A stretch of DNA of 52,437 nt from a virus. The first letter of the stretch is position 1; every line of letters starts with the position of its first letter. Below the pieces are notes generated by a model. The model saw nothing but the letters and a program-made list of their open reading frames with translations. It was not told the origin of the DNA and searched no databases. Positions 1 through 52,437 of the stretch are shown here, piece after piece. The stretch is taken from positions 1 through 52,437 of IMG/VR virus record IMGVR_UViG_3300032242_002237; one strand, written 5' to 3'. Made by a program: the position numbers and the translations under genes.

Positions 1-2
1 AA

Positions 3-92
3 GCACAGCATCCTGACGATATCGCCAGGGCTGACATGGACAAGAAAAAGATCGTTGGCGGCTTGGCCACTGTCAAGGACATGTTCCGATGA
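3..92 (+). CDS. C-terminal end of an unidentified protein (cut by window edge)
   Basis: An open frame enters from the left edge and stops at TGA (90-92). The visible tail is about 29 residues, lysine- and aspartate-rich, ending in LATVKDMFR. The stop overlaps the ATG of the next gene (ATGA at 89-92), so the two are probably translationally coupled. Too little is present to name a family. Confidence 0.6.
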   Translation, partial: AQHPDDIARADMDKKKIVGGLATVKDMFR

Positions 93-1243
93 AGATACAC
101 GAAATCATTGTAGAAAGCCGCCGTGTCATACGTGAAGGCATTGCGCATCCAGAAGATGCCATATTCTCACAGCCTGGTGTGCAAGGTGCCATGACCGAAG
201 TAGACAAGCTGGCAGCCATGGCAGTGAACCCAGAATCAACCACCATCAAGTGGGACGGCTTTCCTGCCTTGATATTTGGTCGTGACGTTGACGGACAGTT
301 GATTGTTTCGGACAAGCACATGTTTGACAAAAAGGATGGCTCGGGCCGAGTCAAGAGTCCTGAACAGTTCTTGCAGTATGATCAGAACCGTGGCGCCAAT
401 CGTGGCGACCCCAACAGCTTTGGTGGCAACTTGTACGACAAGATCAACACACTGTGGCCAGCACTGGAACAGGTGATACCACGCAACTTCCGCGGATTCT
501 ATTTTGGCGACTTGCTGTATGCAGGCAAACCTCCTGTGCAAGGCGGTTTCTTTGTGTTCAAGCCCAATGTGATCACCTACAAGGTCAAGCAAAACTCACC
601 AGCAGGCGCACACATTGCGGCCAGCCTGGGTGGCATAGCAGTACACACATTCATTCCTGGCATTGGCGAGCCTGATCGTCCACTCAATGGTCTAGGCGGC
701 CTACCTCCTGATGGACCCATATGGTTTGTCACAGGTGAAATGCCTGTGCCACAGGTCAAGATTGACACCAGCATGATCGCCAAGACCAAGAGCTTGATCA
801 GTAGCAACGAACAAGCAGTAGACAATCTCAAGACCAGCCTGGTAGGCATGAAAGCCAAGGGTGTGATAGATGCCATCAGTCCCTACATCACCAGCAAGAT
901 CACTGCTGGCAGTTTTGACAACATGCTGGCAGGCTTCTACAAGTTCCTTGAAACCAAGCTGAGTGAAAAGGCCAAGACCACGCTGTTGGCCAATGGACAG
1001 GGCTATCTCTACAAAGAAGGTGCCGCTGGCCTGAAAGCTGTGTTTGAGATCTGGGTGGCCATCTACAACCTCAAGCTCAACATCAAGAAACAGATCGACG
1101 GTCAACAGGCCACAGGCGACATACAAGCATTCACAGGCAACGATCCCGGCCACGAAGGTTACGTAGTGGGCGGCGGTGCTGACAAGATGAAACTGATAGA
1201 CAGGCTGGGCTTCAGCCGCGCAAACTTTACCAAGAACGGATAG
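89..1243 (+). CDS. Nucleotidyltransferase/ligase-like phage protein with capsid-targeting-like N-terminus
   Basis: 384 residues. It contains a ligase-superfamily-like motif I (K54-W-D56-G57), a later FYFGDLLY segment resembling motif III, and near the C-terminus EGYVV followed by MKLIDR, resembling motifs IV and V. This suggests a divergent polynucleotide-ligase or nucleotidyltransferase fold with K54 as the candidate adenylated lysine; activity is not established. Proteins of this general look are common in marine T4-like phages. The first ten residues (MKIHEIIVES) match the T4 capsid-targeting pattern with a possible cut after E9, and a second possible site is IRE16|G17. It starts in an ATGA overlap with the preceding gene. 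The fold call is moderate and the packaging idea is inference. Confidence 0.6.
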   Translation: MKIHEIIVESRRVIREGIAHPEDAIFSQPGVQGAMTEVDKLAAMAVNPESTTIKWDGFPALIFGRDVDGQLIVSDKHMFDKKDGSGRVKSPEQFLQYDQNRGANRGDPNSFGGNLYDKINTLWPALEQVIPRNFRGFYFGDLLYAGKPPVQGGFFVFKPNVITYKVKQNSPAGAHIAASLGGIAVHTFIPGIGEPDRPLNGLGGLPPDGPIWFVTGEMPVPQVKIDTSMIAKTKSLISSNEQAVDNLKTSLVGMKAKGVIDAISPYITSKITAGSFDNMLAGFYKFLETKLSEKAKTTLLANGQGYLYKEGAAGLKAVFEIWVAIYNLKLNIKKQIDGQQATGDIQAFTGNDPGHEGYVVGGGADKMKLIDRLGFSRANFTKNG

Positions 1244-1244
1244 C

Positions 1245-1799
1245 ATGCTGAAATTCATACAAGGTGAACTGGTAGAAGCGGCAATGATGCGCAGTCCCAT
1301 CAGCATAGGGCCGCGCAATCCTCGTGAGCTGGCCAAGATACTGTACCTGGCCCTGCTGTGTGTGGAGATCCTGCGCACAGAAGATCCTGACCTGGCTCGG
1401 CACTATGCCAAGCTGACCATCAACTTTGGTGACTTTGATCACATGCGAGCCAGCACCACAGACACAGCCAACCTCATTGCCATACTCAGCAACCAGGACA
1501 AGTACGAAGAGTACATGAAGCCTGACTATGACATATCAGCTCCCATACTGCTGATCAAGGCCTATCTGCGCGGTGTGTGGCAGGACACCTACAGCCACAG
1601 CCTCACACAAGCATTCTTCCTGCGCTTGGAAAATGTCTTGATGATCGACGATTCCACCCTGCGCTCTGCACGTAGATCCATCATGCAGTGGCCCTTGGAA
1701 AGCCCCATGGAACAGCATCTCACAATGAGTAATATGCGCAGAGAACTAGCCAGCCGTGCCATACGCCTGGATATTGGCGTGGATCTTCTCAATAGTTGA
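1245..1799 (+). CDS. Conserved phage protein of unknown function
   Basis: 184 residues, alpha-helical in appearance, with no recognisable catalytic motif. It starts one base after the stop of the ligase-like gene, so the two are probably co-transcribed. The N-terminus (MLKFIQGELVEA) contains LVE|A, which fits the T4 prohead-protease cleavage pattern (L/I-x-E), although it does not follow the exact M-K/R-x-x-E form of the other tagged proteins. Function unknown. Confidence 0.7.
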   Translation: MLKFIQGELVEAAMMRSPISIGPRNPRELAKILYLALLCVEILRTEDPDLARHYAKLTINFGDFDHMRASTTDTANLIAILSNQDKYEEYMKPDYDISAPILLIKAYLRGVWQDTYSHSLTQAFFLRLENVLMIDDSTLRSARRSIMQWPLESPMEQHLTMSNMRRELASRAIRLDIGVDLLNS

Positions 1800-1817
1800 A
1801 GTTTTTTGCTGCCAATC

Positions 1818-1824
1818 ATAAATA
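1818..1824 (+). promoter_or_regulatory. T4-late-like promoter element (ATAAATA)
   Basis: ATAAATA lies about 40 bases before the ATG at 1864, in the short gap after the 1245-1799 gene. It resembles the T4 late element TATAAATA. A short palindrome GCGCA-AA-TGCGC (1832-1843) and a Shine-Dalgarno (TAGGAG) follow. It probably drives the downstream small structural-type gene. Confidence 0.45.
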
Positions 1825-1863
1825 TTTACATGCGCAAATGCGCTACATATTAGGAGAAATAAA

Positions 1864-2250
1864 ATGGCAGTCTTTACACGAGTAAATGGTTCCGCAGGTA
1901 CACGTTCTTTGAACGGTGGCTTGCCAGCAAACAGTTCACAATCAGGCGTTAGCGTCAAGCTATACTTGATCACTGTTAAAAACGTTTCTGCTTCTGCACA
2001 GTCTTTGGCTGGCGAAACAGGTTCAGGTGGCGCACTAGAAGCCATCATGAGAGCACTACCAAGTGGTCCACTAGTCTATAGCCCAGCTAATGACACATCA
2101 GGTGTTATCAGTGTTGTTATGGATGGCCACTCAGCACCAGCCGCTTCTGTGATCCAAACAGCACTTCGTGCATTGGGCACAAGCGTTGGTACAGGTATTG
2201 ACGTTTCAGGTACCACAGTTGCTGACGGTACTGTAATCACAGTATCTTAA
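1864..2250 (+). CDS. Small probable virion protein
   Basis: 128 residues rich in Ser, Thr, Ala, Gly and Val, with no Cys and a predicted beta-rich character (starts MAVFTRVNGSAGTRSLNGG). It is a monocistronic unit: a late-like element and a good Shine-Dalgarno lie upstream and a strong intrinsic terminator (2293-2318) follows. That arrangement suits a highly expressed late structural protein, for example a decoration or tail-associated protein. No family is recognised with confidence. Confidence 0.65.
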   Translation: MAVFTRVNGSAGTRSLNGGLPANSSQSGVSVKLYLITVKNVSASAQSLAGETGSGGALEAIMRALPSGPLVYSPANDTSGVISVVMDGHSAPAASVIQTALRALGTSVGTGIDVSGTTVADGTVITVS

Positions 2251-2292
2251 TAGCTTCGTCGTTTACAATTATTTTTTAGTTGTAGAAACAGG

Positions 2293-2318
2293 AAAGGCAC
2301 TTTTACAGTGCCTTTTTT
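2293..2318 (+). terminator. Intrinsic terminator
   Basis: Stem AAAGGCAC (2293-2300) pairs with GTGCCTTT (2308-2315) across a 7-base loop and is followed by a T run. It ends the 1864-2250 transcript. Confidence 0.85.
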
Positions 2319-2324
2319 GTTGGC

Positions 2325-2334
2325 GGTAAATACT
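2325..2334 (+). promoter_or_regulatory. Late-like promoter GGTAAATACT, leaderless arrangement
   Basis: TAAATA (2327-2332) is followed by exactly four bases (CTGC) and then the ATG at 2337. A T4-type late start site would fall at or next to the start codon, so the mRNA would have no leader. It lies directly after the terminator. Confidence 0.55.
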
Positions 2335-2336
2335 GC

Positions 2337-2801
2337 ATGGCCAGGATCATAAACCTCTCAGACAAGCATATCACAGGGTTTACCTTGGTTGATATCACTC
2401 CCACTGGCATGACTCGTGATCCTGGCGTCAACAGCCTGTCACGCAATCAACAGCGCAACTGGGAAACAGTGATACAGTGCATAGGACTGCGAGCACAGCC
2501 CATGAACCTACAGTGTTTCAGCCCTGACAACAGGATGGAACTAGAGGATCTCAAGGACTGGGAATTTGGTGAAATGTACACCGGTCGGCACAAGATATGG
2601 GCGTTTTCATTCATGGTCGAGCACAGCAATGTGTTTGCACAGGGCAACGATCCACTGAAGCTGTTGGACGACAGCTTTGATGAAGTGCCTGTGACCACGT
2701 ACCTGACCGAAACAGCCAAGTTCATACTGCCGGTGTTTTACACTTCGGGTGCAATCAAAAACATATATTTTAAGATTGGCAGTTTGAAGTTAAATAGCTA
2801 A
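2337..2801 (+). CDS. Conserved phage protein, possibly tail or baseplate related
   Basis: 154 residues with many aromatic residues and no signal peptide or membrane segment. The N-terminal half contains DPGVNSLSRNQQRNWETV and the C-terminal half ends in a beta-rich YFKIGSLKLN. There is no Shine-Dalgarno, because a late-like promoter sits four bases before the ATG, so a leaderless mRNA is likely. I associate this type of protein with marine T4-like phages but cannot assign a role. Confidence 0.65.
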   Translation: MARIINLSDKHITGFTLVDITPTGMTRDPGVNSLSRNQQRNWETVIQCIGLRAQPMNLQCFSPDNRMELEDLKDWEFGEMYTGRHKIWAFSFMVEHSNVFAQGNDPLKLLDDSFDEVPVTTYLTETAKFILPVFYTSGAIKNIYFKIGSLKLNS

Positions 2802-2904
2802 TAGAACAAAGAAGATGCAGGTCATCCATTTGGCACATATTAAGGCTCATTATTAAGGCACATCAAACAACGCATCTCGCATAATAACGAGATTGGATTA
2901 AAAA

Positions 2905-3162
2905 GTGGCAACGGATATCGAAAAAAAGAGCCTTGAAGCGCACGTCGAACTGTGTGCAGAAAGGTACACGAAGTTGGAAACGAAACTTAACAACGTAGAA
3001 GCCAAAGTTGAAAAACTTGAGGAGCACGTTGTCGCCATCCGTGAAGCATTGGCCGGATCCAGCGACAAACAAAGCAAGCAGTTGATAGCCATCGGCACTG
3101 CTATTGTATCCGTGCTGATCACAGGTTTGATCACTGTGATAGTACACCTAGTCAGCAAGTAA
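2905..3162 (+). CDS. Coiled-coil protein with C-terminal membrane anchor (XhlA-like)
   Basis: 85 residues from a GTG start. A long heptad-like helix (about residues 5-50, KLETKLNNVEAKVEKLEEHV) is followed by one hydrophobic segment (about 60-83, IAIGTAIVSVLITGLITVIVHLV). This layout matches the XhlA/haemolysin-type phage membrane proteins often linked to holins and lysis. The weak GTG start and the 100-base gap before it leave the exact start uncertain. The role in lysis is inference. Confidence 0.6.
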   Translation: MATDIEKKSLEAHVELCAERYTKLETKLNNVEAKVEKLEEHVVAIREALAGSSDKQSKQLIAIGTAIVSVLITGLITVIVHLVSK

Positions 3163-3164
3163 GT

Positions 3165-3377
3165 ATGAAAATAATCGAGGTCACCCAAGGGCTACTGATG
3201 CCCATCACAAACGAAGAGGCTGATCTCGTATCAAAGTTCCGTGAAGGAAATAGCATATCCAAGTCGGATCTGGATCCACGTGAAACACTGGTGGCCAACA
3301 ATCTCGTAAACAGAGATGTGCTGTTGAGGAAAAATCAAGATGGTCGCATCACTTACTACAAAAAAACACAAACCTAA
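3165..3377 (+). CDS. Small hypothetical protein
   Basis: 70 residues, starting two bases after the stop of the coiled-coil gene. The C-terminal half (LVANNLVNRDVLLRKNQDGRITYYKK) looks like a small winged-helix or DNA-binding unit, but this is only an impression. Its 3' end overlaps the next gene by 38 bases in another frame. The N-terminus MKIIEV resembles the tagged proteins but lacks a following x-E|S/A site. Confidence 0.55.
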   Translation: MKIIEVTQGLLMPITNEEADLVSKFREGNSISKSDLDPRETLVANNLVNRDVLLRKNQDGRITYYKKTQT

Positions 3378-3945
3378 AACCAAGAAAAAGTTCAACCGGC
3401 AGGTCTTTGAACGTGCTAAACAGCAAGCCACGGCTGAAGCACTGACAGAAGTCATGGCCCGATTCTTCACGCACTGGAGCCGGCAACAGCTGGACCAGCT
3501 GGCAACTGCACAGGAGTTCGTGTGCATAGATCTAGCACGAGATTTCTACCAGGTGGGCAAATACAGCCTGGAGAAACGTGCCGAGAACAGCTGGATCGTG
3601 CGTGATAAGTACAACGAGGTCCTGCATGACTTTTATCACAGGCAAGCGGCAGTTCTATGGTGCTTGCACGAAACACGTGGTATGTTCCAGAAAGCAAGAG
3701 AGTTCTTGAACAACGACAAGCGATATGGATTCATGCAAGATCAGGTGATTGAGTTTTCCGCTAAACTCAAGCAGGCAATGGAAAAACATGACGGATTCCG
3801 CCAAGATCTGTACCTGGCTCGACTGAGCTGGACATATCCTATGTTGGAAGAGGTCCGTAATAATCTACAAAAAACTATTACAGCGGCTAAATACTCTAAA
3901 GCCTTCGGGGAAAAGAAAAATGAAACTGCAAGAACTCGCAACTAG
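3340..3945 (+). CDS. Conserved phage protein of unknown function, basic N-terminus
   Basis: 201 residues. The first 25 are very basic (TTKKHKPKTKKKFNRQ) and the rest is helical and rich in Gln, Lys and aromatic residues. It overlaps the gene before by 38 bases and the gene after by 26, consistent with one operon from 2905 to 5036. The basic start suggests nucleic-acid or core contact. No family recognised. Confidence 0.65.
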   Translation: MVASLTTKKHKPKTKKKFNRQVFERAKQQATAEALTEVMARFFTHWSRQQLDQLATAQEFVCIDLARDFYQVGKYSLEKRAENSWIVRDKYNEVLHDFYHRQAAVLWCLHETRGMFQKAREFLNNDKRYGFMQDQVIEFSAKLKQAMEKHDGFRQDLYLARLSWTYPMLEEVRNNLQKTITAAKYSKAFGEKKNETARTRN

Positions 3946-4636
3946 ACCATCAAGTCTTAGAATCAACAAAGTTAACGAAAGTCGCTTTGGATTCGCCATT
4001 GATTACAGGAAGTTGACACTGCCAAAAGCACGATCACTCAGCGTCACGCTAGGTGAAAACCTACAAAAGCTGAAACAGAGCTTTGGTATCCACAGTGCAG
4101 AAAAGAATCCACGCTACATGGAATTGCTCATGGTGCGTGAAGGTCTCAACCGCTGGATCGAAGAAAATCGCACAGAATTGACTGAAAGTGAAATAGCAAA
4201 ATCTGGTGCCATCCTAGCGGCAAAAGACATCGTGGACAGCATGCAAGACATGTTGGAAGACATCAGCAAGATGCAGAACGAACAGATGCCTGCTTTGCTT
4301 GACACCATTCGCGATCAGATCGGTCAACCACAAGCTGATGCTTTCAAGCAAGCAGTCAGTCCAATCCTACAACAGCTGACACAGCAGTTGCAACAGGCTC
4401 GTGAAACAGCCGACGGCGCCGCTCGTAGCCTGGCTGGTGAACAAACAGCACAGCCAATGGACATGGGCGCACCTGCTCCAGACGCCATGGGCGGTATGGG
4501 CGCACCTGGTGCTGACATGGGCGGAGCACCTGCTCCAGACATGGGCAGTGACCTTGACGCAGATGCTGGTATCGAAACTGGCGCTGTTGATGCAGCCGCA
4601 GGTGGAAACAAAAGTCTCGGTCGAGACAAAAGGTAA
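3920..4636 (+). CDS. Probable prohead-core or internal protein with Met/Gly/Pro-rich tail
   Basis: 238 residues. The N-terminus (MKLQELATRP) fits the M-K/R-x-x-E-hydrophobic pattern seen in other tagged proteins here, though residue 9 is Arg. VNE20|S is a possible prohead-protease site. The middle is helical (about 25-175) and the end is a low-complexity Met-Gly-Ala-Pro-Asp repeat (about 178-225). Long helices plus a flexible acidic tail would suit a scaffold or core protein; this is inference. Confidence 0.6.
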   Translation: MKLQELATRPSSLRINKVNESRFGFAIDYRKLTLPKARSLSVTLGENLQKLKQSFGIHSAEKNPRYMELLMVREGLNRWIEENRTELTESEIAKSGAILAAKDIVDSMQDMLEDISKMQNEQMPALLDTIRDQIGQPQADAFKQAVSPILQQLTQQLQQARETADGAARSLAGEQTAQPMDMGAPAPDAMGGMGAPGADMGGAPAPDMGSDLDADAGIETGAVDAAAGGNKSLGRDKR

Positions 4637-4640
4637 CACC

Positions 4641-5036
4641 ATGCGCATCAGAGAGTTCGCACAGGACTCAAATGATAGCGAACTAAAGTCAGCTATCATT
4701 GGTGTATTGGAATTCGTGCGCAACCGTGCGCACGACAAAAGACTCATGCCCAGCATAGGAACCATTGGTTTGATCAACATGGTCAACAACCAATTGCCTG
4801 GTTCCGGTCTCAACTACGCAACCTTGAAACAGATCTGTGACAGTGATCAAACACTGCAAGGACTGGTCACGGAAGTCAACAGAGACACTGTTGAGCTGGC
4901 ACCATTCGGCGACGAGCCAGATGCTCCCAAAGAACCCGAAGACAGCACAGCCGGTGGCGGCAGTGCCAAAGATCCCACAGCCATAGTGGACAAGATGGCC
5001 AAAAAAGCCTCAGCCAAAAGAGATAGCCTAGCTTGA
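4641..5036 (+). CDS. Conserved marine-phage helical protein with capsid-targeting-like N-terminus
   Basis: 131 residues. The start at 4641 is chosen because it begins MRIREFAQDS, the same N-terminal pattern as other proteins in the window, and lies four bases after the preceding stop. The body (LKSAIIGVLEFVRNRAHDK...SLINMVNNQLPGSGLNYATLKQI) resembles a small helical family I recall from marine T4-like phages, of unknown function. The C-terminus is acidic then Lys/Ala-rich. Probably co-expressed with the 3920 gene. Confidence 0.65.
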   Translation: MRIREFAQDSNDSELKSAIIGVLEFVRNRAHDKRLMPSIGTIGLINMVNNQLPGSGLNYATLKQICDSDQTLQGLVTEVNRDTVELAPFGDEPDAPKEPEDSTAGGGSAKDPTAIVDKMAKKASAKRDSLA

Positions 5037-5061
5037 CACTTTGACGTAAATACTCTATAAT
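5033..5061 (+). promoter_or_regulatory. Sigma70-type promoter TTGACA-17-TATAAT with embedded late-like element
   Basis: TTGACA (5033-5038) and TATAAT (5056-5061) are both perfect and 17 bases apart. A late-like CGTAAATACT (5045-5054) lies in the spacer. The late-type start would keep the AAGGAG Shine-Dalgarno (5062-5067) of iscU; the sigma70 start would fall close to the ATG. Two promoters in one place could keep the Fe-S genes on throughout infection. Confidence 0.75.
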
Positions 5062-5071
5062 AAGGAGTATC

Positions 5072-5458
5072 ATGGCGTATTCAAACAAAGTAATAGATCA
5101 TTATGAGAACCCACGCAATGTGGGTTCCTTTGCCAAAGAAGAATCTGGCATTGGAACCGGCATGGTGGGCGCCCCTGCTTGTGGCGACGTCATGAAACTA
5201 CAGATAAAGGTTGTAAATGGGATCATCCAAGACGCAAAATTCAAAACATACGGATGTGGAAGTGCAATCGCAAGCTCAAGCCTTGTCACTGAGTGGGTCA
5301 AAGGAAAAACGCTTGACCAGGCACGAGAGATTTCTAATTCATCAATTGCTGAAGAACTTGCCCTTCCACCGGTTAAAATACATTGTTCAATACTTGCAGA
5401 AGATGCTATCAAAGCCGCAATAGAGGATTATAGAAAAAACAATGATCACAGTGAGTGA
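5072..5458 (+). CDS. iscU: Fe-S cluster assembly scaffold IscU
   Basis: 128 residues, full length for IscU. Ligands are present: C37 with D39 (ACGD), C62 (GCGSA) and H104-C105. The LPPVK motif (98-102) is the HscA-chaperone recognition site of bacterial IscU. The protein builds [2Fe-2S] clusters in the cytoplasm from sulfur supplied by host IscS. It starts behind a perfect sigma70 promoter with an AAGGAG ribosome site, and overlaps iscA by 17 bases. A phage copy could support Fe-S or iron enzymes in infection; the class I ribonucleotide reductase nearby uses a di-iron site, so a direct link is only a guess. Confidence 0.95.
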
Positions 5459-5762
5459 AAAAGCTGCCGAACGCATACAGCGCATGCTGACCAAACGAGG
5501 CCATGGCATAGGCATTCGCCTGGGAGTCAACACAAGAGGTTGCTCTGGCATGAGTTATGTGTTAGAATACGTAGATGAACCACAGCCCGGCGATGACAAG
5601 ATCAGTGACAAAGGTGTCACTATCTTTGTGGACCCCAAGTCCACTTTATACCTACTCGGCACACAGGTGGATTGGCAACGTGAAGGACTCAATGAAGGCT
5701 TCAAGTTTGTCAATCCCAACGAGAAGGGCACCTGCGGTTGTGGAGAGAGCTTTCACATATAA
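5442..5762 (+). CDS. iscA: A-type Fe-S carrier protein (IscA/ErpA family)
   Basis: 106 residues. The three conserved cysteines are present: C34 (RGCSGMSY) and C98/C100 (CGCGESF). A-type carriers receive or deliver iron or clusters between the IscU scaffold and apo-enzymes. The gene overlaps iscU by 17 bases and its TAA shares bases with the ATG of the nuclease gene (TAATG), so all three are likely translated together. IscA and ErpA cannot be separated from sequence alone. Confidence 0.92.
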
Positions 5763-6472
5763 TGATAAATCCCAAGTACGACTATAAGCCCCTGGAACGA
5801 ACCACTCTGGAGGGCAAGAGACACTACTGCTTGCCTGACGGTAGCAAAGTGCCTTCAGTCACAACCATCCTGGATCGCACCAAACCAGCCGAAGCCAAAC
5901 AGGCACTGGAAAACTGGCGCAAAGCTGTGGGGCATGAACGTGCCCAAGCCATCACTACAGAAGCAGCCAATCGTGGCACCAGAATGCACAGCTACTTGGA
6001 ATCCTACATACTCAGTGATGACATGAAGCCATTGCCTACCAATCCCTATGCTCACCCGTCTTGGTTCATGGCCGCAGAAGTGATCCTCAAAGGACTCAGC
6101 AATGTAGACGAGTTTTGGGGATCAGAAGTGCCTGTGTATTATAGTGGGTTATATGCTGGCACCACTGACTGTGTGGGTGTGTGGAAGGGCCGTCCTGCTA
6201 TCATGGACTTCAAGCAGAGCAACAAGCCCAAGAAGGTGGAATGGATCAGTGACTATTTCATCCAGCTGGCAGCCTATGCAGAAGCACACAACAACACACA
6301 TGGCACTGACATAGACCAAGGTGTGATTTTGATGTGTGTACAGCCAAAATTGCAGGAAGACGGCACCTATACCACTCCACAATACCAGGAATTCGTCATC
6401 CAAGGAGACGAATTTGCCTACTGGAAACAAGAGTGGCTCAAGCGTGTTGAGTTGTACTACCTAATGAGCTAA
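5762..6472 (+). CDS. PD-(D/E)XK exonuclease-like protein (RecB/Cas4/MGME1 type)
   Basis: 236 residues from the ATG that overlaps the iscA stop. Nuclease motifs are visible: D136 (AGTTDCVGV), D149-F-K151 (IMDFK) and the RecB-type Q168-x-x-x-Y172 (QLAAYA). Related proteins are single-strand exonucleases with a PD-(D/E)XK core; some carry an Fe-S cluster but no cysteine cluster is evident here. In a phage it probably acts in DNA recombination or degradation. Linkage to iscU/iscA may be chance or a supply link. Confidence 0.75.
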   Translation: MINPKYDYKPLERTTLEGKRHYCLPDGSKVPSVTTILDRTKPAEAKQALENWRKAVGHERAQAITTEAANRGTRMHSYLESYILSDDMKPLPTNPYAHPSWFMAAEVILKGLSNVDEFWGSEVPVYYSGLYAGTTDCVGVWKGRPAIMDFKQSNKPKKVEWISDYFIQLAAYAEAHNNTHGTDIDQGVILMCVQPKLQEDGTYTTPQYQEFVIQGDEFAYWKQEWLKRVELYYLMS

Positions 6473-6484
6473 ACCCTACAATGG

Positions 6485-6494
6485 GCTAAATACT
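6485..6494 (+). promoter_or_regulatory. Late-like promoter GCTAAATACT
   Basis: TAAATACT lies 24 bases before the spike ATG (6519), leaving room for a short leader. It fits the consensus of other TAAATAC elements in the window and precedes an obvious structural gene. Confidence 0.6.
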
Positions 6495-6518
6495 CCATAC
6501 ACCAGGGGTATTTAGAAA

Positions 6519-8147
6519 ATGGCCGTCGTACAAATATCAAGGATCCAGCAACGCCGTGGATTACAACAAGACTTACCACAGCTAGCCAGTGCTGAGCTGG
6601 GGTGGAGCATTGACACCCAGCAATTATACATCGGAAATGGTACCATCGCTGAAGGTGCGCCCAACATTGGCGTGACTGAAATTCTCACACAGAATTCAGA
6701 CCTGTTCAACATTGCTGGTGCTTACTCTTTCAGAGGTTCAGAGTCTGGCTATACCAGTCGTACTGGTCCCACAGCTGATGCACCCATCAGCCGTACATTG
6801 CAGTCCAAGTCTGACGAACTGGTCAGTGTGCGAGACTTTGGGGCCAAAGGTGATGGCGCCACTGACGACACAGCCGCTATCCAACGTGCCATTGATCAGA
6901 TCTTGTTTGGCAGCTTTTCACTGAGCCAGACACGCCTGCGTCGTGGTATAAAATTGCCAGCAGGCACTTATCTGCTGACGTCTTCTCTCAAGCTACCCAG
7001 CTGGGCTTTTCTCTATGGTGAAGGCAAGGACCGCACCACCATTGTGCAGACCAACGCACTGTTTCCTGTGATACAGTTGAAAGACAGTTTCTCTGCTGTG
7101 GACAGTTCCTACTACACACAGACTGGATCCAGTCCTGCTACCAACATCACTATCGAAGCCATGACCCTGCAGAACAACAATGCCACCACTGACATTGTGC
7201 ATCTTGACAGTTGCAAAAACATTGAATTCCTGCGTGTGCTGTTCCGTGGATCAGTGTCCAACAGCACATCAGCATCAGGTGCGCAGAGTGGCGTGAGCGC
7301 CATGCCAACCAATGCACCTGCTACCATACTGCCCACCATTGACAACATGGCATTCTTTGAGTGTGAATTCTACAACCTGAATCAGGCTGTGCAGGCCAAT
7401 GGTACCAACTATCGCGCCATTGGTTGCACATTTAGAAACATGAGTCGTGGCATTGTGTTTGACAATTCCACATCAGGTGTGGCCAGCCGCAACTTCAAGA
7501 TAATCAACAGCACCTTCCATGACATTGGCAGATCAGCTATCTATGTGAACACACCCGCAGTGACCACTGCCAGCTCGGTAATGAGTAGCATGAACCACTT
7601 TGGTGAAGTAGGCACTGCCTATGCAGGTGCCGGCAATGCTGTGTATCCTGTGATCAACTTTGTGAGCGGGTCAGGCAACTACAGCATCGCTGACAACTTC
7701 TGGCGCAACGATGCTGACCATAACCTAGTGCCAAGAGTATACACAGCATCTCGTTCGTTGAACATTGCCTTTGATGCCAATACTGGCATCAGCATGGGTA
7801 TGATGCTGACCACTACTGCTAGAACAGTGACACTGTCAGGCAACGTGGCTTCAGCCACACCAGTGGCACAGCTACCAGCTGGCACACCTGCAGGCACCAT
7901 CAACTATTGGTTGCGCAGAGACAACAGCTCATATCGTCGTGGGCAGATCGACTATGTCATAAATGGCACCACAGTGCAGTACACCGACGAGTATGCTGAA
8001 TATCCCAATGCCACCACTTTCCGATATCCTGGGCCTACTGGCATCACGTTCAGCGTGGCAACCACATCCGGCAACACATTCCTGTACTACACCAGTGACG
8101 TCAACGGTTATGGTAACGTAACTCTTTCCACCACCTCCTTCAGCTGA
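6519..8147 (+). CDS. Tail spike/fibre with pectate-lyase-type beta-helix
   Basis: 542 residues. The N-terminal ~50 residues (QLASAELGWSIDTQQLYIGNG) match the short attachment module common in phage fibre proteins. About residues 103-118 (VRDFGAKGDGATDDTAAIQ) are the hallmark start of the pectate-lyase/GH28-type right-handed beta-helix, which continues with Asn/Ser/Thr-rich turns to about 430. The C-terminus is beta-rich. It is likely a receptor-binding or capsule-degrading spike; the cleaved polysaccharide cannot be predicted. Confidence 0.85.
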   Translation: MAVVQISRIQQRRGLQQDLPQLASAELGWSIDTQQLYIGNGTIAEGAPNIGVTEILTQNSDLFNIAGAYSFRGSESGYTSRTGPTADAPISRTLQSKSDELVSVRDFGAKGDGATDDTAAIQRAIDQILFGSFSLSQTRLRRGIKLPAGTYLLTSSLKLPSWAFLYGEGKDRTTIVQTNALFPVIQLKDSFSAVDSSYYTQTGSSPATNITIEAMTLQNNNATTDIVHLDSCKNIEFLRVLFRGSVSNSTSASGAQSGVSAMPTNAPATILPTIDNMAFFECEFYNLNQAVQANGTNYRAIGCTFRNMSRGIVFDNSTSGVASRNFKIINSTFHDIGRSAIYVNTPAVTTASSVMSSMNHFGEVGTAYAGAGNAVYPVINFVSGSGNYSIADNFWRNDADHNLVPRVYTASRSLNIAFDANTGISMGMMLTTTARTVTLSGNVASATPVAQLPAGTPAGTINYWLRRDNSSYRRGQIDYVINGTTVQYTDEYAEYPNATTFRYPGPTGITFSVATTSGNTFLYYTSDVNGYGNVTLSTTSFS

Positions 8148-8157
8148 TAAGTAGTTG

Positions 8158-8607
8158 ATGTGGAAATCAACTGTGTCCGACCGACTGGACAAATGGAAGT
8201 CGTTTCGTCATTCTCTCAACAACCTGCCAGTAGAACAAGCACTGGATGCCGTGGCCCAGTTCTGGATCCAGGCACCATTCACTCCCTATTACCTTGACCA
8301 TGAACGGCCAGATCTTTGGCCAGATCCATGGACCTTGATCGAAGAAAATTACTACTGTGATCTTGCAAAAGCCCTGGGCATCGTGTATACTCTATATCTA
8401 AGCGAACACAAAGGTTTGGAATTAAAACTGCGTATAATGAAAAGTTCCAGCAAAGAGCGTATCCAGTACAATTTAGTATTTGTTGACCAAGAGAAATATG
8501 TTCTTAATTTAGAACATGGAGAGGTAGTAAATAAAAAATCGATACCGCAAGATCTTGAACTTATCATCGAGTATGATAGAGACAGTTTGAAACTGGACCG
8601 ATTCTAA
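8158..8607 (+). CDS. Conserved phage protein of unknown function
   Basis: About 149 residues. ATG at 8158 is preferred over the TTG one codon upstream. It is Trp-rich at the N-terminus (MWKSTVSDRLDKWKSFRHSL) with a WPDPWTLIEENYYCDLAKALG core. I recall similar proteins in marine T4-like phages with no known function. The second half has a more A/T-rich codon choice than the first. It sits 13 bases before nrdA. Confidence 0.65.
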   Translation: MWKSTVSDRLDKWKSFRHSLNNLPVEQALDAVAQFWIQAPFTPYYLDHERPDLWPDPWTLIEENYYCDLAKALGIVYTLYLSEHKGLELKLRIMKSSSKERIQYNLVFVDQEKYVLNLEHGEVVNKKSIPQDLELIIEYDRDSLKLDRF

Positions 8608-8620
8608 AAACGAGGATTCA

Positions 8621-10921
8621 ATGAGCAATATACAAGTAACAAAAAGAAACGGCAACAGAGAACAACTGGATCTAGAGAAACTGCACAAAGTGGTTTTCTG
8701 GGCCACAGAAGGTATCACTGGTGTCAGCGCAAGCGAAGTAGAAATCCGCAGTCACATACAGTTCTACAACGGCATCAAGACCGCTGAGATCCAGGAAACT
8801 CTGATCAAGGCTGCCGCAGATCTCATCACAGAAGAAACACCCAATTACCAATACGTTGCTGGCAGGCTCATATGCTACCACCTGCGCAAACAAGTCTACA
8901 ATGACTATGAGCCGTGGCCCCTGCTGGATTTGGTAAAGAAAAACGTGGCGTCAGGATTCTATGACGATGGCCTGTTGGCTGCCTACAGTGCCGATGAGTG
9001 GGCACAACTGAACAATCACATTGATCACAAGCGTGATGAAAACTTTACCTATGCGGCCATGGAACAGTGGCGCGGCAAGTATCTAGTACAGAATCGCGTG
9101 ACCAAGGAAATCTTTGAAACACCACAGATGGCCTATATGTTGATCGCGGCCACCTTGTTCCAGACCTATCCACGAGAAACTCGCATCAAGTGGGTGAAAG
9201 AATACTATGATGCTGTGAGCAATCACGACGTCAGCTTGCCCACTCCAGTGATGGCAGGTGTGCGCACACCCATGAAGCAGTTCAGCTCTTGTGTGCTGAT
9301 TGAATCAGACGACAGCTTGGATTCAATCAATGCCACTGCCAGTGCAGTGGTCAAGTATGTGAGCCAGAAGGCCGGTATTGGTATCGGTGCTGGCAGGATC
9401 CGTGCGCTGGGTTCACCTATCAGGAATGGAGACGCATACCATACTGGTGTTGTCCCATTCTTCAAACTTTTTCAAGCCGCCACACGCAGTTGTAGCCAAG
9501 GTGGTGTGCGCAACGGTGCGGCCACCCTGTACTATCCCATCTGGCATCTTGAGATCGAAGACATGATCGTGCTCAAGAACAACAAAGGCACAGAAGACAA
9601 TCGTGTGCGCCACATGGACTATGGTGTGCAGTTCAACCGCATCATGTACGAGCGCCTGCTGAGTGGTGGAGACATCACCTTGTTCTCGCCCAAGGATGTG
9701 CCTGAGATGTACGACGCATTCTTCACAGACGCGGACCTGTTCAAGGAACTGTACGAAACAGCCGAACGCAACACCAAGCTACGCAAGAAGAAAATCAAAG
9801 CGAGTGAACTGTTCAGTCGCTTCATGCAAGAACGCAAAGATACCGGACGCATCTATCTGCAGAATGTGGACCATGCCAACAGCCACTCCCCATTCAAGCC
9901 AGAGAAGGCTCCGATCAAGATGAGCAATCTTTGCTGTGAAATCGATTTGCCAACTGTACCATTGAACGATGTCAATGACGAGGATGGTAGGATCGCACTT
10001 TGCACCTTGAGCGCGATCAATTGGGGCAATGTAAAAAGCCCACATGACTTCGAGAGGATGTGTCGTTTGGCAGTTCGTGGCCTCGATGCACTGTTGACTT
10101 ATCAAAAGTACCCTGTAAGAGCAGCCGAGCTAGCAACACTGGAGTTCCGTCCACTAGGCGTTGGTATCATCAATTTCGCCTACTGGTTGGCCAAGAATGA
10201 TGTGAGTTATTCGGACCCCCGTGCCCTGCCTTTGGTAGACGAGTATGCAGAAGCTTGGTCCTATTATTTGATCAAAGCTTCTGCAGACTTGGCCCAAGAA
10301 CAAGGTGCCTGCTTGCGATTTGATGACCTCAAGTACGCCGACGGCGTGTTGCCCATCGACAGCCGCAAGAAAGACATTGACGAACTGGTACCTTACCAAG
10401 AGCGCATGGACTGGCGCAGCCTGCGTGAGCAGATACTGAGCACAGGCATCCGCAATGCCACGCTCATGGCCATCATGCCTGCAGAAACATCTGCACAGAT
10501 CTCCAATGCTACCAATGGTATTGAGCCACCACGTAGCTATGTCAGCATCAAGCAGAGCAAGGATGGTGTGCTCAAGCAAGTGGTACCTGAGTATCGTAGA
10601 TTGAAAAACAAGTATGAACTGCTGTGGAATCAACGTAGCCCCGAAGGCTACATGAACATCTGCGCTGTGTTGCAGAAGTACATTGACCAAGGTATCTCAG
10701 TCAACACCAGCTACAATCCGCAGTTCTATGATGATGAAAAGATCCCCATGAGCGACATGCTCAAGCATCTCATACAGTTCTACAAGTATGGGGGCAAGCA
10801 GTTGTATTATTTCAATACCTATGACGGACAAGGCGAAATCGACATCGACAAGCTGGGTGCCAAGGACTCTCTACCACTAGAACCCTTAACTCAAGAAGAC
10901 TGCGAATCCTGCGTAATTTAA
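8621..10921 (+). CDS. nrdA: Ribonucleoside-diphosphate reductase, class I alpha subunit
   Basis: 766 residues, full length. It has an N-terminal ATP-cone (about 1-95), the large reductase barrel with FSSCVLIESDDS and NLCCEIDL segments, and the C-terminal ESC pair (CESCVI) that passes electrons from glutaredoxin. It reduces ribonucleotides to deoxyribonucleotides for phage DNA synthesis in the cytoplasm. It is followed by nrdB 28 bases later and then by glutaredoxin, forming a complete reductase set. The C-E-S-C end and partner NrdB support class Ia. A ribosome site (CGAGGA) precedes the ATG. Confidence 0.97.
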   Translation: MSNIQVTKRNGNREQLDLEKLHKVVFWATEGITGVSASEVEIRSHIQFYNGIKTAEIQETLIKAAADLITEETPNYQYVAGRLICYHLRKQVYNDYEPWPLLDLVKKNVASGFYDDGLLAAYSADEWAQLNNHIDHKRDENFTYAAMEQWRGKYLVQNRVTKEIFETPQMAYMLIAATLFQTYPRETRIKWVKEYYDAVSNHDVSLPTPVMAGVRTPMKQFSSCVLIESDDSLDSINATASAVVKYVSQKAGIGIGAGRIRALGSPIRNGDAYHTGVVPFFKLFQAATRSCSQGGVRNGAATLYYPIWHLEIEDMIVLKNNKGTEDNRVRHMDYGVQFNRIMYERLLSGGDITLFSPKDVPEMYDAFFTDADLFKELYETAERNTKLRKKKIKASELFSRFMQERKDTGRIYLQNVDHANSHSPFKPEKAPIKMSNLCCEIDLPTVPLNDVNDEDGRIALCTLSAINWGNVKSPHDFERMCRLAVRGLDALLTYQKYPVRAAELATLEFRPLGVGIINFAYWLAKNDVSYSDPRALPLVDEYAEAWSYYLIKASADLAQEQGACLRFDDLKYADGVLPIDSRKKDIDELVPYQERMDWRSLREQILSTGIRNATLMAIMPAETSAQISNATNGIEPPRSYVSIKQSKDGVLKQVVPEYRRLKNKYELLWNQRSPEGYMNICAVLQKYIDQGISVNTSYNPQFYDDEKIPMSDMLKHLIQFYKYGGKQLYYFNTYDGQGEIDIDKLGAKDSLPLEPLTQEDCESCVI

Positions 10922-10949
10922 CAAAACAATTAAAAGAGAGAACGTCACT

Positions 10950-12074
10950 ATGTCTGTTTTTGGACTGAATAAAAAATCCCATATCAATAGCCTTGCTTTC
11001 CTAGACTCCAACGGCGGAGTGACCATACAAAGATACGACACACTCAAGTATCGACAGTTTGACAAGCTCACTGACAAACAGCTGGGCTTTTTCTGGCGAC
11101 CTGAAGAAGTAGATGTAGGACATGATCAAAAGGACTTCAAAGAGCTCACGCCCTTTGAACAGCATATCTTTACCAGCAATCTCAAGCGACAGATCCTGCT
11201 TGACTCCGTGCAAGGTCGTGCGCCTGCCGCCGCCTTCTCTCCAATTGTGAGCCTACCAGAACTGGAGACGTGGATTGCAACTTGGACCTTTAATGAAACC
11301 ATCCATAGCCGTAGTTATACTCATATCATTCGCAATGTATACTCAGACCCTAGTAGAATTTTTGACGAACTCACCGACATCGAAGAGATTGTCAACTGTG
11401 CAAAAGACATCTCAGGCTACTACGATGCACTCATTGAAACTTCCAGCTGGTACAACCTACTGGGCTACGGCACACACACTGTGAATGGTCGCGAGGTTAT
11501 GGTTGAAGAATATGACCTCAAGAAGAAACTGTGGATGTGCCTCAACAGTGTGAATGCCTTGGAAGGCATCCGCTTCTATGTGAGCTTTGCCTGTTCCTGG
11601 GCATTTGCTGAACTGAAAAAGATGGAAGGCAATGCCAAGATCATCAAGCTGATCTGCCGTGATGAAAACGTACACCTGGGTAGCACACAGACCCTGCTGA
11701 AACTGTTGCCACAGGATGATCCCATCTTTGCTCGCATCAAGGAAGACACAGTCAAGGAATGTGAAGCCATGTTCCTGCAGGCCGCTCAACAGGAAAAAGA
11801 CTGGGCCGAATACCTGTTCAAGGACGGTAGCATGATTGGTCTCAACAAGCAGTTGCTATGTGACTACATTGACTGGTTGACCTGCAAGCGCATGACAGCC
11901 GTGGGATTGAAGTGTGGTATCAAGACCGGATCCAATCCATTGCCTTGGACCACCAAGTGGATTGCCGGAGCAGAAGTTCAAGTGGCCCCACAGGAAACTG
12001 AGATAAGTAGCTATGTGATTGGCGGTACCAAGCAGGACGTCGATTCAAATACTTTCACAGGATTCAGTCTATAA
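10950..12074 (+). CDS. nrdB: Ribonucleoside-diphosphate reductase, class I beta subunit
   Basis: 374 residues. The ferritin-like fold carries the expected helix segments FNETIHSRSYTHI (Glu and His iron ligands), CAKDISGYYDALIE (likely radical tyrosine region) and CRDENVHLG (second Glu-x-x-His pair). It forms the di-iron tyrosyl-radical cofactor used by NrdA. It is preceded by an AGAGAG ribosome site and ends one base before the glutaredoxin ATG, so the three genes are one operon. Confidence 0.97.
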   Translation: MSVFGLNKKSHINSLAFLDSNGGVTIQRYDTLKYRQFDKLTDKQLGFFWRPEEVDVGHDQKDFKELTPFEQHIFTSNLKRQILLDSVQGRAPAAAFSPIVSLPELETWIATWTFNETIHSRSYTHIIRNVYSDPSRIFDELTDIEEIVNCAKDISGYYDALIETSSWYNLLGYGTHTVNGREVMVEEYDLKKKLWMCLNSVNALEGIRFYVSFACSWAFAELKKMEGNAKIIKLICRDENVHLGSTQTLLKLLPQDDPIFARIKEDTVKECEAMFLQAAQQEKDWAEYLFKDGSMIGLNKQLLCDYIDWLTCKRMTAVGLKCGIKTGSNPLPWTTKWIAGAEVQVAPQETEISSYVIGGTKQDVDSNTFTGFSL

Positions 12075-12320
12075 ATGATTACAGTATACTCAAAGAACAA
12101 CTGCCCCTTCTGCGTTCAGGCCAAGAACCTGCTTACAAACAAAGGAATTGGCTTCACAGAAGTCAAAATCGACGAAGATTCAGACGCCAAGGACTTTATT
12201 TTGTCCAAGGGCCATCGCACAGTGCCACAGCTATACAAAGACGGCACACTGCTGGTAGAAGGCGGTTATCAAGGCCTGGCCAAACAGCCAGCTGAATTTT
12301 TCGAAACTCTCAAAGGATAA
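12075..12320 (+). CDS. Glutaredoxin
   Basis: 81 residues with the glutaredoxin active site C10-P-F-C13 near the N-terminus and a TVPQLY cis-proline segment further on, which bind and reduce disulfides using glutathione. Placed immediately after nrdB, it is the likely electron donor to the C-terminal cysteine pair of NrdA, as NrdC is in T4. Confidence 0.93.
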   Translation: MITVYSKNNCPFCVQAKNLLTNKGIGFTEVKIDEDSDAKDFILSKGHRTVPQLYKDGTLLVEGGYQGLAKQPAEFFETLKG

Positions 12321-12322
12321 CA

Positions 12323-12643
12323 ATGTTAATTCAAAAATCAAGCCACGACGTGGGTGACGTCGTAACATTCAAGCTCACCAATGGTGACGAAATAGTTGCC
12401 AAGATCGTAGAGATCACTGGTGAGGCATGGAAAATTGAACGCCCTTGCACTGTGGTGCCCAGTCAAAAAGGCATCATGCTGGTGGCCAGCCTGTTCACGG
12501 CAGAGCCTGATTTCCGTGCAGAGCTGAAAATGAGCCATGTGCTGTTGCACTCGGCCACAGCACAGCAGGTGCGTGATCACTATATTGAACAGACCACAGG
12601 TATCAAACCAGTTTCTGCCAGCTCGCTGATCACTGGTATTTAA
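12323..12643 (+). CDS. Sm-like beta-barrel phage protein
   Basis: 106 residues. The first 60 (DVVTFKLTNGDEIVAKIVEITGEAWKIERPCTV) look like an Sm/LSm-type barrel: two strands around a NGDE turn, then a basic strand. I recall similar short proteins in marine T4-like phages. The C-terminus (VRDHYIEQTTGIKP) is helical. It starts two bases after the glutaredoxin stop. An RNA-binding or regulatory role is possible but unproven. Confidence 0.6.
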   Translation: MLIQKSSHDVGDVVTFKLTNGDEIVAKIVEITGEAWKIERPCTVVPSQKGIMLVASLFTAEPDFRAELKMSHVLLHSATAQQVRDHYIEQTTGIKPVSASSLITGI

Positions 12644-12655
12644 TATACCCAGTTT

Positions 12656-12679
12656 TTCTAACGATAAGTATAGTTAGAA
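12656..12679 (+). promoter_or_regulatory. Hairpin containing TAAGTATAGTTA before a structural gene
   Basis: TTCTAAC (12656-12662) pairs perfectly with GTTAGAA (12673-12679) across a 10-base loop. The loop and 3' arm include the 12-mer TAAGTATAGTTA (12665-12676), which recurs exactly at 26900-26911 in front of csgF. The Shine-Dalgarno AGGGG and ATG (12692) lie just downstream and are not paired. A shared promoter or regulator site is possible. Confidence 0.5.
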
Positions 12680-12691
12680 CAGGGGAATTCA

Positions 12692-15115
12692 ATGGTAGCA
12701 ACAGTCGCAGGAGTATCCATAGGAGTACAGCCAGAGGCTCCGGCTCCTTACCCTCCCAAAGTCACACCATTACAGGTAACGCCGGGCATGGCGCAGACTG
12801 TGTCTGCTCTGCTGACCGATCCGCTGGCGCTGTTGCCCAACGGCACCATGACAGACTTGGCCAACGGACTTCAGGCCTATGGTACTGTGACCCAACGACT
12901 GACCAACTTGGTCAACACTGCCAGCACAGTGTTGGTCATACGCAATGCCATCAAGAATCACACACCTGGGTTGGCCTTGATGATTGCAGCCACTGCCACA
13001 TCAGCGGCCATGACAGCCGCAGGCTACAATCCCAACAACATCGTGGCATCGGCCATACAACGTGCCAATGAGATAGTCAGCAGTCCTTTGCAGTTCTTGG
13101 AAAAGATATTCCGCGGACACTCCCACACTCAGGCCAACTTTACCGGTGCTGTGGTATCAGCAGTGCTGAGAGACATTGCTGCCACCCAGCGACTGCTGTC
13201 TTCTGTACAGACTTTCTTGGACCTGCTCACTGGTGGAGTCACTTCCTATATTGGACCCAACGTTCCCACCACCACTGCCGCTCAACGACTACGTGCCGCA
13301 GGCATCAGTGTTGATGGCAACCACATACGTGCAGGACTCAGTGCCATGGCGCAGGCCATGCGCAATCTTGGTACGCTGTGGAGCCCCAGTGATGGCCTGC
13401 TGATTGGCACTCCCAATGGTCTGGTCCTGAGCCTCAAGCGCCAGGGCATTGCAGAAACTGCTGGACTGCGCCAGGCACTGCTGGACGTGGGTGTGTTCAT
13501 TGACGATGACCTTGATATAGCAGACATCAGTCCTTTCATCATACTCAATGCCCTACGCGAAATCAAAGGCCAACAACTGCAATACATTGTTGAACAGACC
13601 CACGTGAAAGTGGCCAATCCTGCAGGTTTGCTCAGTGCGGCTGACCTGTGCAACCCAGCTGTGCTGATGACACAAGAAGCCATCGACAACATTCCCTATG
13701 GTGACCTAGAACACTTTGGTCAGGCCATCTTCAGCATGGGCATCACTGACGTGAACATGTGGAGAGAAATAGCTGATGTGTTGGATCAGCTGGAACTGCC
13801 AGACGTGGGCAAGATCACCAATGCCAGTTTTGCGTCTGACATGAGCAACCTCAAGAACTACATAGGTCCAGGATCAGGCTTGTATGGTGAACCACAACTG
13901 ACAGACTTGATTGGCACTGCCGCGGGCGCAGTACACAACGAAGCATTTGCTATCATACAGCGCAGTGCTGGCACCATACTGCAAACACCAACCGGCGCCA
14001 ATCTCAAGACACAGCTGGACTACTATGATCAACACAACCAGTCCAGCGATCCGGGTTGGAACTCAGACCTAGGTTACAATCCTGTGGCAGTGAACAACTT
14101 GGTCACTGCTATCGAAGCACTGGACAACGGCAGTGATCCTGTGGTCACAGAAGCAGTGCAAGCTGCCAATCAGTCAGCTATTGACTCTGCCAACCAGTTA
14201 CTGGGCGAGATTGCCACAGCCATTGCTACAGGCTACAGCATCTGGGCCACAGTGTCTAGCCTGTACCAAATGGCAGTAAGTCTTGGAACTGCCATTGCGG
14301 CAACCGCCAAGAGCCTGGGCTCCGATGGAGGCAAGGTAGCTGGTGCCGCGGCCAACAATGCAGTCAAAGAATCCAGCAAGTTACCCGAAGGTTTTTGGCA
14401 GTATGCCATGACCGGCTTCAGGGCCGCATGGAAGATGGTGGAACAGATTTCTCAAGCAGTGGGCAGTAGTCCACAGGTGTTGGGCATGTTACAGAGTTGC
14501 ATAAACAGGAACTCAGTAGGCGGACAGGCCATCCTGGCCTTGATAGCAGAAACCAAGAACAAGAACCTGTTGGCCGGTATTGGTGTGGGACTGCCCACTG
14601 TTGATGTCAACAACGAGTATGCTCTCAAGCTGGCCGAAGGTGGTTATGGGCTGACCACAGACCAGCTGAACATCATAACACTGTATGCCGCCAACAACAA
14701 CTACTCACCTGCGCAAGTCACGGCCTTGATCAAGATGAACAGTTACTTTGGTTACCAGCGGCACTGGTTTGAAACCTTTGCTGGACTGTATGAACCTGGT
14801 TACCTCATACCTGTGGCCACCACAGTGAGTGGTACACAAACAGTGTACACCCAGCTGACCAGCTACAGCACACAAGCCATGCTGGTGGCCAATTTGGTCA
14901 CTTGGATAACTACCACTGACAACAGCGTGAGCAAGATCACAGCAGGCACACAGATTCGCATATTCCCACAAGGCTATGTGGACAGATCCATGTCTGGCAT
15001 CGTTTACAGTTACATTGGAACTGCCTTGGTGGCCAATATTTACCAGGCACTGGACCCAAGTGTCACTGCCACAGTGACACCAAATTATTCTTCCTGGTAC
15101 ATCACTGGTCAGTGA
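12692..15115 (+). CDS. Large Ala/Thr/Asn-rich probable structural protein
   Basis: 807 residues, rich in Ala, Thr, Asn and Gly and poor in charge, without a signal peptide. Long helical stretches with hydrophobic patches (for example LALMIAATATSAAMTAAGY and IATAIATGYSIWATVSSLYQMAVSLGTAIAATA) recall tape-measure or baseplate-hub proteins. The last 80 residues are beta-rich. Monocistronic, with its own upstream hairpin and good ribosome site. A virion role is inferred from size and composition only. Confidence 0.55.
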   Translation: MVATVAGVSIGVQPEAPAPYPPKVTPLQVTPGMAQTVSALLTDPLALLPNGTMTDLANGLQAYGTVTQRLTNLVNTASTVLVIRNAIKNHTPGLALMIAATATSAAMTAAGYNPNNIVASAIQRANEIVSSPLQFLEKIFRGHSHTQANFTGAVVSAVLRDIAATQRLLSSVQTFLDLLTGGVTSYIGPNVPTTTAAQRLRAAGISVDGNHIRAGLSAMAQAMRNLGTLWSPSDGLLIGTPNGLVLSLKRQGIAETAGLRQALLDVGVFIDDDLDIADISPFIILNALREIKGQQLQYIVEQTHVKVANPAGLLSAADLCNPAVLMTQEAIDNIPYGDLEHFGQAIFSMGITDVNMWREIADVLDQLELPDVGKITNASFASDMSNLKNYIGPGSGLYGEPQLTDLIGTAAGAVHNEAFAIIQRSAGTILQTPTGANLKTQLDYYDQHNQSSDPGWNSDLGYNPVAVNNLVTAIEALDNGSDPVVTEAVQAANQSAIDSANQLLGEIATAIATGYSIWATVSSLYQMAVSLGTAIAATAKSLGSDGGKVAGAAANNAVKESSKLPEGFWQYAMTGFRAAWKMVEQISQAVGSSPQVLGMLQSCINRNSVGGQAILALIAETKNKNLLAGIGVGLPTVDVNNEYALKLAEGGYGLTTDQLNIITLYAANNNYSPAQVTALIKMNSYFGYQRHWFETFAGLYEPGYLIPVATTVSGTQTVYTQLTSYSTQAMLVANLVTWITTTDNSVSKITAGTQIRIFPQGYVDRSMSGIVYSYIGTALVANIYQALDPSVTATVTPNYSSWYITGQ

Positions 15116-15293
15116 TAAACTGCTAGTATTACGGCTATTCTAACCCACTATATCCCCCATTATACTAGCTGTTATTGGGGTCTGAGCTTAGTTAGCCTTG
15201 ACATCTACCCAGCAATAGTGTATTATAACAAGTTGTTCCAAGCCGTAAATAGAACTACGGCTTGTTACAAAGTCGTTACTAAAGGAGAAAACA
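15116..15293 (+). promoter_or_regulatory. Structured control region upstream of the SleB hydrolase
   Basis: This 178-base gap holds an inverted repeat GCTAGTAT (15122-15129) / ATACTAGC (15162-15169), a sigma70-type promoter TTGACA (15198-15203)-17-TATTAT (15221-15226), and a perfect 8-bp hairpin AAGCCGTA (15240-15247) / TACGGCTT (15256-15263) in the 5' leader whose loop contains GTAAATA. A ribosome site (AAAGGAG) and ATG (15294) follow. The leader hairpin could tune timing of the lysis enzyme. Confidence 0.65.
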
Positions 15294-15896
15294 ATGAAAA
15301 CTCTCGCCCAGGGAACGCCCCAAGCGTTTACAGGAACAGTGGCTAAGGTACTGGTAGTGGCATTCGGTGCTGTCTTGGCACTGTTAATTGCTACCAAGGT
15401 CACGGAAGCGAAAATGCAACATTTGAAACGAGAACAGGCATCACTTGAACCCTCAAAGGTCACCGCTGCCATTCGTGAACGTGAGCTCAAATGTCTAGCC
15501 CAGAACATCTACTACGAAGCAGGTTATGAGCCCTTCGAAGGCAAGGTGGCAGTGGCACAGGTAACCATGAACCGATCAGAGTCTGGAAAATTTCCCAAGG
15601 ACATCTGTGGCGTGGTCTACCAAAAGACTGCACTGTATGGATCCACCATTTGTCAGTTCAGCTGGTATTGCGAAACACCAAAGAACACAGGCAACCCGCC
15701 CGTGAACAGTGACGCATACAAAGAAAGCATGGAAGTGGCCAAGAAGGTCCTGCTGGAAGGTTTCCGTCTTGACGGACTCAAGGAAGCCTTGTATTTCCAC
15801 GCAGACTATGTGAAAGGCAACTGGGGCAAGCAAAAGCTGGCTCAGATTGGCAGACACATATTCTATGCAGAACCCAAGAACGTGGCACTCAACTAA
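15294..15896 (+). CDS. Cell wall hydrolase of the SleB/CwlJ family with N-terminal membrane segment
   Basis: 200 residues. An uncharged Ala/Gly/Val-rich segment (about 14-34) is followed by the hydrolase domain (about 65-195) with the conserved CLAQNIYYEAGYEPFEGKVAVAQVTMNR signature, E75 being the likely catalytic glutamate, then C-Q-F-S-W and the YFHADYV end. This family cleaves peptidoglycan. The weakly hydrophobic anchor suggests a signal-anchor-release endolysin, exported by the host Sec system and freed on membrane depolarisation; this is inference. The next gene is a holin candidate. Confidence 0.85.
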   Translation: MKTLAQGTPQAFTGTVAKVLVVAFGAVLALLIATKVTEAKMQHLKREQASLEPSKVTAAIRERELKCLAQNIYYEAGYEPFEGKVAVAQVTMNRSESGKFPKDICGVVYQKTALYGSTICQFSWYCETPKNTGNPPVNSDAYKESMEVAKKVLLEGFRLDGLKEALYFHADYVKGNWGKQKLAQIGRHIFYAEPKNVALN

Positions 15897-15918
15897 AACT
15901 TTTTATCAAGGATAAATC

Positions 15919-16254
15919 ATGGAAATCAAAAAATTCAATGGCACCATCAACTTTGATGGATTCAAGTCTTGGATCACGGAATGGTTCGTGGTTCACTTTG
16001 CCAAGCTCAGTGCCGACACCATGGGCTGGATGGCTGCCATACTCATACACCTGGCAACCATTCCAACCTTGATTGCCACAGCCGCTGGCTTGAGCGATCG
16101 CATGCCTCCAGTGGACATGGTGCTGTTCATGTGGGCCGCACTGTTGCTGTTGTTCTGCCGAGCCACCATACTCAAGGACAGCCTCAACATCATCACCATC
16201 GGATTGGGCTTTGCTGTACAAGCAGTGCTCATGGCATTGATGATTTTCAAGTAA
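15919..16254 (+). CDS. Small three-helix membrane protein, holin candidate
   Basis: 111 residues with about three hydrophobic segments (roughly 36-58, 64-85 and 92-110) and short loops. It lies 22 bases after the SleB hydrolase and just before a metallopeptidase-like gene. Size, helix number and position fit a class I-like holin, but there is no family signature, so another membrane role is possible. Confidence 0.55.
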   Translation: MEIKKFNGTINFDGFKSWITEWFVVHFAKLSADTMGWMAAILIHLATIPTLIATAAGLSDRMPPVDMVLFMWAALLLLFCRATILKDSLNIITIGLGFAVQAVLMALMIFK

Positions 16255-16255
16255 C

Positions 16256-16942
16256 ATGAAGTTCCTGGCTTTGATGCATGCTCTGTCGGCACAGCGTCAA
16301 AGCCAGCCTCTTGCTCCCAGCCAACTCACCGCACGTTGGCGCCGCGTGGTAGACCCACGTGTGATACGATTGAAAACCACCCGCAGTTATGCAGTAGATC
16401 CCGACACAGTTGTGGTAGGTGGTACCTATGATCAAGAAGATGAAAAGCTGGGCCTGCCCTGCATAGAAATCAGCCTGGTGTATCATCCTGAACAAGAAAC
16501 CATACAGCTGGATGACACACACTGGACCAGAGCCTGCTTGGACCTGGCCGAGTGCATAGGGCATGAGCAAATACACCAAGAGCAAGCACATCGCCGCGGT
16601 TGGCGATCACGTGCCTATCGTAGCCAGGCTCAAGACCAACGCCTGCGAGAAGAGCAACAGTACCTGGGTGCTGGCTGTGAGATCGACGCCTATGGTTTCA
16701 GCATCGCGGCCGAGCTGTGCCACTTGCATGGTGTGTTTGAACCAACCGACAGCACACTTGAGCAGGTGTTCATGTATCGTGTGTATCGAGACACTTTTGC
16801 CGAAGATCAATCTGTGTTACTAGAATTAAGAAAATGCATCAGTAAATACTTGTGTCGGCTGGAGGTCGACTATCATGACAAAACAGACCCAAGAGTTATC
16901 AGACCAAGAACAAGACGATCTAAGCGAAGACCTGGCAAGTGA
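16256..16942 (+). CDS. HExxH-containing metallopeptidase-like protein
   Basis: 228 residues. H103-E104-Q-I-H107 (IGHEQIHQEQ) is a zincin-type motif in a helix following an ECIG strand end; a possible third ligand lies in the helix with CEIDAYGFSIAAE. Both ends are strongly basic. Similar HExxH proteins occur in T4-like phages without assigned substrates. It overlaps the next gene by 68 bases in another frame. Confidence 0.6.
   Translation: MKFLALMHALSAQRQSQPLAPSQLTARWRRVVDPRVIRLKTTRSYAVDPDTVVVGGTYDQEDEKLGLPCIEISLVYHPEQETIQLDDTHWTRACLDLAECIGHEQIHQEQAHRRGWRSRAYRSQAQDQRLREEQQYLGAGCEIDAYGFSIAAELCHLHGVFEPTDSTLEQVFMYRVYRDTFAEDQSVLLELRKCISKYLCRLEVDYHDKTDPRVIRPRTRRSKRRPGK
16841..16850 (+). promoter_or_regulatory. 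Late-like promoter AGTAAATACT inside the preceding gene
   Basis: TAAATACT lies 24 bases before the ATG at 16875, inside the 3' end of the metallopeptidase-like gene. A GGAGG ribosome site (16860-16864) lies between. It would give the small downstream gene its own late transcript. Confidence 0.5.
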
Positions 16943-17105
16943 TGATTATGGATTCATAATAGGCTCAGATGGCACACTCAAACATATTTTCACACCCGAC
17001 GATTTTTATCTAGATCCTCCAGCCAACGTAAAGCGGATTTTGAAAATTTTAGGCATCAAGGATATAAATAGTTTGTCAATAGAAGGCGACGATACATTAC
17101 ATTGA
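16875..17105 (+). CDS. Small acidic hypothetical protein
   Basis: 76 residues, very acidic N-terminus (QELSDQEQDDLSEDLASDD) then YGFIIGSDGTLKHIFTPDDFYLDPPANVKRILKILGI. It overlaps the previous gene by 68 bases but has its own late-like promoter and GGAGG ribosome site, and a terminator follows. No known family. Confidence 0.6.
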   Translation: MTKQTQELSDQEQDDLSEDLASDDYGFIIGSDGTLKHIFTPDDFYLDPPANVKRILKILGIKDINSLSIEGDDTLH

Positions 17106-17126
17106 TCATGAACGCATGGTCAAGGG

Positions 17127-17154
17127 AAAGCCCGGGAGAACCGGGCTTTTTCTT
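17127..17154. terminator. Bidirectional intrinsic terminator
   Basis: AAAGCCCGG (17127-17135) pairs with CCGGGCTTT (17141-17149) across a 5-base loop, with A and T runs on either side. It separates convergent genes ending at 17105 (+) and 17164 (-). Confidence 0.85.
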
Positions 17155-17163
17155 TGGCAGGAA

Positions 17164-17382
17164 TCAGAGAAACTGTTTCAGCAGTTCTTGTGCTTCTGTG
17201 GTGTCAGACACTTCGTCAGCAAATGCCATCTGCATCAACTGAATGATGGTACGGCAATCACGTTGATCTGCAGGAGGCAGGGTGGCAATGAATGCCTCCA
17301 CACCTTCTCGGCTACTGATGGCCCACATGATGTCAGCCAGGGCTGATTGCTTGCGATTGAGTCCGTCAATTTGAATGTCCAT
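17164..17382 (-). CDS. Small conserved phage protein
   Basis: 72 residues (MDIQIDGLNRKQSALADIMWAISSREGVEAFI...). The LNRKQ-x-LADIMWA start recalls short proteins in T4-like phages; function unknown. It is the last gene of a minus-strand group of four and overlaps the SWIM-domain gene by 17 bases. Confidence 0.65.
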   Translation of the reverse strand: MDIQIDGLNRKQSALADIMWAISSREGVEAFIATLPPADQRDCRTIIQLMQMAFADEVSDTTEAQELLKQFL

Positions 17383-17746
17383 CTGCCACCTCCTCTATGT
17401 GTCGGCATGCGCCGCGAAACTTGAAACCAGCGCAGGTACAAGTGTACACTGAGCCATCTTTTTCCACAAGGTATTTGGAACCTTTGCTACCTGCAATGGT
17501 CCACGTGGGATTGGCAGTGACTGCCTGCTCTTCAACTTCGGACCAGCCATAGATGTCGTTGCGCACGATTTCAAACTTGCGCCCACGTGTGTCGATCTGC
17601 ATGGGCGTGGCAAAGGTACGCACCTGCGCAGGGTTGCCCCAGGGCGCATAGGCATAGGCCCGATTCTTGGCATCGTCCATCCAGTACACATGGTTGCAGT
17701 TGTACTGGGTGTCGGTCCATTCTGTGACTTCAAGGAATGCTTTCAT
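17366..17746 (-). CDS. SWIM zinc-finger protein
   Basis: 126 residues. The C-terminal part has C-T-C-x(6)-C-x-H (YTCTCAGFKFRGACRHIEEV), the SWIM-type zinc-binding pattern (CxCxnCxH) used in nucleic-acid or protein contact. The N-terminal ~90 residues are beta-rich with several Trp. It lies between a 72-residue gene and a 70-residue gene on the same strand. A DNA/RNA-binding role is likely; partner unknown. Confidence 0.75.
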   Translation of the reverse strand: MKAFLEVTEWTDTQYNCNHVYWMDDAKNRAYAYAPWGNPAQVRTFATPMQIDTRGRKFEIVRNDIYGWSEVEEQAVTANPTWTIAGSKGSKYLVEKDGSVYTCTCAGFKFRGACRHIEEVADGHSN

Positions 17747-17747
17747 G

Positions 17748-17960
17748 TCAGGCCTTCAGCAGGTCAATGGTCATGTTGTGCAGTTGATCCACTTCGTCAC
17801 GCTCCACATAGAAGTCAGTCCGGGGATCCCAGTAGGCACCTTCTTTGGGATCATAGTACAGTATGCGACCATTGGCATACACAAACGGACCTTCCAATCC
17901 CGGACGCTGGCCGTAGCCACGAAGCAGGTCTTCTGTCTTGCCTAGCACACGATATCCCAT
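17748..17960 (-). CDS. Small hypothetical protein
   Basis: 70 residues with an aromatic-rich centre (FVYANGRILYYDPKEGAYWDPRTDFYVERDEV). The AAGGAG ribosome site lies 5 bases before the ATG at 17960. Part of the minus-strand operon starting at 18296. No family recognised. Confidence 0.65.
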   Translation of the reverse strand: MGYRVLGKTEDLLRGYGQRPGLEGPFVYANGRILYYDPKEGAYWDPRTDFYVERDEVDQLHNMTIDLLKA

Positions 17961-17969
17961 GCTGTCTCC

Positions 17970-18296
17970 TTAGTGTGAGTTGAGTGCTGGATTGCACTCA
18001 CGGATCAGTTCACGTTCACGTGCATGGGCAGGCTTGCGTCCACGCACAATTTCGATCAAGCCATATGTGTGAGCTTCTGCTCCATGCTGGCGAATTGACT
18101 TGCACAGGTTCCAGTCCTTGCCTTCTGTGAGCGCACGGCGGATGTGCTTTTGGATGCGAACTTTGAGTGCTTTCTTGACGTCTGGGCCGCACACTGTGAT
18201 ACCAATGTACTGCTCACCTGTTGTGGTGTTGGTGATGCAGTACACCGCATGCTTGGTGTCCTGGCGTCTTTTGCGTTTGGGTTTTTCTAACATCAT
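17970..18296 (-). CDS. GIY-YIG-like nuclease domain protein
   Basis: 108 residues. VYCITNTTTGEQYIGITV matches the two-strand GIY-YIG signature (with YC-I replacing GIY), followed by a basic helix and a possible catalytic Glu in LIEIVRGR. Such small proteins in T4-like phages are homing-type or repair nucleases. A sigma70-type promoter places the transcription start at or next to the ATG. The degenerate first motif makes activity uncertain. Confidence 0.65.
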   Translation of the reverse strand: MMLEKPKRKRRQDTKHAVYCITNTTTGEQYIGITVCGPDVKKALKVRIQKHIRRALTEGKDWNLCKSIRQHGAEAHTYGLIEIVRGRKPAHARERELIRECNPALNSH

Positions 18297-18541
18297 GCAT
18301 ATAGTATAGCCGAAAACGGGTTTTGGGTCAACCGTTTTTTGGCAAAAAAGTCACTTTTTTTGGGCTATTTTCCCCTGCAAAATCAACAGGTTAGCAGGGC
18401 TGGAACAGTAACAAAAAGTGTTACATCTAGCCCAAATGTTGCATTTATGCAACACCAGCAAAATAACGGGCTAAAACTGCTTTTTCCAGTTGACCATTTG
18501 GCTAGATCTGCTACTGTATAAACAACAGGAAGGAGAGCAAA
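18297..18541. promoter_or_regulatory. Divergent control region rich in inverted repeats
   Basis: This 245-base non-coding stretch separates minus-strand genes (to 18296) from plus-strand genes (from 18542). Minus-strand promoter: TTGACC-17-TATACT (18331-18303). Plus-strand promoter: TTGACC (18490-18495)-17-TACTGT (18513-18518). A perfect palindrome TGTTGCAT-TT-ATGCAACA lies at 18437-18454. TTTGGGCTA (18359-18367) and TAGCCCAAA (18428-18436) form an inverted repeat. AAAACGG/CCGTTTT flanks the minus-strand -35 box. Likely operators for divergent early transcription, or an origin. Confidence 0.65.
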
Positions 18542-18697
18542 ATGTTCGAATATATCATCATCGTACGCAAAGGTGGCAAGGTGGTCAAGCGCATCACGCT
18601 ATCAGGCTTCTCCGGACATGCGGCAATGGATGAACTGAAGTGGCTTCGTGCCACCAAGTACAAGCCACAGAACGGATACGAGCTGGAACTGGTATAG
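18542..18697 (+). CDS. Short hypothetical protein
   Basis: 51 residues (MFEYIIIVRKGGKVVKRITLSGFSGHAAMDEL...), beta-strand then helix, basic. A strong AAGGAGAG ribosome site precedes the ATG, and a sigma70-type promoter lies in the control region upstream. First of five closely spaced small genes. No family recognised. Confidence 0.65.
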   Translation: MFEYIIIVRKGGKVVKRITLSGFSGHAAMDELKWLRATKYKPQNGYELELV

Positions 18698-18708
18698 GAG
18701 CAGAGCAC

Positions 18709-18864
18709 ATGGTTTATATCGTAACAATCACACTGGCAGACGGCCGTAGCATCATCCAAGGCGTGTACGGTAACAAGATCCGAGCCGAGAAGGAAGCGGC
18801 CCGCATCCAGGAGTCACAGGCAGATATCCTGGTCTTTGTGACAGAGACGCAGATCATCGATTGA
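18709..18864 (+). CDS. Short hypothetical protein
   Basis: 51 residues (MVYIVTITLADGRSIIQGVYGNKIRAEKEAARIQ...). The ATG at 18709 is chosen because an AGGAGCAG ribosome site sits just before it, 11 bases after the previous stop. Strand-strand-helix layout similar to the 18542 gene product, so the two could be distant duplicates. Function unknown. Confidence 0.6.
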   Translation: MVYIVTITLADGRSIIQGVYGNKIRAEKEAARIQESQADILVFVTETQIID

Positions 18865-18875
18865 GGGGCAAACAC

Positions 18876-19043
18876 ATGAGGTACATACTGCTAGGCGGAT
18901 TTTTCGGCTGTGATGAGTATGACGAGTTGGGCACATATAACAGCCTGGCAGATCTCATGGCAGCAGTGGATGGCTCAGAGCCTCTGCCGCACGAGGACTA
19001 CTTTGAATATGACTTCTACACACATCAGGAGATCGAGCAATGA
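18876..19043 (+). CDS. Short acidic hypothetical protein
   Basis: 55 residues from the ATG at 18876, behind a GAGGGG ribosome site. Acidic and aromatic-rich C-terminus (PHEDYFEYDFYTHQEIEQ). Its stop overlaps the next ATG (ATGA at 19040-19043). Acidic small early proteins of phages often bind host proteins, but nothing specific can be said here. Confidence 0.6.
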   Translation: MRYILLGGFFGCDEYDELGTYNSLADLMAAVDGSEPLPHEDYFEYDFYTHQEIEQ

Positions 19044-19258
19044 GCAATGTGGTACACGTGGACTTTCGTTCGCCTCGGCAGGTACAACAGGACTACATGA
19101 TATCTCAGTTTCGAGACATGCTGGCCCGCAAGGGTTTTTGTGAAGACGACATCTTAGACATCCTGGACGGCATACGTGACTATGAATCCTACCAGGCCCT
19201 GGACTCGGTGTGCCGGCATGTGGTAGATGTATGGCACCACGAAACTGCCAAACTCTAG
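19040..19258 (+). CDS. Small helical hypothetical protein
   Basis: 72 residues, coupled to the preceding gene by an ATGA overlap. Helical and acidic in the middle (ARKGFCEDDILDILDGIRDYESYQALDSVCRHVVDVWHH). No recognised domain. Confidence 0.65.
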   Translation: MSNVVHVDFRSPRQVQQDYMISQFRDMLARKGFCEDDILDILDGIRDYESYQALDSVCRHVVDVWHHETAKL

Positions 19259-19262
19259 CCTG

Positions 19263-19292
19263 TTGACAACCCACTCACAAATGCAGTACATT
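19263..19292 (+). promoter_or_regulatory. Sigma70-type promoter, leaderless arrangement
   Basis: TTGACA (19263-19268), an 18-base spacer and TACATT (19287-19292) lie just before the ATG at 19298. Only five bases separate the -10 box from the start codon, so transcription should begin at or next to the ATG. No ribosome site is present. Confidence 0.6.
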
Positions 19293-19297
19293 ACAGC

Positions 19298-19867
19298 ATG
19301 GACATCAAAAACTTATCCACGCTCCTGGAAAATGCGAGCATCACAGCACCCAGTTCTGGCAACCAGCGTGTGTATGCTGACCTGATCGAGGAAATGGCCT
19401 GCGGCATTGCACAGGATCAATTTGCAGAACACTACCGTCCTGCCCGCTCGGTCAAGAGCACAGAAGATTTTGCTTTGGTCCAAAATGGACATACCATCTA
19501 CATTGATGTCAAAACACGCCAGCTGGGCACAGACTTAAACATGCCCAACATGATATCCGTGGACAAGCTGAACAAACTGCTGGATGATGCTTCGGTTGAA
19601 CTGTACTACTGGATGATTGACTACGAAGTGGCCGCTGATGGCTCAGCTGTGGTCAAGCACACAGAAATGCGAGCAGTATGGGACTTGCCCTGGGAGGCCT
19701 TGGCCATACAGAACCTGGGTCTGGGACAGTTGCAGATCTCCAATTGGACAGCTATAGACAAGCCTGGTCTGCCTCGCGCAGTATGGCATGCCCGGCTCAA
19801 GAGTGAAATGTACGCATTTTATACCCGTCAGGCTGTCAAATTCCAGGAACTGGCATCTCTTGTGTGA
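19298..19867 (+). CDS. Restriction-endonuclease-like protein (PD-(D/E)XK type)
   Basis: 189 residues. HTIYIDVKTRQ gives the core D-x-K motif of the PD-(D/E)XK fold, preceded by STEDFALVQNG with a candidate acidic residue, and followed by NMISVDKL as in several type II enzymes. No methyltransferase gene is adjacent. It could be a phage nuclease for host DNA breakdown or recombination. A sigma70 promoter right at its ATG suggests early, leaderless expression. The fold call is moderate. Confidence 0.6.
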   Translation: MDIKNLSTLLENASITAPSSGNQRVYADLIEEMACGIAQDQFAEHYRPARSVKSTEDFALVQNGHTIYIDVKTRQLGTDLNMPNMISVDKLNKLLDDASVELYYWMIDYEVAADGSAVVKHTEMRAVWDLPWEALAIQNLGLGQLQISNWTAIDKPGLPRAVWHARLKSEMYAFYTRQAVKFQELASLV

Positions 19868-19878
19868 GACCTTGCTGT

Positions 19879-19888
19879 GCTAAATACT
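19879..19888 (+). promoter_or_regulatory. Late-like promoter GCTAAATACT
   Basis: TAAATACT lies 20 bases before the ATG at 19909, with a ribosome-site-like AGGATTAGG between. It drives the 19909 gene and probably the fibre-like gene at 20232. Confidence 0.55.
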
Positions 19889-19908
19889 CCTATACGAGGA
19901 TTAGGAAT

Positions 19909-20226
19909 ATGAACATCGCAGAAATTCTAAGAGGGCTAGCCGATATTGTTGACGGAGCAGAAACGCCTGCACCAGCGGCACAGCAACCTGTGGTAATCAA
20001 CATCAACAATGGCGAAGCAGAAGCTCCTGCCCAGGACCCTGATGTTCCAACCGAAGCTGACGGCATGATGATTCCTCCCCTGCAACAAAAAATCGAACGA
20101 ATAAAAAAGATGGCTGGCGAAGAAAGTGCGTATGATCCAGTGGACGACGAAATCTCAGTCATGAAGCAAAACGCAGGACTCAAATTTGTAGGTGCCGCCA
20201 ACGACGACGAACCTTTTGAAGGCTAA
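19909..20226 (+). CDS. Conserved phage protein, acidic and Pro/Ala-rich
   Basis: 105 residues from the ATG at 19909, chosen because a late-like promoter and ribosome site sit just upstream. Layout: N-terminal helix (MNIAEILRGLADIVDG), Ala/Pro/Glu-rich linker, short strand VVININN, and a second helix with an acidic end (DDEPFEG). Similar short proteins are familiar from marine T4-like phages, role unknown. Five bases separate it from the fibre-like gene. Confidence 0.65.
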   Translation: MNIAEILRGLADIVDGAETPAPAAQQPVVININNGEAEAPAQDPDVPTEADGMMIPPLQQKIERIKKMAGEESAYDPVDDEISVMKQNAGLKFVGAANDDEPFEG

Positions 20227-20231
20227 GTCCA

Positions 20232-20663
20232 ATGGCTGACAAAACCCAAAAGCTATTCACCAGCAGGGTAAACAACCTAGACGCCGATAACTACATTGGC
20301 GAAGTGGGCCGTTTGTTTTACAATGAACCACCCACACCCAACACACCTCCCATACTGAGATACAGTGACGGTGTGACTCCGGGCGGTGTTCCGGTGACTG
20401 CACCCAATTTCAATGGCAACATTGCGATACCGGTCATAGTGGACGCTGGCTACTTGTACGACAACGGTGGCGGTGACAGAACTTGGGAAACTTCCATTGA
20501 CCCACAGGGCTTTCCGCGCCTGCCGGGCTATGAATCCGACACCACTGCCAATGCGGCCATTGTTGCTGGTGATGCCACTCCACAGCGTGGACAGATGTAC
20601 TACGACACCACCCTGGATCAGGCCAAGGTTTTTACTGCCACTGGCTGGCAGCCAATGAATTAA
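20232..20663 (+). CDS. Short tail-fibre-like protein
   Basis: 143 residues. The N-terminus (FTSRVNNLDADNYIGEVGRLFYNEPPTPNTPPILRYSDGVTPGG) resembles attachment modules of phage fibres, in which GxLF/WF...LRxSDGxTPGG turns are typical. The C-terminus contains QRGQMYYDTTLDQAKVFTATGWQPM, a common fibre-tip-like repeat. Probably a small virion fibre or collar component. Confidence 0.7.
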   Translation: MADKTQKLFTSRVNNLDADNYIGEVGRLFYNEPPTPNTPPILRYSDGVTPGGVPVTAPNFNGNIAIPVIVDAGYLYDNGGGDRTWETSIDPQGFPRLPGYESDTTANAAIVAGDATPQRGQMYYDTTLDQAKVFTATGWQPMN

Positions 20664-20720
20664 CCAAAGCACTTGCATCTGCCCAAATCATCAAGTATAC
20701 TTAGAGTCTAAAAAACCCAA

Positions 20721-20730
20721 GGTAAATACA
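20721..20730 (+). promoter_or_regulatory. Late-like promoter GGTAAATACA, leaderless arrangement
   Basis: TAAATA is followed by exactly four bases (CACT) and the ATG at 20733, the same spacing as at 2337, 32822 and 35339 (-). Confidence 0.55.
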
Positions 20731-20732
20731 CT

Positions 20733-22766
20733 ATGATATTTGGATACTTGATGTTACTCATCGCGGTGGGAATTTCAGCCATCGCCGCTTACTACTCGGT
20801 CGCAGGGCTCACAGCTATCTTTGCGGCCGCGGTACTGCCTGTGATAATCATGGGTGGCGCACTGGAGGCAGGCAAGATCGCCGCCACGGTTTGGTTGCAC
20901 AACAACTGGAAACGTGCCGGTATTGCATTCAAGCTGTATTTGATTCCGGCCATCATGTTCCTCATGCTGTTGACCAGCATGGGCATTTTTGGTTTCCTTT
21001 CCAAAGCACATCTGGATCAAAACATTCCCACAGGTGATGCACAGGCCAAGGTGCAGATCATCGACGACAAGATTACCACGGCACGTGGCAACATAGACTC
21101 AGCCAAAACCACACTGAGGCAAATGGATGCACAGGTTAATGAAATGCTGAGCCGGTCCACTGACAACAAAGGCACTGAACGTGCAGTGGCTATCCGCAAG
21201 CAACAGGAAAAAGAACGTGCCAACCTAAACAAGATCATCACTGACAACCAAACTGCCGTCACGGCCCTGAACAACGAACGTGCGCCTTTGGCTGCCGAGT
21301 ACAGAAAGATCGAAGCTGAAGTGGGGCCAATCAAGTATGTGGCTGCTCTCATATATCATGACAACCCCGATGCCAACGCACTGGAAGCCGCTGTGCGCTG
21401 GGTGATCATCTTGATTGTTGTGGTGTTTGATCCGCTGGCCTTGTGTTTGATCCTGGCCGCTAACAAACAGTTGGAATGGGCTCGACAAGGCAAGGGTGCC
21501 TGGGTCCATGAAGAAGAGGACGAAAACAAAGCAAAGGATACAGCGACCAATGTTGCGGTGTCGGCGCTGGCAGTTCCTGTAGTGGAACCACCTCTTGCTC
21601 CTGCAGAGGAAGAAAAGCAAGGCCTGGAAAGCCCGCACAGCAACCAGTCTACTGGAGAGCTACCACTGCCGGAGCACCCTATCACTGAAGAACAGCGTGA
21701 GCAACAGGAGCAGGAGGAACTGGAACGTTTCTTCTGGCGCGGTCGGATGATTGCCCGGGCCTTGGATGCAGATGAAGCCGAACGCTTGGCCAAGGAAGCC
21801 AACGAAGAACTGGCCGCAGTAGATGCCTTTACTGAACAAGCATACGAAGACCTAGTGGCACAGATCGAAGCAGACGAAGCCAGGTATGAAGCAGAGCTGG
21901 AAAAGAAAACAGCTGAAGAACAAGCATTGAAGGCCAAGCTACAGGAACAAGAGCAAGCACTGATTGACCTGGCCACAGAATACGAATCCATGGAAGGCCG
22001 ACTACATGCAGAGATTGCTCGCAAGCTGGAACTGGCCGAAACCTTGGCCAATACCGAACAGCTCAAGACAGACTTGAAGTCTGCGCTGGACGGCACAGCA
22101 GAAGCCAACGAGACCTTGACCGGTGACAATCAGCGCATGGGACAAGAACTGCTACGTGCCACACAAACAGCCACCATGCTGAAATCACAGCTGGCACAAA
22201 GCGAACAAAAGACAGCAGAGCTACAGGGCTGGGTCGACCAACTGCAAGCAGATCTCAGAGCTGCCATGGAACTGGCACAAGAGCGCAATGAAGCAGTCAA
22301 GGCCATGCAAGCGCAGATTCCACAGCCAGAAGTGACAGTGACTGAAGTGTTTCCTGAACCAGAACCAGTCACAGACGAACCACTGCCAGCTGACCCAGTC
22401 ACAGACGAAACACATGACACCACAGCAGGTGCAGAACTGGGATTCACTGAAAGATATTTCAGCCACAAGGTAACACCTGATGGCACTGAGTCACAGGCTG
22501 GCTTTGGCAACGAGTTTCCTGCCGCACCTGCCAAGGGAGATCTTTTCCTGCGTGTGGACTTCCTGCCCAGCAGGCTGTACAAATGGAATGGACTCAAGTG
22601 GATCGAGGTTGACAAAGGCCTCAGCGATCATTTAGTATACAACCAAGCCTACATAGAACATCTAGTAGAACGCATACGTTCTGGAGAATACGACATCGAC
22701 GATCTCAGCGACAGTGAAAAACAAGAACTGCAACAGTACCTGACGAGCCAGAATGCAACACTATAG
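20733..22766 (+). CDS. Membrane-anchored coiled-coil phage protein with C-terminal fibre-like domain
   Basis: 677 residues. Hydrophobic segments at about 1-45, 68-92 and 222-245 surround a first coiled coil (about 100-205). A long acidic coiled coil follows (about 320-560), then a Pro/Glu/Val/Thr linker and a small C-terminal domain with FLRVDFLPSRLYKWNGLKWIEVDK. The N-terminal membrane part is familiar from marine T4-like phages. It may stay in the host membrane or serve as a tape-measure-like virion protein; both are inference. It overlaps the next gene by 14 bases. Confidence 0.7.
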   Translation: MIFGYLMLLIAVGISAIAAYYSVAGLTAIFAAAVLPVIIMGGALEAGKIAATVWLHNNWKRAGIAFKLYLIPAIMFLMLLTSMGIFGFLSKAHLDQNIPTGDAQAKVQIIDDKITTARGNIDSAKTTLRQMDAQVNEMLSRSTDNKGTERAVAIRKQQEKERANLNKIITDNQTAVTALNNERAPLAAEYRKIEAEVGPIKYVAALIYHDNPDANALEAAVRWVIILIVVVFDPLALCLILAANKQLEWARQGKGAWVHEEEDENKAKDTATNVAVSALAVPVVEPPLAPAEEEKQGLESPHSNQSTGELPLPEHPITEEQREQQEQEELERFFWRGRMIARALDADEAERLAKEANEELAAVDAFTEQAYEDLVAQIEADEARYEAELEKKTAEEQALKAKLQEQEQALIDLATEYESMEGRLHAEIARKLELAETLANTEQLKTDLKSALDGTAEANETLTGDNQRMGQELLRATQTATMLKSQLAQSEQKTAELQGWVDQLQADLRAAMELAQERNEAVKAMQAQIPQPEVTVTEVFPEPEPVTDEPLPADPVTDETHDTTAGAELGFTERYFSHKVTPDGTESQAGFGNEFPAAPAKGDLFLRVDFLPSRLYKWNGLKWIEVDKGLSDHLVYNQAYIEHLVERIRSGEYDIDDLSDSEKQELQQYLTSQNATL

Positions 22767-23118
22767 CAATTTTGTCACGCCACCGGATTTTGTCAAGGAC
22801 GAATTCCACACAGTACTGTTGATTGACCTTGACTGGGTGCATGTGGATGAGCTGGCCATATGGTGCAAGACTGCACCTGTGAACCTGAACATCTATATCT
22901 ATCAAGACATCATGCTCAATGAAGCCTGGCTGGCTGACGCCATCAACCGAAGCAACACGATAATCATGAACACAGACAGCAGTGCTGTGGATCACATAAA
23001 GAATCAATTGATCAAAGCATCAAATGTATGGTACTATGGTGACAAGAAGTTTCTTGGCAACCAACAAAAAATCGACAACCCACTGGATTGGTTCGTGAGG
23101 ACATATGGCCACGGATGA
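22753..23118 (+). CDS. Conserved phage protein, Rossmann-like
   Basis: 121 residues. Alternating strands and helices (FHTVLLIDLDW, LNIYIYQDIML, NTIIMNTDSS, SNVWYYGDKKF) suggest a small Rossmann-like domain. It overlaps the upstream gene by 14 bases and clpX by 14 bases, so it is co-translated with clpX. Function unknown. Confidence 0.65.
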   Translation: MQHYSNFVTPPDFVKDEFHTVLLIDLDWVHVDELAIWCKTAPVNLNIYIYQDIMLNEAWLADAINRSNTIIMNTDSSAVDHIKNQLIKASNVWYYGDKKFLGNQQKIDNPLDWFVRTYGHG

Positions 23119-24310
23119 ACAAGCACAAGTAAGACACATGAGTTGCGACTTCTGTGGCAAGGCACGAGCAGAAGTTACCAAGTTGATTGTGGCCAATGAC
23201 GCCGCTATCTGCAACGAGTGTATAGACCTTTGTCATGATATATTGGAAAAAGAACGCATAGACTTGATCAAGACTGATCGCAAGATTGGTCGGCTGTTGA
23301 ATCCAGTCAAGGTCAAGCAGTTCATGGACCAGTACGTGATTGGACAGGAAGACGCCAAGCGAGCCTTGGCAGTGGCAGTGGTCAACCACTACAAACGAGT
23401 GCATTTCAAAAGCAAGATAGAGATGGAGAAAAGCAATCTCTTGATGTTTGGGCCCACTGGATCCGGCAAGACCCTGTTGGCCAAGACAGTGGCCAGATAT
23501 CTCAATGTGCCGTTTGTGATCGCTGATGCCACCACACTCACACAGGCTGGCTATGTTGGCGAGGATGCTGACAGCTTGATCAGCCGACTGCTGAGTGAAG
23601 CCGACAACGACGTGGAAAAATGCCAGACTGGCATTGTGTTCATTGACGAAATAGACAAGATAGGTCGCAAGAGCGAAAGTGCCAGCCTCACACGTGACGT
23701 TTCCGGTGAAGGTGTACAACAGGCCCTGCTCAAGCTGGTAGAAGGCACCACGGTGAGAGTCAGCGCAGTGGGATCCAAGAAAGAATACGTGGAAGTAGAC
23801 ACCACCAACATATTGTTCATTGCTGGTGGCGCATTTGACGGCCTGGACAAGATCATAGAAGGTCGCAAGCAAGGCAACTCCATTGGCTTTACCAGCAGGC
23901 CCAGCGAAGTCAACACAGTGGATCATGCCATACCCAAAGACTTCATGAAGTATGGAATGATTCCAGAATTTGTTGGACGTTTTCCTATCTCTGTGAGACT
24001 GGATCCACCATCCATCGAAACCATGGTCAGGATCTTGGTCGAGCCCAAGAACAGCATGCTGGCCCAGCAACAGTTTTATTTCATGGCAGATGGTATTGCC
24101 TTGGAATTTGAAGATGCTGCCGTGCTGTGCATAGCACAGCAGGCCCTGGATCTGGGCATTGGAGCACGTGGGCTCAAGACAGTGATAGACGACATAATGA
24201 TGCCCATCATGTATGGCATTCCGGATCTCAAGAAAGAAGACGTCAAAGAATTGGTCATAACAGAAGGAATGATAACTAACAATAAAGCAAAGGAGACACA
24301 TGCGATTTAA
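23105..24310 (+). CDS. clpX: ATP-dependent unfoldase ClpX
   Basis: 401 residues, near full length. It has the N-terminal C4 zinc finger (C14, C17, C36, C39), Walker A GPTGSGKT (116-123), pore loop GYVG (150-153), Walker B IDEIDK (181-186) and an IGF loop (261-263), which in ClpX docks on ClpP. It unfolds substrates with ATP and feeds them to ClpP in the cytoplasm. This window also has clpP (44344) and clpS (25423). It could redirect host proteolysis or process phage proteins; that is inference. Confidence 0.95.
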
Positions 24311-24539
24311 GAAACCAATGGTAGCACAGGGATTGAAGGTAGAAGTAGTTGATGGCCAAGTTGAAAAGGCCATGCGCAAGTTCAAGAAAAAAGTGATCGA
24401 AAGCGGATTGCTACAAGAACTGCGTGAGCGTGAGTTTTATGAAAAGCCCACAACTGCTCGCAAGAAAGCCAAGAATTCAGCCAAGCGACGCTGGCAGAAA
24501 AAAGTAGCGGCTGACCAGTTGCCTAAAAAAATGTATTGA
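24300..24539 (+). CDS. rpsU: Ribosomal protein bS21
   Basis: 79 residues. VEKAMRKFKKKVIESGLLQELREREFYEKPTTARKK is the bS21 signature, followed by a basic tail. bS21 sits at the 30S platform near the mRNA 3' anti-Shine-Dalgarno end. Phage bS21 genes are known in aquatic phages and may replace the host protein to favour phage mRNAs. It overlaps clpX by 11 bases. Relevant here because several phage mRNAs are predicted to be leaderless. Confidence 0.93.
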   Translation: MRFKKPMVAQGLKVEVVDGQVEKAMRKFKKKVIESGLLQELREREFYEKPTTARKKAKNSAKRRWQKKVAADQLPKKMY

Positions 24540-24542
24540 TGC

Positions 24543-24830
24543 ATGTATATAGAATTCAGCCTGACACCTGAATTGGAAACAATAGGTCATCCGGCACTGA
24601 GGGAAACTTATACCACAGTGCTGTACCGTGACATCAAAGACTGGGCCACACGGCATGATGTGCGCTACAAGACCAAGCTGTGGAAAATGACCTATAGATT
24701 GATACTGGAAAACGAGCAAGCCTACACTCATTTCCAGCTGAGCTGGGATCCTGTGTTCAAAGGGCACCAGTACAGGCTTGTGGAGCCTGGGCAGATTCCA
24801 CCAGATAAATTGACTTCTTCTCCTGATTAG
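24543..24830 (+). CDS. Small conserved phage protein
   Basis: 95 residues (MYIEFSLTPELETIGHPALRETYTTVLYRDIKDWATRHDVRYKTK...), mixed alpha/beta with LSWDPVFKGHQYRLVEPGQIPPDKL at the end. It starts three bases after the rpsU stop. No known function. Confidence 0.6.
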   Translation: MYIEFSLTPELETIGHPALRETYTTVLYRDIKDWATRHDVRYKTKLWKMTYRLILENEQAYTHFQLSWDPVFKGHQYRLVEPGQIPPDKLTSSPD

Positions 24831-24832
24831 TG

Positions 24833-24840
24833 TATAAATA
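24833..24840 (+). promoter_or_regulatory. T4-type late promoter TATAAATA
   Basis: An exact match to the T4 late element TATAAATA lies 60 bases before the Hsp20 ATG, giving a leader of about 50 bases with an AAGGAG ribosome site. Confidence 0.6.
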
Positions 24841-24900
24841 TATTTGTAAGATGCCTACGGGGTCTTGCAACGTCATATTTGCTTATAAAGGAGAAATAAA

Positions 24901-25365
24901 ATGACACCATCACAAATCCAAACCATTCAGTTTGACCTACCTGCACTGCATCGCCACTTTGTGGGATTCGACAACATCTTTGAAGAGATCAATCGAACCT
25001 TCCACCAGGCCAAGCAGGACAACTACCCTCCACACAACATCATCCGCACTGCCGAAAATCGTTTCACGATTGAACTGGCCGTAGCTGGCTTTGATCAAAG
25101 TGAGCTGGACGTGGAAGTTGCGTCAAACGAATACAACCAACAGGTCCTTACCATTTCAGGCAAGCGCAACCGAGACGAAGATCAGACCAGAGAATATCTG
25201 CACCGTGGTCTTGCCGCTCGTAATTTTGAGCGCAGTTTCACGCTACAGAATCATGTGGAGATCACAAACGTGGCCGTGGAAAACGGAATCATGAGCGTGA
25301 ATCTCGAGCAGAGGATTCCTGAGAGTTTGAAACCTAAAAAGGTTGCAATTACTTTCAAGAAGTAA
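24901..25365 (+). CDS. Small heat-shock protein (Hsp20)
   Basis: 154 residues. The alpha-crystallin domain spans about 40-135, with the conserved RFTIELAVAGFDQSELDVEV and a NGIMSVNLEQRIPE end (normally A-x-x-x-n-G-v-L), plus the C-terminal extension PKKVAI. It holds unfolding proteins in an ATP-independent way. Hsp20 genes are common in marine T4-like phages, where an assembly-chaperone role is suspected. It has its own late promoter and is followed by a perfect 12-bp hairpin. Confidence 0.95.
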   Translation: MTPSQIQTIQFDLPALHRHFVGFDNIFEEINRTFHQAKQDNYPPHNIIRTAENRFTIELAVAGFDQSELDVEVASNEYNQQVLTISGKRNRDEDQTREYLHRGLAARNFERSFTLQNHVEITNVAVENGIMSVNLEQRIPESLKPKKVAITFKK

Positions 25366-25370
25366 TACAA

Positions 25371-25400
25371 TGTAGGCTACAGTCAAGGCTGTAGCCTACA
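25371..25400 (+). repeat. Perfect 12-bp hairpin between hsp20 and clpS
   Basis: TGTAGGCTACAG (25371-25382) pairs perfectly with CTGTAGCCTACA (25389-25400) over a 6-base loop. There is no T run, so it is not a classic intrinsic terminator. It may be a processing or mRNA-stability element, or a protein-binding palindrome. Confidence 0.7.
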
Positions 25401-25422
25401 ACAATTACCGAGAGAGTATATC

Positions 25423-25749
25423 ATGTCCGACGATACAATCATCAAGCCAAAAGTGGAACACAGTCTGAAACTAGATCCCAAGCTCAACATTCCTGAACCC
25501 AAGATGTTCAAGGTGATCTTTGTCAACGATGAAGTGACCACCATGGAGTTCATTGTGGAATGTCTCAAAGCCATCTTTCGCTATGAGGAAGAAGAAGCAC
25601 ATGCCAAGACCATGCAAATCCACGAAGAAGGAACTGGGGTGGTAGCTGTGTTGCCATTTGAAATTGCTGAACAGAAAGGCATCGAAGCCACTGTGCTGGC
25701 ACGTAACAATGGCTTTCCTTTGCAAATCAAACTTGAACTGGACAACTGA
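25423..25749 (+). CDS. clpS: ClpS-like adaptor protein
   Basis: 108 residues. FKVIFVNDEVTTMEFIVECL holds the ClpS pocket residues N35, D36 and M41, and H67 lies in the expected HEEGTGVV strand. ClpS binds N-terminal Leu/Phe/Tyr/Trp (N-end rule) and hands substrates to ClpAP. No clpA is present here, so it would work with host ClpA, or block it. The presence of clpX and clpP in the same genome makes a phage-directed proteolysis route plausible. Confidence 0.9.
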   Translation: MSDDTIIKPKVEHSLKLDPKLNIPEPKMFKVIFVNDEVTTMEFIVECLKAIFRYEEEEAHAKTMQIHEEGTGVVAVLPFEIAEQKGIEATVLARNNGFPLQIKLELDN

Positions 25750-25751
25750 TC

Positions 25752-26303
25752 ATGGACGTGATGCTGGACTTGGAAACACTGAGCACACGCCCTGAAAGCG
25801 TGATCCTTACCATTGGCGCTGTGAAGTTCAGTCCCTGGGAAGATGATGTAGAAACCGAAACAGGCCTGTATCAGCGTGTGAACGTAGACGAACAACTGGC
25901 GCTGGATCGACATGTGCTGGACTCTACCATTGAGTGGTGGGGCAAGCAACCCGAAGATGTGCGTGAAGAAGCACTGGGCGACAGCGGACGTGTGAGCCTG
26001 GATGACATGACACGCGAACTCAATCGATTCTTGGTTGGTGTTGAAAACATCTGGTGCCAGGGTCCTGCGTTTGACATCGTGATCCTAGAAAATCTATATC
26101 GCCAGCTGAGCAAGCCAACACCTTGGCAGTTCTGGCAGATCCGTGACAGCCGTACACTGTTTGGCACATTTGGTGATCCTAGAGAAAAAGGCCGCAAGGC
26201 CGCACACAATGCACTCATGGACTGCTATTATCAGGCACTGGGTGTGCAACAGGTATACCGCCAGGCTCGCATTCCCAATCCCAAAGAAAGAGTATCTGCA
26301 TGA
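25752..26303 (+). CDS. DEDDh 3'-5' exonuclease (DnaQ-like)
   Basis: 183 residues. D6-x-E8 (MLDLETLS), a second Asp in GPAFDIVIL and the H-x4-D pair (AHNALMDC) give the full DEDDh catalytic set. The short single-domain form resembles small phage exonucleases such as T4 DexA and the Rv2179c-type exoribonucleases. Probable role in nucleotide recycling or RNA/DNA trimming. It starts two bases after clpS and overlaps the next gene. Confidence 0.88.
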   Translation: MDVMLDLETLSTRPESVILTIGAVKFSPWEDDVETETGLYQRVNVDEQLALDRHVLDSTIEWWGKQPEDVREEALGDSGRVSLDDMTRELNRFLVGVENIWCQGPAFDIVILENLYRQLSKPTPWQFWQIRDSRTLFGTFGDPREKGRKAAHNALMDCYYQALGVQQVYRQARIPNPKERVSA

Positions 26304-26545
26304 CACCTATCACTGAAAACCAATTGATATTGGAAAAACTAGACGCACTCACACACATGGTAGACAATCTCAGCGGTCGTGTCAGTGCGCTGGATACCAA
26401 GCTCATGTTCCTACAGCAGGATGTTGATACCATCAAGGAAGACACCGTGGTGATCGAAGAAACCTTGGTAGATGGCATCAAAGGCATCATCAAGATCATT
26501 CCACAGCCTGAGCAGAAAAACACCTGGGTCAAGGAACAACTATGA
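26300..26545 (+). CDS. Small coiled-coil protein
   Basis: 81 residues, mostly one heptad-patterned helix (about 5-65, EKLDALTHMVDNLSGRVSALDTKLMFLQQDVDTIK). It is joined by ATGA overlaps to the exonuclease before and the next gene after. Probably oligomeric; role unknown. Confidence 0.65.
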   Translation: MTPITENQLILEKLDALTHMVDNLSGRVSALDTKLMFLQQDVDTIKEDTVVIEETLVDGIKGIIKIIPQPEQKNTWVKEQL

Positions 26546-26874
26546 ACATAGTATTTGGTGACGATGTAGCAGAAGAACTGCGCAAGAAATACACCTTGCT
26601 TGAAGTTGACACAGTACAGCATCCTGAGCATGGCCTGGTCAGTGCTTGGGTGGTTTTGCCCATGGAATCCATTGCCATGGAAATGGCCAGCCTGGATCAA
26701 AATGTCATGCAACATGCCATGTTGATTGAATCACTCAAGAAAGACGATACCAGCACAGTACGGCTGATGTGCCAGGCACTGACTGGCAAGTTTGGTGGAG
26801 AGATGGACACTTTCTATGAAGAAATCACCAAACGCATTGATAACACTGGTTCTACACTGTTATCTAATTCTTAG
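26542..26874 (+). CDS. Conserved small hypothetical protein
   Basis: 110 residues, mixed alpha/beta N-terminus (NIVFGDDVAEELRKKYTLLEVDTV) and helical C-terminus with Met-rich stretch (MESIAMEMASLDQNVMQHAML). Coupled to the coiled-coil gene by ATGA overlap. Last gene before the csgF control hairpin. Function unknown. Confidence 0.65.
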   Translation: MNIVFGDDVAEELRKKYTLLEVDTVQHPEHGLVSAWVVLPMESIAMEMASLDQNVMQHAMLIESLKKDDTSTVRLMCQALTGKFGGEMDTFYEEITKRIDNTGSTLLSNS

Positions 26875-26886
26875 CAGTTAAAAAAT

Positions 26887-26924
26887 TCCCATTTCTCCTT
26901 AAGTATAGTTAAGGAGTAGTGGGA
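26887..26924 (+). promoter_or_regulatory. Hairpin that buries the csgF ribosome site
   Basis: TCCCATTTCTCCTTAA (26887-26902) pairs with TTAAGGAGTAGTGGGA (26909-26924) over a GTATAG loop: 15 of 16 positions pair, one as U-G. The paired 3' arm contains the AAGGAG Shine-Dalgarno (26911-26916) and the first base of the ATG. Translation of csgF, and so perhaps the whole curli-like operon, should need this stem to open. The 12-mer TAAGTATAGTTA within it also occurs at 12665-12676. Confidence 0.75.
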
Positions 26925-27373
26925 TGATAAAAAAAATAACAACCCTGATAGTTTTCGCTGCCGCGGTGGTACCTGCATCTGCGGCTCCTCTTGGCGATTA
27001 CCAGTTCAAAAGCCCCAGTTTCAATGGTGCAGGCTATTCCAGCCATGTGTTGTCCATCGAAAGCACAGAAATGGCACGTGCCAAGGCCATACAAGATGCT
27101 TTCACTGCCGCACAGCAGGCTGAGGCCAACAAGGCCGCCAACTTGCCTATAAACCAATTCTTGGTAAACCTTGAGTCACGAATATATGCGCAGATTTCTC
27201 AGAATCTGGCCACTGCCATGTTTGCTGGTGGCAACAACACATCCGGCACCATTGACTTCCAAGGCAATACCATCAACTGGATCAACCAAGGCAACAACAT
27301 AAAGTTGACCATATTTGATCCCAACAACAGCCAAACCATTATCAACGTACCCATACTAGGGGTGCCACACTAA
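26924..27373 (+). CDS. csgF: Curli assembly factor CsgF-like, secreted
   Basis: 149 residues. Signal peptide about 1-20 (VPASA|APLG). The mature start LGDYQFKSPSFNGAGYSSHVL matches the CsgF N-terminus (E. coli FQFRNPNFGG), the part that inserts into the CsgG channel and narrows it. C-terminal beta-rich section (GNTINWINQGNNIKLTIFDPNNSQT) also fits CsgF. It lies directly before csgG, one base apart. CsgF couples secretion to fibre nucleation at the cell surface. Confidence 0.88.
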   Translation: MIKKITTLIVFAAAVVPASAAPLGDYQFKSPSFNGAGYSSHVLSIESTEMARAKAIQDAFTAAQQAEANKAANLPINQFLVNLESRIYAQISQNLATAMFAGGNNTSGTIDFQGNTINWINQGNNIKLTIFDPNNSQTIINVPILGVPH

Positions 27374-27374
27374 C

Positions 27375-28538
27375 ATGAACAAGCTCTTACTCACTGTCAT
27401 GCTGACTGCCTTGCTGGGAGGTTGTGCATCCATGCAAAACTTCTCCGAACCCACACGTCCGGAAGTCAGCAAGAATACCATGCAAAATGATTTTGATGCC
27501 TTGCCTTCACCTGCGACCGGAAGACCAATTGTAGTAGCAGTTTATAGCTTTGTTGACAAGACCGGACAGCGCAAGCCCATTGCCAATGTGGCCAGCTTGA
27601 GCACAGCCACCACACAGGGTGCTGAAGCATTCTTGATCAAGGCCCTGCAGGATGTGGGCAATGGTCGTTGGTTCCGTGTGGTAGAGCGTGTGGGCATTGA
27701 CAACTTGACCAAGGAACGCTTGATCATCCGCCAGATGCGTGAGGCCTATGAAGGACCCAACGCACAGCCACTGCCGCCCATGACATTTGCCGGCATCATA
27801 TTGGAAGGCGGCATCGTGGGCTACGACAGCTCGACCAAGTCAGGCGGAGCGGCAGCTCGTTGGCTGGGCATTGGCGAACAAACACAATACAGTGAAGACA
27901 CTGTGACCATCAGCCTACGTGCAGTGAGCGTGGCCAATGGTGAAGTGATTGCCGCTGTGACTGTGCAGAAGACCGTGGTCAGTTCTGCGGATTCTGTCAC
28001 AGCATTGAAATTCTTCAGCGACGGAACCAAAGCATTTGAAGCTGAAGCAGGATTGACCTTGAACGAGCCAGTTACCTTGGCTACCAAAGCAGCCGTGGAG
28101 TTTGCTGTGGTAGAACTGATCAAGGAAGGCAAGCGCAAAGGCGTGTGGGATTACGCCCGTCCGGTGTCAAGTATGACACAACCTCCAGTGGCTCCTCCAG
28201 CAGACAAAGCACCAGCCAAGCCTGTAGAAAAAATGGCCGAGCCAGTGAAACCCGTAGAGGACAAAAAAGTTGAAGCAACAAGCACACCTGTTAAAGAAGA
28301 TGAATCCATAAAAGAGGGGCAGGCTGTAGTCAAAGCCGCCAGTGCTTGGGTTAGAAAGGGTCGTAGTTTAGTTGACCCTCCAGTGCGAAGCGTCCGTGAA
28401 GGATTGCAGGTTACCGTGCTTCAAAATCAAGATGGCTGGAGCGAAGTGGAGTTTGACGACAGCTTCGGACATCACAAAGGCTGGATTAAATCAAATTTAT
28501 TAAAACAACAAGAGGCTACAAAGCCCGAAGGAAAATAA
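27375..28538 (+). CDS. csgG: Curli secretion channel CsgG with C-terminal SH3-like domain
   Basis: 387 residues. Lipoprotein signal ending in L-G-G-C17. The CsgG domain (about 45-265) has IVVAVYSFVDKTGQRKP, the RWFRVVERVGIDNLTKERLIIRQ helix and the VTISLRAVSVANGEV strands. Nine CsgG subunits form an outer-membrane pore that secretes curlin. Unusual extension: a Pro/Lys/Glu linker (about 268-310) and an SH3b-type domain (about 320-380, VRKGRSLVDPPVRSVREGLQVTVLQNQDGWSEVEF...GWIKSNLL), typical for binding cell-wall peptides. E. coli CsgG lacks it (about 277 residues). Confidence 0.93.
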   Translation: MNKLLLTVMLTALLGGCASMQNFSEPTRPEVSKNTMQNDFDALPSPATGRPIVVAVYSFVDKTGQRKPIANVASLSTATTQGAEAFLIKALQDVGNGRWFRVVERVGIDNLTKERLIIRQMREAYEGPNAQPLPPMTFAGIILEGGIVGYDSSTKSGGAAARWLGIGEQTQYSEDTVTISLRAVSVANGEVIAAVTVQKTVVSSADSVTALKFFSDGTKAFEAEAGLTLNEPVTLATKAAVEFAVVELIKEGKRKGVWDYARPVSSMTQPPVAPPADKAPAKPVEKMAEPVKPVEDKKVEATSTPVKEDESIKEGQAVVKAASAWVRKGRSLVDPPVRSVREGLQVTVLQNQDGWSEVEFDDSFGHHKGWIKSNLLKQQEATKPEGK

Positions 28539-28541
28539 ATC

Positions 28542-29324
28542 ATGAAATATAAGTTCTTAGCGACACTGATTTTGGCGCTGGGGATTACTAATGCAGTTCA
28601 AGCAGGTGATAACGCGATATCTATCGACCAAGTTGGTAATCAGAGCACAATAAACGTAACACAGACAGGAACTAGCAATACTGTCCAAGGCCTGGGCGCC
28701 TCTTTGGGCATACCCGCGGCAAAGATCTACGGCGACAATACCACGGTCAACCTGACCCAGACTGGATCGGGCAACACCTTGTTTCTTGGAGCAGACGCAG
28801 GCGGAACTGGATCTACCAACAGCATCACCTATAACATGACAGGTAGCAACAACCAAGCCAGCGTCAGCTGTAATGACAATGGCACTGGCAAGTGTAACAA
28901 CAACACTGTGAACATCCAACAAACTGGTGATACCAACAATACACTGTTGAACATCAATGGACAGAACAATGGTATTGCTTACACACAGCAAGGCGGTAAC
29001 ACCAACAACTACACTGGTACGTTTACTGGGGACAACATAACCTCCGTCACAAACATACAGGGTGGTAACAATGCAGTGAGCATCAGCAGTTCACCACTGG
29101 CTGGCATTGCCGCACAGACCAAGGTAGACATAGTGGGTGCAGGCAACACAGTTGGTATCACACAGACCGGTGGATCAATTGCAGGCAACTATGCCAGCCT
29201 TTCCTTGAATGGTGTGGGCAATGGCGTGAGTGTTTCGCAGACTGGTACCGCGGCTGATAACGTGCTAAGGGTGACCAGCCAAGGCAACAACAATGTGATG
29301 CGTTTCAACCAAACGAGTAGGTAA
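28542..29324 (+). CDS. Curlin-repeat (CsgA/B-like) secreted protein
   Basis: 260 residues. Signal peptide about 1-22 (AVQA|GDN). The rest is built from curlin-type repeats with Q-x-G-x-x-N-x(5)-Q spacing: DQVGNQSTINVTQTG, LTQTGSGNTLFLG, IQQTGDTNNTLL, ITQTGGS, SQGNNNVMRFNQ. These predict amyloid-like beta-solenoid folding and export through CsgG. It is longer than E. coli CsgA and less regular. It ends in an ATGA-like overlap with the FecR gene. Confidence 0.88.
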   Translation: MKYKFLATLILALGITNAVQAGDNAISIDQVGNQSTINVTQTGTSNTVQGLGASLGIPAAKIYGDNTTVNLTQTGSGNTLFLGADAGGTGSTNSITYNMTGSNNQASVSCNDNGTGKCNNNTVNIQQTGDTNNTLLNINGQNNGIAYTQQGGNTNNYTGTFTGDNITSVTNIQGGNNAVSISSSPLAGIAAQTKVDIVGAGNTVGITQTGGSIAGNYASLSLNGVGNGVSVSQTGTAADNVLRVTSQGNNNVMRFNQTSR

Positions 29325-30448
29325 TGAAAAGTTGGGCATTCATACTGTTTGCCGCGTTGATGTACCCATACTGCGCACAGGCCGCAGTGGGTACTATCAC
29401 GGAACAGGTGAATGCTCCTCCAAGCATACAGCGTGACAAACAGACTCTGACAGGAGCCAAGGGCTCGGGTGTAGAAATGAATGATGCTGTGCGCACCACT
29501 GGTGGCAAAGTGGGCATCACGTTCGAAGACAATACCCGAGTACAAGTTACCGAAAACTCCAAAGTGGTCATTGATGAGTTTGTGTATGATCCCAAGAAAG
29601 GATCAGGCAAACTGTCCATCAACATGGCCATGGGCACTGTGCGCTATGCATCAGGTGCCATTGCACACAACAACCCCAGCAATGTTGCCATCAACACACC
29701 CACTGCTACCATTTCAGTGCGAGGCACTGATTTTACCGGTACAGTGGATGAGTTGGGATCCAGCACCTTCATCCTGTTGCCCAGCTGTCCCAATGACAAC
29801 AAGATACGCATGCCTGGCGATGACGTGACCAACTGCAAGGTGGGAGAAATCGTAGTGTCCACTGACCAAGGTGTTGTGATATTGAACCAGGCCTGGCAGG
29901 CCACTGTGGTCACTTCTCGCAACCAACCCCCCAGTCCACCCAAGCTGGTACACCTGGGACTGGATCACATCAACAACTGGTTGATAGTGAGTCCGCCACC
30001 TGAGCTGAGACAGGAAGGCATGAATGACAGATCAGTGCGCCGTCCATATGATTTTCTCAATCAACATTTCCTAGGACCTGTTGCAGAAATAGGCAATGTG
30101 CTGGAACAGCAACAGGCACAGTTTTTCAGAAACAGCCTGCAGAAGAATTCGCTGGAGCAGAGTTTCTTGGCCAATCAATTTGAAGTCATGGGCAATGCAC
30201 TGAGTGAAAACCTGCTGGACAACAAGCACAGCATACTGCCAGACTATCGCAAGTCGTCGGGTGTGGAAGTGGTAATGGATTCCACTGCTGTGCAACTGTG
30301 CTTGAAAGACGCTGCCGGCAACAACCAGTGTGTGCAAACACCCAAGGATCAAAATTCTCAGCTGATACAGTCGCAGGGAAACGTTACCATCAAGAATCGC
30401 GTGAACCAAGGCGGCAATACCAACATCACACTGAAGCAAAGCAACTGA
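29324..30448 (+). CDS. Secreted FecR-domain protein with curlin-like C-terminus
   Basis: 374 residues. Signal peptide about 1-19 (YCAQA|AVG). FecR domain about 45-150 (RTTGGKVGITFEDNTRVQVTENSKVVIDEFVYDP...GTVRYASG...VAINTPTATISVRGTDF). The middle is helical (about 230-310). The last ~25 residues (VTIKNRVNQGGNTNITLKQSN) look like a curlin repeat. FecR-fold proteins are extracytoplasmic sensors or scaffolds; the curlin-like end suggests it joins, or is exported with, the fibre. Same operon as csgG. Confidence 0.85.
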   Translation: MKSWAFILFAALMYPYCAQAAVGTITEQVNAPPSIQRDKQTLTGAKGSGVEMNDAVRTTGGKVGITFEDNTRVQVTENSKVVIDEFVYDPKKGSGKLSINMAMGTVRYASGAIAHNNPSNVAINTPTATISVRGTDFTGTVDELGSSTFILLPSCPNDNKIRMPGDDVTNCKVGEIVVSTDQGVVILNQAWQATVVTSRNQPPSPPKLVHLGLDHINNWLIVSPPPELRQEGMNDRSVRRPYDFLNQHFLGPVAEIGNVLEQQQAQFFRNSLQKNSLEQSFLANQFEVMGNALSENLLDNKHSILPDYRKSSGVEVVMDSTAVQLCLKDAAGNNQCVQTPKDQNSQLIQSQGNVTIKNRVNQGGNTNITLKQSN

Positions 30449-30449
30449 T

Positions 30450-32693
30450 ATGAAAAGATTACTAGCCGCGGCTTTATTACTGATAGGAACAGTGACCACT
30501 GCCTGGAGCCAGGCTGCTCCTGCACCCTACGACATGATCGCCACTGCCTATGTTACCACGACCATAAGCCAGATCGTGGTACTGGATTCAGCTCAGCAGG
30601 CCGCTGGCAATCTCACATTTTCAATACAGGCACACAACGGCGGTGGCCGTCCAGGCCAAGCAGACACTGCAAAAGTACAACTGCAATTCTACAACTCCAG
30701 CAACAGTTTGTTGTACACTGCCAACAGCCAAACCTATTCACTGCCTTTGCCCAATGGCGTGGGCCAACCGGGCATTGATCCCACAGTGCCTTGGACCACC
30801 ATGACCGTGAGTTCAGCCAACTGCGGAGGATCCTGTGCCAACGTGGCCTATGTCAAGGTCATTGCCAGTGGCACTGACGGCAGTTATTGGGCAGGTGACT
30901 ATGGCCCTTGGTACATGGCTCCTTCACTGACGGTGAACGGTGGCGCCAACATACTTTACAATCCTGAATTTGGTCCTTACAACAACGTGAGTGCGCATGG
31001 TTGGTCAATCAGTCCTGCGCTGGGTGCTTGCCAAGGTGCCTGGGGCGGATCAAATCCTTGTATTGCCAACAGTTCAGGTCAGGCAGGACAAAACACCACA
31101 GGCCTGATAGCCAATGCCAATGGTGGCGGTCCTGTGGCCACGGGTGGTACCACTGCCGCACCTGCAGGTGGTACTGCGCAATCAGCACCCAAACCTCCAG
31201 CACCCAATTTCACACAGCTGAAGTTCAGTGCCGCACAGGTAGCAGACAGCCAATGGGATGTGTATGCCTGTACACAGACCAACACTTGCCAAATCTACAG
31301 TACCAACCCAGGAACTGCTTATCAGATTCCTTGGACTTCGGGACAATGGAACTGGCAGTCTGGGCAGTATATCCAATTCTCAGCCACAGGTGATGCCAAC
31401 AATCCATACGAAGCAAAAGTCTACAACAGTGATGGCACACTGGCAGGCACACTGGGCACTGGACACATAGTGAGCATGGGCACAGATAGCAGTGGTCATG
31501 CACTGTTTTTCTTTGTGGGCAACGACAACGACACAGGACAGTTGTTCAGTACCAACTATGGTTTTTCAGGCAATGGTGGCTATACCTGGACCGGCACATT
31601 GAATCCCACAACTGCGCAGGTTGACACATTCGCTGGCTCAGGATCCACCACACCATTGGCCGCAGGTCAGACAGGTGGTACTGCCACAGCGCCCACCGTG
31701 ACCAGTACCACAATAACCAACACCACCAGCATAACCAACAGCTATCCAGCCAGCTGGACTGATTCAGTTCCGACCATAAACATTGGCCCAGGCCCTGGAC
31801 AAAGCATCATAACCAGCACTGATACCACGCTGATAACATCACAACCAGTTATCACTACCACGACCACCACACCAACCATCACCACAAACTACAGTGATGG
31901 CACCAGCAAGACCAGCACTGGCACACCAACTTCTACCACATCCACTTCTACCACATACTCTTCCTCTCTGCAGGTCAATCCGCGCCCCTACATCACAAAC
32001 TATGGCTTGGCCAATCAGGTGTACATGGACCAGATAGGCAGCAACAACACAGTGGATGTGACACAGACTGGCAGGGACAACAACATAGCCGGAGTCAATC
32101 AGCCCAATGCACAGGTGCGTGGCAACAGCAATTCAGTCACTGTGACACAAGGTGGCAGTGGTGGCTTGCCCAACTCTGTGGATCTGTTTGTGCAAGGCAC
32201 TGGCAACACAGTGAGACTGGTGCAGGGAATCAACGCCAATGACACCAGCACCAGTGGACAATACAACAGCACCAGCATCACTGGCAACAACAATCAAGTG
32301 ATCAGCAAGCAGAGCAATGATGGCGGGCTGGGCATGCACTATTCAGCTACCACAGTCACCGGCGACAGCAACACAGTCAACACAGGACAGTACAACAATG
32401 GCGGCAAGTCCATGACCACCACCATCAACGGCAACAACAACACACTCAATGCCAGCCAGACTGGCACTGGACAGCACTCGCTCAGCACCACCATGACCGG
32501 ATATGGCAACAGTGCCACAGTGTCACAGTCCGGCAGCTACGCAGCCTCAGCGTCGATCACGTTGAACAATGCTGGCGGATCCAGTTCAGCCACAGTGATA
32601 CAAAATGCCAACTCAGCACCCACTGCCTACAGCATATATCAATCCTGCTCCAATCCAGCAGGCTGCGGTGTCAGCATCACACAAAATAAATGA
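30450..32693 (+). CDS. Large secreted protein with C-terminal curlin repeats
   Basis: 747 residues. Signal peptide about 1-21 (AWSQ|AAPAP). N-terminal beta-rich adhesin-like regions (about 25-200 and 245-400), a Thr/Ser-rich linker (about 410-510), then curlin-type repeats to the end (YMDQIGSNNTVDVTQTGRDNN, VRGNSNSVTVTQGG, GTGNTVRLVQG, NGNNNTLNASQTGTG, GYGNSATVSQSG). It may place an adhesive or receptor domain on a curlin fibre. No enzyme motif is seen. It starts one base after the FecR gene stop. Confidence 0.85.
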   Translation: MKRLLAAALLLIGTVTTAWSQAAPAPYDMIATAYVTTTISQIVVLDSAQQAAGNLTFSIQAHNGGGRPGQADTAKVQLQFYNSSNSLLYTANSQTYSLPLPNGVGQPGIDPTVPWTTMTVSSANCGGSCANVAYVKVIASGTDGSYWAGDYGPWYMAPSLTVNGGANILYNPEFGPYNNVSAHGWSISPALGACQGAWGGSNPCIANSSGQAGQNTTGLIANANGGGPVATGGTTAAPAGGTAQSAPKPPAPNFTQLKFSAAQVADSQWDVYACTQTNTCQIYSTNPGTAYQIPWTSGQWNWQSGQYIQFSATGDANNPYEAKVYNSDGTLAGTLGTGHIVSMGTDSSGHALFFFVGNDNDTGQLFSTNYGFSGNGGYTWTGTLNPTTAQVDTFAGSGSTTPLAAGQTGGTATAPTVTSTTITNTTSITNSYPASWTDSVPTINIGPGPGQSIITSTDTTLITSQPVITTTTTTPTITTNYSDGTSKTSTGTPTSTTSTSTTYSSSLQVNPRPYITNYGLANQVYMDQIGSNNTVDVTQTGRDNNIAGVNQPNAQVRGNSNSVTVTQGGSGGLPNSVDLFVQGTGNTVRLVQGINANDTSTSGQYNSTSITGNNNQVISKQSNDGGLGMHYSATTVTGDSNTVNTGQYNNGGKSMTTTINGNNNTLNASQTGTGQHSLSTTMTGYGNSATVSQSGSYAASASITLNNAGGSSSATVIQNANSAPTAYSIYQSCSNPAGCGVSITQNK

Positions 32694-32694
32694 C

Positions 32695-32814
32695 ATGAAC
32701 CATTGGCAGACCCTGATACTTGATGAGTGGTACTATGTGCCCATCACCCTGTTGGCAGGACTCTGGGCATTTGGCATTGGCCTTTTGATTGGTTGGCTGA
32801 TCACAGTATTATAA
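32695..32814 (+). CDS. 39-residue single-span membrane protein
   Basis: Short ORF one base after the preceding stop: MNHWQTLILDEWYYVPITLLAGLWAFGIGLLIGWLITVL. Acidic/aromatic N-terminus followed by a long hydrophobic segment with Gly spacing. Placed between the curlin genes and the cyclase. A small membrane modulator or holin-like peptide is possible. Confidence 0.55.
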   Translation: MNHWQTLILDEWYYVPITLLAGLWAFGIGLLIGWLITVL

Positions 32815-32819
32815 ATACT
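32810..32819 (+). promoter_or_regulatory. T4-type late promoter TATAAATACT, leaderless arrangement
   Basis: An exact TATAAATA (32810-32817) is followed by four bases (CTGG) and the cyclase ATG at 32822. No ribosome site is present, so the cyclase mRNA is probably leaderless when made from here. It can also be read through from the curli-like operon. Confidence 0.6.
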
Positions 32820-32821
32820 GG

Positions 32822-34861
32822 ATGAAAAAGATACTCACCAGCCCATGGACGGCACTCATCACTCTTGCACTGATTGTAGGCGTAAGGATCGCAGATCCTT
32901 CATTTGTGGAAAGCGTACGACTGCGCTATTTTGACACATTGATCTCCAGTCGAGCACCAACTGAAAACAACATAGTCACTGTAAACATCGACGAAGCCGG
33001 ACTGGACAAGTACGGACAATGGCCGTTGCCAAGGAGTGAGTATGCCAAAATTATTAAAGACCTGTATGATCGTCATGCTGGCCTTGTCGTGCTTAATGTT
33101 ATCATGGCTGACAGCGATCGCACTGGTGGTGATGGCGCTCTCGCAAATGCACTGAAACAGTACCCCACTGTGCTGGTCAATGTGCCCACAGACAAAAACA
33201 AAAACACTCCTCGCAATCCTGGTGCAGTGATCCTGGGGCCAGAGTGGATGGATCGAATAGTGAACTATCCAGGCGTGATGGCCAACGTGCCGGTGTTGGA
33301 GAATGCTGCCGCTGGCGTGGGCACCGTACACACCATGCCTGAGATAGACGGTGTGAATCGTCGCATGCCCTTGATCGTTGCCAGTGGCGAGCACCTGTAC
33401 CCCAGCCTTAGCATGGAAGTGCTACGATTGGCCGCAGGTGACGAAGCTTTCCAAGTCAAGTTGAACGAATGGGGCGTGGAAAAGATGCGCATTCCAAAGT
33501 TTGGTCCTATCTCAACTGATGAGCTGGGCCGTGTTTGGATCGACTGGTCACAAAAGTCACACGCTTATAGTATCACCAACTTGCCTGCTGACTTCGGCGG
33601 AGCAGTAGTCCTTGTGGGTCCTACTGCGGCAGGTATCAGTAATCCACTGCCTACCTCGATTGGTGCAGTGTATCCCAATGAAGCACAGGCCGCTGTGATG
33701 GGTACCATGTTCAACAATGTGAACATACAGCGTCCAGACTGGGCCGACGGTGCTGAGATCATTGGACTGCTGGTAGCAGGATTATTGTTACTATTTTTAA
33801 CAAGGTGGACTTATGCGGGACTTGCGTCGGTCATTGTATTGGTTGTTGGCGGCATTGTTGGTAGTCAGTATGCTTTCACTAACTTTTTATTCTTATTTGA
33901 TGCTACTGCCTTTGCAGTTGGCACAGTCTTGGTCGCTTTGCATGCCTACGGTGTCAAGTTTGTTTCAGAGTTCCTCCAAAAGCAAGCCATAAAGAAACAG
34001 TTTGCTGGCTACTGCTCTAAGGAAGTTGTAGAGCTATTACAAAAAGATCCAGATTTGATCAAGCGTGGTGTGCGCAAAGACGTATCAGTCATGTTCTCAG
34101 ATCTGCGTGGATTTACTCCTATTGGCGAACACTTTGGAGACGACGTTGCTGGACTGGGCCGGTACATGAATGGTTACATGGATGCCATCAGCCAGCCCAT
34201 GTTGGACAACCGTGGCATGGTCATCAAGTATGTGGGTGATGCGAGTATGCACATACACGGTGCTCCTATCGAAGACCCAAACCATGCTAGAACAATCGTT
34301 GCAGTTGGTTTAGAAATGCTGGATGCAGTGGATGAGTATACCAAGATCATGGAAGCACAAGGCTTACCACCAGCCGCAATGGGTTGGGGTTGCAACTCAG
34401 GCATTGGCTTTATTGGCGAAATGGGTTCAACAGAACGACACAGCTATGATATCTTAGGTGACATGGTTTCAACTGCGGCACGACTAGAAGCACGTTGCAA
34501 GGCCTATGGTGTGTTGTGTATCATTGGTGCAGAGACCTACAACAGAACCAAAGACGACTTCTTCTATCTAATGCTAGATAACCTACAACCCAAAGGTAAA
34601 ACTGTAGCCGACTTGATCTACACAGCACTACGCACACGCGGTGTTGATTACTCAAAAGATAAGGCACAGCACGAAGCGATGCACGATTTATACAGAGCTA
34701 AAAAGTTTGACGAAGCTGCCGCTATGTGTGCCAAGCTCAAGGGCAATTTTGGTGGGCAAATGGACAAGTACTACAAGATCTGGATTGAGCGTTGCGACTT
34801 CATGAAGCAACAGGATCTGGGCGACAACTGGAACGGTGAGTTCGTAGCTCACGAAAAATGA
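32822..34861 (+). CDS. CHASE2-domain class III adenylate cyclase
   Basis: 679 residues. N-terminal membrane helix (about 9-22), CHASE2 sensor (about 28-310, RLRYFDTLISSRAPTENNIVTVNIDEAGLDKYGQWPLPRSEYAKII), three helices (about 318-385), then the cyclase domain (about 415-600). Metal-binding D427 (FSDLRGF) and D473 (KYVGD) are present. K469 and D543 (SYDILGD) are the residues that select ATP over GTP, so cAMP is the predicted product. Codon choice becomes A/T-richer after about 33780. A CHASE2 cyclase next to a FecR gene is an arrangement I recall from bacterial genomes. Effect on the host is unknown. Confidence 0.92.
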   Translation: MKKILTSPWTALITLALIVGVRIADPSFVESVRLRYFDTLISSRAPTENNIVTVNIDEAGLDKYGQWPLPRSEYAKIIKDLYDRHAGLVVLNVIMADSDRTGGDGALANALKQYPTVLVNVPTDKNKNTPRNPGAVILGPEWMDRIVNYPGVMANVPVLENAAAGVGTVHTMPEIDGVNRRMPLIVASGEHLYPSLSMEVLRLAAGDEAFQVKLNEWGVEKMRIPKFGPISTDELGRVWIDWSQKSHAYSITNLPADFGGAVVLVGPTAAGISNPLPTSIGAVYPNEAQAAVMGTMFNNVNIQRPDWADGAEIIGLLVAGLLLLFLTRWTYAGLASVIVLVVGGIVGSQYAFTNFLFLFDATAFAVGTVLVALHAYGVKFVSEFLQKQAIKKQFAGYCSKEVVELLQKDPDLIKRGVRKDVSVMFSDLRGFTPIGEHFGDDVAGLGRYMNGYMDAISQPMLDNRGMVIKYVGDASMHIHGAPIEDPNHARTIVAVGLEMLDAVDEYTKIMEAQGLPPAAMGWGCNSGIGFIGEMGSTERHSYDILGDMVSTAARLEARCKAYGVLCIIGAETYNRTKDDFFYLMLDNLQPKGKTVADLIYTALRTRGVDYSKDKAQHEAMHDLYRAKKFDEAAAMCAKLKGNFGGQMDKYYKIWIERCDFMKQQDLGDNWNGEFVAHEK

Positions 34862-34952
34862 TAGTGGTCGTTTTGTAGTTCACGGTAGCGAATCGCTCCC
34901 TACGCCCAGCACCCGGGCACCCTCGCAACTAGTGCGGTCCTAAGGGTGTTCT
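34862..34952. other. GC-rich structured intergenic region
   Basis: Between the convergent cyclase (+) and the next minus gene lie three successive stem-loops: AGCG/CGCT (34887-34897), GCCC/GGGC (34904-34918), and ACCCT/AGGGT (34919-34947) enclosing CGCA/TGCG. There is no clear T run and no tRNA T-loop. It may act as a bidirectional transcription stop or be a small structured RNA. Confidence 0.45.
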
Positions 34953-35339
34953 TTAAGAGCTGCCGCCGGCAGCTTCTTTCTTGTCACTTGGATCAACAGG
35001 CGCAGTGACTTTGCCACTGACCTTGTCTGCTTCGTCTATAGCATCATGGAACTTCTTGTTGGCCTGTGCTTCAACCAAGGCAGTTTCCATAACACGGTCT
35101 GATTCAATCATCTTGCCACGTATGGTCAACACTGTGTTGACCTTTTGGTTCAGACGGATCAAGTCATTGTCCAGCATACGGATGCGATCGATCAATGCAA
35201 TCAACACAGTGTTGGCATCTGAGATCACAGGCTTGACTTCCTTGGTACACCATTCCCACACATACTTGATGATGTAGCCCATGCCCACTGCCATCACAAT
35301 GGGAAAGCCGTATTTGTTAACTAGTTCGACCATGTCCAT
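34953..35339 (-). CDS. Holin-like (BhlA-type layout) membrane protein
   Basis: 128 residues. One N-terminal membrane segment (about 8-28, KYGFPIVMAVGMGYIIKYVWEW) followed by a heptad helix (about 45-75, LIALIDRIRMLDNDLIRLNQKVNTVL) and a charged tail. This is the layout of BhlA/UviB-type holin-like proteins. The gene at 36876-37157 encodes a related protein with the same order of motifs. The ATG follows TAAATA by exactly four bases (35342-35351 on the minus strand), so the mRNA is predicted leaderless. Confidence 0.6.
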   Translation of the reverse strand: MDMVELVNKYGFPIVMAVGMGYIIKYVWEWCTKEVKPVISDANTVLIALIDRIRMLDNDLIRLNQKVNTVLTIRGKMIESDRVMETALVEAQANKKFHDAIDEADKVSGKVTAPVDPSDKKEAAGGSS

Positions 35340-35341
35340 AT

Positions 35342-35351
35342 TGTATTTACC
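35342..35351 (-). promoter_or_regulatory. Late-like promoter GGTAAATACA (minus strand), leaderless arrangement
   Basis: On the minus strand TAAATA (35349-35344) is followed by CAAT and the ATG at 35339. The spacing is identical to plus-strand sites at 2327, 20723 and 32812. Confidence 0.55.
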
Positions 35352-36120
35352 TTCCTACGTATACCTTGGGTTCAGCTTCAGCTCTGCGCCGCTCTTCACT
35401 TTTGGGCAACAGGTCTTTGCCATATTGCGGATACTTCTGCTGGCGATCATATGCCACCCACATGAACACACCACCCATGGTGAATATGATCACGATCACT
35501 GCAATGCCTATTATAAATTCATCTCTCAGGCGTCTCATCCTGGCGGCGCGGCGGCGATCTGCCACTGCTTGTCTTTGCATCTGTAGGGTGATAAGAACTT
35601 TTTGTTCTGCCCCTATTTTTTTCATCATGATATTTACATCAGTCCATAGAGCACCCAGCTCTGGGGGACTTTGGTAAATCATTATTTCTTGTAATTCTGT
35701 GCCCATGGCTTCCAACTGCTTGCGCATGAGCACACGCTGTAAGGCACGTTTGCCTAGGCTGTCATCACCAGTATAAACTTGTGTTTTGCTACGTTTTTCT
35801 TCTTCTTCAAATACTGCCAGGCATTTGTAAAAGTTATCAAAATACACACCAAGTTGGTTGCCTATTTCTGTGTAGATATCAGTAGTTTCTGTACTACGCT
35901 TGTTTAATTCTTTGACCCGAGCTTTTTCTTCAGCAAGTTGTTTACGTGCTTCAGGAGGAACAGGCTTGCCCTCATACAACTTGTGGAACTGCTGGTCAAG
36001 GTCTTTGACTATGTCTTTGACCTCACCAGCGGCACCTTTAATGTCCTTATAGAGTTTGCAGCCGGCCTTGACTGCACTCACGGCTCCGTTGGCTAATGCA
36101 AATAGCGTTAACGGATCCAT
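35347..36120 (-). CDS. Coiled-coil protein with C-terminal membrane anchor
   Basis: 257 residues. Helical throughout with charged heptads (about 20-110 and 125-200) and one hydrophobic segment (about 208-230, FIIGIAVIVIIFTMGGVFMWVAY) followed by a basic tail. A GGAGAG ribosome site precedes the ATG. Its 3' end overlaps the late-like element of the next gene. Function unknown; it sits in a group of membrane proteins. Confidence 0.65.
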   Translation of the reverse strand: MDPLTLFALANGAVSAVKAGCKLYKDIKGAAGEVKDIVKDLDQQFHKLYEGKPVPPEARKQLAEEKARVKELNKRSTETTDIYTEIGNQLGVYFDNFYKCLAVFEEEEKRSKTQVYTGDDSLGKRALQRVLMRKQLEAMGTELQEIMIYQSPPELGALWTDVNIMMKKIGAEQKVLITLQMQRQAVADRRRAARMRRLRDEFIIGIAVIVIIFTMGGVFMWVAYDRQQKYPQYGKDLLPKSEERRRAEAEPKVYVGR

Positions 36121-36132
36121 GCCACTCTCCTA

Positions 36133-36717
36133 TTAGAACCACAGGAACAAACCGTTTAGACTCAATAACAATCCAAACCCTGCTACTGCAAAGCTAGCCC
36201 AGAACAAATACATGCTCACAGCCAGGATAGAAGCTGATAGCACAACAATGGCCATTTGGTATGCAGTTGACGCATAACCAATCCATGGGCTACGTTGTTT
36301 AGCATCATCACGTTCTGCTTCCAGTGCCTTGGCTTTCTTCATTAGGTCTTGCTTGCCTTCGCCTGGCTCATTTTCATAACGATCAATCTTGGCTGCCATT
36401 TCTTCTGCACGAGCCCGGTCGCCATTGTGTTGTGCTTCGTACAAGTTTTGTTCTGCTAGACTTTGCTTGATACTCTTGGCTTGGTAGAAACTGTAGGTGT
36501 CATTGGCTTTGATGGTGTTGTTCAACACGGTCGAACCTAACTTACCACCATACCAGGCATTGACTGCTAGACACAGGGCAAACACATTGATGACCATGCC
36601 TGCTTTGTCTTTGATCTTTGCTTCACGTTCGCTACGTGAGCCAACTGGCGGCTTGGGTGTGCTTTCGTCTTTTGGTTGTTTGTTAACCAAGTTTAATACT
36701 GAATCGATTAGTGCCAT
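36133..36717 (-). CDS. DUF4337-like membrane protein
   Basis: 194 residues. A first membrane segment (about 42-60), then NNTIKANDTYSFYQAKSIKQSLAEQNL, which resembles the DUF4337 core, a charged helix (about 95-140) and two C-terminal membrane segments (about 150-190). DUF4337 proteins are uncharacterised bacterial membrane proteins. The GAGGAG ribosome site lies right before the ATG and overlaps the stop of the gene upstream. Its codon choice is more A/T-rich than the main genome, suggesting later acquisition. Confidence 0.7.
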   Translation of the reverse strand: MALIDSVLNLVNKQPKDESTPKPPVGSRSEREAKIKDKAGMVINVFALCLAVNAWYGGKLGSTVLNNTIKANDTYSFYQAKSIKQSLAEQNLYEAQHNGDRARAEEMAAKIDRYENEPGEGKQDLMKKAKALEAERDDAKQRSPWIGYASTAYQMAIVVLSASILAVSMYLFWASFAVAGFGLLLSLNGLFLWF

Positions 36718-36726
36718 GTATACTCC

Positions 36727-36876
36727 TCAAAATGTAATTGCACCTAGTACAAAACCAATCACCAATCCAATGGCCAAGGCTTTGTATAAATCACTGTCAT
36801 GCCAAAGCGGCTGTGCTCTGAGATATTCCTGTGTGTGTTTTGGTAGACTGTCCCACCATGCTTGATATTTGTTCAT
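36727..36876 (-). CDS. 49-residue membrane protein
   Basis: Small ORF between two larger minus-strand genes: MNKYQAWWDSLPKHTQEYL... then a C-terminal hydrophobic segment (LYKALAIGLVIGFVLGAITF). Its ATG overlaps the stop of the upstream gene (TGATG at 36878-36874), which strongly supports translation. Function unknown. Confidence 0.65.
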   Translation of the reverse strand: MNKYQAWWDSLPKHTQEYLRAQPLWHDSDLYKALAIGLVIGFVLGAITF

Positions 36877-37157
36877 CAATCTCTCCGGGCATCATTCTTG
36901 CCGTCTGCACGGCTGATACGATCAACGTCGGGTCGCAGGCCCAAGGCATTGCTCACGATGGTGTCAATGCGTATCACATCATGGTTCATGGTCTTCACAC
37001 GATTGTCCAAGGCCGTGATAATGCCAGCCATGCCTTTGATGCTGCCAAGCACACCGCCCAGTAAAAGTTTTATGGTAAGATACACAAAGTAACCACCGGC
37101 AAATGCCATAGCCACCGGAAACCCAAGGTCACCTATTAGTTTGAAGATGTCACCCAT
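36876..37157 (-). CDS. Holin-like membrane protein, related to the 34953 gene product
   Basis: 93 residues. ATG at 37157 is preferred over GTG at 37160 because AAGGAG lies five bases before it. Layout: membrane segment (about 5-35, LIGDLGFPVAMAFAGGYFVYLTIKLLL) and heptad helix (ALDNRVKTMNHDVIRIDTIVSNALG). Shared order with the 34953 product (GFP-x-x-M-A, then R-x-x-x-x-x-x-D-x-I-R). First gene of the minus-strand membrane-protein island. Confidence 0.6.
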   Translation of the reverse strand: MGDIFKLIGDLGFPVAMAFAGGYFVYLTIKLLLGGVLGSIKGMAGIITALDNRVKTMNHDVIRIDTIVSNALGLRPDVDRISRADGKNDARRD

Positions 37158-37185
37158 CACAGCTCCTTGTTGATATTATTCTAGT

Positions 37186-37195
37186 TGTATTTATT
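37186..37195 (-). promoter_or_regulatory. Late-like promoter AATAAATACA (minus strand)
   Basis: On the minus strand AATAAATACA lies about 28 bases before the ATG at 37157, with an AAGGAG ribosome site between. It is divergent to AATAAATAAC (37223-37232, plus strand), which precedes the 37263 gene. Confidence 0.55.
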
Positions 37196-37222
37196 TCGGA
37201 CAGGCGTTTTTGGATCAGTGCC

Positions 37223-37232
37223 AATAAATAAC
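37223..37232 (+). promoter_or_regulatory. Late-like element AATAAATAAC
   Basis: A plus-strand TAAATA variant lies about 30 bases before the ATG at 37263. Together with the minus-strand element at 37186-37195 it would form a divergent late promoter pair. Confidence 0.4.
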
Positions 37233-37262
37233 ACAAGTACAAAACCATCAGGATACCCGCAG

Positions 37263-38027
37263 ATGCAATATATCGATTACTCAGCCATTACGTTTGATGC
37301 GTTCAAAGACAGCAACAAGCAAGAAGATACCATAAAGCGCAAAAAAGAGATCCTAGACTCTGTTTTTTCATACCATAGAGCCACCCCACGGAGCATGCTT
37401 TTTGTGGGATTCAATCCGGCCATGCTAGACTACGCAGACCTAGATATCACTGTCACGCAGGTCACACCTGGAATCATGGGCTGGATACGCAAGGCCATTC
37501 CTTCAGCACGATTCATGGAATGGGAACAGCTGAATGAAACAGACTCTTTTGATGCTGTGATTGCCATGGAAGAATTCCTGACCTTTGCTGAGTCAGAAGA
37601 ATTCCAGCATGCACAATTGAACAAAATTTGCAATCTAGCCAACCAAGTTGCCATAACTACATTGAGAGACTACAAGAACCAAGGGTTCAAAGATCGTGAG
37701 TTCAGCATACCCAGTTTGGTCAAAGGCCAACAGGATGACAAGATGTTTTTGGAATATCATGACTACGATCTGCAGGACCGCAATGCATGGACACGTTCGG
37801 TATTTGAAGTACAGGGCGAGAACATGCGGGCCTTCCGTGGTTTCCAATGCAGGCAAATGTTTTTCAAACAGTGTGCGAAGTTCAGCCTTGATGCAGGTGC
37901 AACAGATTTCTTGATACACAAGAACATCATGTACAAGAGCCTGATCAAGAAGAACTATGAACACGTAATTTCAATGGGATTTTCAAATAATGGACGTAGC
38001 CAACCAAGTAGACAGTATAGTCAATAA
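37263..38027 (+). CDS. Methyltransferase-like Rossmann protein
   Basis: 254 residues from the ATG at 37263. SMLFVGFNPAMLDYADLDITVTQVTPGIMGWIRKAIPSARFMEWEQLNETDSFDAVIAMEEFLTFA follows the pattern of a SAM-dependent methyltransferase fold: strand 1, acidic residue after strand 2, and a D-A-V-I-A strand 4. The usual GxGxG loop is altered to VGFNP, so cofactor binding is uncertain. It overlaps the fibre gene by 38 bases. Confidence 0.6.
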   Translation: MQYIDYSAITFDAFKDSNKQEDTIKRKKEILDSVFSYHRATPRSMLFVGFNPAMLDYADLDITVTQVTPGIMGWIRKAIPSARFMEWEQLNETDSFDAVIAMEEFLTFAESEEFQHAQLNKICNLANQVAITTLRDYKNQGFKDREFSIPSLVKGQQDDKMFLEYHDYDLQDRNAWTRSVFEVQGENMRAFRGFQCRQMFFKQCAKFSLDAGATDFLIHKNIMYKSLIKKNYEHVISMGFSNNGRSQPSRQYSQ

Positions 38028-39252
38028 TCTCGTAAGAGATATCGAAACACGTTTGAATGCCAGGGTCGAGTCCCTGATAACACAAGCCCTGCAAAGCCGC
38101 TTGGATTCTATCGACTATGAAAGCAAACTGAACTTCCTGGCCAGCCGCAAGCTGGACAGCATGATTGCTGAGATGGAAGTGGATCAAGCCAGTGTACAGC
38201 AACGACTGGATGCTGTGGCCGACACAGTGATCAACAGTGTGCAGACTGATGCCAGACAGATGGCCATCACACATGTGAAGAACAGGCTGTACAACGATCT
38301 TGATGTGAACCAGATGGTACGAGAAATCGTGGGTGTGGAGATCGCACAAAAGCTGGGCACGTTTGCATTTCCTCCCAACAGCATACCCGGCGAAGCTGTC
38401 AACAGCAAGAAGTTGGTCATATCAGGTGACAACGTCAGCGGCGGCATCATCAAGAACTTTGCCAGCAACGGCATTGATGACAAGAGCTCACAGGTGCAGA
38501 TGACCTTGCTGGACGCAGGCGTGGTGGTTGAAAACAAGCTGATCACCCTGGGCCTGGAAGTCAAAGGTACCACAGTGATCGAAGGTGACCTGCACATCGT
38601 GGGTGACGTTCCTGTGGAAGGCAAGTTCTATCAGACCTTGATCGCCCACACTGTGGAAGCTACCAAGAAAAACCTAGACACAGAACTGTTCCAGGGCTAC
38701 AGCCAGATCCTGTTTGATCGCATACAGGATCAAGGCATTGAGCTGGACAAGATCAGCATTGGCGGACAGCCCTTGGTACAAGGTCCCAAACTCAACTATG
38801 GTATTTCGGACACCAACATCACACGCCTGGGTATCGTGCAAGGACTGGAAACTTCAGGCGACACCTACTTGAACCAAAGCCTCATGGTGGTAAACGGACG
38901 AGTGGGCGTCAACACACGAGACCCACAGCATGCTCTCAGCGTGTGGGATCAAGAAGTGGAAATTGGGTTCACCAAGCGCCAGCGTGATGTGGGCTGGATG
39001 GGCACACCACGTGAGCAGAGCCTCATACTCAGTGCCAACAAAAACGACAACGTGGTGCTCAACCACGACGGATCAACCACTATCCAACGCCTGTTCCTGG
39101 GCGGTGTGGAAATTGGAACCACGGACCAATCACCTGCTGGTGCCGCGCCACGTGGCAGTGTGATGTTCAACAACAATCCAACTCCGGGCTCGCCCGCAGG
39201 CTGGGTCAGTTTGGGCAACGGCGCTTGGAGCCGTTTTGGCACCCTAGGTTGA
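37990..39252 (+). CDS. Tail fibre-like structural protein
   Basis: 420 residues. Helical, coiled-coil-like N-terminal third (about 1-120), then repeated beta segments (KLVISGDNVSGG, VIEGDLHIVGDVPVEG, GLETSGDTYLNQSLMVVNGRVGVNTRDPQHALSVWD), typical of phage fibre shafts and tips, with VMFNNNPTPGSPAGWVSLGNGAWSRFG at the end. VNTRDPQHALSVWD resembles the segment before fibre tips or chaperone domains. It overlaps the previous gene by 38 bases. Confidence 0.8.
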   Translation: MDVANQVDSIVNNLVRDIETRLNARVESLITQALQSRLDSIDYESKLNFLASRKLDSMIAEMEVDQASVQQRLDAVADTVINSVQTDARQMAITHVKNRLYNDLDVNQMVREIVGVEIAQKLGTFAFPPNSIPGEAVNSKKLVISGDNVSGGIIKNFASNGIDDKSSQVQMTLLDAGVVVENKLITLGLEVKGTTVIEGDLHIVGDVPVEGKFYQTLIAHTVEATKKNLDTELFQGYSQILFDRIQDQGIELDKISIGGQPLVQGPKLNYGISDTNITRLGIVQGLETSGDTYLNQSLMVVNGRVGVNTRDPQHALSVWDQEVEIGFTKRQRDVGWMGTPREQSLILSANKNDNVVLNHDGSTTIQRLFLGGVEIGTTDQSPAGAAPRGSVMFNNNPTPGSPAGWVSLGNGAWSRFGTLG

Positions 39253-39277
39253 CAAAGATATAACAATAGCGTACACT
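39249..39277 (+). promoter_or_regulatory. Sigma70-type promoter, leaderless arrangement
   Basis: TTGACA (39249-39254)-17-TACACT (39272-39277) overlaps the stop of the fibre gene. Only six bases separate the -10 box from the ATG at 39284 and no ribosome site is seen, so the mRNA is predicted leaderless. Confidence 0.65.
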
Positions 39278-39283
39278 TGCTCT

Positions 39284-39418
39284 ATGACTAGCGTCTTCGA
39301 GTTTGTTTTAGTAAGTATCATTGGTCTGGGCATGCTCCTGGGCATGATACTTTTCTTCAGCAAGCTCTTGGATATTTTCTTTGAATCCGATGACCCTTGG
39401 AAAAACAATGACAGATAA
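39284..39418 (+). CDS. 44-residue membrane protein
   Basis: Short ORF: MTSVFEFVLVSIIGLGMLLGMILFFSKLLDIFFESDDPWKNNDR. One membrane segment (about 5-33) and an acidic tail. It sits directly behind a sigma70 promoter and overlaps the UV-endonuclease start by 11 bases. Function unknown. Confidence 0.6.
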   Translation: MTSVFEFVLVSIIGLGMLLGMILFFSKLLDIFFESDDPWKNNDR

Positions 39419-40445
39419 ACGAATCGGCTTTTGTTGCAAATGGCTCAATGACCCATCCGAATGTGGCGGCATGAAAGTAAATGCTGTGGATCGCGAGCTA
39501 AACGGACGCTCAACTACCATGCGCTGGTTGCGTGAACATGCAGACGAAGCTGAACAGCGCCAGTGGGACATCATGAATCACAATGCCATAGCCGCGGTCA
39601 AGATGATTGAGCGTGTGGCTACCTTGGAACCCGAACGACGCATGGTACGCCTGGGTAGCGAAATGCTACAGGGCTACACAGAACCGTCGTGGATTGACTG
39701 GTGGCAACGCCCAGAAATCCAAGCGCACTGTGAAAAGATCTTTGCACCCATTGGTGAAACTGCTCGACGCTTGGGTGTGCGACTATCGTTCCATCCTGGC
39801 CAGTTCTGTGTGCTGGCGTCAGAGTCAGACGAGATTGTGGAGCGCAGTATCTTAGAATTTGAATATCACGTTGATATGGCGCGGTGGATGGGCTACGGCG
39901 CCACATGGCATGACCATGGTTTCAAGATCAACGTGCATTTGTCTGGTAAAGGTGGATCAGACAAGTTCCTACGAACCCTGGGCAAGCTCACGCCCGAGGC
40001 CAGGAATCTAATAACCATCGAAAACGATGAGATGACAAATGGACTGGACTGTACTCTTGCTGTTGGTGAACATGTGGCTCTTGTTCTCGACATTCACCAT
40101 CATTGGATCAACTCGAATGGCGAATATATCTTGGCCACGGATGATCGCGTTCGTAGGGTTGTTGACAGTTGGCGTGGTACTCGTCCTGTTCTGCACTATT
40201 CTGTTAGTAGGGAAGATATTCTTGTGGGTCATTGCCCCGGAACTAGGCCCGATCTTGCGGGACTTGTTGCTGGAGGTCATAAGAAACAAAAGCTTCGAGC
40301 ACACAGTGATTTTTACTGGAACGAGCCTGTCACAGACTGGGCTTTGACTTTCCTAGACAACTTTGACATACAGTGCGAGAGCAAGGGCAAGAACTTGGCC
40401 AGTGGTCAAGTTTACAATCGAGCCAAGACCCTACAGCTGGTATAA
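39408..40445 (+). CDS. uvsE: UV-damage endonuclease (UvsE/UvdE family)
   Basis: 345 residues from ATG 39408. It follows the UvdE TIM-barrel order: IGFCCKWLN, the TTMRWLREH...EQRQWDIMNHN segment, VRLGSEM, RLSFHPGQFCVLAS, TIENDEM, LALDIHHHWIN-like VALVLDIHHHWIN and LRAHSDFYWN. The conserved Glu/His/Asp set binds two or three metal ions and nicks DNA 5' of UV photoproducts. An aquatic phage exposed to sunlight would benefit. A terminator follows immediately. Confidence 0.93.
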   Translation: MTDKRIGFCCKWLNDPSECGGMKVNAVDRELNGRSTTMRWLREHADEAEQRQWDIMNHNAIAAVKMIERVATLEPERRMVRLGSEMLQGYTEPSWIDWWQRPEIQAHCEKIFAPIGETARRLGVRLSFHPGQFCVLASESDEIVERSILEFEYHVDMARWMGYGATWHDHGFKINVHLSGKGGSDKFLRTLGKLTPEARNLITIENDEMTNGLDCTLAVGEHVALVLDIHHHWINSNGEYILATDDRVRRVVDSWRGTRPVLHYSVSREDILVGHCPGTRPDLAGLVAGGHKKQKLRAHSDFYWNEPVTDWALTFLDNFDIQCESKGKNLASGQVYNRAKTLQLV

Positions 40446-40469
40446 AAAAGCCCCTTCCGGGGCTTTTTT
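40444..40469. terminator. Bidirectional intrinsic terminator
   Basis: AAAAAAGCCCC (40444-40454) and GGGGCTTTTTT (40459-40469) form a perfect stem with a TTCC loop. It ends both the UV-endonuclease gene (+) and the histone-like gene (-). Confidence 0.92.
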
Positions 40470-40473
40470 GTTT

Positions 40474-40734
40474 TTAAGACGCTTTGGGTGTCTTAGGTTT
40501 CTTTGGTGCCTTGGCTTTGGTAGGTGCCTTGGCAGTAGCAGTCTTTTTAACAGGAGCAGGCCGTTTGGCCTTTGCTGTCGTCTTTTCAGCTACTGAAGTC
40601 ACCTCCTTTACAGGCTCAGCTACAACAGCAGGTGCTGGTGCAGACTCCTGAGCAGGCGATTCAACCTTGTATGGTACTTCCGCCGCTATTGCATCCGGTT
40701 TTCCAAAGATGAAATGTTTGATCTTTTGCAACAT
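40474..40734 (-). CDS. Histone H1-like Lys/Ala/Pro-rich protein
   Basis: 86 residues from ATG 40734, behind GAAGGAG. The N-terminus (MLQKIKHFIFGKPDAIAAEVPY) is followed by an Ala/Pro/Glu stretch and a strongly basic low-complexity C-terminus of A-K-x-P/T repeats (about 50-86), as in bacterial H1-like proteins. It probably binds DNA or RNA nonspecifically. The palindrome TAGTGAG-AA-CTCACTA (40768-40783) overlaps its expected promoter. Confidence 0.65.
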   Translation of the reverse strand: MLQKIKHFIFGKPDAIAAEVPYKVESPAQESAPAPAVVAEPVKEVTSVAEKTTAKAKRPAPVKKTATAKAPTKAKAPKKPKTPKAS

Positions 40735-40767
40735 CGTAATGTCTCCTTCGAAGATGTGTATTATATT

Positions 40768-40783
40768 TAGTGAGAACTCACTA
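40768..40783. promoter_or_regulatory. Palindrome TAGTGAG-AA-CTCACTA, possible operator
   Basis: A perfect 7-bp inverted repeat with a 2-base centre sits upstream of the histone-like gene on the minus strand, near an A/T-rich TATAAT-like box. Related halves occur at 41197-41203 (CTCACTA) and 45033-45045 (TCACTAATAGTGA). Confidence 0.45.
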
Positions 40784-40813
40784 GTATTTGATAGAAAAAT
40801 ATTCAATAAAATG

Positions 40814-40842
40814 TTGCACTGCCGCATAAATAAATGTACAAT
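40814..40842 (+). promoter_or_regulatory. Sigma70-type promoter for the phasin-like gene
   Basis: TTGCAC (40814-40819)-17-TACAAT (40837-40842) lies 64 bases before the ATG at 40907. A TAAATA-like element (CATAAATAAA, 40825-40834) lies in the spacer, as in the iscU promoter. Confidence 0.6.
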
Positions 40843-40906
40843 GTAGAAGTGATGCCAGTAGTTGGGTCACTTTGAAATTGGAACATTCGTCTATAAGGAG
40901 AAAAAC

Positions 40907-41188
40907 ATGTTCACAGCAGACACAGTAATCGACACAGTTACCACAGCCCAGAAACAGGCTATCAAGTTCATCAAGAACGAAGCAGTTGCAAAGAGCCTCA
41001 CAGAAATCGTTGACACACAAGCCCAGACCGCCAAAGCCGCAGTCAAGGTCGGAACCGACGCATTTGCCACAGTAGGCAAGGAATTTGTCAAGGCCACCAC
41101 AGAAGCCTCAAAGTATGACTACAGCAAGCAGTTCGCTGAAGCATATGAGTCTTGGACCAAGATGTTCACACCTGCCAAGGCCAAGTAA
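40907..41188 (+). CDS. Phasin-like helical protein
   Basis: 93 residues from ATG 40907, behind AAGGAG. Amphipathic helices (FTADTVIDTVTTAQKQAIKFIKNEAVAKSLTEIVDTQAQTAKAAVKVGTDAFATVGKEFVKATTEASKYDYS) resemble short phasin-family proteins, which coat polyhydroxyalkanoate granules in proteobacteria. It is monocistronic with its own promoter and a strong terminator, implying high expression. The family call is by pattern only; it may instead be a general amphipathic or nucleoid-associated protein. Confidence 0.6.
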   Translation: MFTADTVIDTVTTAQKQAIKFIKNEAVAKSLTEIVDTQAQTAKAAVKVGTDAFATVGKEFVKATTEASKYDYSKQFAEAYESWTKMFTPAKAK

Positions 41189-41210
41189 GTTAGCACTCAC
41201 TAACCTATTG

Positions 41211-41238
41211 AAAAACGGGCATTTTTGCCCGTTTTTTT
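41211..41238 (+). terminator. Intrinsic terminator
   Basis: AAAAACGGGC (41211-41220) pairs with GCCCGTTTTT across a short ATTTTT loop and runs into a T tract. It ends the phasin-like transcript. Confidence 0.9.
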
Positions 41239-41242
41239 ACGG

Positions 41243-41271
41243 TTGACACAAAATCCCAATCTTGCTATACT
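41243..41271 (+). promoter_or_regulatory. Sigma70-type promoter
   Basis: TTGACA (41243-41248)-17-TATACT (41266-41271) lies between the terminator and the ATG at 41307. TGTAAATAAC (41278-41287) lies just downstream. TTAGGA and TCCTAA in the leader could pair around it. Confidence 0.75.
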
Positions 41272-41306
41272 TAGGACTGTAAATAACTGATCCTAAGGAA
41301 AAAATC

Positions 41307-41477
41307 ATGAAATTTGCTCTTGTCATCGCCGCTATTGTTATCCTGGTGTGCCTGGGCCCGCTGGCAACAATCTGGTCTCTCAACACCTTGTTCCCGGTGC
41401 TACACATTCCGTTCACTTTTGACACCTGGTGTGCCGCAGTGATCCTGGGTGGCTTGTTCAGCGCCAAGTTCAAGTAA
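41307..41477 (+). CDS. 56-residue membrane protein
   Basis: MKFALVIAAIVILVCLGPLATIWSLNTLFPVLHIPFTFDTWCAAVILGGLFSAKFK: two hydrophobic segments with a short loop. An AAGGA ribosome site precedes the ATG. It has its own sigma70 promoter. Function unknown; phage small membrane proteins often modify host envelope functions. Confidence 0.65.
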   Translation: MKFALVIAAIVILVCLGPLATIWSLNTLFPVLHIPFTFDTWCAAVILGGLFSAKFK

Positions 41478-41480
41478 CGG

Positions 41481-41509
41481 TTGACCAAAAATCCCAACTC
41501 GTGCATAAT
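41481..41509 (+). promoter_or_regulatory. Sigma70-type promoter, leaderless arrangement
   Basis: TTGACC (41481-41486)-17-CATAAT (41504-41509) has six bases between the -10 box and the ATG at 41516. No ribosome site is present. Confidence 0.6.
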
Positions 41510-41515
41510 TACGGT

Positions 41516-41683
41516 ATGACGATGAAAACGAACCAGACCATAAAGTTTGAAATGCCTCGTGTGCGCACCCGTGCTCACATGGTGCTGTTCTGCGAAGGTA
41601 CTCCGTTCAAGCCCAAGCGGGTTGAGAACAAAAAGGCCTACGTTCGTCGTGCCAAGCATCCTAAACATCAACAAGAAACCTAA
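41516..41683 (+). CDS. Small basic hypothetical protein
   Basis: 55 residues (MTMKTNQTIKFEMPRVRTRAHMVLFCEGTPFKPKRVENKKAYVRRAKHPKHQ). Strongly basic C-terminus. ATG 41516 sits at the expected start of a sigma70 transcript; a second ATG two codons later is possible. Likely nucleic-acid binding, function unknown. Confidence 0.6.
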   Translation: MTMKTNQTIKFEMPRVRTRAHMVLFCEGTPFKPKRVENKKAYVRRAKHPKHQQET

Positions 41684-41692
41684 GGAGGGTTT

Positions 41693-41851
41693 ATGACACG
41701 TCTGGAATCGGCTGCCAACACGGCAATCTTTGATCGTCAACTGCCGTTTGATCGTGCAGTGCGTTTCGTCACTCGCGAGGCCGATGTGGCTCGTGAAGTA
41801 GCAGAGCATGCTCTGCGTCAGGTACTGGTGTGGTACAAAAAGCCACGCTGA
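41693..41851 (+). CDS. 52-residue hypothetical protein
   Basis: MTRLESAANTAIFDRQLPFDRAVRFVTREADVAREVAEHALRQVLVWYKKPR. Helical and charged. A strong AAGGAGG ribosome site lies just before the ATG. Its end overlaps the start of the lipoprotein gene. Function unknown. Confidence 0.65.
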   Translation: MTRLESAANTAIFDRQLPFDRAVRFVTREADVAREVAEHALRQVLVWYKKPR

Positions 41852-42078
41852 TACTGATGGTAGCGGCACTGGCCGGTTGTGCCAGTACGCCTGCCTTCCA
41901 GTACGACATCAGCCGCATGCAACCGGACTGTGCCAATGCCCGGTTGCAGATAAACTGGCTTGAGTACCAGATCAAAAACAGCGGACTTGACCCCACAAGA
42001 TCCGAGCCCGAACGCAAGTTCATTTCTCAAGCCAAGGAACTGGTATGGACTATACGAAGCACCTGCGTGGTACAGTAG
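41830..42078 (+). CDS. Small lipoprotein
   Basis: 82 residues from GTG 41830, overlapping the preceding gene by 22 bases. Signal peptide with lipobox L-A-G-C17, so it should be lipid-anchored. The mature part is helical with two more Cys. It overlaps the next lipoprotein gene. A spanin-like (Rz1) role is possible given chained overlapping small lipoproteins, but the mature part is not proline-rich. Confidence 0.65.
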   Translation: MVQKATLILMVAALAGCASTPAFQYDISRMQPDCANARLQINWLEYQIKNSGLDPTRSEPERKFISQAKELVWTIRSTCVVQ

Positions 42079-42353
42079 CCCTTGTGGCTGTATTGAGCGT
42101 CACAGCCTGCGCCATACCCACTGCCAACACCGTGCGTATATCTCAGCAGGAAGCTGAGTCGTTCAGGATTGACTGCAATCACAAACAGGAACAACTGGAG
42201 TTTCTCAGAGCCCAGCTGATACGTCCGTATCCCTACAACAACGTGGTCACCACCAATGGTGAGCCTGTGTTGAATCCAGTGATACACAAAGACATAACTG
42301 GTTCCATAATCCAAGCTCGCATACAGAGCCTGAACACATGGTGCCCACGATGA
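42045..42353 (+). CDS. Small lipoprotein
   Basis: 102 residues. Signal peptide ending in lipobox V-T-A-C22. The mature part begins AIPTANTVRISQQEAESFRIDCNHKQEQLEFLRAQL and is helical. It shares the EQLEFLRAQL / LQINWLEYQIK-type helix and a C-terminal cysteine with the preceding lipoprotein, so the two may be duplicates. Its stop overlaps the next ATG (ATGA, 42350-42353). Confidence 0.65.
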   Translation: MDYTKHLRGTVALVAVLSVTACAIPTANTVRISQQEAESFRIDCNHKQEQLEFLRAQLIRPYPYNNVVTTNGEPVLNPVIHKDITGSIIQARIQSLNTWCPR

Positions 42354-42931
42354 AACGAGCTCTACTGGCCACCTTGGTTCTGTTGCAAAGCACAGCCTGG
42401 GCCGAATGCTATGTGCAAAGCACCTATCTCAACCAGATCAAATCTCAGATCGAGCGCACAGCCGACGAGCAACGATTCGTGGGCATGATAGATGGACAAA
42501 AGCTCTGCAGGGTGGCCTTCAGGGTCATGGTCTCAGGCCAATGGCACACTGCACAAGGTGAAGCCCTGGGTGTGCCCGAAGTTGACGATGCCCAGCTGTG
42601 TGCCAGGGCCACCGACACCGGCCGTGCTCGATTGCTGGAAAGCATTGGCAGTGTGAGATCCAGTGTGACCCAGGACATGATCTGTACCGACAAGGACATT
42701 CCAAAATGGAAACCAGTGCGAGTGGGCGACCATATTCGTGAAAGCGAAGTGGCACCGCATCCAAATCCTGCCCGTCGCAAGAGCTTTGCCTACATGGGCC
42801 AAGAGTGCAGATGGTTCGTGGAGACCGTGCCGTTTGGTACCGGAGGCCTGGAACAGAATTCGGGCATCATGTGTCGCCTCAAGCAGGACGACTGGTACAT
42901 TGTTGACAAATGGGTCAACACCCGAGGTTGA
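42350..42931 (+). CDS. Secreted protein of unknown function
   Basis: 193 residues from the ATG at 42350, chosen for the ATGA overlap with the previous stop. Signal peptide about 1-18 (STAWA|ECYV), then a mature part with several cysteines, suggesting periplasmic disulfides. It is the third exported protein in a row. No enzyme motif recognised. Confidence 0.65.
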   Translation: MKRALLATLVLLQSTAWAECYVQSTYLNQIKSQIERTADEQRFVGMIDGQKLCRVAFRVMVSGQWHTAQGEALGVPEVDDAQLCARATDTGRARLLESIGSVRSSVTQDMICTDKDIPKWKPVRVGDHIRESEVAPHPNPARRKSFAYMGQECRWFVETVPFGTGGLEQNSGIMCRLKQDDWYIVDKWVNTRG

Positions 42932-42957
42932 CACAAAATTGTTCATTATATTATACT
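42928..42957 (+). promoter_or_regulatory. Sigma70-type promoter for the entericidin-like gene
   Basis: TTGACA (42928-42933), an 18-base spacer and TATACT (42952-42957). It overlaps the stop of the preceding gene and is followed by an AAGGTG ribosome site and the ATG at 42991. Confidence 0.65.
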
Positions 42958-42990
42958 TTAACTATCCTAACTCTACACGAAAGGTGTAAC

Positions 42991-43116
42991 ATGAAAAAAC
43001 TGTTTGTGTTGTTTGCTATTTCAACGGTGCTGTCAGCATGTGGCACCATTGGTGGAGCAGTAAGTGGTGCTGGCACGGACTTGTCCAAGGCCGGTGAATG
43101 GATCAAATCTAAATAA
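42991..43116 (+). CDS. Entericidin-like small lipoprotein
   Basis: 41 residues. Signal peptide with lipobox L-S-A-C17, then GTIGGAVSGAGTDLSKAGEWIKSK, which matches the entericidin A/B pattern (G-T-x-x-G-x-G-x-D-x-x-K-A-G-x-x-I). In E. coli entericidins are membrane lipoproteins, EcnB being bacteriolytic and EcnA its antidote. In a phage it may affect the envelope or lysis. It has its own sigma70 promoter and is followed 8 bases later by another lipoprotein. Confidence 0.8.
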   Translation: MKKLFVLFAISTVLSACGTIGGAVSGAGTDLSKAGEWIKSK

Positions 43117-43124
43117 GGAATTGT

Positions 43125-43733
43125 ATGAAACAACTTGTTGTTGCTAGTGCTGTGGTTGCCGTGCTAGCCGGCTGTAGCACCACTGGAAGTCCCACTGCCA
43201 GTGGAAGTGACAACTTCTACCAGGCCCAGTTGGCCAAGGCAGAAGAAAAGCGCGAAAAGCAGGTGGAAAAGGTCTTGGACAAAGCGCCAGACTGGATGAC
43301 CAAACTGCCCAAGGCCGCAGGTGTGGTCTATGCCAATGGCACTGCACGTAGCACTGATTTCAGCATGGCAGATGAAAAAGCCAAGATGATTGCATTTGGA
43401 CGCATTTGCATGACAGCCGGTGGCGAAGTGGACAAGCAGGGCAAGCTGTATAGATCCGACACAGGAGATATCAGCACCGAGACCAGCGAAATCGCCATCC
43501 GCGAGCTGTGCAGGCGTGTGGACGTGACTGGTGCAGATGTGGTTGAGCTCAAGCGCATCAGCGAAGGTTCCTTTTATCGTTCCTATGTTTTGCTGGCCTT
43601 GCCCATGGGCGACGCCAATCTGCTGAAAAAAGCCAAGCTGGATGAAGAAGTGGCCAAATCTGCAGGACGCCGTAGCCAAGAAGCATTCAAAGAATTGGAC
43701 GAAAAAATCGAGCAACGTTCGGAAAAGAACTGA
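43125..43733 (+). CDS. Lipoprotein resembling the LPP20 family
   Basis: 202 residues. Signal peptide with lipobox L-A-G-C17. The mature domain has DWMTKLPKAAGVVYANGTARSTDFSMADEKAKMIAFGRICM, like the LPP20-type bacterial lipoproteins (a P-x-W-x...YAvGxaxS-x-x-x-A-x-x-x-A pattern). C-terminal charged helix. It is probably in the outer membrane. Its 3' flank is a composite hairpin (43747-43790). Role in infection unknown. Confidence 0.7.
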   Translation: MKQLVVASAVVAVLAGCSTTGSPTASGSDNFYQAQLAKAEEKREKQVEKVLDKAPDWMTKLPKAAGVVYANGTARSTDFSMADEKAKMIAFGRICMTAGGEVDKQGKLYRSDTGDISTETSEIAIRELCRRVDVTGADVVELKRISEGSFYRSYVLLALPMGDANLLKKAKLDEEVAKSAGRRSQEAFKELDEKIEQRSEKN

Positions 43734-43746
43734 TAAAGTTATAGTT

Positions 43747-43790
43747 AAAGCCCACTGGCATGCACGTAAATACGCATGTCGGAGGGCTTT
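43747..43790 (+). terminator. Composite hairpin: terminator stem with late-like promoter in the loop
   Basis: AAAGCCC (43747-43753) pairs with GGGCTTT (43784-43790), and inside it GGCATGC (43757-43763) pairs with GCATGTC (43774-43780, one G-U). The loop carries CGTAAATACG (43765-43774). The 3' arm contains the GGAGG ribosome site of the SprT-like gene. It may stop upstream transcripts while a new late transcript starts inside it. Confidence 0.6.
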
Positions 43791-43793
43791 TCT

Positions 43794-44291
43794 ATGGCAA
43801 GACCCAGTTTAATAACCCAATATATGACCGCACCTTTACCCACAGTGAGCGAGCAACGACGCTTGCCCTTTAGGCCCAGTGTGGAAGAAGCCAATAGACT
43901 CTACAATGTGATCAACAAGTATGTGTTCGAAAATCAGCTGACACGCCCAGAAATAATACTCAAGACCAATTGCCAGAAATTCTGGGGTGTTTGCAACTGG
44001 AAGGACGAACGCCAAAAAAGCGCCAGTTGGGGCAAGCCCGGCACTTGGTGCACCATCGAGCTCATGGACAAGTGGTTCTGCCCACAGTGGTTCTGCAACA
44101 CCCTGGCACATGAAATGGTGCATCAGTATCAGTGGGACATAGAAGAAGACTTTGCCATACATGACAACAGTGGCGGGCATGGTCCCAGTTTCCATGCCTG
44201 GAAAGATCGTTTTGCCCATTACGGACTGTATCTCAAGACCAGCCATGGCATGAAACGCTGGTTGCGACACCAAGACTTTCGTAAGTGTTGA
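43794..44291 (+). CDS. SprT-like zinc metallopeptidase
   Basis: 165 residues from ATG 43794, eight bases after GGAGG; an upstream ATG (43776), three bases after TAAATAC, would add six residues. H106-E107-x-x-H110 (LAHEMVHQYQ) with a later GPSFHAWKDRF histidine fits the SprT/Spartan family, which cuts protein bound to DNA. Similar genes occur in T4-like phages. A role in removing DNA-protein crosslinks is plausible. Confidence 0.85.
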   Translation: MARPSLITQYMTAPLPTVSEQRRLPFRPSVEEANRLYNVINKYVFENQLTRPEIILKTNCQKFWGVCNWKDERQKSASWGKPGTWCTIELMDKWFCPQWFCNTLAHEMVHQYQWDIEEDFAIHDNSGGHGPSFHAWKDRFAHYGLYLKTSHGMKRWLRHQDFRKC

Positions 44292-44316
44292 CACCTGATC
44301 TATAATCAACTATAAT
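44288..44316 (+). promoter_or_regulatory. Perfect sigma70 promoter before clpP
   Basis: TTGACA (44288-44293)-17-TATAAT (44311-44316), both boxes perfect. It overlaps the stop of the SprT-like gene. The start site falls about five bases before the AGGAG ribosome site of clpP (ATG 44344). Confidence 0.85.
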
Positions 44317-44343
44317 TGCGTATAATTCAAACAGGAGCAGTGA

Positions 44344-44964
44344 ATGCCACAATTCGTACCTACCGTACTAGAAAAAACTTCCAATGGCGAACGTGCCTAT
44401 GACATCTACAGTCGCTTGCTCAAGGACCGTATCGTCATGCTGGACACAGAAGTAAACCAAAACTCAGCCAGCCTTACTGTGGCACAGATGCTGTTTTTGG
44501 AAAGCGAGAATCCTGAAGCGGATATCCTTTTCTACATCAACAGCCCAGGTGGTTCAGTCACAGCAGGCTTGGCCATTTACGATACCATGCAGTTTATCAA
44601 ATGCGACGTTTCAACCATTGTGTTGGGACAGGCCTGTTCCATGGGCAGTTTCCTAGCACAGGCAGGCACGCCGGGCAAGCGCATCGTGTTGCCAGAGTCA
44701 CGCACAATGATCCATCGTGTGAGTTCGGGCACCCCAGGCACCAGTGGTTCAGTCCATGTGCAGGAACTGGAATTTGAGGATGCAAAACGCACCTTTGAAG
44801 AAAGCATGCGCATCAACAAACGCCTGACAGAACTGTATGTCAAGCACAATACCGCAGGCAAGACCTATGATGAACTGTATCAGGCCATGAAGTTTGACAC
44901 ATTCCTGTCAGCCGAAGAAGCAGTGGCGTATGGGCTTGCAGATCGTGTGAGCGAAAAACGGTAA
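44344..44964 (+). CDS. clpP: ATP-dependent Clp protease proteolytic subunit ClpP
   Basis: 206 residues, full length. Catalytic triad S99 (GQACSMGSF), H124 (MIHRV) and D185 ([10 protein letters not shown]) are in place. The usual H-Q-P after the catalytic His is replaced by H-R-V-S-S-G. Forms the 14-mer protease barrel fed by ClpX or ClpA. A strong host-type promoter suggests early expression, away from clpX at 23105. The phage may build its own ClpXP or mixed complexes with host subunits. Confidence 0.95.
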
Positions 44965-45015
44965 GACTATCCGTGCAGGTGCAATAAAAATAGTATAGTT
45001 TATGTTGCAGTGCCA

Positions 45016-45045
45016 GGTAAATACTAGTATAATCACTAATAGTGA
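45016..45045 (+). promoter_or_regulatory. Late-like promoter GGTAAATACT and palindrome TCACTAATAGTGA
   Basis: GGTAAATACT (45016-45025) is followed by TAGTATAAT and by the palindrome TCACTA-A-TAGTGA (45033-45045). It lies upstream of three small genes starting at 45072. The palindrome resembles the one at 40768-40783. Confidence 0.5.
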
Positions 45046-45071
45046 AAACACTGAGAAAGGCCTGGCACACA

Positions 45072-45269
45072 ATGCTACAACTACTGAAATCGCTTTACCA
45101 AAGCATCACACGACAAAGATCATACGGCTCTGAGCTGGAAAACTACATCGTGGCTCATAATCCTATGACCTGCGCTGATGTTGAACACTACGAGCGCATG
45201 TATGAATACGAGCGCAAGCGCACGGATCTACCGTTCAATCCTGGTATGGATCGGAGGTACTGCATATGA
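45072..45269 (+). CDS. Small charged hypothetical protein
   Basis: 65 residues from ATG 45072, ten bases after a GAAAGG ribosome site; a GTG at 45042 would add ten residues. The core YGSELENYIVAHNPMTCADVEHYERMYEYERKR is a helix pattern I associate with short phage proteins. Its stop overlaps the next ATG (ATGA). Function unknown. Confidence 0.6.
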   Translation: MLQLLKSLYQSITRQRSYGSELENYIVAHNPMTCADVEHYERMYEYERKRTDLPFNPGMDRRYCI

Positions 45270-45358
45270 AACGATTTGTGCAAGCTGTATGGGAAACCAT
45301 TAAACAAATACAAGAAGTCAGAGCCAAGGCCATTGCTGCCGGGCATGGGTGGTATTGA
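45266..45358 (+). CDS. 30-residue peptide
   Basis: MKRFVQAVWETIKQIQEVRAKAIAAGHGWY. A single amphipathic helix. Its ATG overlaps the stop of the preceding gene and its stop is two bases before the next ATG, so the three are chained. Very short, so coding status is moderate. Confidence 0.45.
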   Translation: MKRFVQAVWETIKQIQEVRAKAIAAGHGWY

Positions 45359-45360
45359 TC

Positions 45361-45477
45361 ATGTGGCCCTATACCGAAGACGAACTGGTGATCATCAACC
45401 AAGGTTGTTCCTGGTGGCCTGTTACTGACGACGAGTGGGAACGACTCAATTTCCCGGAGCGATTCCAAGGCAAGTGA
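45361..45477 (+). CDS. 38-residue hypothetical protein
   Basis: MWPYTEDELVIINQGCSWWPVTDDEWERLNFPERFQGK. Acidic and Trp-rich. Starts two bases after the previous stop. Such acidic short phage proteins often bind host enzymes, but there is no direct sign of a target. Confidence 0.5.
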   Translation: MWPYTEDELVIINQGCSWWPVTDDEWERLNFPERFQGK

Positions 45478-45500
45478 AACAACCGCATTGGGCGCCTGGT

Positions 45501-45510
45501 AATAAATACA
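45501..45510 (+). promoter_or_regulatory. Late-like promoter AATAAATACA
   Basis: AATAAATACA lies 19 bases before the ATG at 45530 and heads the overlapping gene run 45530-51095. Confidence 0.6.
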
Positions 45511-45529
45511 CTATTCAGGGTGCCAAATA

Positions 45530-46237
45530 ATGCGTTTGCAAGAATTCAATCTAGACCAAGCAGTACAGTTCCACGATGAACTCAATCCTCACTTGTGGGA
45601 CGGTGACCGCCTGCGAGACGATGTCAAGGCCAAGCTGGTACGCATTGCCGAGGATTTCAAGCAGTTTATTGGAATCAGCAACTATGACATAGTTGACATA
45701 ACCATATCGGGCTCCAACGCCGCGTTCTCTTATACTCCCAAATCAGACATAGATCTGCACCTTGTGGTCATGATTCCTGAAGAACATGACCCTGAACTGC
45801 GCCAATTGTTTGACGCCAAGAAATATCAGTACAACGACCAGTACGACTTCAAGATACATGGCTATGATGTTGAAGTGTATGTGCAAGATGCCACACAGCC
45901 GCATCACAGCATGGGCATCTACAGCATATTCCGAGACAAGTGGGTCAAGCATCCACAGCCCATACGTGCCACCGTGGACGACAGTGCAGTGGCACACAAG
46001 TACCACGGCTACAAAGAACGCATCAAACAGGCCATACACAGCAACAATGCAGAAATGTGCAGTCGTCTCTGGCACAGCATCAAGGACATGCGCACAGCAG
46101 GACTTGCACGTTGTGGTGAGTTTGGTGTGGAGAATCTCACGTTCAAGATGCTGAGAGCCGAAGGAGATCTTGGAGACCTCAAGGATCACATCACTGCACT
46201 GAAAACACAAGAATTCAGTCTACAGGAGCAGGCATGA
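45530..46237 (+). CDS. Pol-beta-type nucleotidyltransferase
   Basis: 235 residues. G61-S62 followed by D73-I-D75 (SGSNAAFSYTPKSDIDLHLVV) and a third acidic residue E115 (YDVEVYV) give the minimal nucleotidyltransferase (MNT-like) active site. The C-terminus is helical. N-terminus MRLQEFNLDQ fits the M-K/R-x-x-E-F pattern of the tagged proteins, with Asp at position 9. Substrate unknown; relatives modify small molecules, tRNA or proteins. It heads the 45.5-52.4 kb enzyme cluster, joined by ATGA overlaps. Confidence 0.75.
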   Translation: MRLQEFNLDQAVQFHDELNPHLWDGDRLRDDVKAKLVRIAEDFKQFIGISNYDIVDITISGSNAAFSYTPKSDIDLHLVVMIPEEHDPELRQLFDAKKYQYNDQYDFKIHGYDVEVYVQDATQPHHSMGIYSIFRDKWVKHPQPIRATVDDSAVAHKYHGYKERIKQAIHSNNAEMCSRLWHSIKDMRTAGLARCGEFGVENLTFKMLRAEGDLGDLKDHITALKTQEFSLQEQA

Positions 46238-47160
46238 TCAATCTGCATCCGCTGTACGTGCCCAACGATCAGCACATGGTACTGACTACCATAATCGACG
46301 ATGAGAACATGACTGTGAACATACTTGATGTCACGGATCAACCAGACGTGTTCCAAAACCATGTGTTGCCAGAAAATCGCTGTTATCGCATTGGTGGTCG
46401 CACTGACCTCAACAATCCACGCACTGTTCCCAAATATGGGGATCGTGTGCTCAGGAGCATATATCCTGGCGCCATCCTGGAACCCAAAAATCCTCGGGTG
46501 GAAAATGAACTGTTTGAGATAACGCCACTCAGCTATTATTGGCATGGCAATGCTTTTACAGAATCACGCACCAATGTGGCCTTGGACATCTATCAGTTCA
46601 GACAAGATCGTCCAGAGCTGGAACAGTTCTTTCAGGTCAAGCATCCCTACATGGACATGCTGAAATCACAGATACCCTTGCTGGGACTTCATTTGGACAC
46701 ACAAGACGTTCCAGCGGCAGCCGCTGCCGTGAATGCACAGTTCCATGAACGAATGATGTACAAGTTCAACAACAAATGCTTTGCACAGAAATTCTCACAG
46801 CATCGCACCTACATGGTAGGTGGCATCATTGATGAAGTTTATCATGACCAAAAATCCATACAGGACAGCAAGATAACCTATGTACTGGCGGACTTCATTC
46901 TCACACGCAACAGCGAAATGATCAACGCCATGACTGCAGGACTGACATTGGAGCTCTTGGAAATGAACGAGCGCAGGCAAAAATATCTGTTGGATCATTT
47001 GCGAGCCTGGTATGATGGTGGCATTGCCAGCCGCATAGTCAACAAGTTCTACAAGGAGCATGCCAAGAGCTACAACCATCAAGTGTTGTGGGGACTGTTT
47101 GAAGTGGTCACCAATGAACTGGACAACACAATCCGGACCGTGATAGGAGAGCACAAATGA
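46234..47160 (+). CDS. Unknown protein in the enzyme cluster
   Basis: 308 residues, no recognised domain. The N-terminal ~150 residues are beta-rich (MVLTTIIDDENMTVNILDVTDQPDVF...CYRIGGRTDL), the rest helical (LTLELLEMNERRQKYLLDHLRAWYDGGIASRIVNKFYKEH). It lacks the capsid-targeting-like start seen in its neighbours. ATGA overlaps on both sides show it belongs to the same operon. Confidence 0.7.
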   Translation: MINLHPLYVPNDQHMVLTTIIDDENMTVNILDVTDQPDVFQNHVLPENRCYRIGGRTDLNNPRTVPKYGDRVLRSIYPGAILEPKNPRVENELFEITPLSYYWHGNAFTESRTNVALDIYQFRQDRPELEQFFQVKHPYMDMLKSQIPLLGLHLDTQDVPAAAAAVNAQFHERMMYKFNNKCFAQKFSQHRTYMVGGIIDEVYHDQKSIQDSKITYVLADFILTRNSEMINAMTAGLTLELLEMNERRQKYLLDHLRAWYDGGIASRIVNKFYKEHAKSYNHQVLWGLFEVVTNELDNTIRTVIGEHK

Positions 47161-48155
47161 AATCCAAAGACTTCATTGGCACCAGCGAAGTATTCCTAGA
47201 CATGGACGGTGTGCTGGCTGACTTCTTTACTGAGTATGCCAAACTGGCCGGCATCGAGTCCGGCAACTACAGAGACATTCCGCCTGCCAAGGTCGACCCT
47301 ACCTTGGACAAGATGATAGGCACTGACTTTTTCAATCGCTTGCCTGTGTGCAACAATGCCGAGCAAGTGGTCAGCACCAGCGTGAAGATATTTGGTCACT
47401 ACAACATCTGCTCCAGTCCCCTGCGTGGCGACTTCAAGAACAGCGAGCAATGGAAAAAGGTCTGGATCGAACGCAACCTGTCACCTGCACCTGCTCGTAT
47501 CTTGATCACACCCAACAAGGCCAAGTATGCCAAACAGCCCGACGGTACTCCCAACATCCTGGTAGACGATCGTGGCAGCAACATCACTGCCTGGGAAGCC
47601 GCAGGTGGCATTGGTATCAAGTACCAAGCAGACGAGAACAGCATCAGCGACCTGCTGAACGGATTCAAACGTGCCATGTCTATCCTGGCCAAAGAAAAAC
47701 CACATGAGCCACAAAAGCTACAGAGCCTGGATCGAGGCAAGATGATTGCTGTGCAAAGCAGTGGCGACCAGGATGAAGAGCCACATCAGCCCTTGAAAGA
47801 AGGCATTGAAGGCAACCAAGAACTGGTCAGCAATTTCATACGCTGGGTCTACAAGAAACTGCACATCAATCTGCCCATGCCCAAGATACAGTTTGCAGAC
47901 AAGAAAGAAAGCGACCATCAGGACCGCACCGGCTACTACAATCCTGCCACGCATGTGATGTGGATCTATACCGGCAACAGGAACCTGGTAGACATCCTGC
48001 GCACAGTGGCACATGAGCTCACACATCACAAGCAACGCGAAGAAAACACAGAAATAAACACAGCCAAACTGAGCAAGATCGAAAGCCAGGCCGACATGGC
48101 CGCTGGCATGTTGATGAAGCTGTGGATCAAGAAACACCCGGAGATCGTGCAATGA
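47157..48155 (+). CDS. HAD-type phosphatase/5'-nucleotidase fused to a zinc metallopeptidase-like domain
   Basis: 332 residues, two domains. HAD domain about 11-180: D15-M-D17-G (nucleophile and acid), N133-x-x-V-D137-D138, resembling 5'(3')-deoxyribonucleotidases. Metallopeptidase-like domain about 220-332: H286-E287-L-T-H290 with E309 (KIESQAD) as third-ligand candidate. A charged linker (about 180-218) includes LKE215|G, a possible prohead-protease site. N-terminus MKSKDFIGTS resembles the targeting pattern with D for E. Possibly two activities delivered as one chain. Confidence 0.75.
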   Translation: MKSKDFIGTSEVFLDMDGVLADFFTEYAKLAGIESGNYRDIPPAKVDPTLDKMIGTDFFNRLPVCNNAEQVVSTSVKIFGHYNICSSPLRGDFKNSEQWKKVWIERNLSPAPARILITPNKAKYAKQPDGTPNILVDDRGSNITAWEAAGGIGIKYQADENSISDLLNGFKRAMSILAKEKPHEPQKLQSLDRGKMIAVQSSGDQDEEPHQPLKEGIEGNQELVSNFIRWVYKKLHINLPMPKIQFADKKESDHQDRTGYYNPATHVMWIYTGNRNLVDILRTVAHELTHHKQREENTEINTAKLSKIESQADMAAGMLMKLWIKKHPEIVQ

Positions 48156-49477
48156 GAGCCAAGGACTACGAGATCCGCAACCACCCCAAGCTGGATCAAC
48201 TGCTGTTCCAGCTGTGTGAAGAACTGATAGCTGCCAAGAAAAAAGACTTTGAATTCTATGGCATGGTGGCAGCTGGTGTGCTGGATCCAGACAATCGTTT
48301 TGTGATTGGCATCAATCGACCCACAGCAGATGGACACCGTAGCCATGCTGAACGTGTGGCCATCTATCGCTACAAAGAACTGTACGGCGACATCCCCGAA
48401 GGCAGCATACTGTTGACCACGCTGAGTCCCTGCAACGAGCAAGAGGGTTACATGGCCAAAGAAAGATTTGGCTACAGTTGCACACAGCTGATCAATGACA
48501 GCAACCTGCACAAGGTCTACTGTGGTTATGAAGACCCCACACAGCACGAGGATCTAGACAGAGATTTCACACTTGAAGAAACCAGCAACCAACATGTGCG
48601 AGATCTCTGCAAGCAGTTTGCTGACACGTTTCTCAATAACGACCAACAGCTGGGCGAAGGCATTGGCCGACACTTGGCTGCAGGCGCATTGGCCGCTGGC
48701 ATGGCATTTGGTGGCGCAGGTGCCAAGGCCGCAGATACCAACAAGTACCAGGATGATCCTATCATGGCCGTGGTACAACAAAAAGAACAAAGCAAGCTGG
48801 ACCAGGATCGACTGGAACAGATCATACAGCGCATAGAACACGAACGCAAGTTATCTCAAGCAGAAACACCTGCTCCTCAAGCCGCACAGTCAGTGCCGGT
48901 TCCTCCACAGCGAGACATCAAGCCCAGCGGACTAGGACCAATCAGCCGGGTGTTGCCCAAGGCCACAGTGAAGAAAGCCGAGGCCAAACCTCGTGTGTAT
49001 CATCCTGTGACCAGTTCGCCATTGGAGATTGGCCTCCACAACGCCGCAGTCAAGGCCGGTATCAAGGGTGCAGAACTGTTTGCCTTGATGGGGCAGTGCT
49101 TTCACGAAAGCGCCAAGTTTTCTACCACACAGGAATTTGCTTCAGGCGAAGCCTATGAAGGTCGCAAGGATCTGGGCAACGTCCAACCCGGAGATGGCAC
49201 ACGTTACAAAGGGCGTGGCCTGATCATGCTGACTGGTCGTTCCAACTATGCACAGGCCGGCAAAGATCTGCACATAGATCTAGTCAAGCATCCAGAGCTG
49301 GCTGCCAGGCCCGATGTGGCCATCAAGATCAGCCTGTGGTACTGGAAGCACAAGGTACAGCCACGTGTGAGCAACTTTGGTGATGCACGTGCCGTGACCA
49401 AAACAATCAATCCTGCGCTCAAGCACTTGGATCGTCGCAAGGAAGCCACGCAGAGTTTCAAGGTAGCCAGTAAATGA
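48152..49477 (+). CDS. Cytidine-deaminase-like domain fused to a GH19 chitinase/lysozyme domain
   Basis: 441 residues from ATG 48152 (ATGA overlap). Deaminase-like domain about 10-160: H65-A-E67 and P93-C94; the second zinc Cys is probably C110, after a ~13-residue insertion in the usual PCxxC. LGE169|G, then an uncharged Ala/Gly stretch (173-193) like a membrane anchor. Helical linker (about 200-240). GH19 domain about 290-440: CFHE319SAKF, E328/E333/E336, YKGRGLIMLTGRSNY. GH19 cleaves peptidoglycan or chitin. N-terminus MRAKDYEIRN is a weaker targeting-type match. I know of no standard family with this fusion. Confidence 0.8.
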   Translation: MRAKDYEIRNHPKLDQLLFQLCEELIAAKKKDFEFYGMVAAGVLDPDNRFVIGINRPTADGHRSHAERVAIYRYKELYGDIPEGSILLTTLSPCNEQEGYMAKERFGYSCTQLINDSNLHKVYCGYEDPTQHEDLDRDFTLEETSNQHVRDLCKQFADTFLNNDQQLGEGIGRHLAAGALAAGMAFGGAGAKAADTNKYQDDPIMAVVQQKEQSKLDQDRLEQIIQRIEHERKLSQAETPAPQAAQSVPVPPQRDIKPSGLGPISRVLPKATVKKAEAKPRVYHPVTSSPLEIGLHNAAVKAGIKGAELFALMGQCFHESAKFSTTQEFASGEAYEGRKDLGNVQPGDGTRYKGRGLIMLTGRSNYAQAGKDLHIDLVKHPELAARPDVAIKISLWYWKHKVQPRVSNFGDARAVTKTINPALKHLDRRKEATQSFKVASK

Positions 49478-50436
49478 AAATAAAAGAAATCATTTCTGAA
49501 GCCTTTGATCAGCCCTACAAGGGCAAGTGGGAAAAGAGTGATTACGGTGACGTTGATCTAAACGTAAAATTACCCGACGGCACACCACTCAGCATCATGT
49601 TCAACGTTGAACACTTCAATCCGGAATATGACGGAGAAAGCAAGGAAGTGGTACAAGTTGAGTTTTATAGAAACAACAGCCAAGACGTCACCGGCGAGGG
49701 CGATGCACAGCGTATCTTTGCCACGGTGCTAGATGCCATACAAAAATACATTAAAAAATACAAACCCGAACAACTGAGTTTCTCAGCCAGCAAATCACTG
49801 GACATGGACGCGGACGATGTTGAACGGTTCAATCCAGAAAGCCGTGCCAAATTGTACACTAGACTGGTACAACGATATGCTGGTGTCTTGGGCTATCAGG
49901 CCCAGGTTGATGATAATGGCGATGTGGTCATATATCAACTCACACGATTAAAGCAAGGTGTAGCGGAAGGTACCGGCGGTATAGATTTTGACATGCATTT
50001 TGATGACGAAACTGGATCGTTTGCTAAATTGACTGCACGAGCGCACGGTCGTGTGTTAGGGTTTGTTAAATTCTTTGTAGACGGCGACACATTGATTGCA
50101 GACAAATTAGAAGTAGATGAACGCTATCGTGGCCAAGGTATTGCCGCGGCAATGTACGACTATGCCAAATCGCAAGGTTACACCGTGGAAAAAAGCGATG
50201 ACCTAACTCCCGACGGCGAACATTTTTGGAGTAAAAATCGCGGTGATAGATCTGTGTGGGAAAACTTTGCTGATGGTCGGCATCCTGAAGACAAAGGCGA
50301 TTCAAAACGCCATCATGTGCCTACCAAGGCCAGCGTGAGCAGTCTACGCAAATTTGCAAAAAATCATTCAGGCCGTGCCGCACAACTGGCACACTGGATG
50401 GCCAACATGAAATCAGGCAGGGCCAAGAAAAAATGA
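49474..50436 (+). CDS. Two-domain protein with GNAT acetyltransferase domain and capsid-targeting-like N-terminus
   Basis: 320 residues. MKIKEIISE9|A is an excellent match to the T4 capsid-targeting peptide and its cleavage site. Domain 1 (about 12-158) is alpha/beta and unrecognised. VAE165|G is a possible internal cut. Domain 2 (about 168-265) is GNAT-like, with V-D-E-R-Y-R-G-Q-G-I-A-A-A (214-226) as the acetyl-CoA loop. The basic C-terminus (about 280-320) may bind DNA. Codon use is somewhat A/T-richer than its neighbours in places. ATGA overlaps on both sides. Confidence 0.8.
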   Translation: MKIKEIISEAFDQPYKGKWEKSDYGDVDLNVKLPDGTPLSIMFNVEHFNPEYDGESKEVVQVEFYRNNSQDVTGEGDAQRIFATVLDAIQKYIKKYKPEQLSFSASKSLDMDADDVERFNPESRAKLYTRLVQRYAGVLGYQAQVDDNGDVVIYQLTRLKQGVAEGTGGIDFDMHFDDETGSFAKLTARAHGRVLGFVKFFVDGDTLIADKLEVDERYRGQGIAAAMYDYAKSQGYTVEKSDDLTPDGEHFWSKNRGDRSVWENFADGRHPEDKGDSKRHHVPTKASVSSLRKFAKNHSGRAAQLAHWMANMKSGRAKKK

Positions 50437-51095
50437 AAATCTTGGAGATCATAGCAGAATCAGTACATGACAACTTGGTATACCATGCTACCACTTTGCA
50501 AGGACTGCAAGGCATGATCAAGTCAGGACAGATATTGCCCAGCGGCGAAAAGACCGCGCATGGCTGGGGCGGTGGCGGCATTGGTGACCACGGGTCTATC
50601 AGTCTCACTAGAGACCGCAACTATTTTCCATTTGACTTCACTGACGTACAGATTACATTGGATCGTGATGCTTTGGCCAACAACATCAAGATCCGTCCGC
50701 ACAATTTTGGTGGGCGATACGAAGCCGAGGAGCGTGTGGACCGTGCTGTGCCTTTCACCAGTCGGTATGTCAAGCAAGTGAGTTTCCGCAATGATCCTCC
50801 CAGTCGTTCCATGCAAGCAGAATTGAAAAAATTAGGAATCTCTGTACAACAATATCGTGAACTGCCACCAGTGAATCGACAGTACGACTATAGCATCAAT
50901 CCCAAAGACCATGGCGACCAAAAATTAGACTGGCGCATTGAAGACAACAACGGCACCAGCTGGAAACGGTTGACTGACATGACAGCTAGCGAAGCACAGT
51001 CAGTGTTGGACGATTACGAGATGCGCATGAAGCCTGCGGCACAGCGAGACAACCCTGACTATCCCAAGCGTTATCGATTGGTGCAAGACAAATAA
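50433..51095 (+). CDS. ADP-ribosyltransferase-like protein with capsid-targeting-like N-terminus
   Basis: 220 residues. MKILEIIAE9|S is a very close match to the T4 targeting peptide. The body fits an ADP-ribosyltransferase-like fold: VYHATTLQGLQGMIKSGQI (Y17-H18), ISLTRDRNYF (56-65) and E97-A-E99-E100 with RAVPFTSRYVKQVSF after it, matching Y/H, S/T and E-x-E positions. T4 packages and injects an ADP-ribosyltransferase (Alt) that modifies host RNA polymerase, which makes the analogy attractive. The fold assignment is by pattern only; another NAD- or RNA-linked activity is possible. Confidence 0.6.
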   Translation: MKILEIIAESVHDNLVYHATTLQGLQGMIKSGQILPSGEKTAHGWGGGGIGDHGSISLTRDRNYFPFDFTDVQITLDRDALANNIKIRPHNFGGRYEAEERVDRAVPFTSRYVKQVSFRNDPPSRSMQAELKKLGISVQQYRELPPVNRQYDYSINPKDHGDQKLDWRIEDNNGTSWKRLTDMTASEAQSVLDDYEMRMKPAAQRDNPDYPKRYRLVQDK

Positions 51096-51115
51096 CAAAA
51101 GAAAGAACAATCATC

Positions 51116-51556
51116 ATGAGTGAAAAGTTTGAAAGCGATACATTATTCAGCCACGTCAAACACAACGAAGGCGAGTTCAAGGGCGGAGGTCTGCGTGACT
51201 TCTTCTTGTACAAGGACCTGGGTGTGGCGGAAGCAACCAAAGGACGCATACTGGCACATGTCACAAAGGCCAATCTACCTCCAGAAGGTTCAGGCGGCAC
51301 AGGCTGGCACTATCATGTGGCTGAGTTCCAGATTGTGTACATGCTCAAGGGCTGGGCCCGGTTCATGTATGAAGACAAGATACACTTGGTAGAAGCCGGT
51401 GACTGTGTGCAACAGCGTCCAGGCATTGTACACTATCTCTATGACTATTCACCAGACATGGAGTATCTAGAGATCATCACACCAGTGGACTATGGTACCA
51501 TACCCGCCGAAGGTCCTTGCGACATACCCGATCCAACTCCGTGGTCTGAAAAATGA
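51116..51556 (+). CDS. Single-domain cupin
   Basis: 146 residues. H65-x-H67 (GWHYHVAEFQIVYMLKGWARFMYED), Q72 and H106 (PGIVHYLYDYS) match the cupin metal-binding set with Gln in place of the usual Glu. Single cupins can be small-molecule enzymes or sensors; function not predictable. It has a separate ribosome site 20 bases after the preceding gene and is coupled to the hydrolase by an ATGA overlap. Confidence 0.8.
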   Translation: MSEKFESDTLFSHVKHNEGEFKGGGLRDFFLYKDLGVAEATKGRILAHVTKANLPPEGSGGTGWHYHVAEFQIVYMLKGWARFMYEDKIHLVEAGDCVQQRPGIVHYLYDYSPDMEYLEIITPVDYGTIPAEGPCDIPDPTPWSEK

Positions 51557-52140
51557 TATTGGTATATATACACGGCGCCAGCGCCACCAGCGAAAGCTTC
51601 AACTACATACGTGGCAAGCTCAAAGGCCGTGATGTGGTTGTGAACTATGACAGCCGCAACGGCTTTGAAAACAACCTGGCTGACATGAAGAAACAGTTGG
51701 CTGACCTAGACCACATGTTCTTTGTGGCACACAGCCTGGGCGGTGTGTATGCCCTGCACATAGCCAATGCCATGCCTGACCAAGTGTTGGGTGCTGTGAC
51801 CTTGAGCACACCCTATGGTGGTGCTGAAGTGGCTGAAGTGGTCAAATACTTCCTGCCATTCAGTCGGTTGATGCGTGACATTGGTCCCACATCATGGGCC
51901 ATGAAGCAGGCAGACAGCATCAAGATACAGCATCCTTGGACCAACGTGGTCACGGTGAAAGGACAAAGTCCGTTCATGGTCGAACCCAATGATGGTGTGG
52001 TTACCATTGCCAGCCAGCGTCATCACAAAGACATGGAACTGATAGACGTTGATTACAACCACTACGAAGTGGTGCTCAATGATCAAGTTGTTGGTATCAT
52101 CAAGAACCGAATAAATACTCTAATTACAGGAAACAACTGA
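51553..52140 (+). CDS. Alpha/beta hydrolase (lipase/esterase-like)
   Basis: 195 residues. Oxyanion H7-G8 (VYIHGASA), nucleophile elbow A-H-S61-L-G-G (59-64), a late Asp (VEPNDGVVTIAS) and His (NHYEVV) form a complete triad in the right order. Short form resembling small lipases or acyl-hydrolases. No signal peptide, so it acts in the cytoplasm or is injected. Starts in an ATGA overlap with the cupin gene. Confidence 0.85.
   Translation: MILVYIHGASATSESFNYIRGKLKGRDVVVNYDSRNGFENNLADMKKQLADLDHMFFVAHSLGGVYALHIANAMPDQVLGAVTLSTPYGGAEVAEVVKYFLPFSRLMRDIGPTSWAMKQADSIKIQHPWTNVVTVKGQSPFMVEPNDGVVTIASQRHHKDMELIDVDYNHYEVVLNDQVVGIIKNRINTLITGNN
52110..52119 (+). promoter_or_regulatory. Late-like promoter AATAAATACT
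   Basis: TAAATACT lies inside the 3' end of the hydrolase gene, 22 bases before the ATG at 52142, with an AGGAAA ribosome-like site between. Confidence 0.55.
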
Positions 52141-52141
52141 C

Positions 52142-52437
52142 ATGCGCTATCACGAACTTATTAACGAGTCACGCACACTGGGCGGTTTTGCCGTCAAACC
52201 AGTGAACGTGGAACAAAACGAACCAGAAGTAGATGAAGCCATTGGCCTCAATGCTCCACAACGCAGAGTCAGCCGCGACGAGTTGCAAAGCTACGCTGAT
52301 CGCATCAAGACCGGTACCAAGACCAAACGAGACAAGTTTGAACCTATCATCCATGGATCCAACATCAAGGCCATCACCCGAGACGACGGGACCGAATGGG
52401 ACCTTGACGATCTAGCCAAACAGATTACCACACGCCC
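52142..52437 (+). CDS. N-terminal part of a protein with capsid-targeting-like start (cut by window edge)
   Basis: 98 residues are visible and the frame is open at the right edge. It begins MRYHELINE9|S, a close match to the T4 targeting peptide and cleavage site. A second candidate site is VDE32|A, followed by AIG. The rest is charged and helical (RVSRDELQSYADRIKTGTKTKRDKFEPII). No function can be given from this part. Confidence 0.75.
   Translation, partial: MRYHELINESRTLGGFAVKPVNVEQNEPEVDEAIGLNAPQRRVSRDELQSYADRIKTGTKTKRDKFEPIIHGSNIKAITRDDGTEWDLDDLAKQITTR

Follow-up and report, generated by a model that had tools for sequence, protein, structure and literature searches.

The window analysed here, an IMG/VR virus record of 52,437 nucleotides, carries a curli-type (type VIII) secretion island like those known from pelagiphages. 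We prefer the reading that this island gives the infected cell an anchored fibre with lectin-type heads, which is in our judgement an even call. Six closely packed open reading frames, all on the + strand between 26924 and 34861 and spaced by 1, 3, −1, 1 and 128 bp, encode CsgF, CsgG, a first curlin-repeat protein (curlin-1), a FecR-domain protein, a second curlin-repeat protein (curlin-2) and a CHASE2 adenylate/guanylate cyclase. This close-set arrangement on one strand had been predicted from the letters alone, and both the open reading frames and Pfam agree with it, the Pfam match of curlin-1 lying below cut-off; equally as predicted, the pore and the exported repeat proteins (CsgG, CsgF and the two curlins) are encoded together in one operon. 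By its sequence, the window presents three features of a type VIII system, namely a CsgG lipoprotein pore, CsgF and curlin-repeat substrates. The description of the operon as complete holds for pore plus substrates and not beyond, since a scan of ten proteins from the island and its flanks gave no match to CsgE, CsgC or CsgD. Conservation extends to about 37160, taking in two small genes on the − strand (h1 and h2). It resembles the E. coli curli system (csgBAC/csgDEFG) in its CsgG pore, CsgF and curlin-repeat subunits, and differs in the addition of FecR and cyclase as well as in the three Csg proteins just mentioned.

All six genes are found in this order and on one strand in 57 of 89 distinct viral csgG loci, which bears out the synteny that the original prediction had proposed to search for. 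Three further loci keep the order with the last cyclase on the opposite strand, the second curlin was undetected in four of the 89, and the remaining loci show a partial order. The six-gene order across viral loci is not due to chance, and the island also occurs in many viral contigs outside the SAR11 and OM43 phages described so far. The complete set, FecR and cyclase included, was at first thought unfamiliar in phages but is already on record: HTVC008M (KC465899, a SAR11 phage) and Melnitz (MZ577097, an OM43 phage) carry all six genes in identical order with h2 and h1 nearby, the set was described by Wittmers et al. (2022; PMC9599517), and pelagiphage curli genes are expressed in metatranscriptomes (PMC9599517). 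What is new here is the curlin-tailed phage FecR protein, the interchangeable heads of curlin-2, the SH3b domain on many CsgG copies, the association of h1/h2 with the island, the operons of two Caulobacteraceae MAGs and the FecR–CHASE2 pair without curli. Ever since curli genes were noticed in SAR11 phages, their use to the phage has drawn differing published guesses, with sibling capture at one end and a lysis pore at the other. The modular lectin-type heads, together with the curlin tail of the FecR protein, make the fibre reading more specific and testable.

The window comes from a large phage, probably T4-like. It encodes, around the operon, a ribonucleotide reductase, a tailspike, virion proteins and endolysins, and the first gene of the window has relatives (E about 1e-95) on two contigs carrying a T4 portal (E 1e-105), in agreement with the phage-type genome first proposed. 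Bacterial flanks had been named as grounds for abandoning that proposal, the window then being a host island, bacterial or chimeric, with an operon that is not viral. We strongly disfavour this explanation. A similar operon does occur among metabolic-looking, bacterial-looking neighbours on two Caulobacteraceae MAG contigs (L139 and L140), but the operon here is surrounded by phage genes, the pore is encoded by 151 candidate viral stretches, the set is carried by cultured phages (HTVC008M, Melnitz), and the CsgG and cyclase of the window group among viral copies in both trees. The Caulobacteraceae copies are placed beside all phage copies in the cyclase tree and nest weakly among phages in the CsgG tree; a single phage clade is not rejected (p-AU 0.18). 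Their operons run csgF–csgG–curlin–curlin–FecR–CHASE2 cyclase, and both FecR copies possess a curlin-like C-terminus; compared with the window, both curlins stand upstream of FecR, h1/h2 are missing and the contigs have 54–57% GC. We take contigs L136–L138, found in bacterial MAGs, to be of phage origin because of their 36–37% GC, their h1/h2 genes and their phage-type neighbours.

CsgG (27375–28538, +; Pfam CsgG E 9e-50) is a predicted outer-membrane lipoprotein pore of which residues 4–262 match the solved CsgG structure (PDB) at E 4e-48, and its lipobox cysteine, Cys17, is invariant in 47 relatives. A C-terminal linker leads to an SH3b-like domain (residues 326–376; SH3_3 match E 9e-4, below the Pfam cut-off), and a C-terminal SH3b domain is present on many CsgG copies. 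The missing E. coli pore-constriction residues were considered as a phage trait and set aside, as alphaproteobacterial CsgG copies also differ at those sites. The putative pore partner CsgF (26924–27373, +) matches Pfam CsgF (E 3e-13) and phrog_35372 (E 6e-40) and begins with a hydrophobic stretch; the exported proteins have signal-peptide-like N-termini. We propose that host Sec would export CsgF, CsgG, both curlins and the FecR-domain protein, that CsgG would enter the outer membrane with CsgF at the pore mouth, and that the SH3b domain may tether CsgG to peptidoglycan. That the CsgE gate was not found among the scanned proteins would also suit a role in uptake, suggested by Zaragoza-Solas (2020) and Wittmers (2022; PMC9599517), with an ungated CsgG pore admitting larger molecules (nutrients, macromolecules) to the periplasm during infection. 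Such a role offers no account of CsgF, the curlins, the lectin heads or the curlin-tailed FecR protein, and we hold it to be very improbable.

Curlin-1 (28542–29324, +), the likely main subunit of the fibre, contains nine strand-Q-turn-strand units, where 500 shuffles averaged 2.0 and never exceeded 6; its Pfam Curlin_rpt match (E 0.04) falls below cut-off, the assignment being made from the repeat count against shuffles and the conserved place in 89 loci only. For curlin-2 (30450–32693, +) the Curlin_rpt match is above cut-off (E 5e-5), and the crude strand-Q-turn-strand pattern counted over the whole protein is not above shuffles. A predicted structure model, from alignments that exclude two rows from named phage records, places beta-sandwich heads at about residues 35–161 and 250–410, followed by a disordered linker and a curlin tail at 520–746. 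A head has a fold match to the sugar-binding protein Fbs1, with an E of only 0.007 for the carbohydrate-binding fold. Head domains in 50 curlin-2 relatives include PA14 (14), GLEYA (9) and F5/8C (5); one tail type occurs behind ten different head arrangements. Among 83 distinct proteins encoded after FecR, there are 34 in which the probes used detected the curlin part alone. As judged from these comparisons, curlin-2 is a constant curlin tail carrying interchangeable lectin-type heads, which vary between phages.

In the fibre model curlin-1 would polymerise extracellularly and curlin-2, the proposed adhesive subunit, would contribute its variable sugar-binding head, the likely pay-off being that the infected cell adheres to neighbouring cells or particles, or hides its receptors. 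If this is true, the phage re-decorates the surface of its host with a chosen adhesive ahead of lysis. The same fibre might instead serve chiefly as a shield against superinfection, covering the cell's own receptors or trapping incoming virions rather than holding other cells. Superinfection defence, like sibling capture, was proposed by Wittmers et al. (2022; PMC9599517), and glycans on the host's own surface are possible targets of variable heads of sugar-binding type; the heads could bind neighbours or particles equally well, however. The observations fit adhesion as well as a shield, and we regard the shield as unlikely though worth retaining. Several observations were counted against the fibre model: no CsgE was found among the scanned proteins, Melnitz-infected cells showed no clumping under the conditions used by Buchholz et al. 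(2022; PMC9004378), the C-terminal motif of FecR is short and its fold matches are weak, the carbohydrate-binding fold match of curlin-2 is modest, the curlin part alone was detected in the 34 proteins just mentioned, and the cyclase has an Asn to Ser change at 550.

The FecR-domain protein (29324–30448, +; Pfam FecR E 5e-11) stands where CsgB would be expected in the E. coli system. Its FecR domain starts right after a signal-peptide-like segment of about 20 residues, and the cytoplasmic anti-sigma N-terminus and subsequent TM helix of a FecR-type iron/anti-sigma regulator were not found in the protein of the window. Fold searches returned the PupR cell-surface signalling domain (E 2e-4) and the cell-surface anchoring domain 5ix9 (E 0.01, TM by target 0.73), both weak, with TM by query 0.3 or less. 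A curlin-type C-terminal strand, a short motif within a modest structure model, is present in 81 of 83 phage FecR proteins, as against none of 66 bacterial FecR proteins and 16 of 950 other open reading frames of the loci. This distribution makes it probable that the phage protein anchors the fibre or is a minor subunit of it, and calls the label of iron regulator into question. We propose that it takes the nucleating and anchoring role of CsgB: its folded domain would remain in the periplasm or at the pore, with the curlin-like C-terminus entering the fibre.

The cyclase (32822–34861, +; Pfam CHASE2 E 8e-40, Guanylate_cyc E 3e-13) combines a CHASE2 domain with TM-like segments, consistent with an inner-membrane location, and retains the metal, Lys, Asp and Arg catalytic sites. 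The transition-state Asn is replaced by Ser at 550, as it is in 48 of 79 phage copies, and this may reduce its activity. FecR adjoins a CHASE2 cyclase in 27 of 75 bacterial loci without curli, so that the two are a bacterial gene pair in their own right. Exported FecR-domain proteins also stand beside CHASE2 sensors in loci such as the BiofilmReg operon (LysM–FecR with a CHASE2 histidine kinase; PMC5192318); unlike the window, these bacterial loci have no csgF/csgG. The inner-membrane cyclase could sense FecR or the state of the pore and respond with cAMP. A bolder version, which we put forward tentatively and think rather doubtful, is a rewired curli machine in which the FecR anchor nucleates via its C-terminus, the cyclase reads FecR and reports by cAMP whether both pore and fibre are present, swappable lectin heads determine the targets to which the infected cell adheres, and the phage-specific h1/h2 couple the whole to the infection cycle. 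A 39-residue TM peptide between curlin-2 and the cyclase (32695–32814) has no relative in other loci and was discarded. One copy of the T4 late-promoter motif TATAAATA ends 4 bases upstream of the cyclase start; as a clue to timing the motif was dropped, lying near csgF in just 8 of 94 loci and near the cyclase in 2, and the count of sigma-70 promoter-like sites is not above shuffles.

The small genes h1 (34953–35339, −; phrog_18771 E 4e-29) and h2 (36876–37160, −; phrog_18771 E 4e-30) are paralogues that each encode a one-TM protein, that of h1 being coiled-coil-like and having relatives in 92 loci, and curli-island genes are present in all 38 h2 loci with full flanks. This constant company bears on the proposal made for Melnitz (Buchholz et al., 2022; PMC9004378) that the pore acts in lysis: CsgG/CsgF would form a late gated outer-membrane pore that triggers or times lysis, h1/h2 would be holin-like inner-membrane partners and the fibre genes secondary. 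A weak likeness to PHROG holins (5 of 21 h1/h2 members, best E 4.5e-5) fits such a device, but a Pfam search of h1/h2 gave no holin match, the two endolysin-like genes of the window lie elsewhere and none adjoins the island, and two retained curlins, variable lectin heads, FecR and cyclase are left unexplained. We consider a lysis device improbable.

The viral island has been reported with histidine kinase gene(s) upstream of csgF (Wittmers, 2022; PMC9599517). No kinase match is seen near csgF in the window, where 26542–26874 has no family hit, or in h1/h2 downstream; in phage MW574966, checked for the published kinase, no curli is annotated within the 45 kb viewed. Since the genes near csgF in HTVC008M are h2 and h1, the published label may be questionable, and our guess is that it refers to h1/h2. 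The location of these genes, downstream and on the opposite strand in the window, is one of several differences from the described phages: identity to HTVC008M and Melnitz is about 43% in CsgG and FecR, the SH3b extension of CsgG sets the window apart from their island, and curlin-2, with its large lectin-type heads, has 747 residues, where that of HTVC008M has 441 and that of Melnitz 341.

Analysis of the ORFs of the window, an IMG/VR virus record of 52,437 bases, confirmed the curli-like operon of the original prediction as six plus-strand genes arranged head to tail: csgF (26924-27373), csgG (27375-28538), a first curlin-repeat gene, curlin-1 (28542-29324), a gene for a FecR-domain protein (29324-30448), a second curlin-repeat gene, curlin-2 (30450-32693), and a CHASE2 cyclase gene (32822-34861). 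Pfam support is clear for all except curlin-1, which falls below the cut-off and contains nine curlin-type units (shuffled mean 2.0, maximum 6), while the solved CsgG structure in the PDB aligns with the window CsgG across the pore domain (E 4e-48). The supposition that a set with FecR and cyclase was unreported proved wrong, as the SAR11 phage HTVC008M and the OM43 phage Melnitz both carry csgF-csgG-curlin-FecR-curlin-cyclase in the order of the window. A partial curli operon (Zaragoza-Solas 2020, PMC7029224) and that of Melnitz (Buchholz 2022, PMC9004378) have been reported, and the full set, including FecR and adenylate cyclase, was described in podo- and myophages together with hypotheses of sibling capture, superinfection defence and import (Wittmers 2022, PMC9599517). 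The main interpretation of the operon was thus already known, although the observation itself holds; the details below, among them the FecR C-terminus and the curlin-2 heads, render the fibre reading more concrete.

The flanks of the island are phage-like, encoding ribonucleotide reductase, a tailspike, virion proteins and endolysins. Among 16 large curli contigs, relatives of the first window gene (E about 1e-95) occur on the same two in which a T4 portal is encoded (E 1e-105), so that the phage is likely to be T4-like; in the window itself, a non-exhaustive search revealed no portal gene. The window also encodes a proteolysis and chaperone set (a ClpX-like ATPase with a zinc finger, Hsp20, ClpS and ClpP at 23105-24310, 24901-25365, 25423-25749 and 44344-44964), as well as an IscU/NifU-like scaffold protein and a UvdE-type UV endonuclease (5072-5458 and 39381-40445).

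Relatives of both FecR and CsgG were found in HTVC008M and four Melnitz strains among 50,697 phage records. One further CsgG, 43% identical to that of the window, is encoded at 298-945 of OR851715.1, an unannotated 1,499-base record named Salmonella phage S.Kent 1-2-1 that may be host DNA. A relative of the window CsgG is encoded in 151 of 156 candidate viral stretches. Across 89 distinct viral csgG loci, 57 have the six genes complete, in order and on a single strand, the last cyclase is reversed in three more, and no other gene order was seen save for 14 loci in which a further cyclase-like hit precedes csgF; in two of these (L093 and L105) it spans only about 117 residues. In both the CsgG and cyclase trees the window copies group with viral contigs outside the HTVC008M/Melnitz clade.

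The FecR protein starts with a signal-peptide-like segment, followed by a FecR domain (roughly residues 23-150) and a beta-rich C-terminal module; the model has a mean pLDDT of 80, with values of about 79-91 for the C-terminal blocks. The final strand of the module resembles the half that closes a curlin repeat (GGNTxITxxQ), and 28 diverse phage copies all share a glutamine close to the C-terminus. The C-terminal motif [IVLMF]x[ILVFTA]xQ occurs in 81/83 phage FecR proteins as against 16/950 other ORFs of the same loci, and in none of 66 bacterial FecR proteins; since it was defined after inspection of the phage proteins, the phage–bacterial contrast is the fair test. The fold search returned the cell-surface signalling domain of PupR (E 2e-4) as well as 5ix9 (E 0.01, TM by target 0.73), which is described as a 'cell surface anchoring domain'. 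We infer that the FecR-domain protein, putatively exported via CsgG, acts as an anchor or a minor subunit, in a role like that of CsgB, rather than as an iron regulator.

In curlin-2 a constant C-terminal curlin domain (modelled strands 520-746) is preceded by a disordered linker and variable heads, which Pfam identifies in 50 relatives as PA14 (14), GLEYA (9) and F5/8C (5). Probing with these types and two further heads from the window copy gave ten head-bearing arrangements among 83 distinct proteins encoded directly after FecR, the heads preceding the curlin domain wherever both were detected; 34 showed the curlin domain alone and 18 matched no probe. In the PDB, the window copy comes closest in fold to the sugar-binding domains of Fbs1/Fbs2, followed more weakly by carbohydrate-binding modules (E 0.007 and up). 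Its top viral folds are a 'PA14' protein and proteins labelled 'Curlin associated', all from uncultured phages, and members of the family are therefore already in public databases. The window CsgG (387 residues) ends in a P/E/K-rich linker and an SH3b-like domain (E 9e-4, below the Pfam cut-off), unlike HTVC008M and Melnitz CsgG, which lack this extension; SH3_4 matches 19 and SH3_3 16 of 47 CsgG relatives. As SH3b domains often bind peptidoglycan, our guess is that this one might do so. The chances are about even that the infected cell produces an exported, anchored, adhesin-headed fibre, which might benefit the phage through either adhesion or shielding.

All 79 phage copies of the cyclase keep its metal, Lys, Asp and Arg sites unchanged. 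At the position of the transition-state Asn of class III cyclases, 48 of them, the window copy included (Ser550), carry Ser and 31 carry Asn, whereas all 23 bacterial copies retain Asn; an altered activity is possible. FecR and cyclase of this type are absent from five ordinary alphaproteobacterial curli operons. Two Caulobacteraceae MAG contigs (54-57% GC, metabolic-looking neighbours) present csgF-csgG-curlin-curlin-FecR-cyclase, and both FecR copies carry the C-terminal motif. Island-type full-length FecR was found in 2/299 Caulobacteraceae genomes, the same two that prompted this search, with no further case in 385 genomes of the class, and the CsgG and cyclase trees are compatible with transfer in either direction. 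In other bacteria a CHASE2 cyclase lies within 2.5 kb of the FecR gene in 27/75 loci, none with csgF or csgG, in line with the BiofilmReg operon, which pairs LysM-FecR with a CHASE2 kinase (PMC5192318). CHASE2 cyclases of S. meliloti respond to an extracellular protein via an outer-membrane beta-barrel (PMC13001267).

Downstream on the minus strand, h1 (34953-35339) and h2 (36876-37160) encode related one-TM proteins. Both match phrog_18771, a family annotated as unknown, and show weak similarity to a holin family. Their relatives lie close to the island: in HTVC008M, Melnitz and others they are upstream and share its strand, in other loci downstream and on the opposite strand; within the phage collection they are restricted to curli phages, and all 38 IMG/VR h2 loci with full flanks contain curli-island genes. 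In HTVC008M and Melnitz, h2 and h1 are among the genes before csgF at the place that Wittmers 2022 labelled histidine kinase, and as neither has a kinase match the label may refer to them. Three contigs of low GC (L136, L137 and L138), placed in MAGs of Rhodobacteraceae and Pirellulales, carry the island with h1/h2 and resemble phage contigs that were binned with bacteria. The stretch between h1 and h2 (35347-36717, minus strand) encodes a 257-residue protein without a known family and a membrane protein of the DUF4337 type, relatives of the latter being close to the island in several other loci.

Follow-up and report, generated by a model that had tools for sequence, protein, structure and literature searches.

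The window analysed here is the whole stretch of viral DNA, 52,437 nucleotides long. Its tagged proteins are named below by their first nucleotide, and the features are collected in Table 1. Nine of its proteins had been claimed, in a sequence-only reading, to begin M-[K/R]-x-x-[E/D]-hydrophobic. All nine are encoded as described, counting Tyr as hydrophobic (48152 begins MRAKDY). The four starts listed with Glu at position 9 are also exact, followed by Ser in 89, 50433 and 52142 and by Ala in 49474. A tenth start of the same pattern, absent from the earlier list and without a Glu site, is found at 3165 (MKIIEV).

Table 1. Tags, domains and the C-terminal module in the window. A slash marks a predicted cut.
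Feature	Position	Strand	Detail
Tag region of DUF6267 protein, gene 89-1243	89..136	+	MKIHEIIVE/SRRVIRE/G; predicted cut after residue 16 and/or 9
20-residue tag, gene 3920-4636	3920..3979	+	Predicted cut NKVNE/SRFGF (E20/S)
Degenerate tag MRIREFAQ/D, gene 4641-5036	4641..4664	+	Gln where several relatives have Glu
MRLQEF start, nucleotidyltransferase-like protein 45530-46237	45530..45547	+	No cleavage site found
MKSKDF-started HAD/deoxyribonucleotidase + metallopeptidase fusion	47157..48155	+	phrog_2643 residues 10-163; phrog_87 residues 248-326
MRAKDY-started cytidine-deaminase + GH19 fusion	48152..49477	+	Pfam dCMP_cyt_deam_1, Glyco_hydro_19
Tag MKIKEIISE/, multidomain protein 49474-50436	49474..49500	+	G003 homologue comparison
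First cargo domain of 49474, DUF6934-like, residues 10-165	49501..49968	+	Ends at predicted joint QGVAE165/G166
Second cargo domain of 49474, GNAT acetyltransferase, residues 166-263	49969..50262	+	Acetyltransf_1 E 5e-6; ends at predicted joint SVWE263/N264
Basic C-terminal module of 49474, 57 residues (264-320), starting NFADGRHPEDKGDSKR	50263..50433	+	Recurs in relatives
Tag MKILEIIAE/, gene 50433-51095	50433..50459	+	No significant family or PDB match for the body
Tag MRYHELINE/, protein cut by window end	52142..52168	+	G007 homologue

A Glu site after the tag is clear in five of the nine proteins (89, 3920, 49474, 50433 and 52142). The site scan found no cleavage-like site after the tag in 45530 and 47157, or near the start of 48152. 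The sequence-only reading placed the cut after Glu9. Sites at residue 9 are present, but this residue is not always the likely cut (E16/G17 in 89, E20/S in 3920), and a uniform cut there was replaced by a border site ranging from residue 9 to about 24. Of 34 distinct homologous N-termini in the 89 family, 30 retain [LIVFM].E/[GASTN] ahead of the HPED motif, and the site adjoining the body is E16/G17 (VIRE/GIAHPED). Residues 1-16 have pLDDT below 50 in the model of this protein, whose mean pLDDT is 81. In the 3920 family, [LIVFM].E[SNTAG] is kept in 15 of 18 N-termini, the window's among them. The 3920 protein matches the virion structural protein phrog_14154 over 99 residues (E 9e-12), and is homologous to PA5oct EST35_0237, which carries an ESI-MS/MS note. 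Relatives of 4641 begin MRIHEFLSE/D, MRLRELFE/S or MRVRELFE/S; others are without a site, such as MRINEVSGS. In the related record G003, the homologue of 49474 carries MRASEFITE/ directly ahead of the shared body AFDQPYKGKW. The G007 homologue of 52142 begins MRYNELVNE/TRTLGGF and is 67% identical over 98 residues. Thus, tags vary among homologues and the Glu at the border between tag and body is mostly kept.

The bodies behind the tags are less uniformly identified. The 45530 protein matches phrog_36119 (E 6e-45) and, below the cut-off, PF01909 (E 0.009). Its relatives begin MRLQEF, MRLNEF or mostly MN..[ED]L. Two earlier assignments are unproven. The 89 protein had been described as ligase-like; it has a KWDG motif, and DNA and RNA ligases are among its fold matches, none of which reaches E<=0.001 (the lowest values are 0.18 for a designed protein and 0.23 for an RNA ligase). 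The 50433 protein had been called ADP-ribosyltransferase-like. It matches no Pfam family, its lone PDB sequence match is non-significant and to another protein, and its model is unusable (pLDDT 45). An IMG/VR scan, which detects close relatives only, gave no confirmed relative of it.

The start motif is far more frequent than expected. M[KR]..[EDQ][FLIVM] opens eight of the 75 genes called in the window, compared to 0.46 in shuffles of residues 2-16, and M[KR]..[EDQ][FLI].{1,3}E[ASGN] opens four, compared to 0.0. Gene starts throughout are from a home-made caller, which did not assign 4641 its start. Across the window plus six related records, 93 of 2393 genes have the motif, with about 14 in shuffles. 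Summed over the seven records, a strict start motif occurs 28 times against 0.45 in shuffles, and a looser pattern, in which other residues may stand second, 45 times against 20, only about twofold. Motif genes are more clustered than random in all seven records, the window being the weakest (56 of 2000 simulations). The refuting condition raised earlier, that the same pattern is equally frequent elsewhere, was looked into and did not refute the reading; in phiKZ the motif is found in one of 203 genes (150 kb), which is the chance level. The other two conditions raised there, on virions and on the full genome, were approached through relatives. The idea of tag dialects was dropped: unrelated tagged proteins show no significantly greater similarity within a genome than between genomes (129 of 2000 permutations).

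The motif is linked to a putative cut site. A hydrophobic-x-E/small site follows the start in 33 of 93 motif proteins and in 31 of 763 matched controls with a hydrophobic residue 6. Homologous proteins are non-independent data; with one protein per family, the site is present in 15 of 43 versus 22 of 454 (median p 2e-8; the weakest of 200 draws gave 3e-6). The same motif proteins show no excess of sites in residues 40-60 (7 of 85). A peptide of about 10-20 N-terminal residues is common to otherwise unrelated proteins.

Several unrelated effector domains are joined in one chain in 49474, 47157 and 48152. The only predicted site in the 47157 protein, PLKE215/G216, lies between its two domains (nt 47801/47802). 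The site scan and segment comparison placed a joint in 48152 at QLGE169/G170 (nt 48658/48659). It is followed by a stretch judged by eye to be signal-peptide-like (48659-48730) and then by GH19; two more predicted sites, at 83 and 319, fall within domains. A metallopeptidase-like domain is embedded in 47157, and no peptidase family was matched in 48152 or 49474. In PA5oct, the homologue of the DUF6934-like domain of 49474 (EST35_0349) carries an ESI-MS/MS note.

The C-terminal module of 49474 is present in 47 distinct proteins (loci L001-L121 and fetched records, with duplicates sharing the first 60 residues removed), 39 of which bear the tag motif. A broader tag pattern fits 46 of the 47 and was not used, since 306 of the 617 other genes in loci of this kind fit it as well. 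A second scan gave 54 more module proteins; it left out 20 loci of already-used contigs, included two MAG loci and was not deduplicated against the first 47. Recombination is modular, and the C-terminal module is fused to many different bodies; proteins bearing it reach 2547 aa in relatives. It has no Pfam match at cut-off, no PHROG match, a single non-significant PDB match (E 0.89) and no match at E<=1 in any of 50,697 GenBank phage records. By sequence comparison, it is undescribed in the libraries searched.

No prohead protease was found in the window, which is a fragment. A gp21-type S77 prohead protease (PF03420) is encoded in 8 of 20 related records, our own selection of larger contigs from 121 loci. 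No match to the head genes of G003 was obtained for the window, G001, G004 or G007, which are probably fragments. The major capsid proteins of relatives carry similar sites, LLAE/S, LKE/N, LAE/N and LVE/N, at the expected place, as inferred from T4.

Virion data are available from PA5oct. Mass spectrometry notes are attached to six of its ten motif proteins and to 84 of 411 others (p 0.008; 0.014 for proteins of at least 60 aa), in a small test on 421 gene calls of our own that recover 90 of the 93 MS-noted CDS. Of five PA5oct homologues of motif proteins, four are MS-noted; so are eight of 58 proteins with MK/MR starts outside the motif. Four of the ten motif proteins have no such note. Phage XacN1 packages chitinase and lipase, according to its report (PMC5852040). 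It was set aside as direct evidence that a tagged chitinase is present in virions: neither enzyme has such a tag at its annotated start, and the tag is thus not needed for packaging.

The core idea of T4-type capsid-targeting tags on diverse proteins is well supported by this comparison, through the border Glu, the relatives' protease, PA5oct and phiKZ. We consider, with a probability of roughly 0.73, that these proteins are cargo of a T4-superfamily jumbo phage, targeted to the capsid in T4 style and in part synthesized as polyproteins that the prohead protease cleaves. The N-terminal Met-Lys/Arg-x-x-Glu-hydrophobic peptide would bind the prohead core and pull the protein into the growing head. 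A gp21-type protease would then trim the peptide after hydrophobic-x-Glu. The same protease would cut polyproteins at interdomain joints: E9, E165 and E263 in 49474, E215 in 47157 and E169 in 48152. The mature head would then contain the separate enzymes together with the small basic C-terminal module, and all of these would pass into the cell along with the DNA. For some GH19 cargo, cutting would uncover a stretch resembling a secretion signal, suggesting that the enzyme is exported to the cell wall once delivered. That these exact proteins are targeted, cleaved, packaged and injected is what we infer from the observed patterns, and so are the targets of their enzymes.

Protease-like joints at domain borders go beyond the sequence-only reading, and they invite another explanation. 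The proteins may be tagged and packaged, with the internal hydrophobic-x-Glu sequences serving as linkers or as edges of domains and always escaping cleavage, so that multidomain proteins are delivered whole. There is a precedent, the N4 virion RNA polymerase, described as packaged unprocessed (PMC5512222). In addition, E precedes N in 47 of 47 proteins of the first C-module set, and E precedes a small residue in 54 of 54 of the second, where P3 fits in 38 of 54; this Glu may partly belong to the module itself. Within motif proteins, [LIVMF].E[GNAS] is in general barely more frequent (4.7 vs 4.1 per 1000 aa), and the claim for joints consequently rests on the borders of modules and on the subset with QG[VMIL].E. 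Before two unrelated modules, however, P1 is Glu in 82 of 82 and 21 of 21 cases and P3 is one of LIVMF in 65 of 82 and 19 of 21. No comparable conservation is seen at P2 or P4-P8, and the pattern matches the capsid protein sites. The DUF6934-like domain directly follows Glu in 25 of 25 distinct occurrences, whether a tag or a joint precedes it. QG[VMIL].E is about fourfold enriched in motif proteins and its D/K/Q control is not; G[VMIL][ANGST]E shows 0.96 vs 0.29, and its Asp control 0.37 vs 0.26. Delivery of uncut chains is therefore unlikely.

It is more doubtful still that the motif at the start labels late or structural proteins for a reason other than head entry, such as tail or baseplate assembly or sorting to a membrane or compartment. 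The MS notes of PA5oct do not tell head from tail, and 52 of 93 motif proteins have no cut site in residues 5-25. The link of the motif to prohead-protease-like sites argues against such a role, as does the range of the tagged proteins, with 19 Pfam families, several of them enzymatic, matched among 54 scanned. The small gene after the portal also has a motif-like start in G003 (MKLFEMFDQ) and PA5oct (MKINDIITE/G), although it begins M[IF] in G005 and G013. Chance or start-codon context, with Lys/Arg near Met and a helical start making such N-termini common, is very improbable: MK/MR starts are frequent (77 of 422 genes in G003), yet the signal is missing from composition-preserving shuffles, phiKZ and non-motif MK/MR controls and persists with one protein per family.

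If capsid targeting with polyprotein cleavage is correct, the tag, the hydrophobic-x-Glu joints and the C-terminal module would let much giant-phage cargo be read from sequence. Such cargo would be the proteins brought into the host at the first moment of infection, and would provide a candidate list of host-takeover and anti-defence enzymes from uncultured phages. A tailed phage would also be seen to mature polyproteins in a virus-like way, using its capsid protease for the processing. On balance, though with less confidence, we favor a broader proposal, that polyprotein effectors are delivered by a large and for the most part uncultured branch of the T4-type jumbo phages. The tag, the enzyme domains and a dedicated basic C-terminal module would be both made and packed as a single chain, which the prohead protease would divide into separate injected enzymes, and the hydrophobic-x-Glu joint would be the unit of recombination. 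Cutting of some GH19 cargo would uncover a signal for secretion, which is TAT-like in L070 and L023, and a cell-wall enzyme would be exported from the newly infected cell.

According to reviews, the T4 capsid-targeting sequence (CTS) binds the prohead core and is removed by gp21 (PMC7411985, PMC3012670). Our proteins resemble T4 IPI-III and Alt in the short N-terminal peptide, its acidic-hydrophobic core, the hydrophobic-x-Glu cut site and the unrelated bodies behind a shared tag. Unlike in T4, there are more bodies per genome and they are more often enzymatic, several are multidomain with internal joints, a conserved C-terminal module is added, and the phages are uncultured. The polyvalent proteins of phages and conjugative elements share the organization as multidomain effectors. 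They are described as acting early in infection, with GNAT, nucleotidyltransferase, peptidase and lysozyme-type domains, and their authors liken them to viral polyproteins (PMC5512222). Release was proposed there to occur via embedded peptidase domains (PMC5512222), whereas here the joints match the prohead protease motif, behind a capsid tag and in T4-type phages. In phiKZ and SPN3US, head and ejection proteins are cut by a prohead protease, as reported for SPN3US (PMC7411985). The SPN3US motif, A-x-E (PMC7411985), differs from ours, and phiKZ differs in being without the T4-like start motif. A further comparison is with PA5oct and Rak2-like jumbo phages, whose major capsid proteins share 64-67% identity with the one in G003. 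PA5oct shares tagged families; the C-terminal module, by contrast, is absent from the GenBank phages searched. A related coliphage, phAPEC6, is described as having an inner-body rod (PMC7247149).

T4-like capsid-targeting tags on a set of enzymes had been proposed by a sequence-only reading. Judged by sequence comparison, its core idea holds, with packaging, cutting and injection of these proteins as predictions, and the extent is larger than claimed. All nine N-termini described as M-[K/R]-x-x-[E/D]-hydrophobic are found in the window. Tyr must be counted as hydrophobic, because the start of 48152 (genes are named by start coordinate) reads MRAKDY. The four proteins said to carry Glu9 directly before Ser or Ala are also present. 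A tenth such N-terminus, 3165 (MKIIEV), had been overlooked. Of the 75 called genes, 8 have the loose start M[KR]..[EDQ][FLIVM], where shuffles predict 0.46, and 4 have the strict form M[KR]..[EDQ][FLI].{1,3}E[ASGN], where shuffles predict 0.0. At 46234-51095, genes 46234, 47157, 48152, 49474 and 50433 each share a 4-base overlap with the preceding gene, which suggests that this cassette may be translationally coupled. Gene 46234 is itself untagged.

The excess extends to related phages. Across seven records (the window plus six relatives), 93 of 2393 genes begin with the loose motif, versus about 14 summed over shuffles; the strict form occurs in 28 versus 0.45, and a third, looser pattern in 45 versus about 20. 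T4 has the loose start in 4 of 239 genes (shuffled 1.6). A check for equal frequency in an unrelated phage did not refute the proposal: three 50-kb stretches of phiKZ contain one such start in 203 genes (shuffled 1.2). Motif genes are clustered, with more neighbor pairs than under random placement in 7/7 records, most weakly in the window (56 of 2000 simulations reached the observed value).

A protease-like site, [LIVFM].E/[GASTN] with the slash at the predicted cut, is found within residues 5-14 of 33 of the 93 tagged proteins. The rate is lower among untagged proteins, at 79 of 2174, and among controls matched for a hydrophobic residue at position 6 (31 of 763). When each family is represented by a single protein, the counts are 15/43 versus 22/454 (median p of 2e-8 in 200 draws, at worst 3e-6). 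Residues 40-60 of tagged proteins show no excess (7/85). The site is absent from residues 5-25 in 52 of the 93 motif proteins; some of these are chance matches, and some may bear an uncut tag.

Comparison of family N-termini revealed that the border Glu is mostly conserved while the tag sequence varies. In the DUF6267 family (window gene 89-1243), a site precedes the HPED motif in 30 of 34 distinct N-termini, for example MKITEIFNKPSEPVFIKE/G, MLLQELFAPRKSILKE/G and MKLREFITE/A. The site nearest HPED in the window protein is E16/G17, and residues 1-16 of its model have pLDDT below 50 (mean 81). The border site is kept in 15/18 members of the 3920 family. Ahead of the 49474 body, AFDQPYKGKW, the window has MKIKEIISE and the related phage record G003 has MRASEFITE. 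In KVP40, a distant relative (26% identity at E 0.005) reads MIIFEDINPLCE/AFDRPAPYKW, and its gene adjoins the KVP40 counterpart, assigned by eye, of a Vibrio phage D484 gene annotated as Alt-like. T4-like tags are also seen in cyanophage S-WAM1 cytidylyltransferase (L235 3673-4728, MRFRQFIIE/A) and in a Methylophilales phage Melnitz-2 protein (L236 4580-6519, MKKFSEIIE/A), which has a similar GRFNPP motif.

Protein 49474 ends in a basic module of 57 residues that is present in 47 distinct proteins, of which 39 bear the tag motif and 42 have the module at the extreme C-terminus. The bodies ahead of it include deaminase, GNAT, HAD, NUDIX-like, cytidylyltransferase-like and others, several named from motifs by eye; tag-plus-module miniproteins of 63-66 residues also carry it. 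In a second set of 54 module proteins, the tag is present in 34 of 49 with a complete start versus 128 of 617 other genes of those loci. Searches at the Pfam cut-off, in PHROG and, by tblastn at E<=1, in 50,697 phage records found no match to the module, and the PDB gave only a non-significant one. It is encoded in at least 576 confirmed IMG/VR stretches; one peptide pattern in a bacterial and archaeal genome collection yielded two confirmed loci, both in MAGs.

The 49474 body (residues 10-165) also occurs within larger proteins. The residue before the predicted cut, P1, is Glu in 82/82 fusions ahead of the module and in 21/21 internal cases ahead of the body. P3 is L, I, V, M or F in 65/82 and 19/21, respectively, and P2 and P4-P8 show no comparable conservation. 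This pattern resembles the L/I-x-E prohead protease motif. At the corresponding place, with the cut positioned by T4 analogy, the capsid proteins of G003, G005, G013 and PA5oct read LLAE/S, LKE/N, LAE/N and LVE/N. Linkers of the form QG[VMIL].E are roughly fourfold enriched in motif proteins relative to untagged ones (0.40 versus 0.098 per 1000 residues); the D/K/Q control is not enriched (0.17 versus 0.15).

Joints predicted by site scan in multidomain window proteins
Protein	Predicted joint	Location
49474	E165/G and E263/N	
47157	E215/G	between HAD and metallopeptidase
48152	E169/G	between deaminase and GH19

In the window and at relatives' loci L002, L004, L009, L017, L023 and L070, GH19 comes after a Glu site and a signal-like hydrophobic stretch. 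The L070 protein has a Pfam TAT signal match, and that of L023 has an RRGFL motif. In L070 (8898-9533; G013 103509-104144), the tag is directly followed by the TAT signal and GH19: MRATEFVTE/MDRRGFLRGLAGAG. The arrangement is not clear in tagged GH19 proteins of L010, L053 and L054. G001, G003 and G013 have an additional separate GH19, short, untagged and lacking the signal-like stretch, presumably the ordinary endolysin; only such short untagged GH19 was found in G004, G005 and G007. We propose that the GH19 cargo would be exported after injection.

No prohead protease was found in the window, an IMG/VR record of 52,437 bases. Two window proteins, 49474 (GNAT) and 89 (DUF6267), served as queries for relatives, and PF03420 (gp21-type) protease is above cut-off in 8 of 20 related records of our own selection. 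In G003 (367 kb), it sits in T4 gene order: portal, two small genes, gp21, gp22, gp23. The small genes were named gp67-like and gp68-like by position alone; portal, gp22 and gp23 were named from reading and T4 tblastn matches (portal, gp21, gp23). The capsid protein of G003 shares 67% identity with its PA5oct counterpart and 64% with those of Rak2-like phages. G003 has homologues for 33 of the 75 called window genes at 29-80% identity, which places the window phage, as judged from sequence, in a wider group with G003 and not as its close relative. G003 head genes have no match in the window, G001, G004 or G007 (160 kb). These are probably fragments, and the missing matches are therefore not evidence of true absence.

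Other window genes include IscU-like (NifU_N) beside IscA-like Fe-S cluster assembly genes (5072-5762) and ClpX, ClpS and, by eye, a ClpP-like protein (23105-24310, 25423-25749, 44344-44964), all with G003 homologues. Curli secretion genes CsgF (PF10614, E 3e-13) and CsgG (PF03783, E 9e-50) lie at 26924-28538; next come a protein that matches no Pfam family and one with a FecR domain. A CHASE2 sensor is fused to an adenylate/guanylate cyclase domain at 32822-34861.

Virion data from relatives are consistent with packaging. The PA5oct record has an ESI-MS/MS note on 93 CDS. It is borne by 6 of 10 loose-start genes, versus 84 of the 411 other genes (p 0.008, one-sided; p 0.014 for proteins of at least 60 aa) and 8 of 58 MK/MR starts lacking the motif. 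Of the 93 motif genes in the seven records, 18 have PA5oct homologues, which collapse to five genes; EST35_0150, 0205, 0237 and 0349 have the note, and 0382 does not. XacN1 virions contain chitinase and lipase, according to part of a report (PMC5852040), yet these have no such tag; packaging without it therefore exists in the wider group.

Among literature on capsid targeting, prohead proteases, jumbo phages and polyproteins, with most subscription journals and all preprints outside its scope, no title or abstract start reports such cargo. The terms 'capsid targeting' and 'prohead protease' are absent from the available text of a 2026 jumbo-phage review (PMC13282480). Tags of this class were already known in T4. 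What appears to be new is the range of enzymes, the C-terminal module and the predicted polyprotein cutting. Excerpts of reviews describe T4 internal proteins and Alt as having a core-binding capsid-targeting sequence of 10-20 residues removed by gp21 (PMC7411985), the only feature that T-even internal proteins have in common (PMC3012670). Part of another paper describes use of this signal to find T-even internal proteins, three of which, in T4, block GmrSD restriction enzymes (PMC12373910). The nearest multidomain effectors, from a partial view of their description, are polyvalent proteins (PMC5512222).
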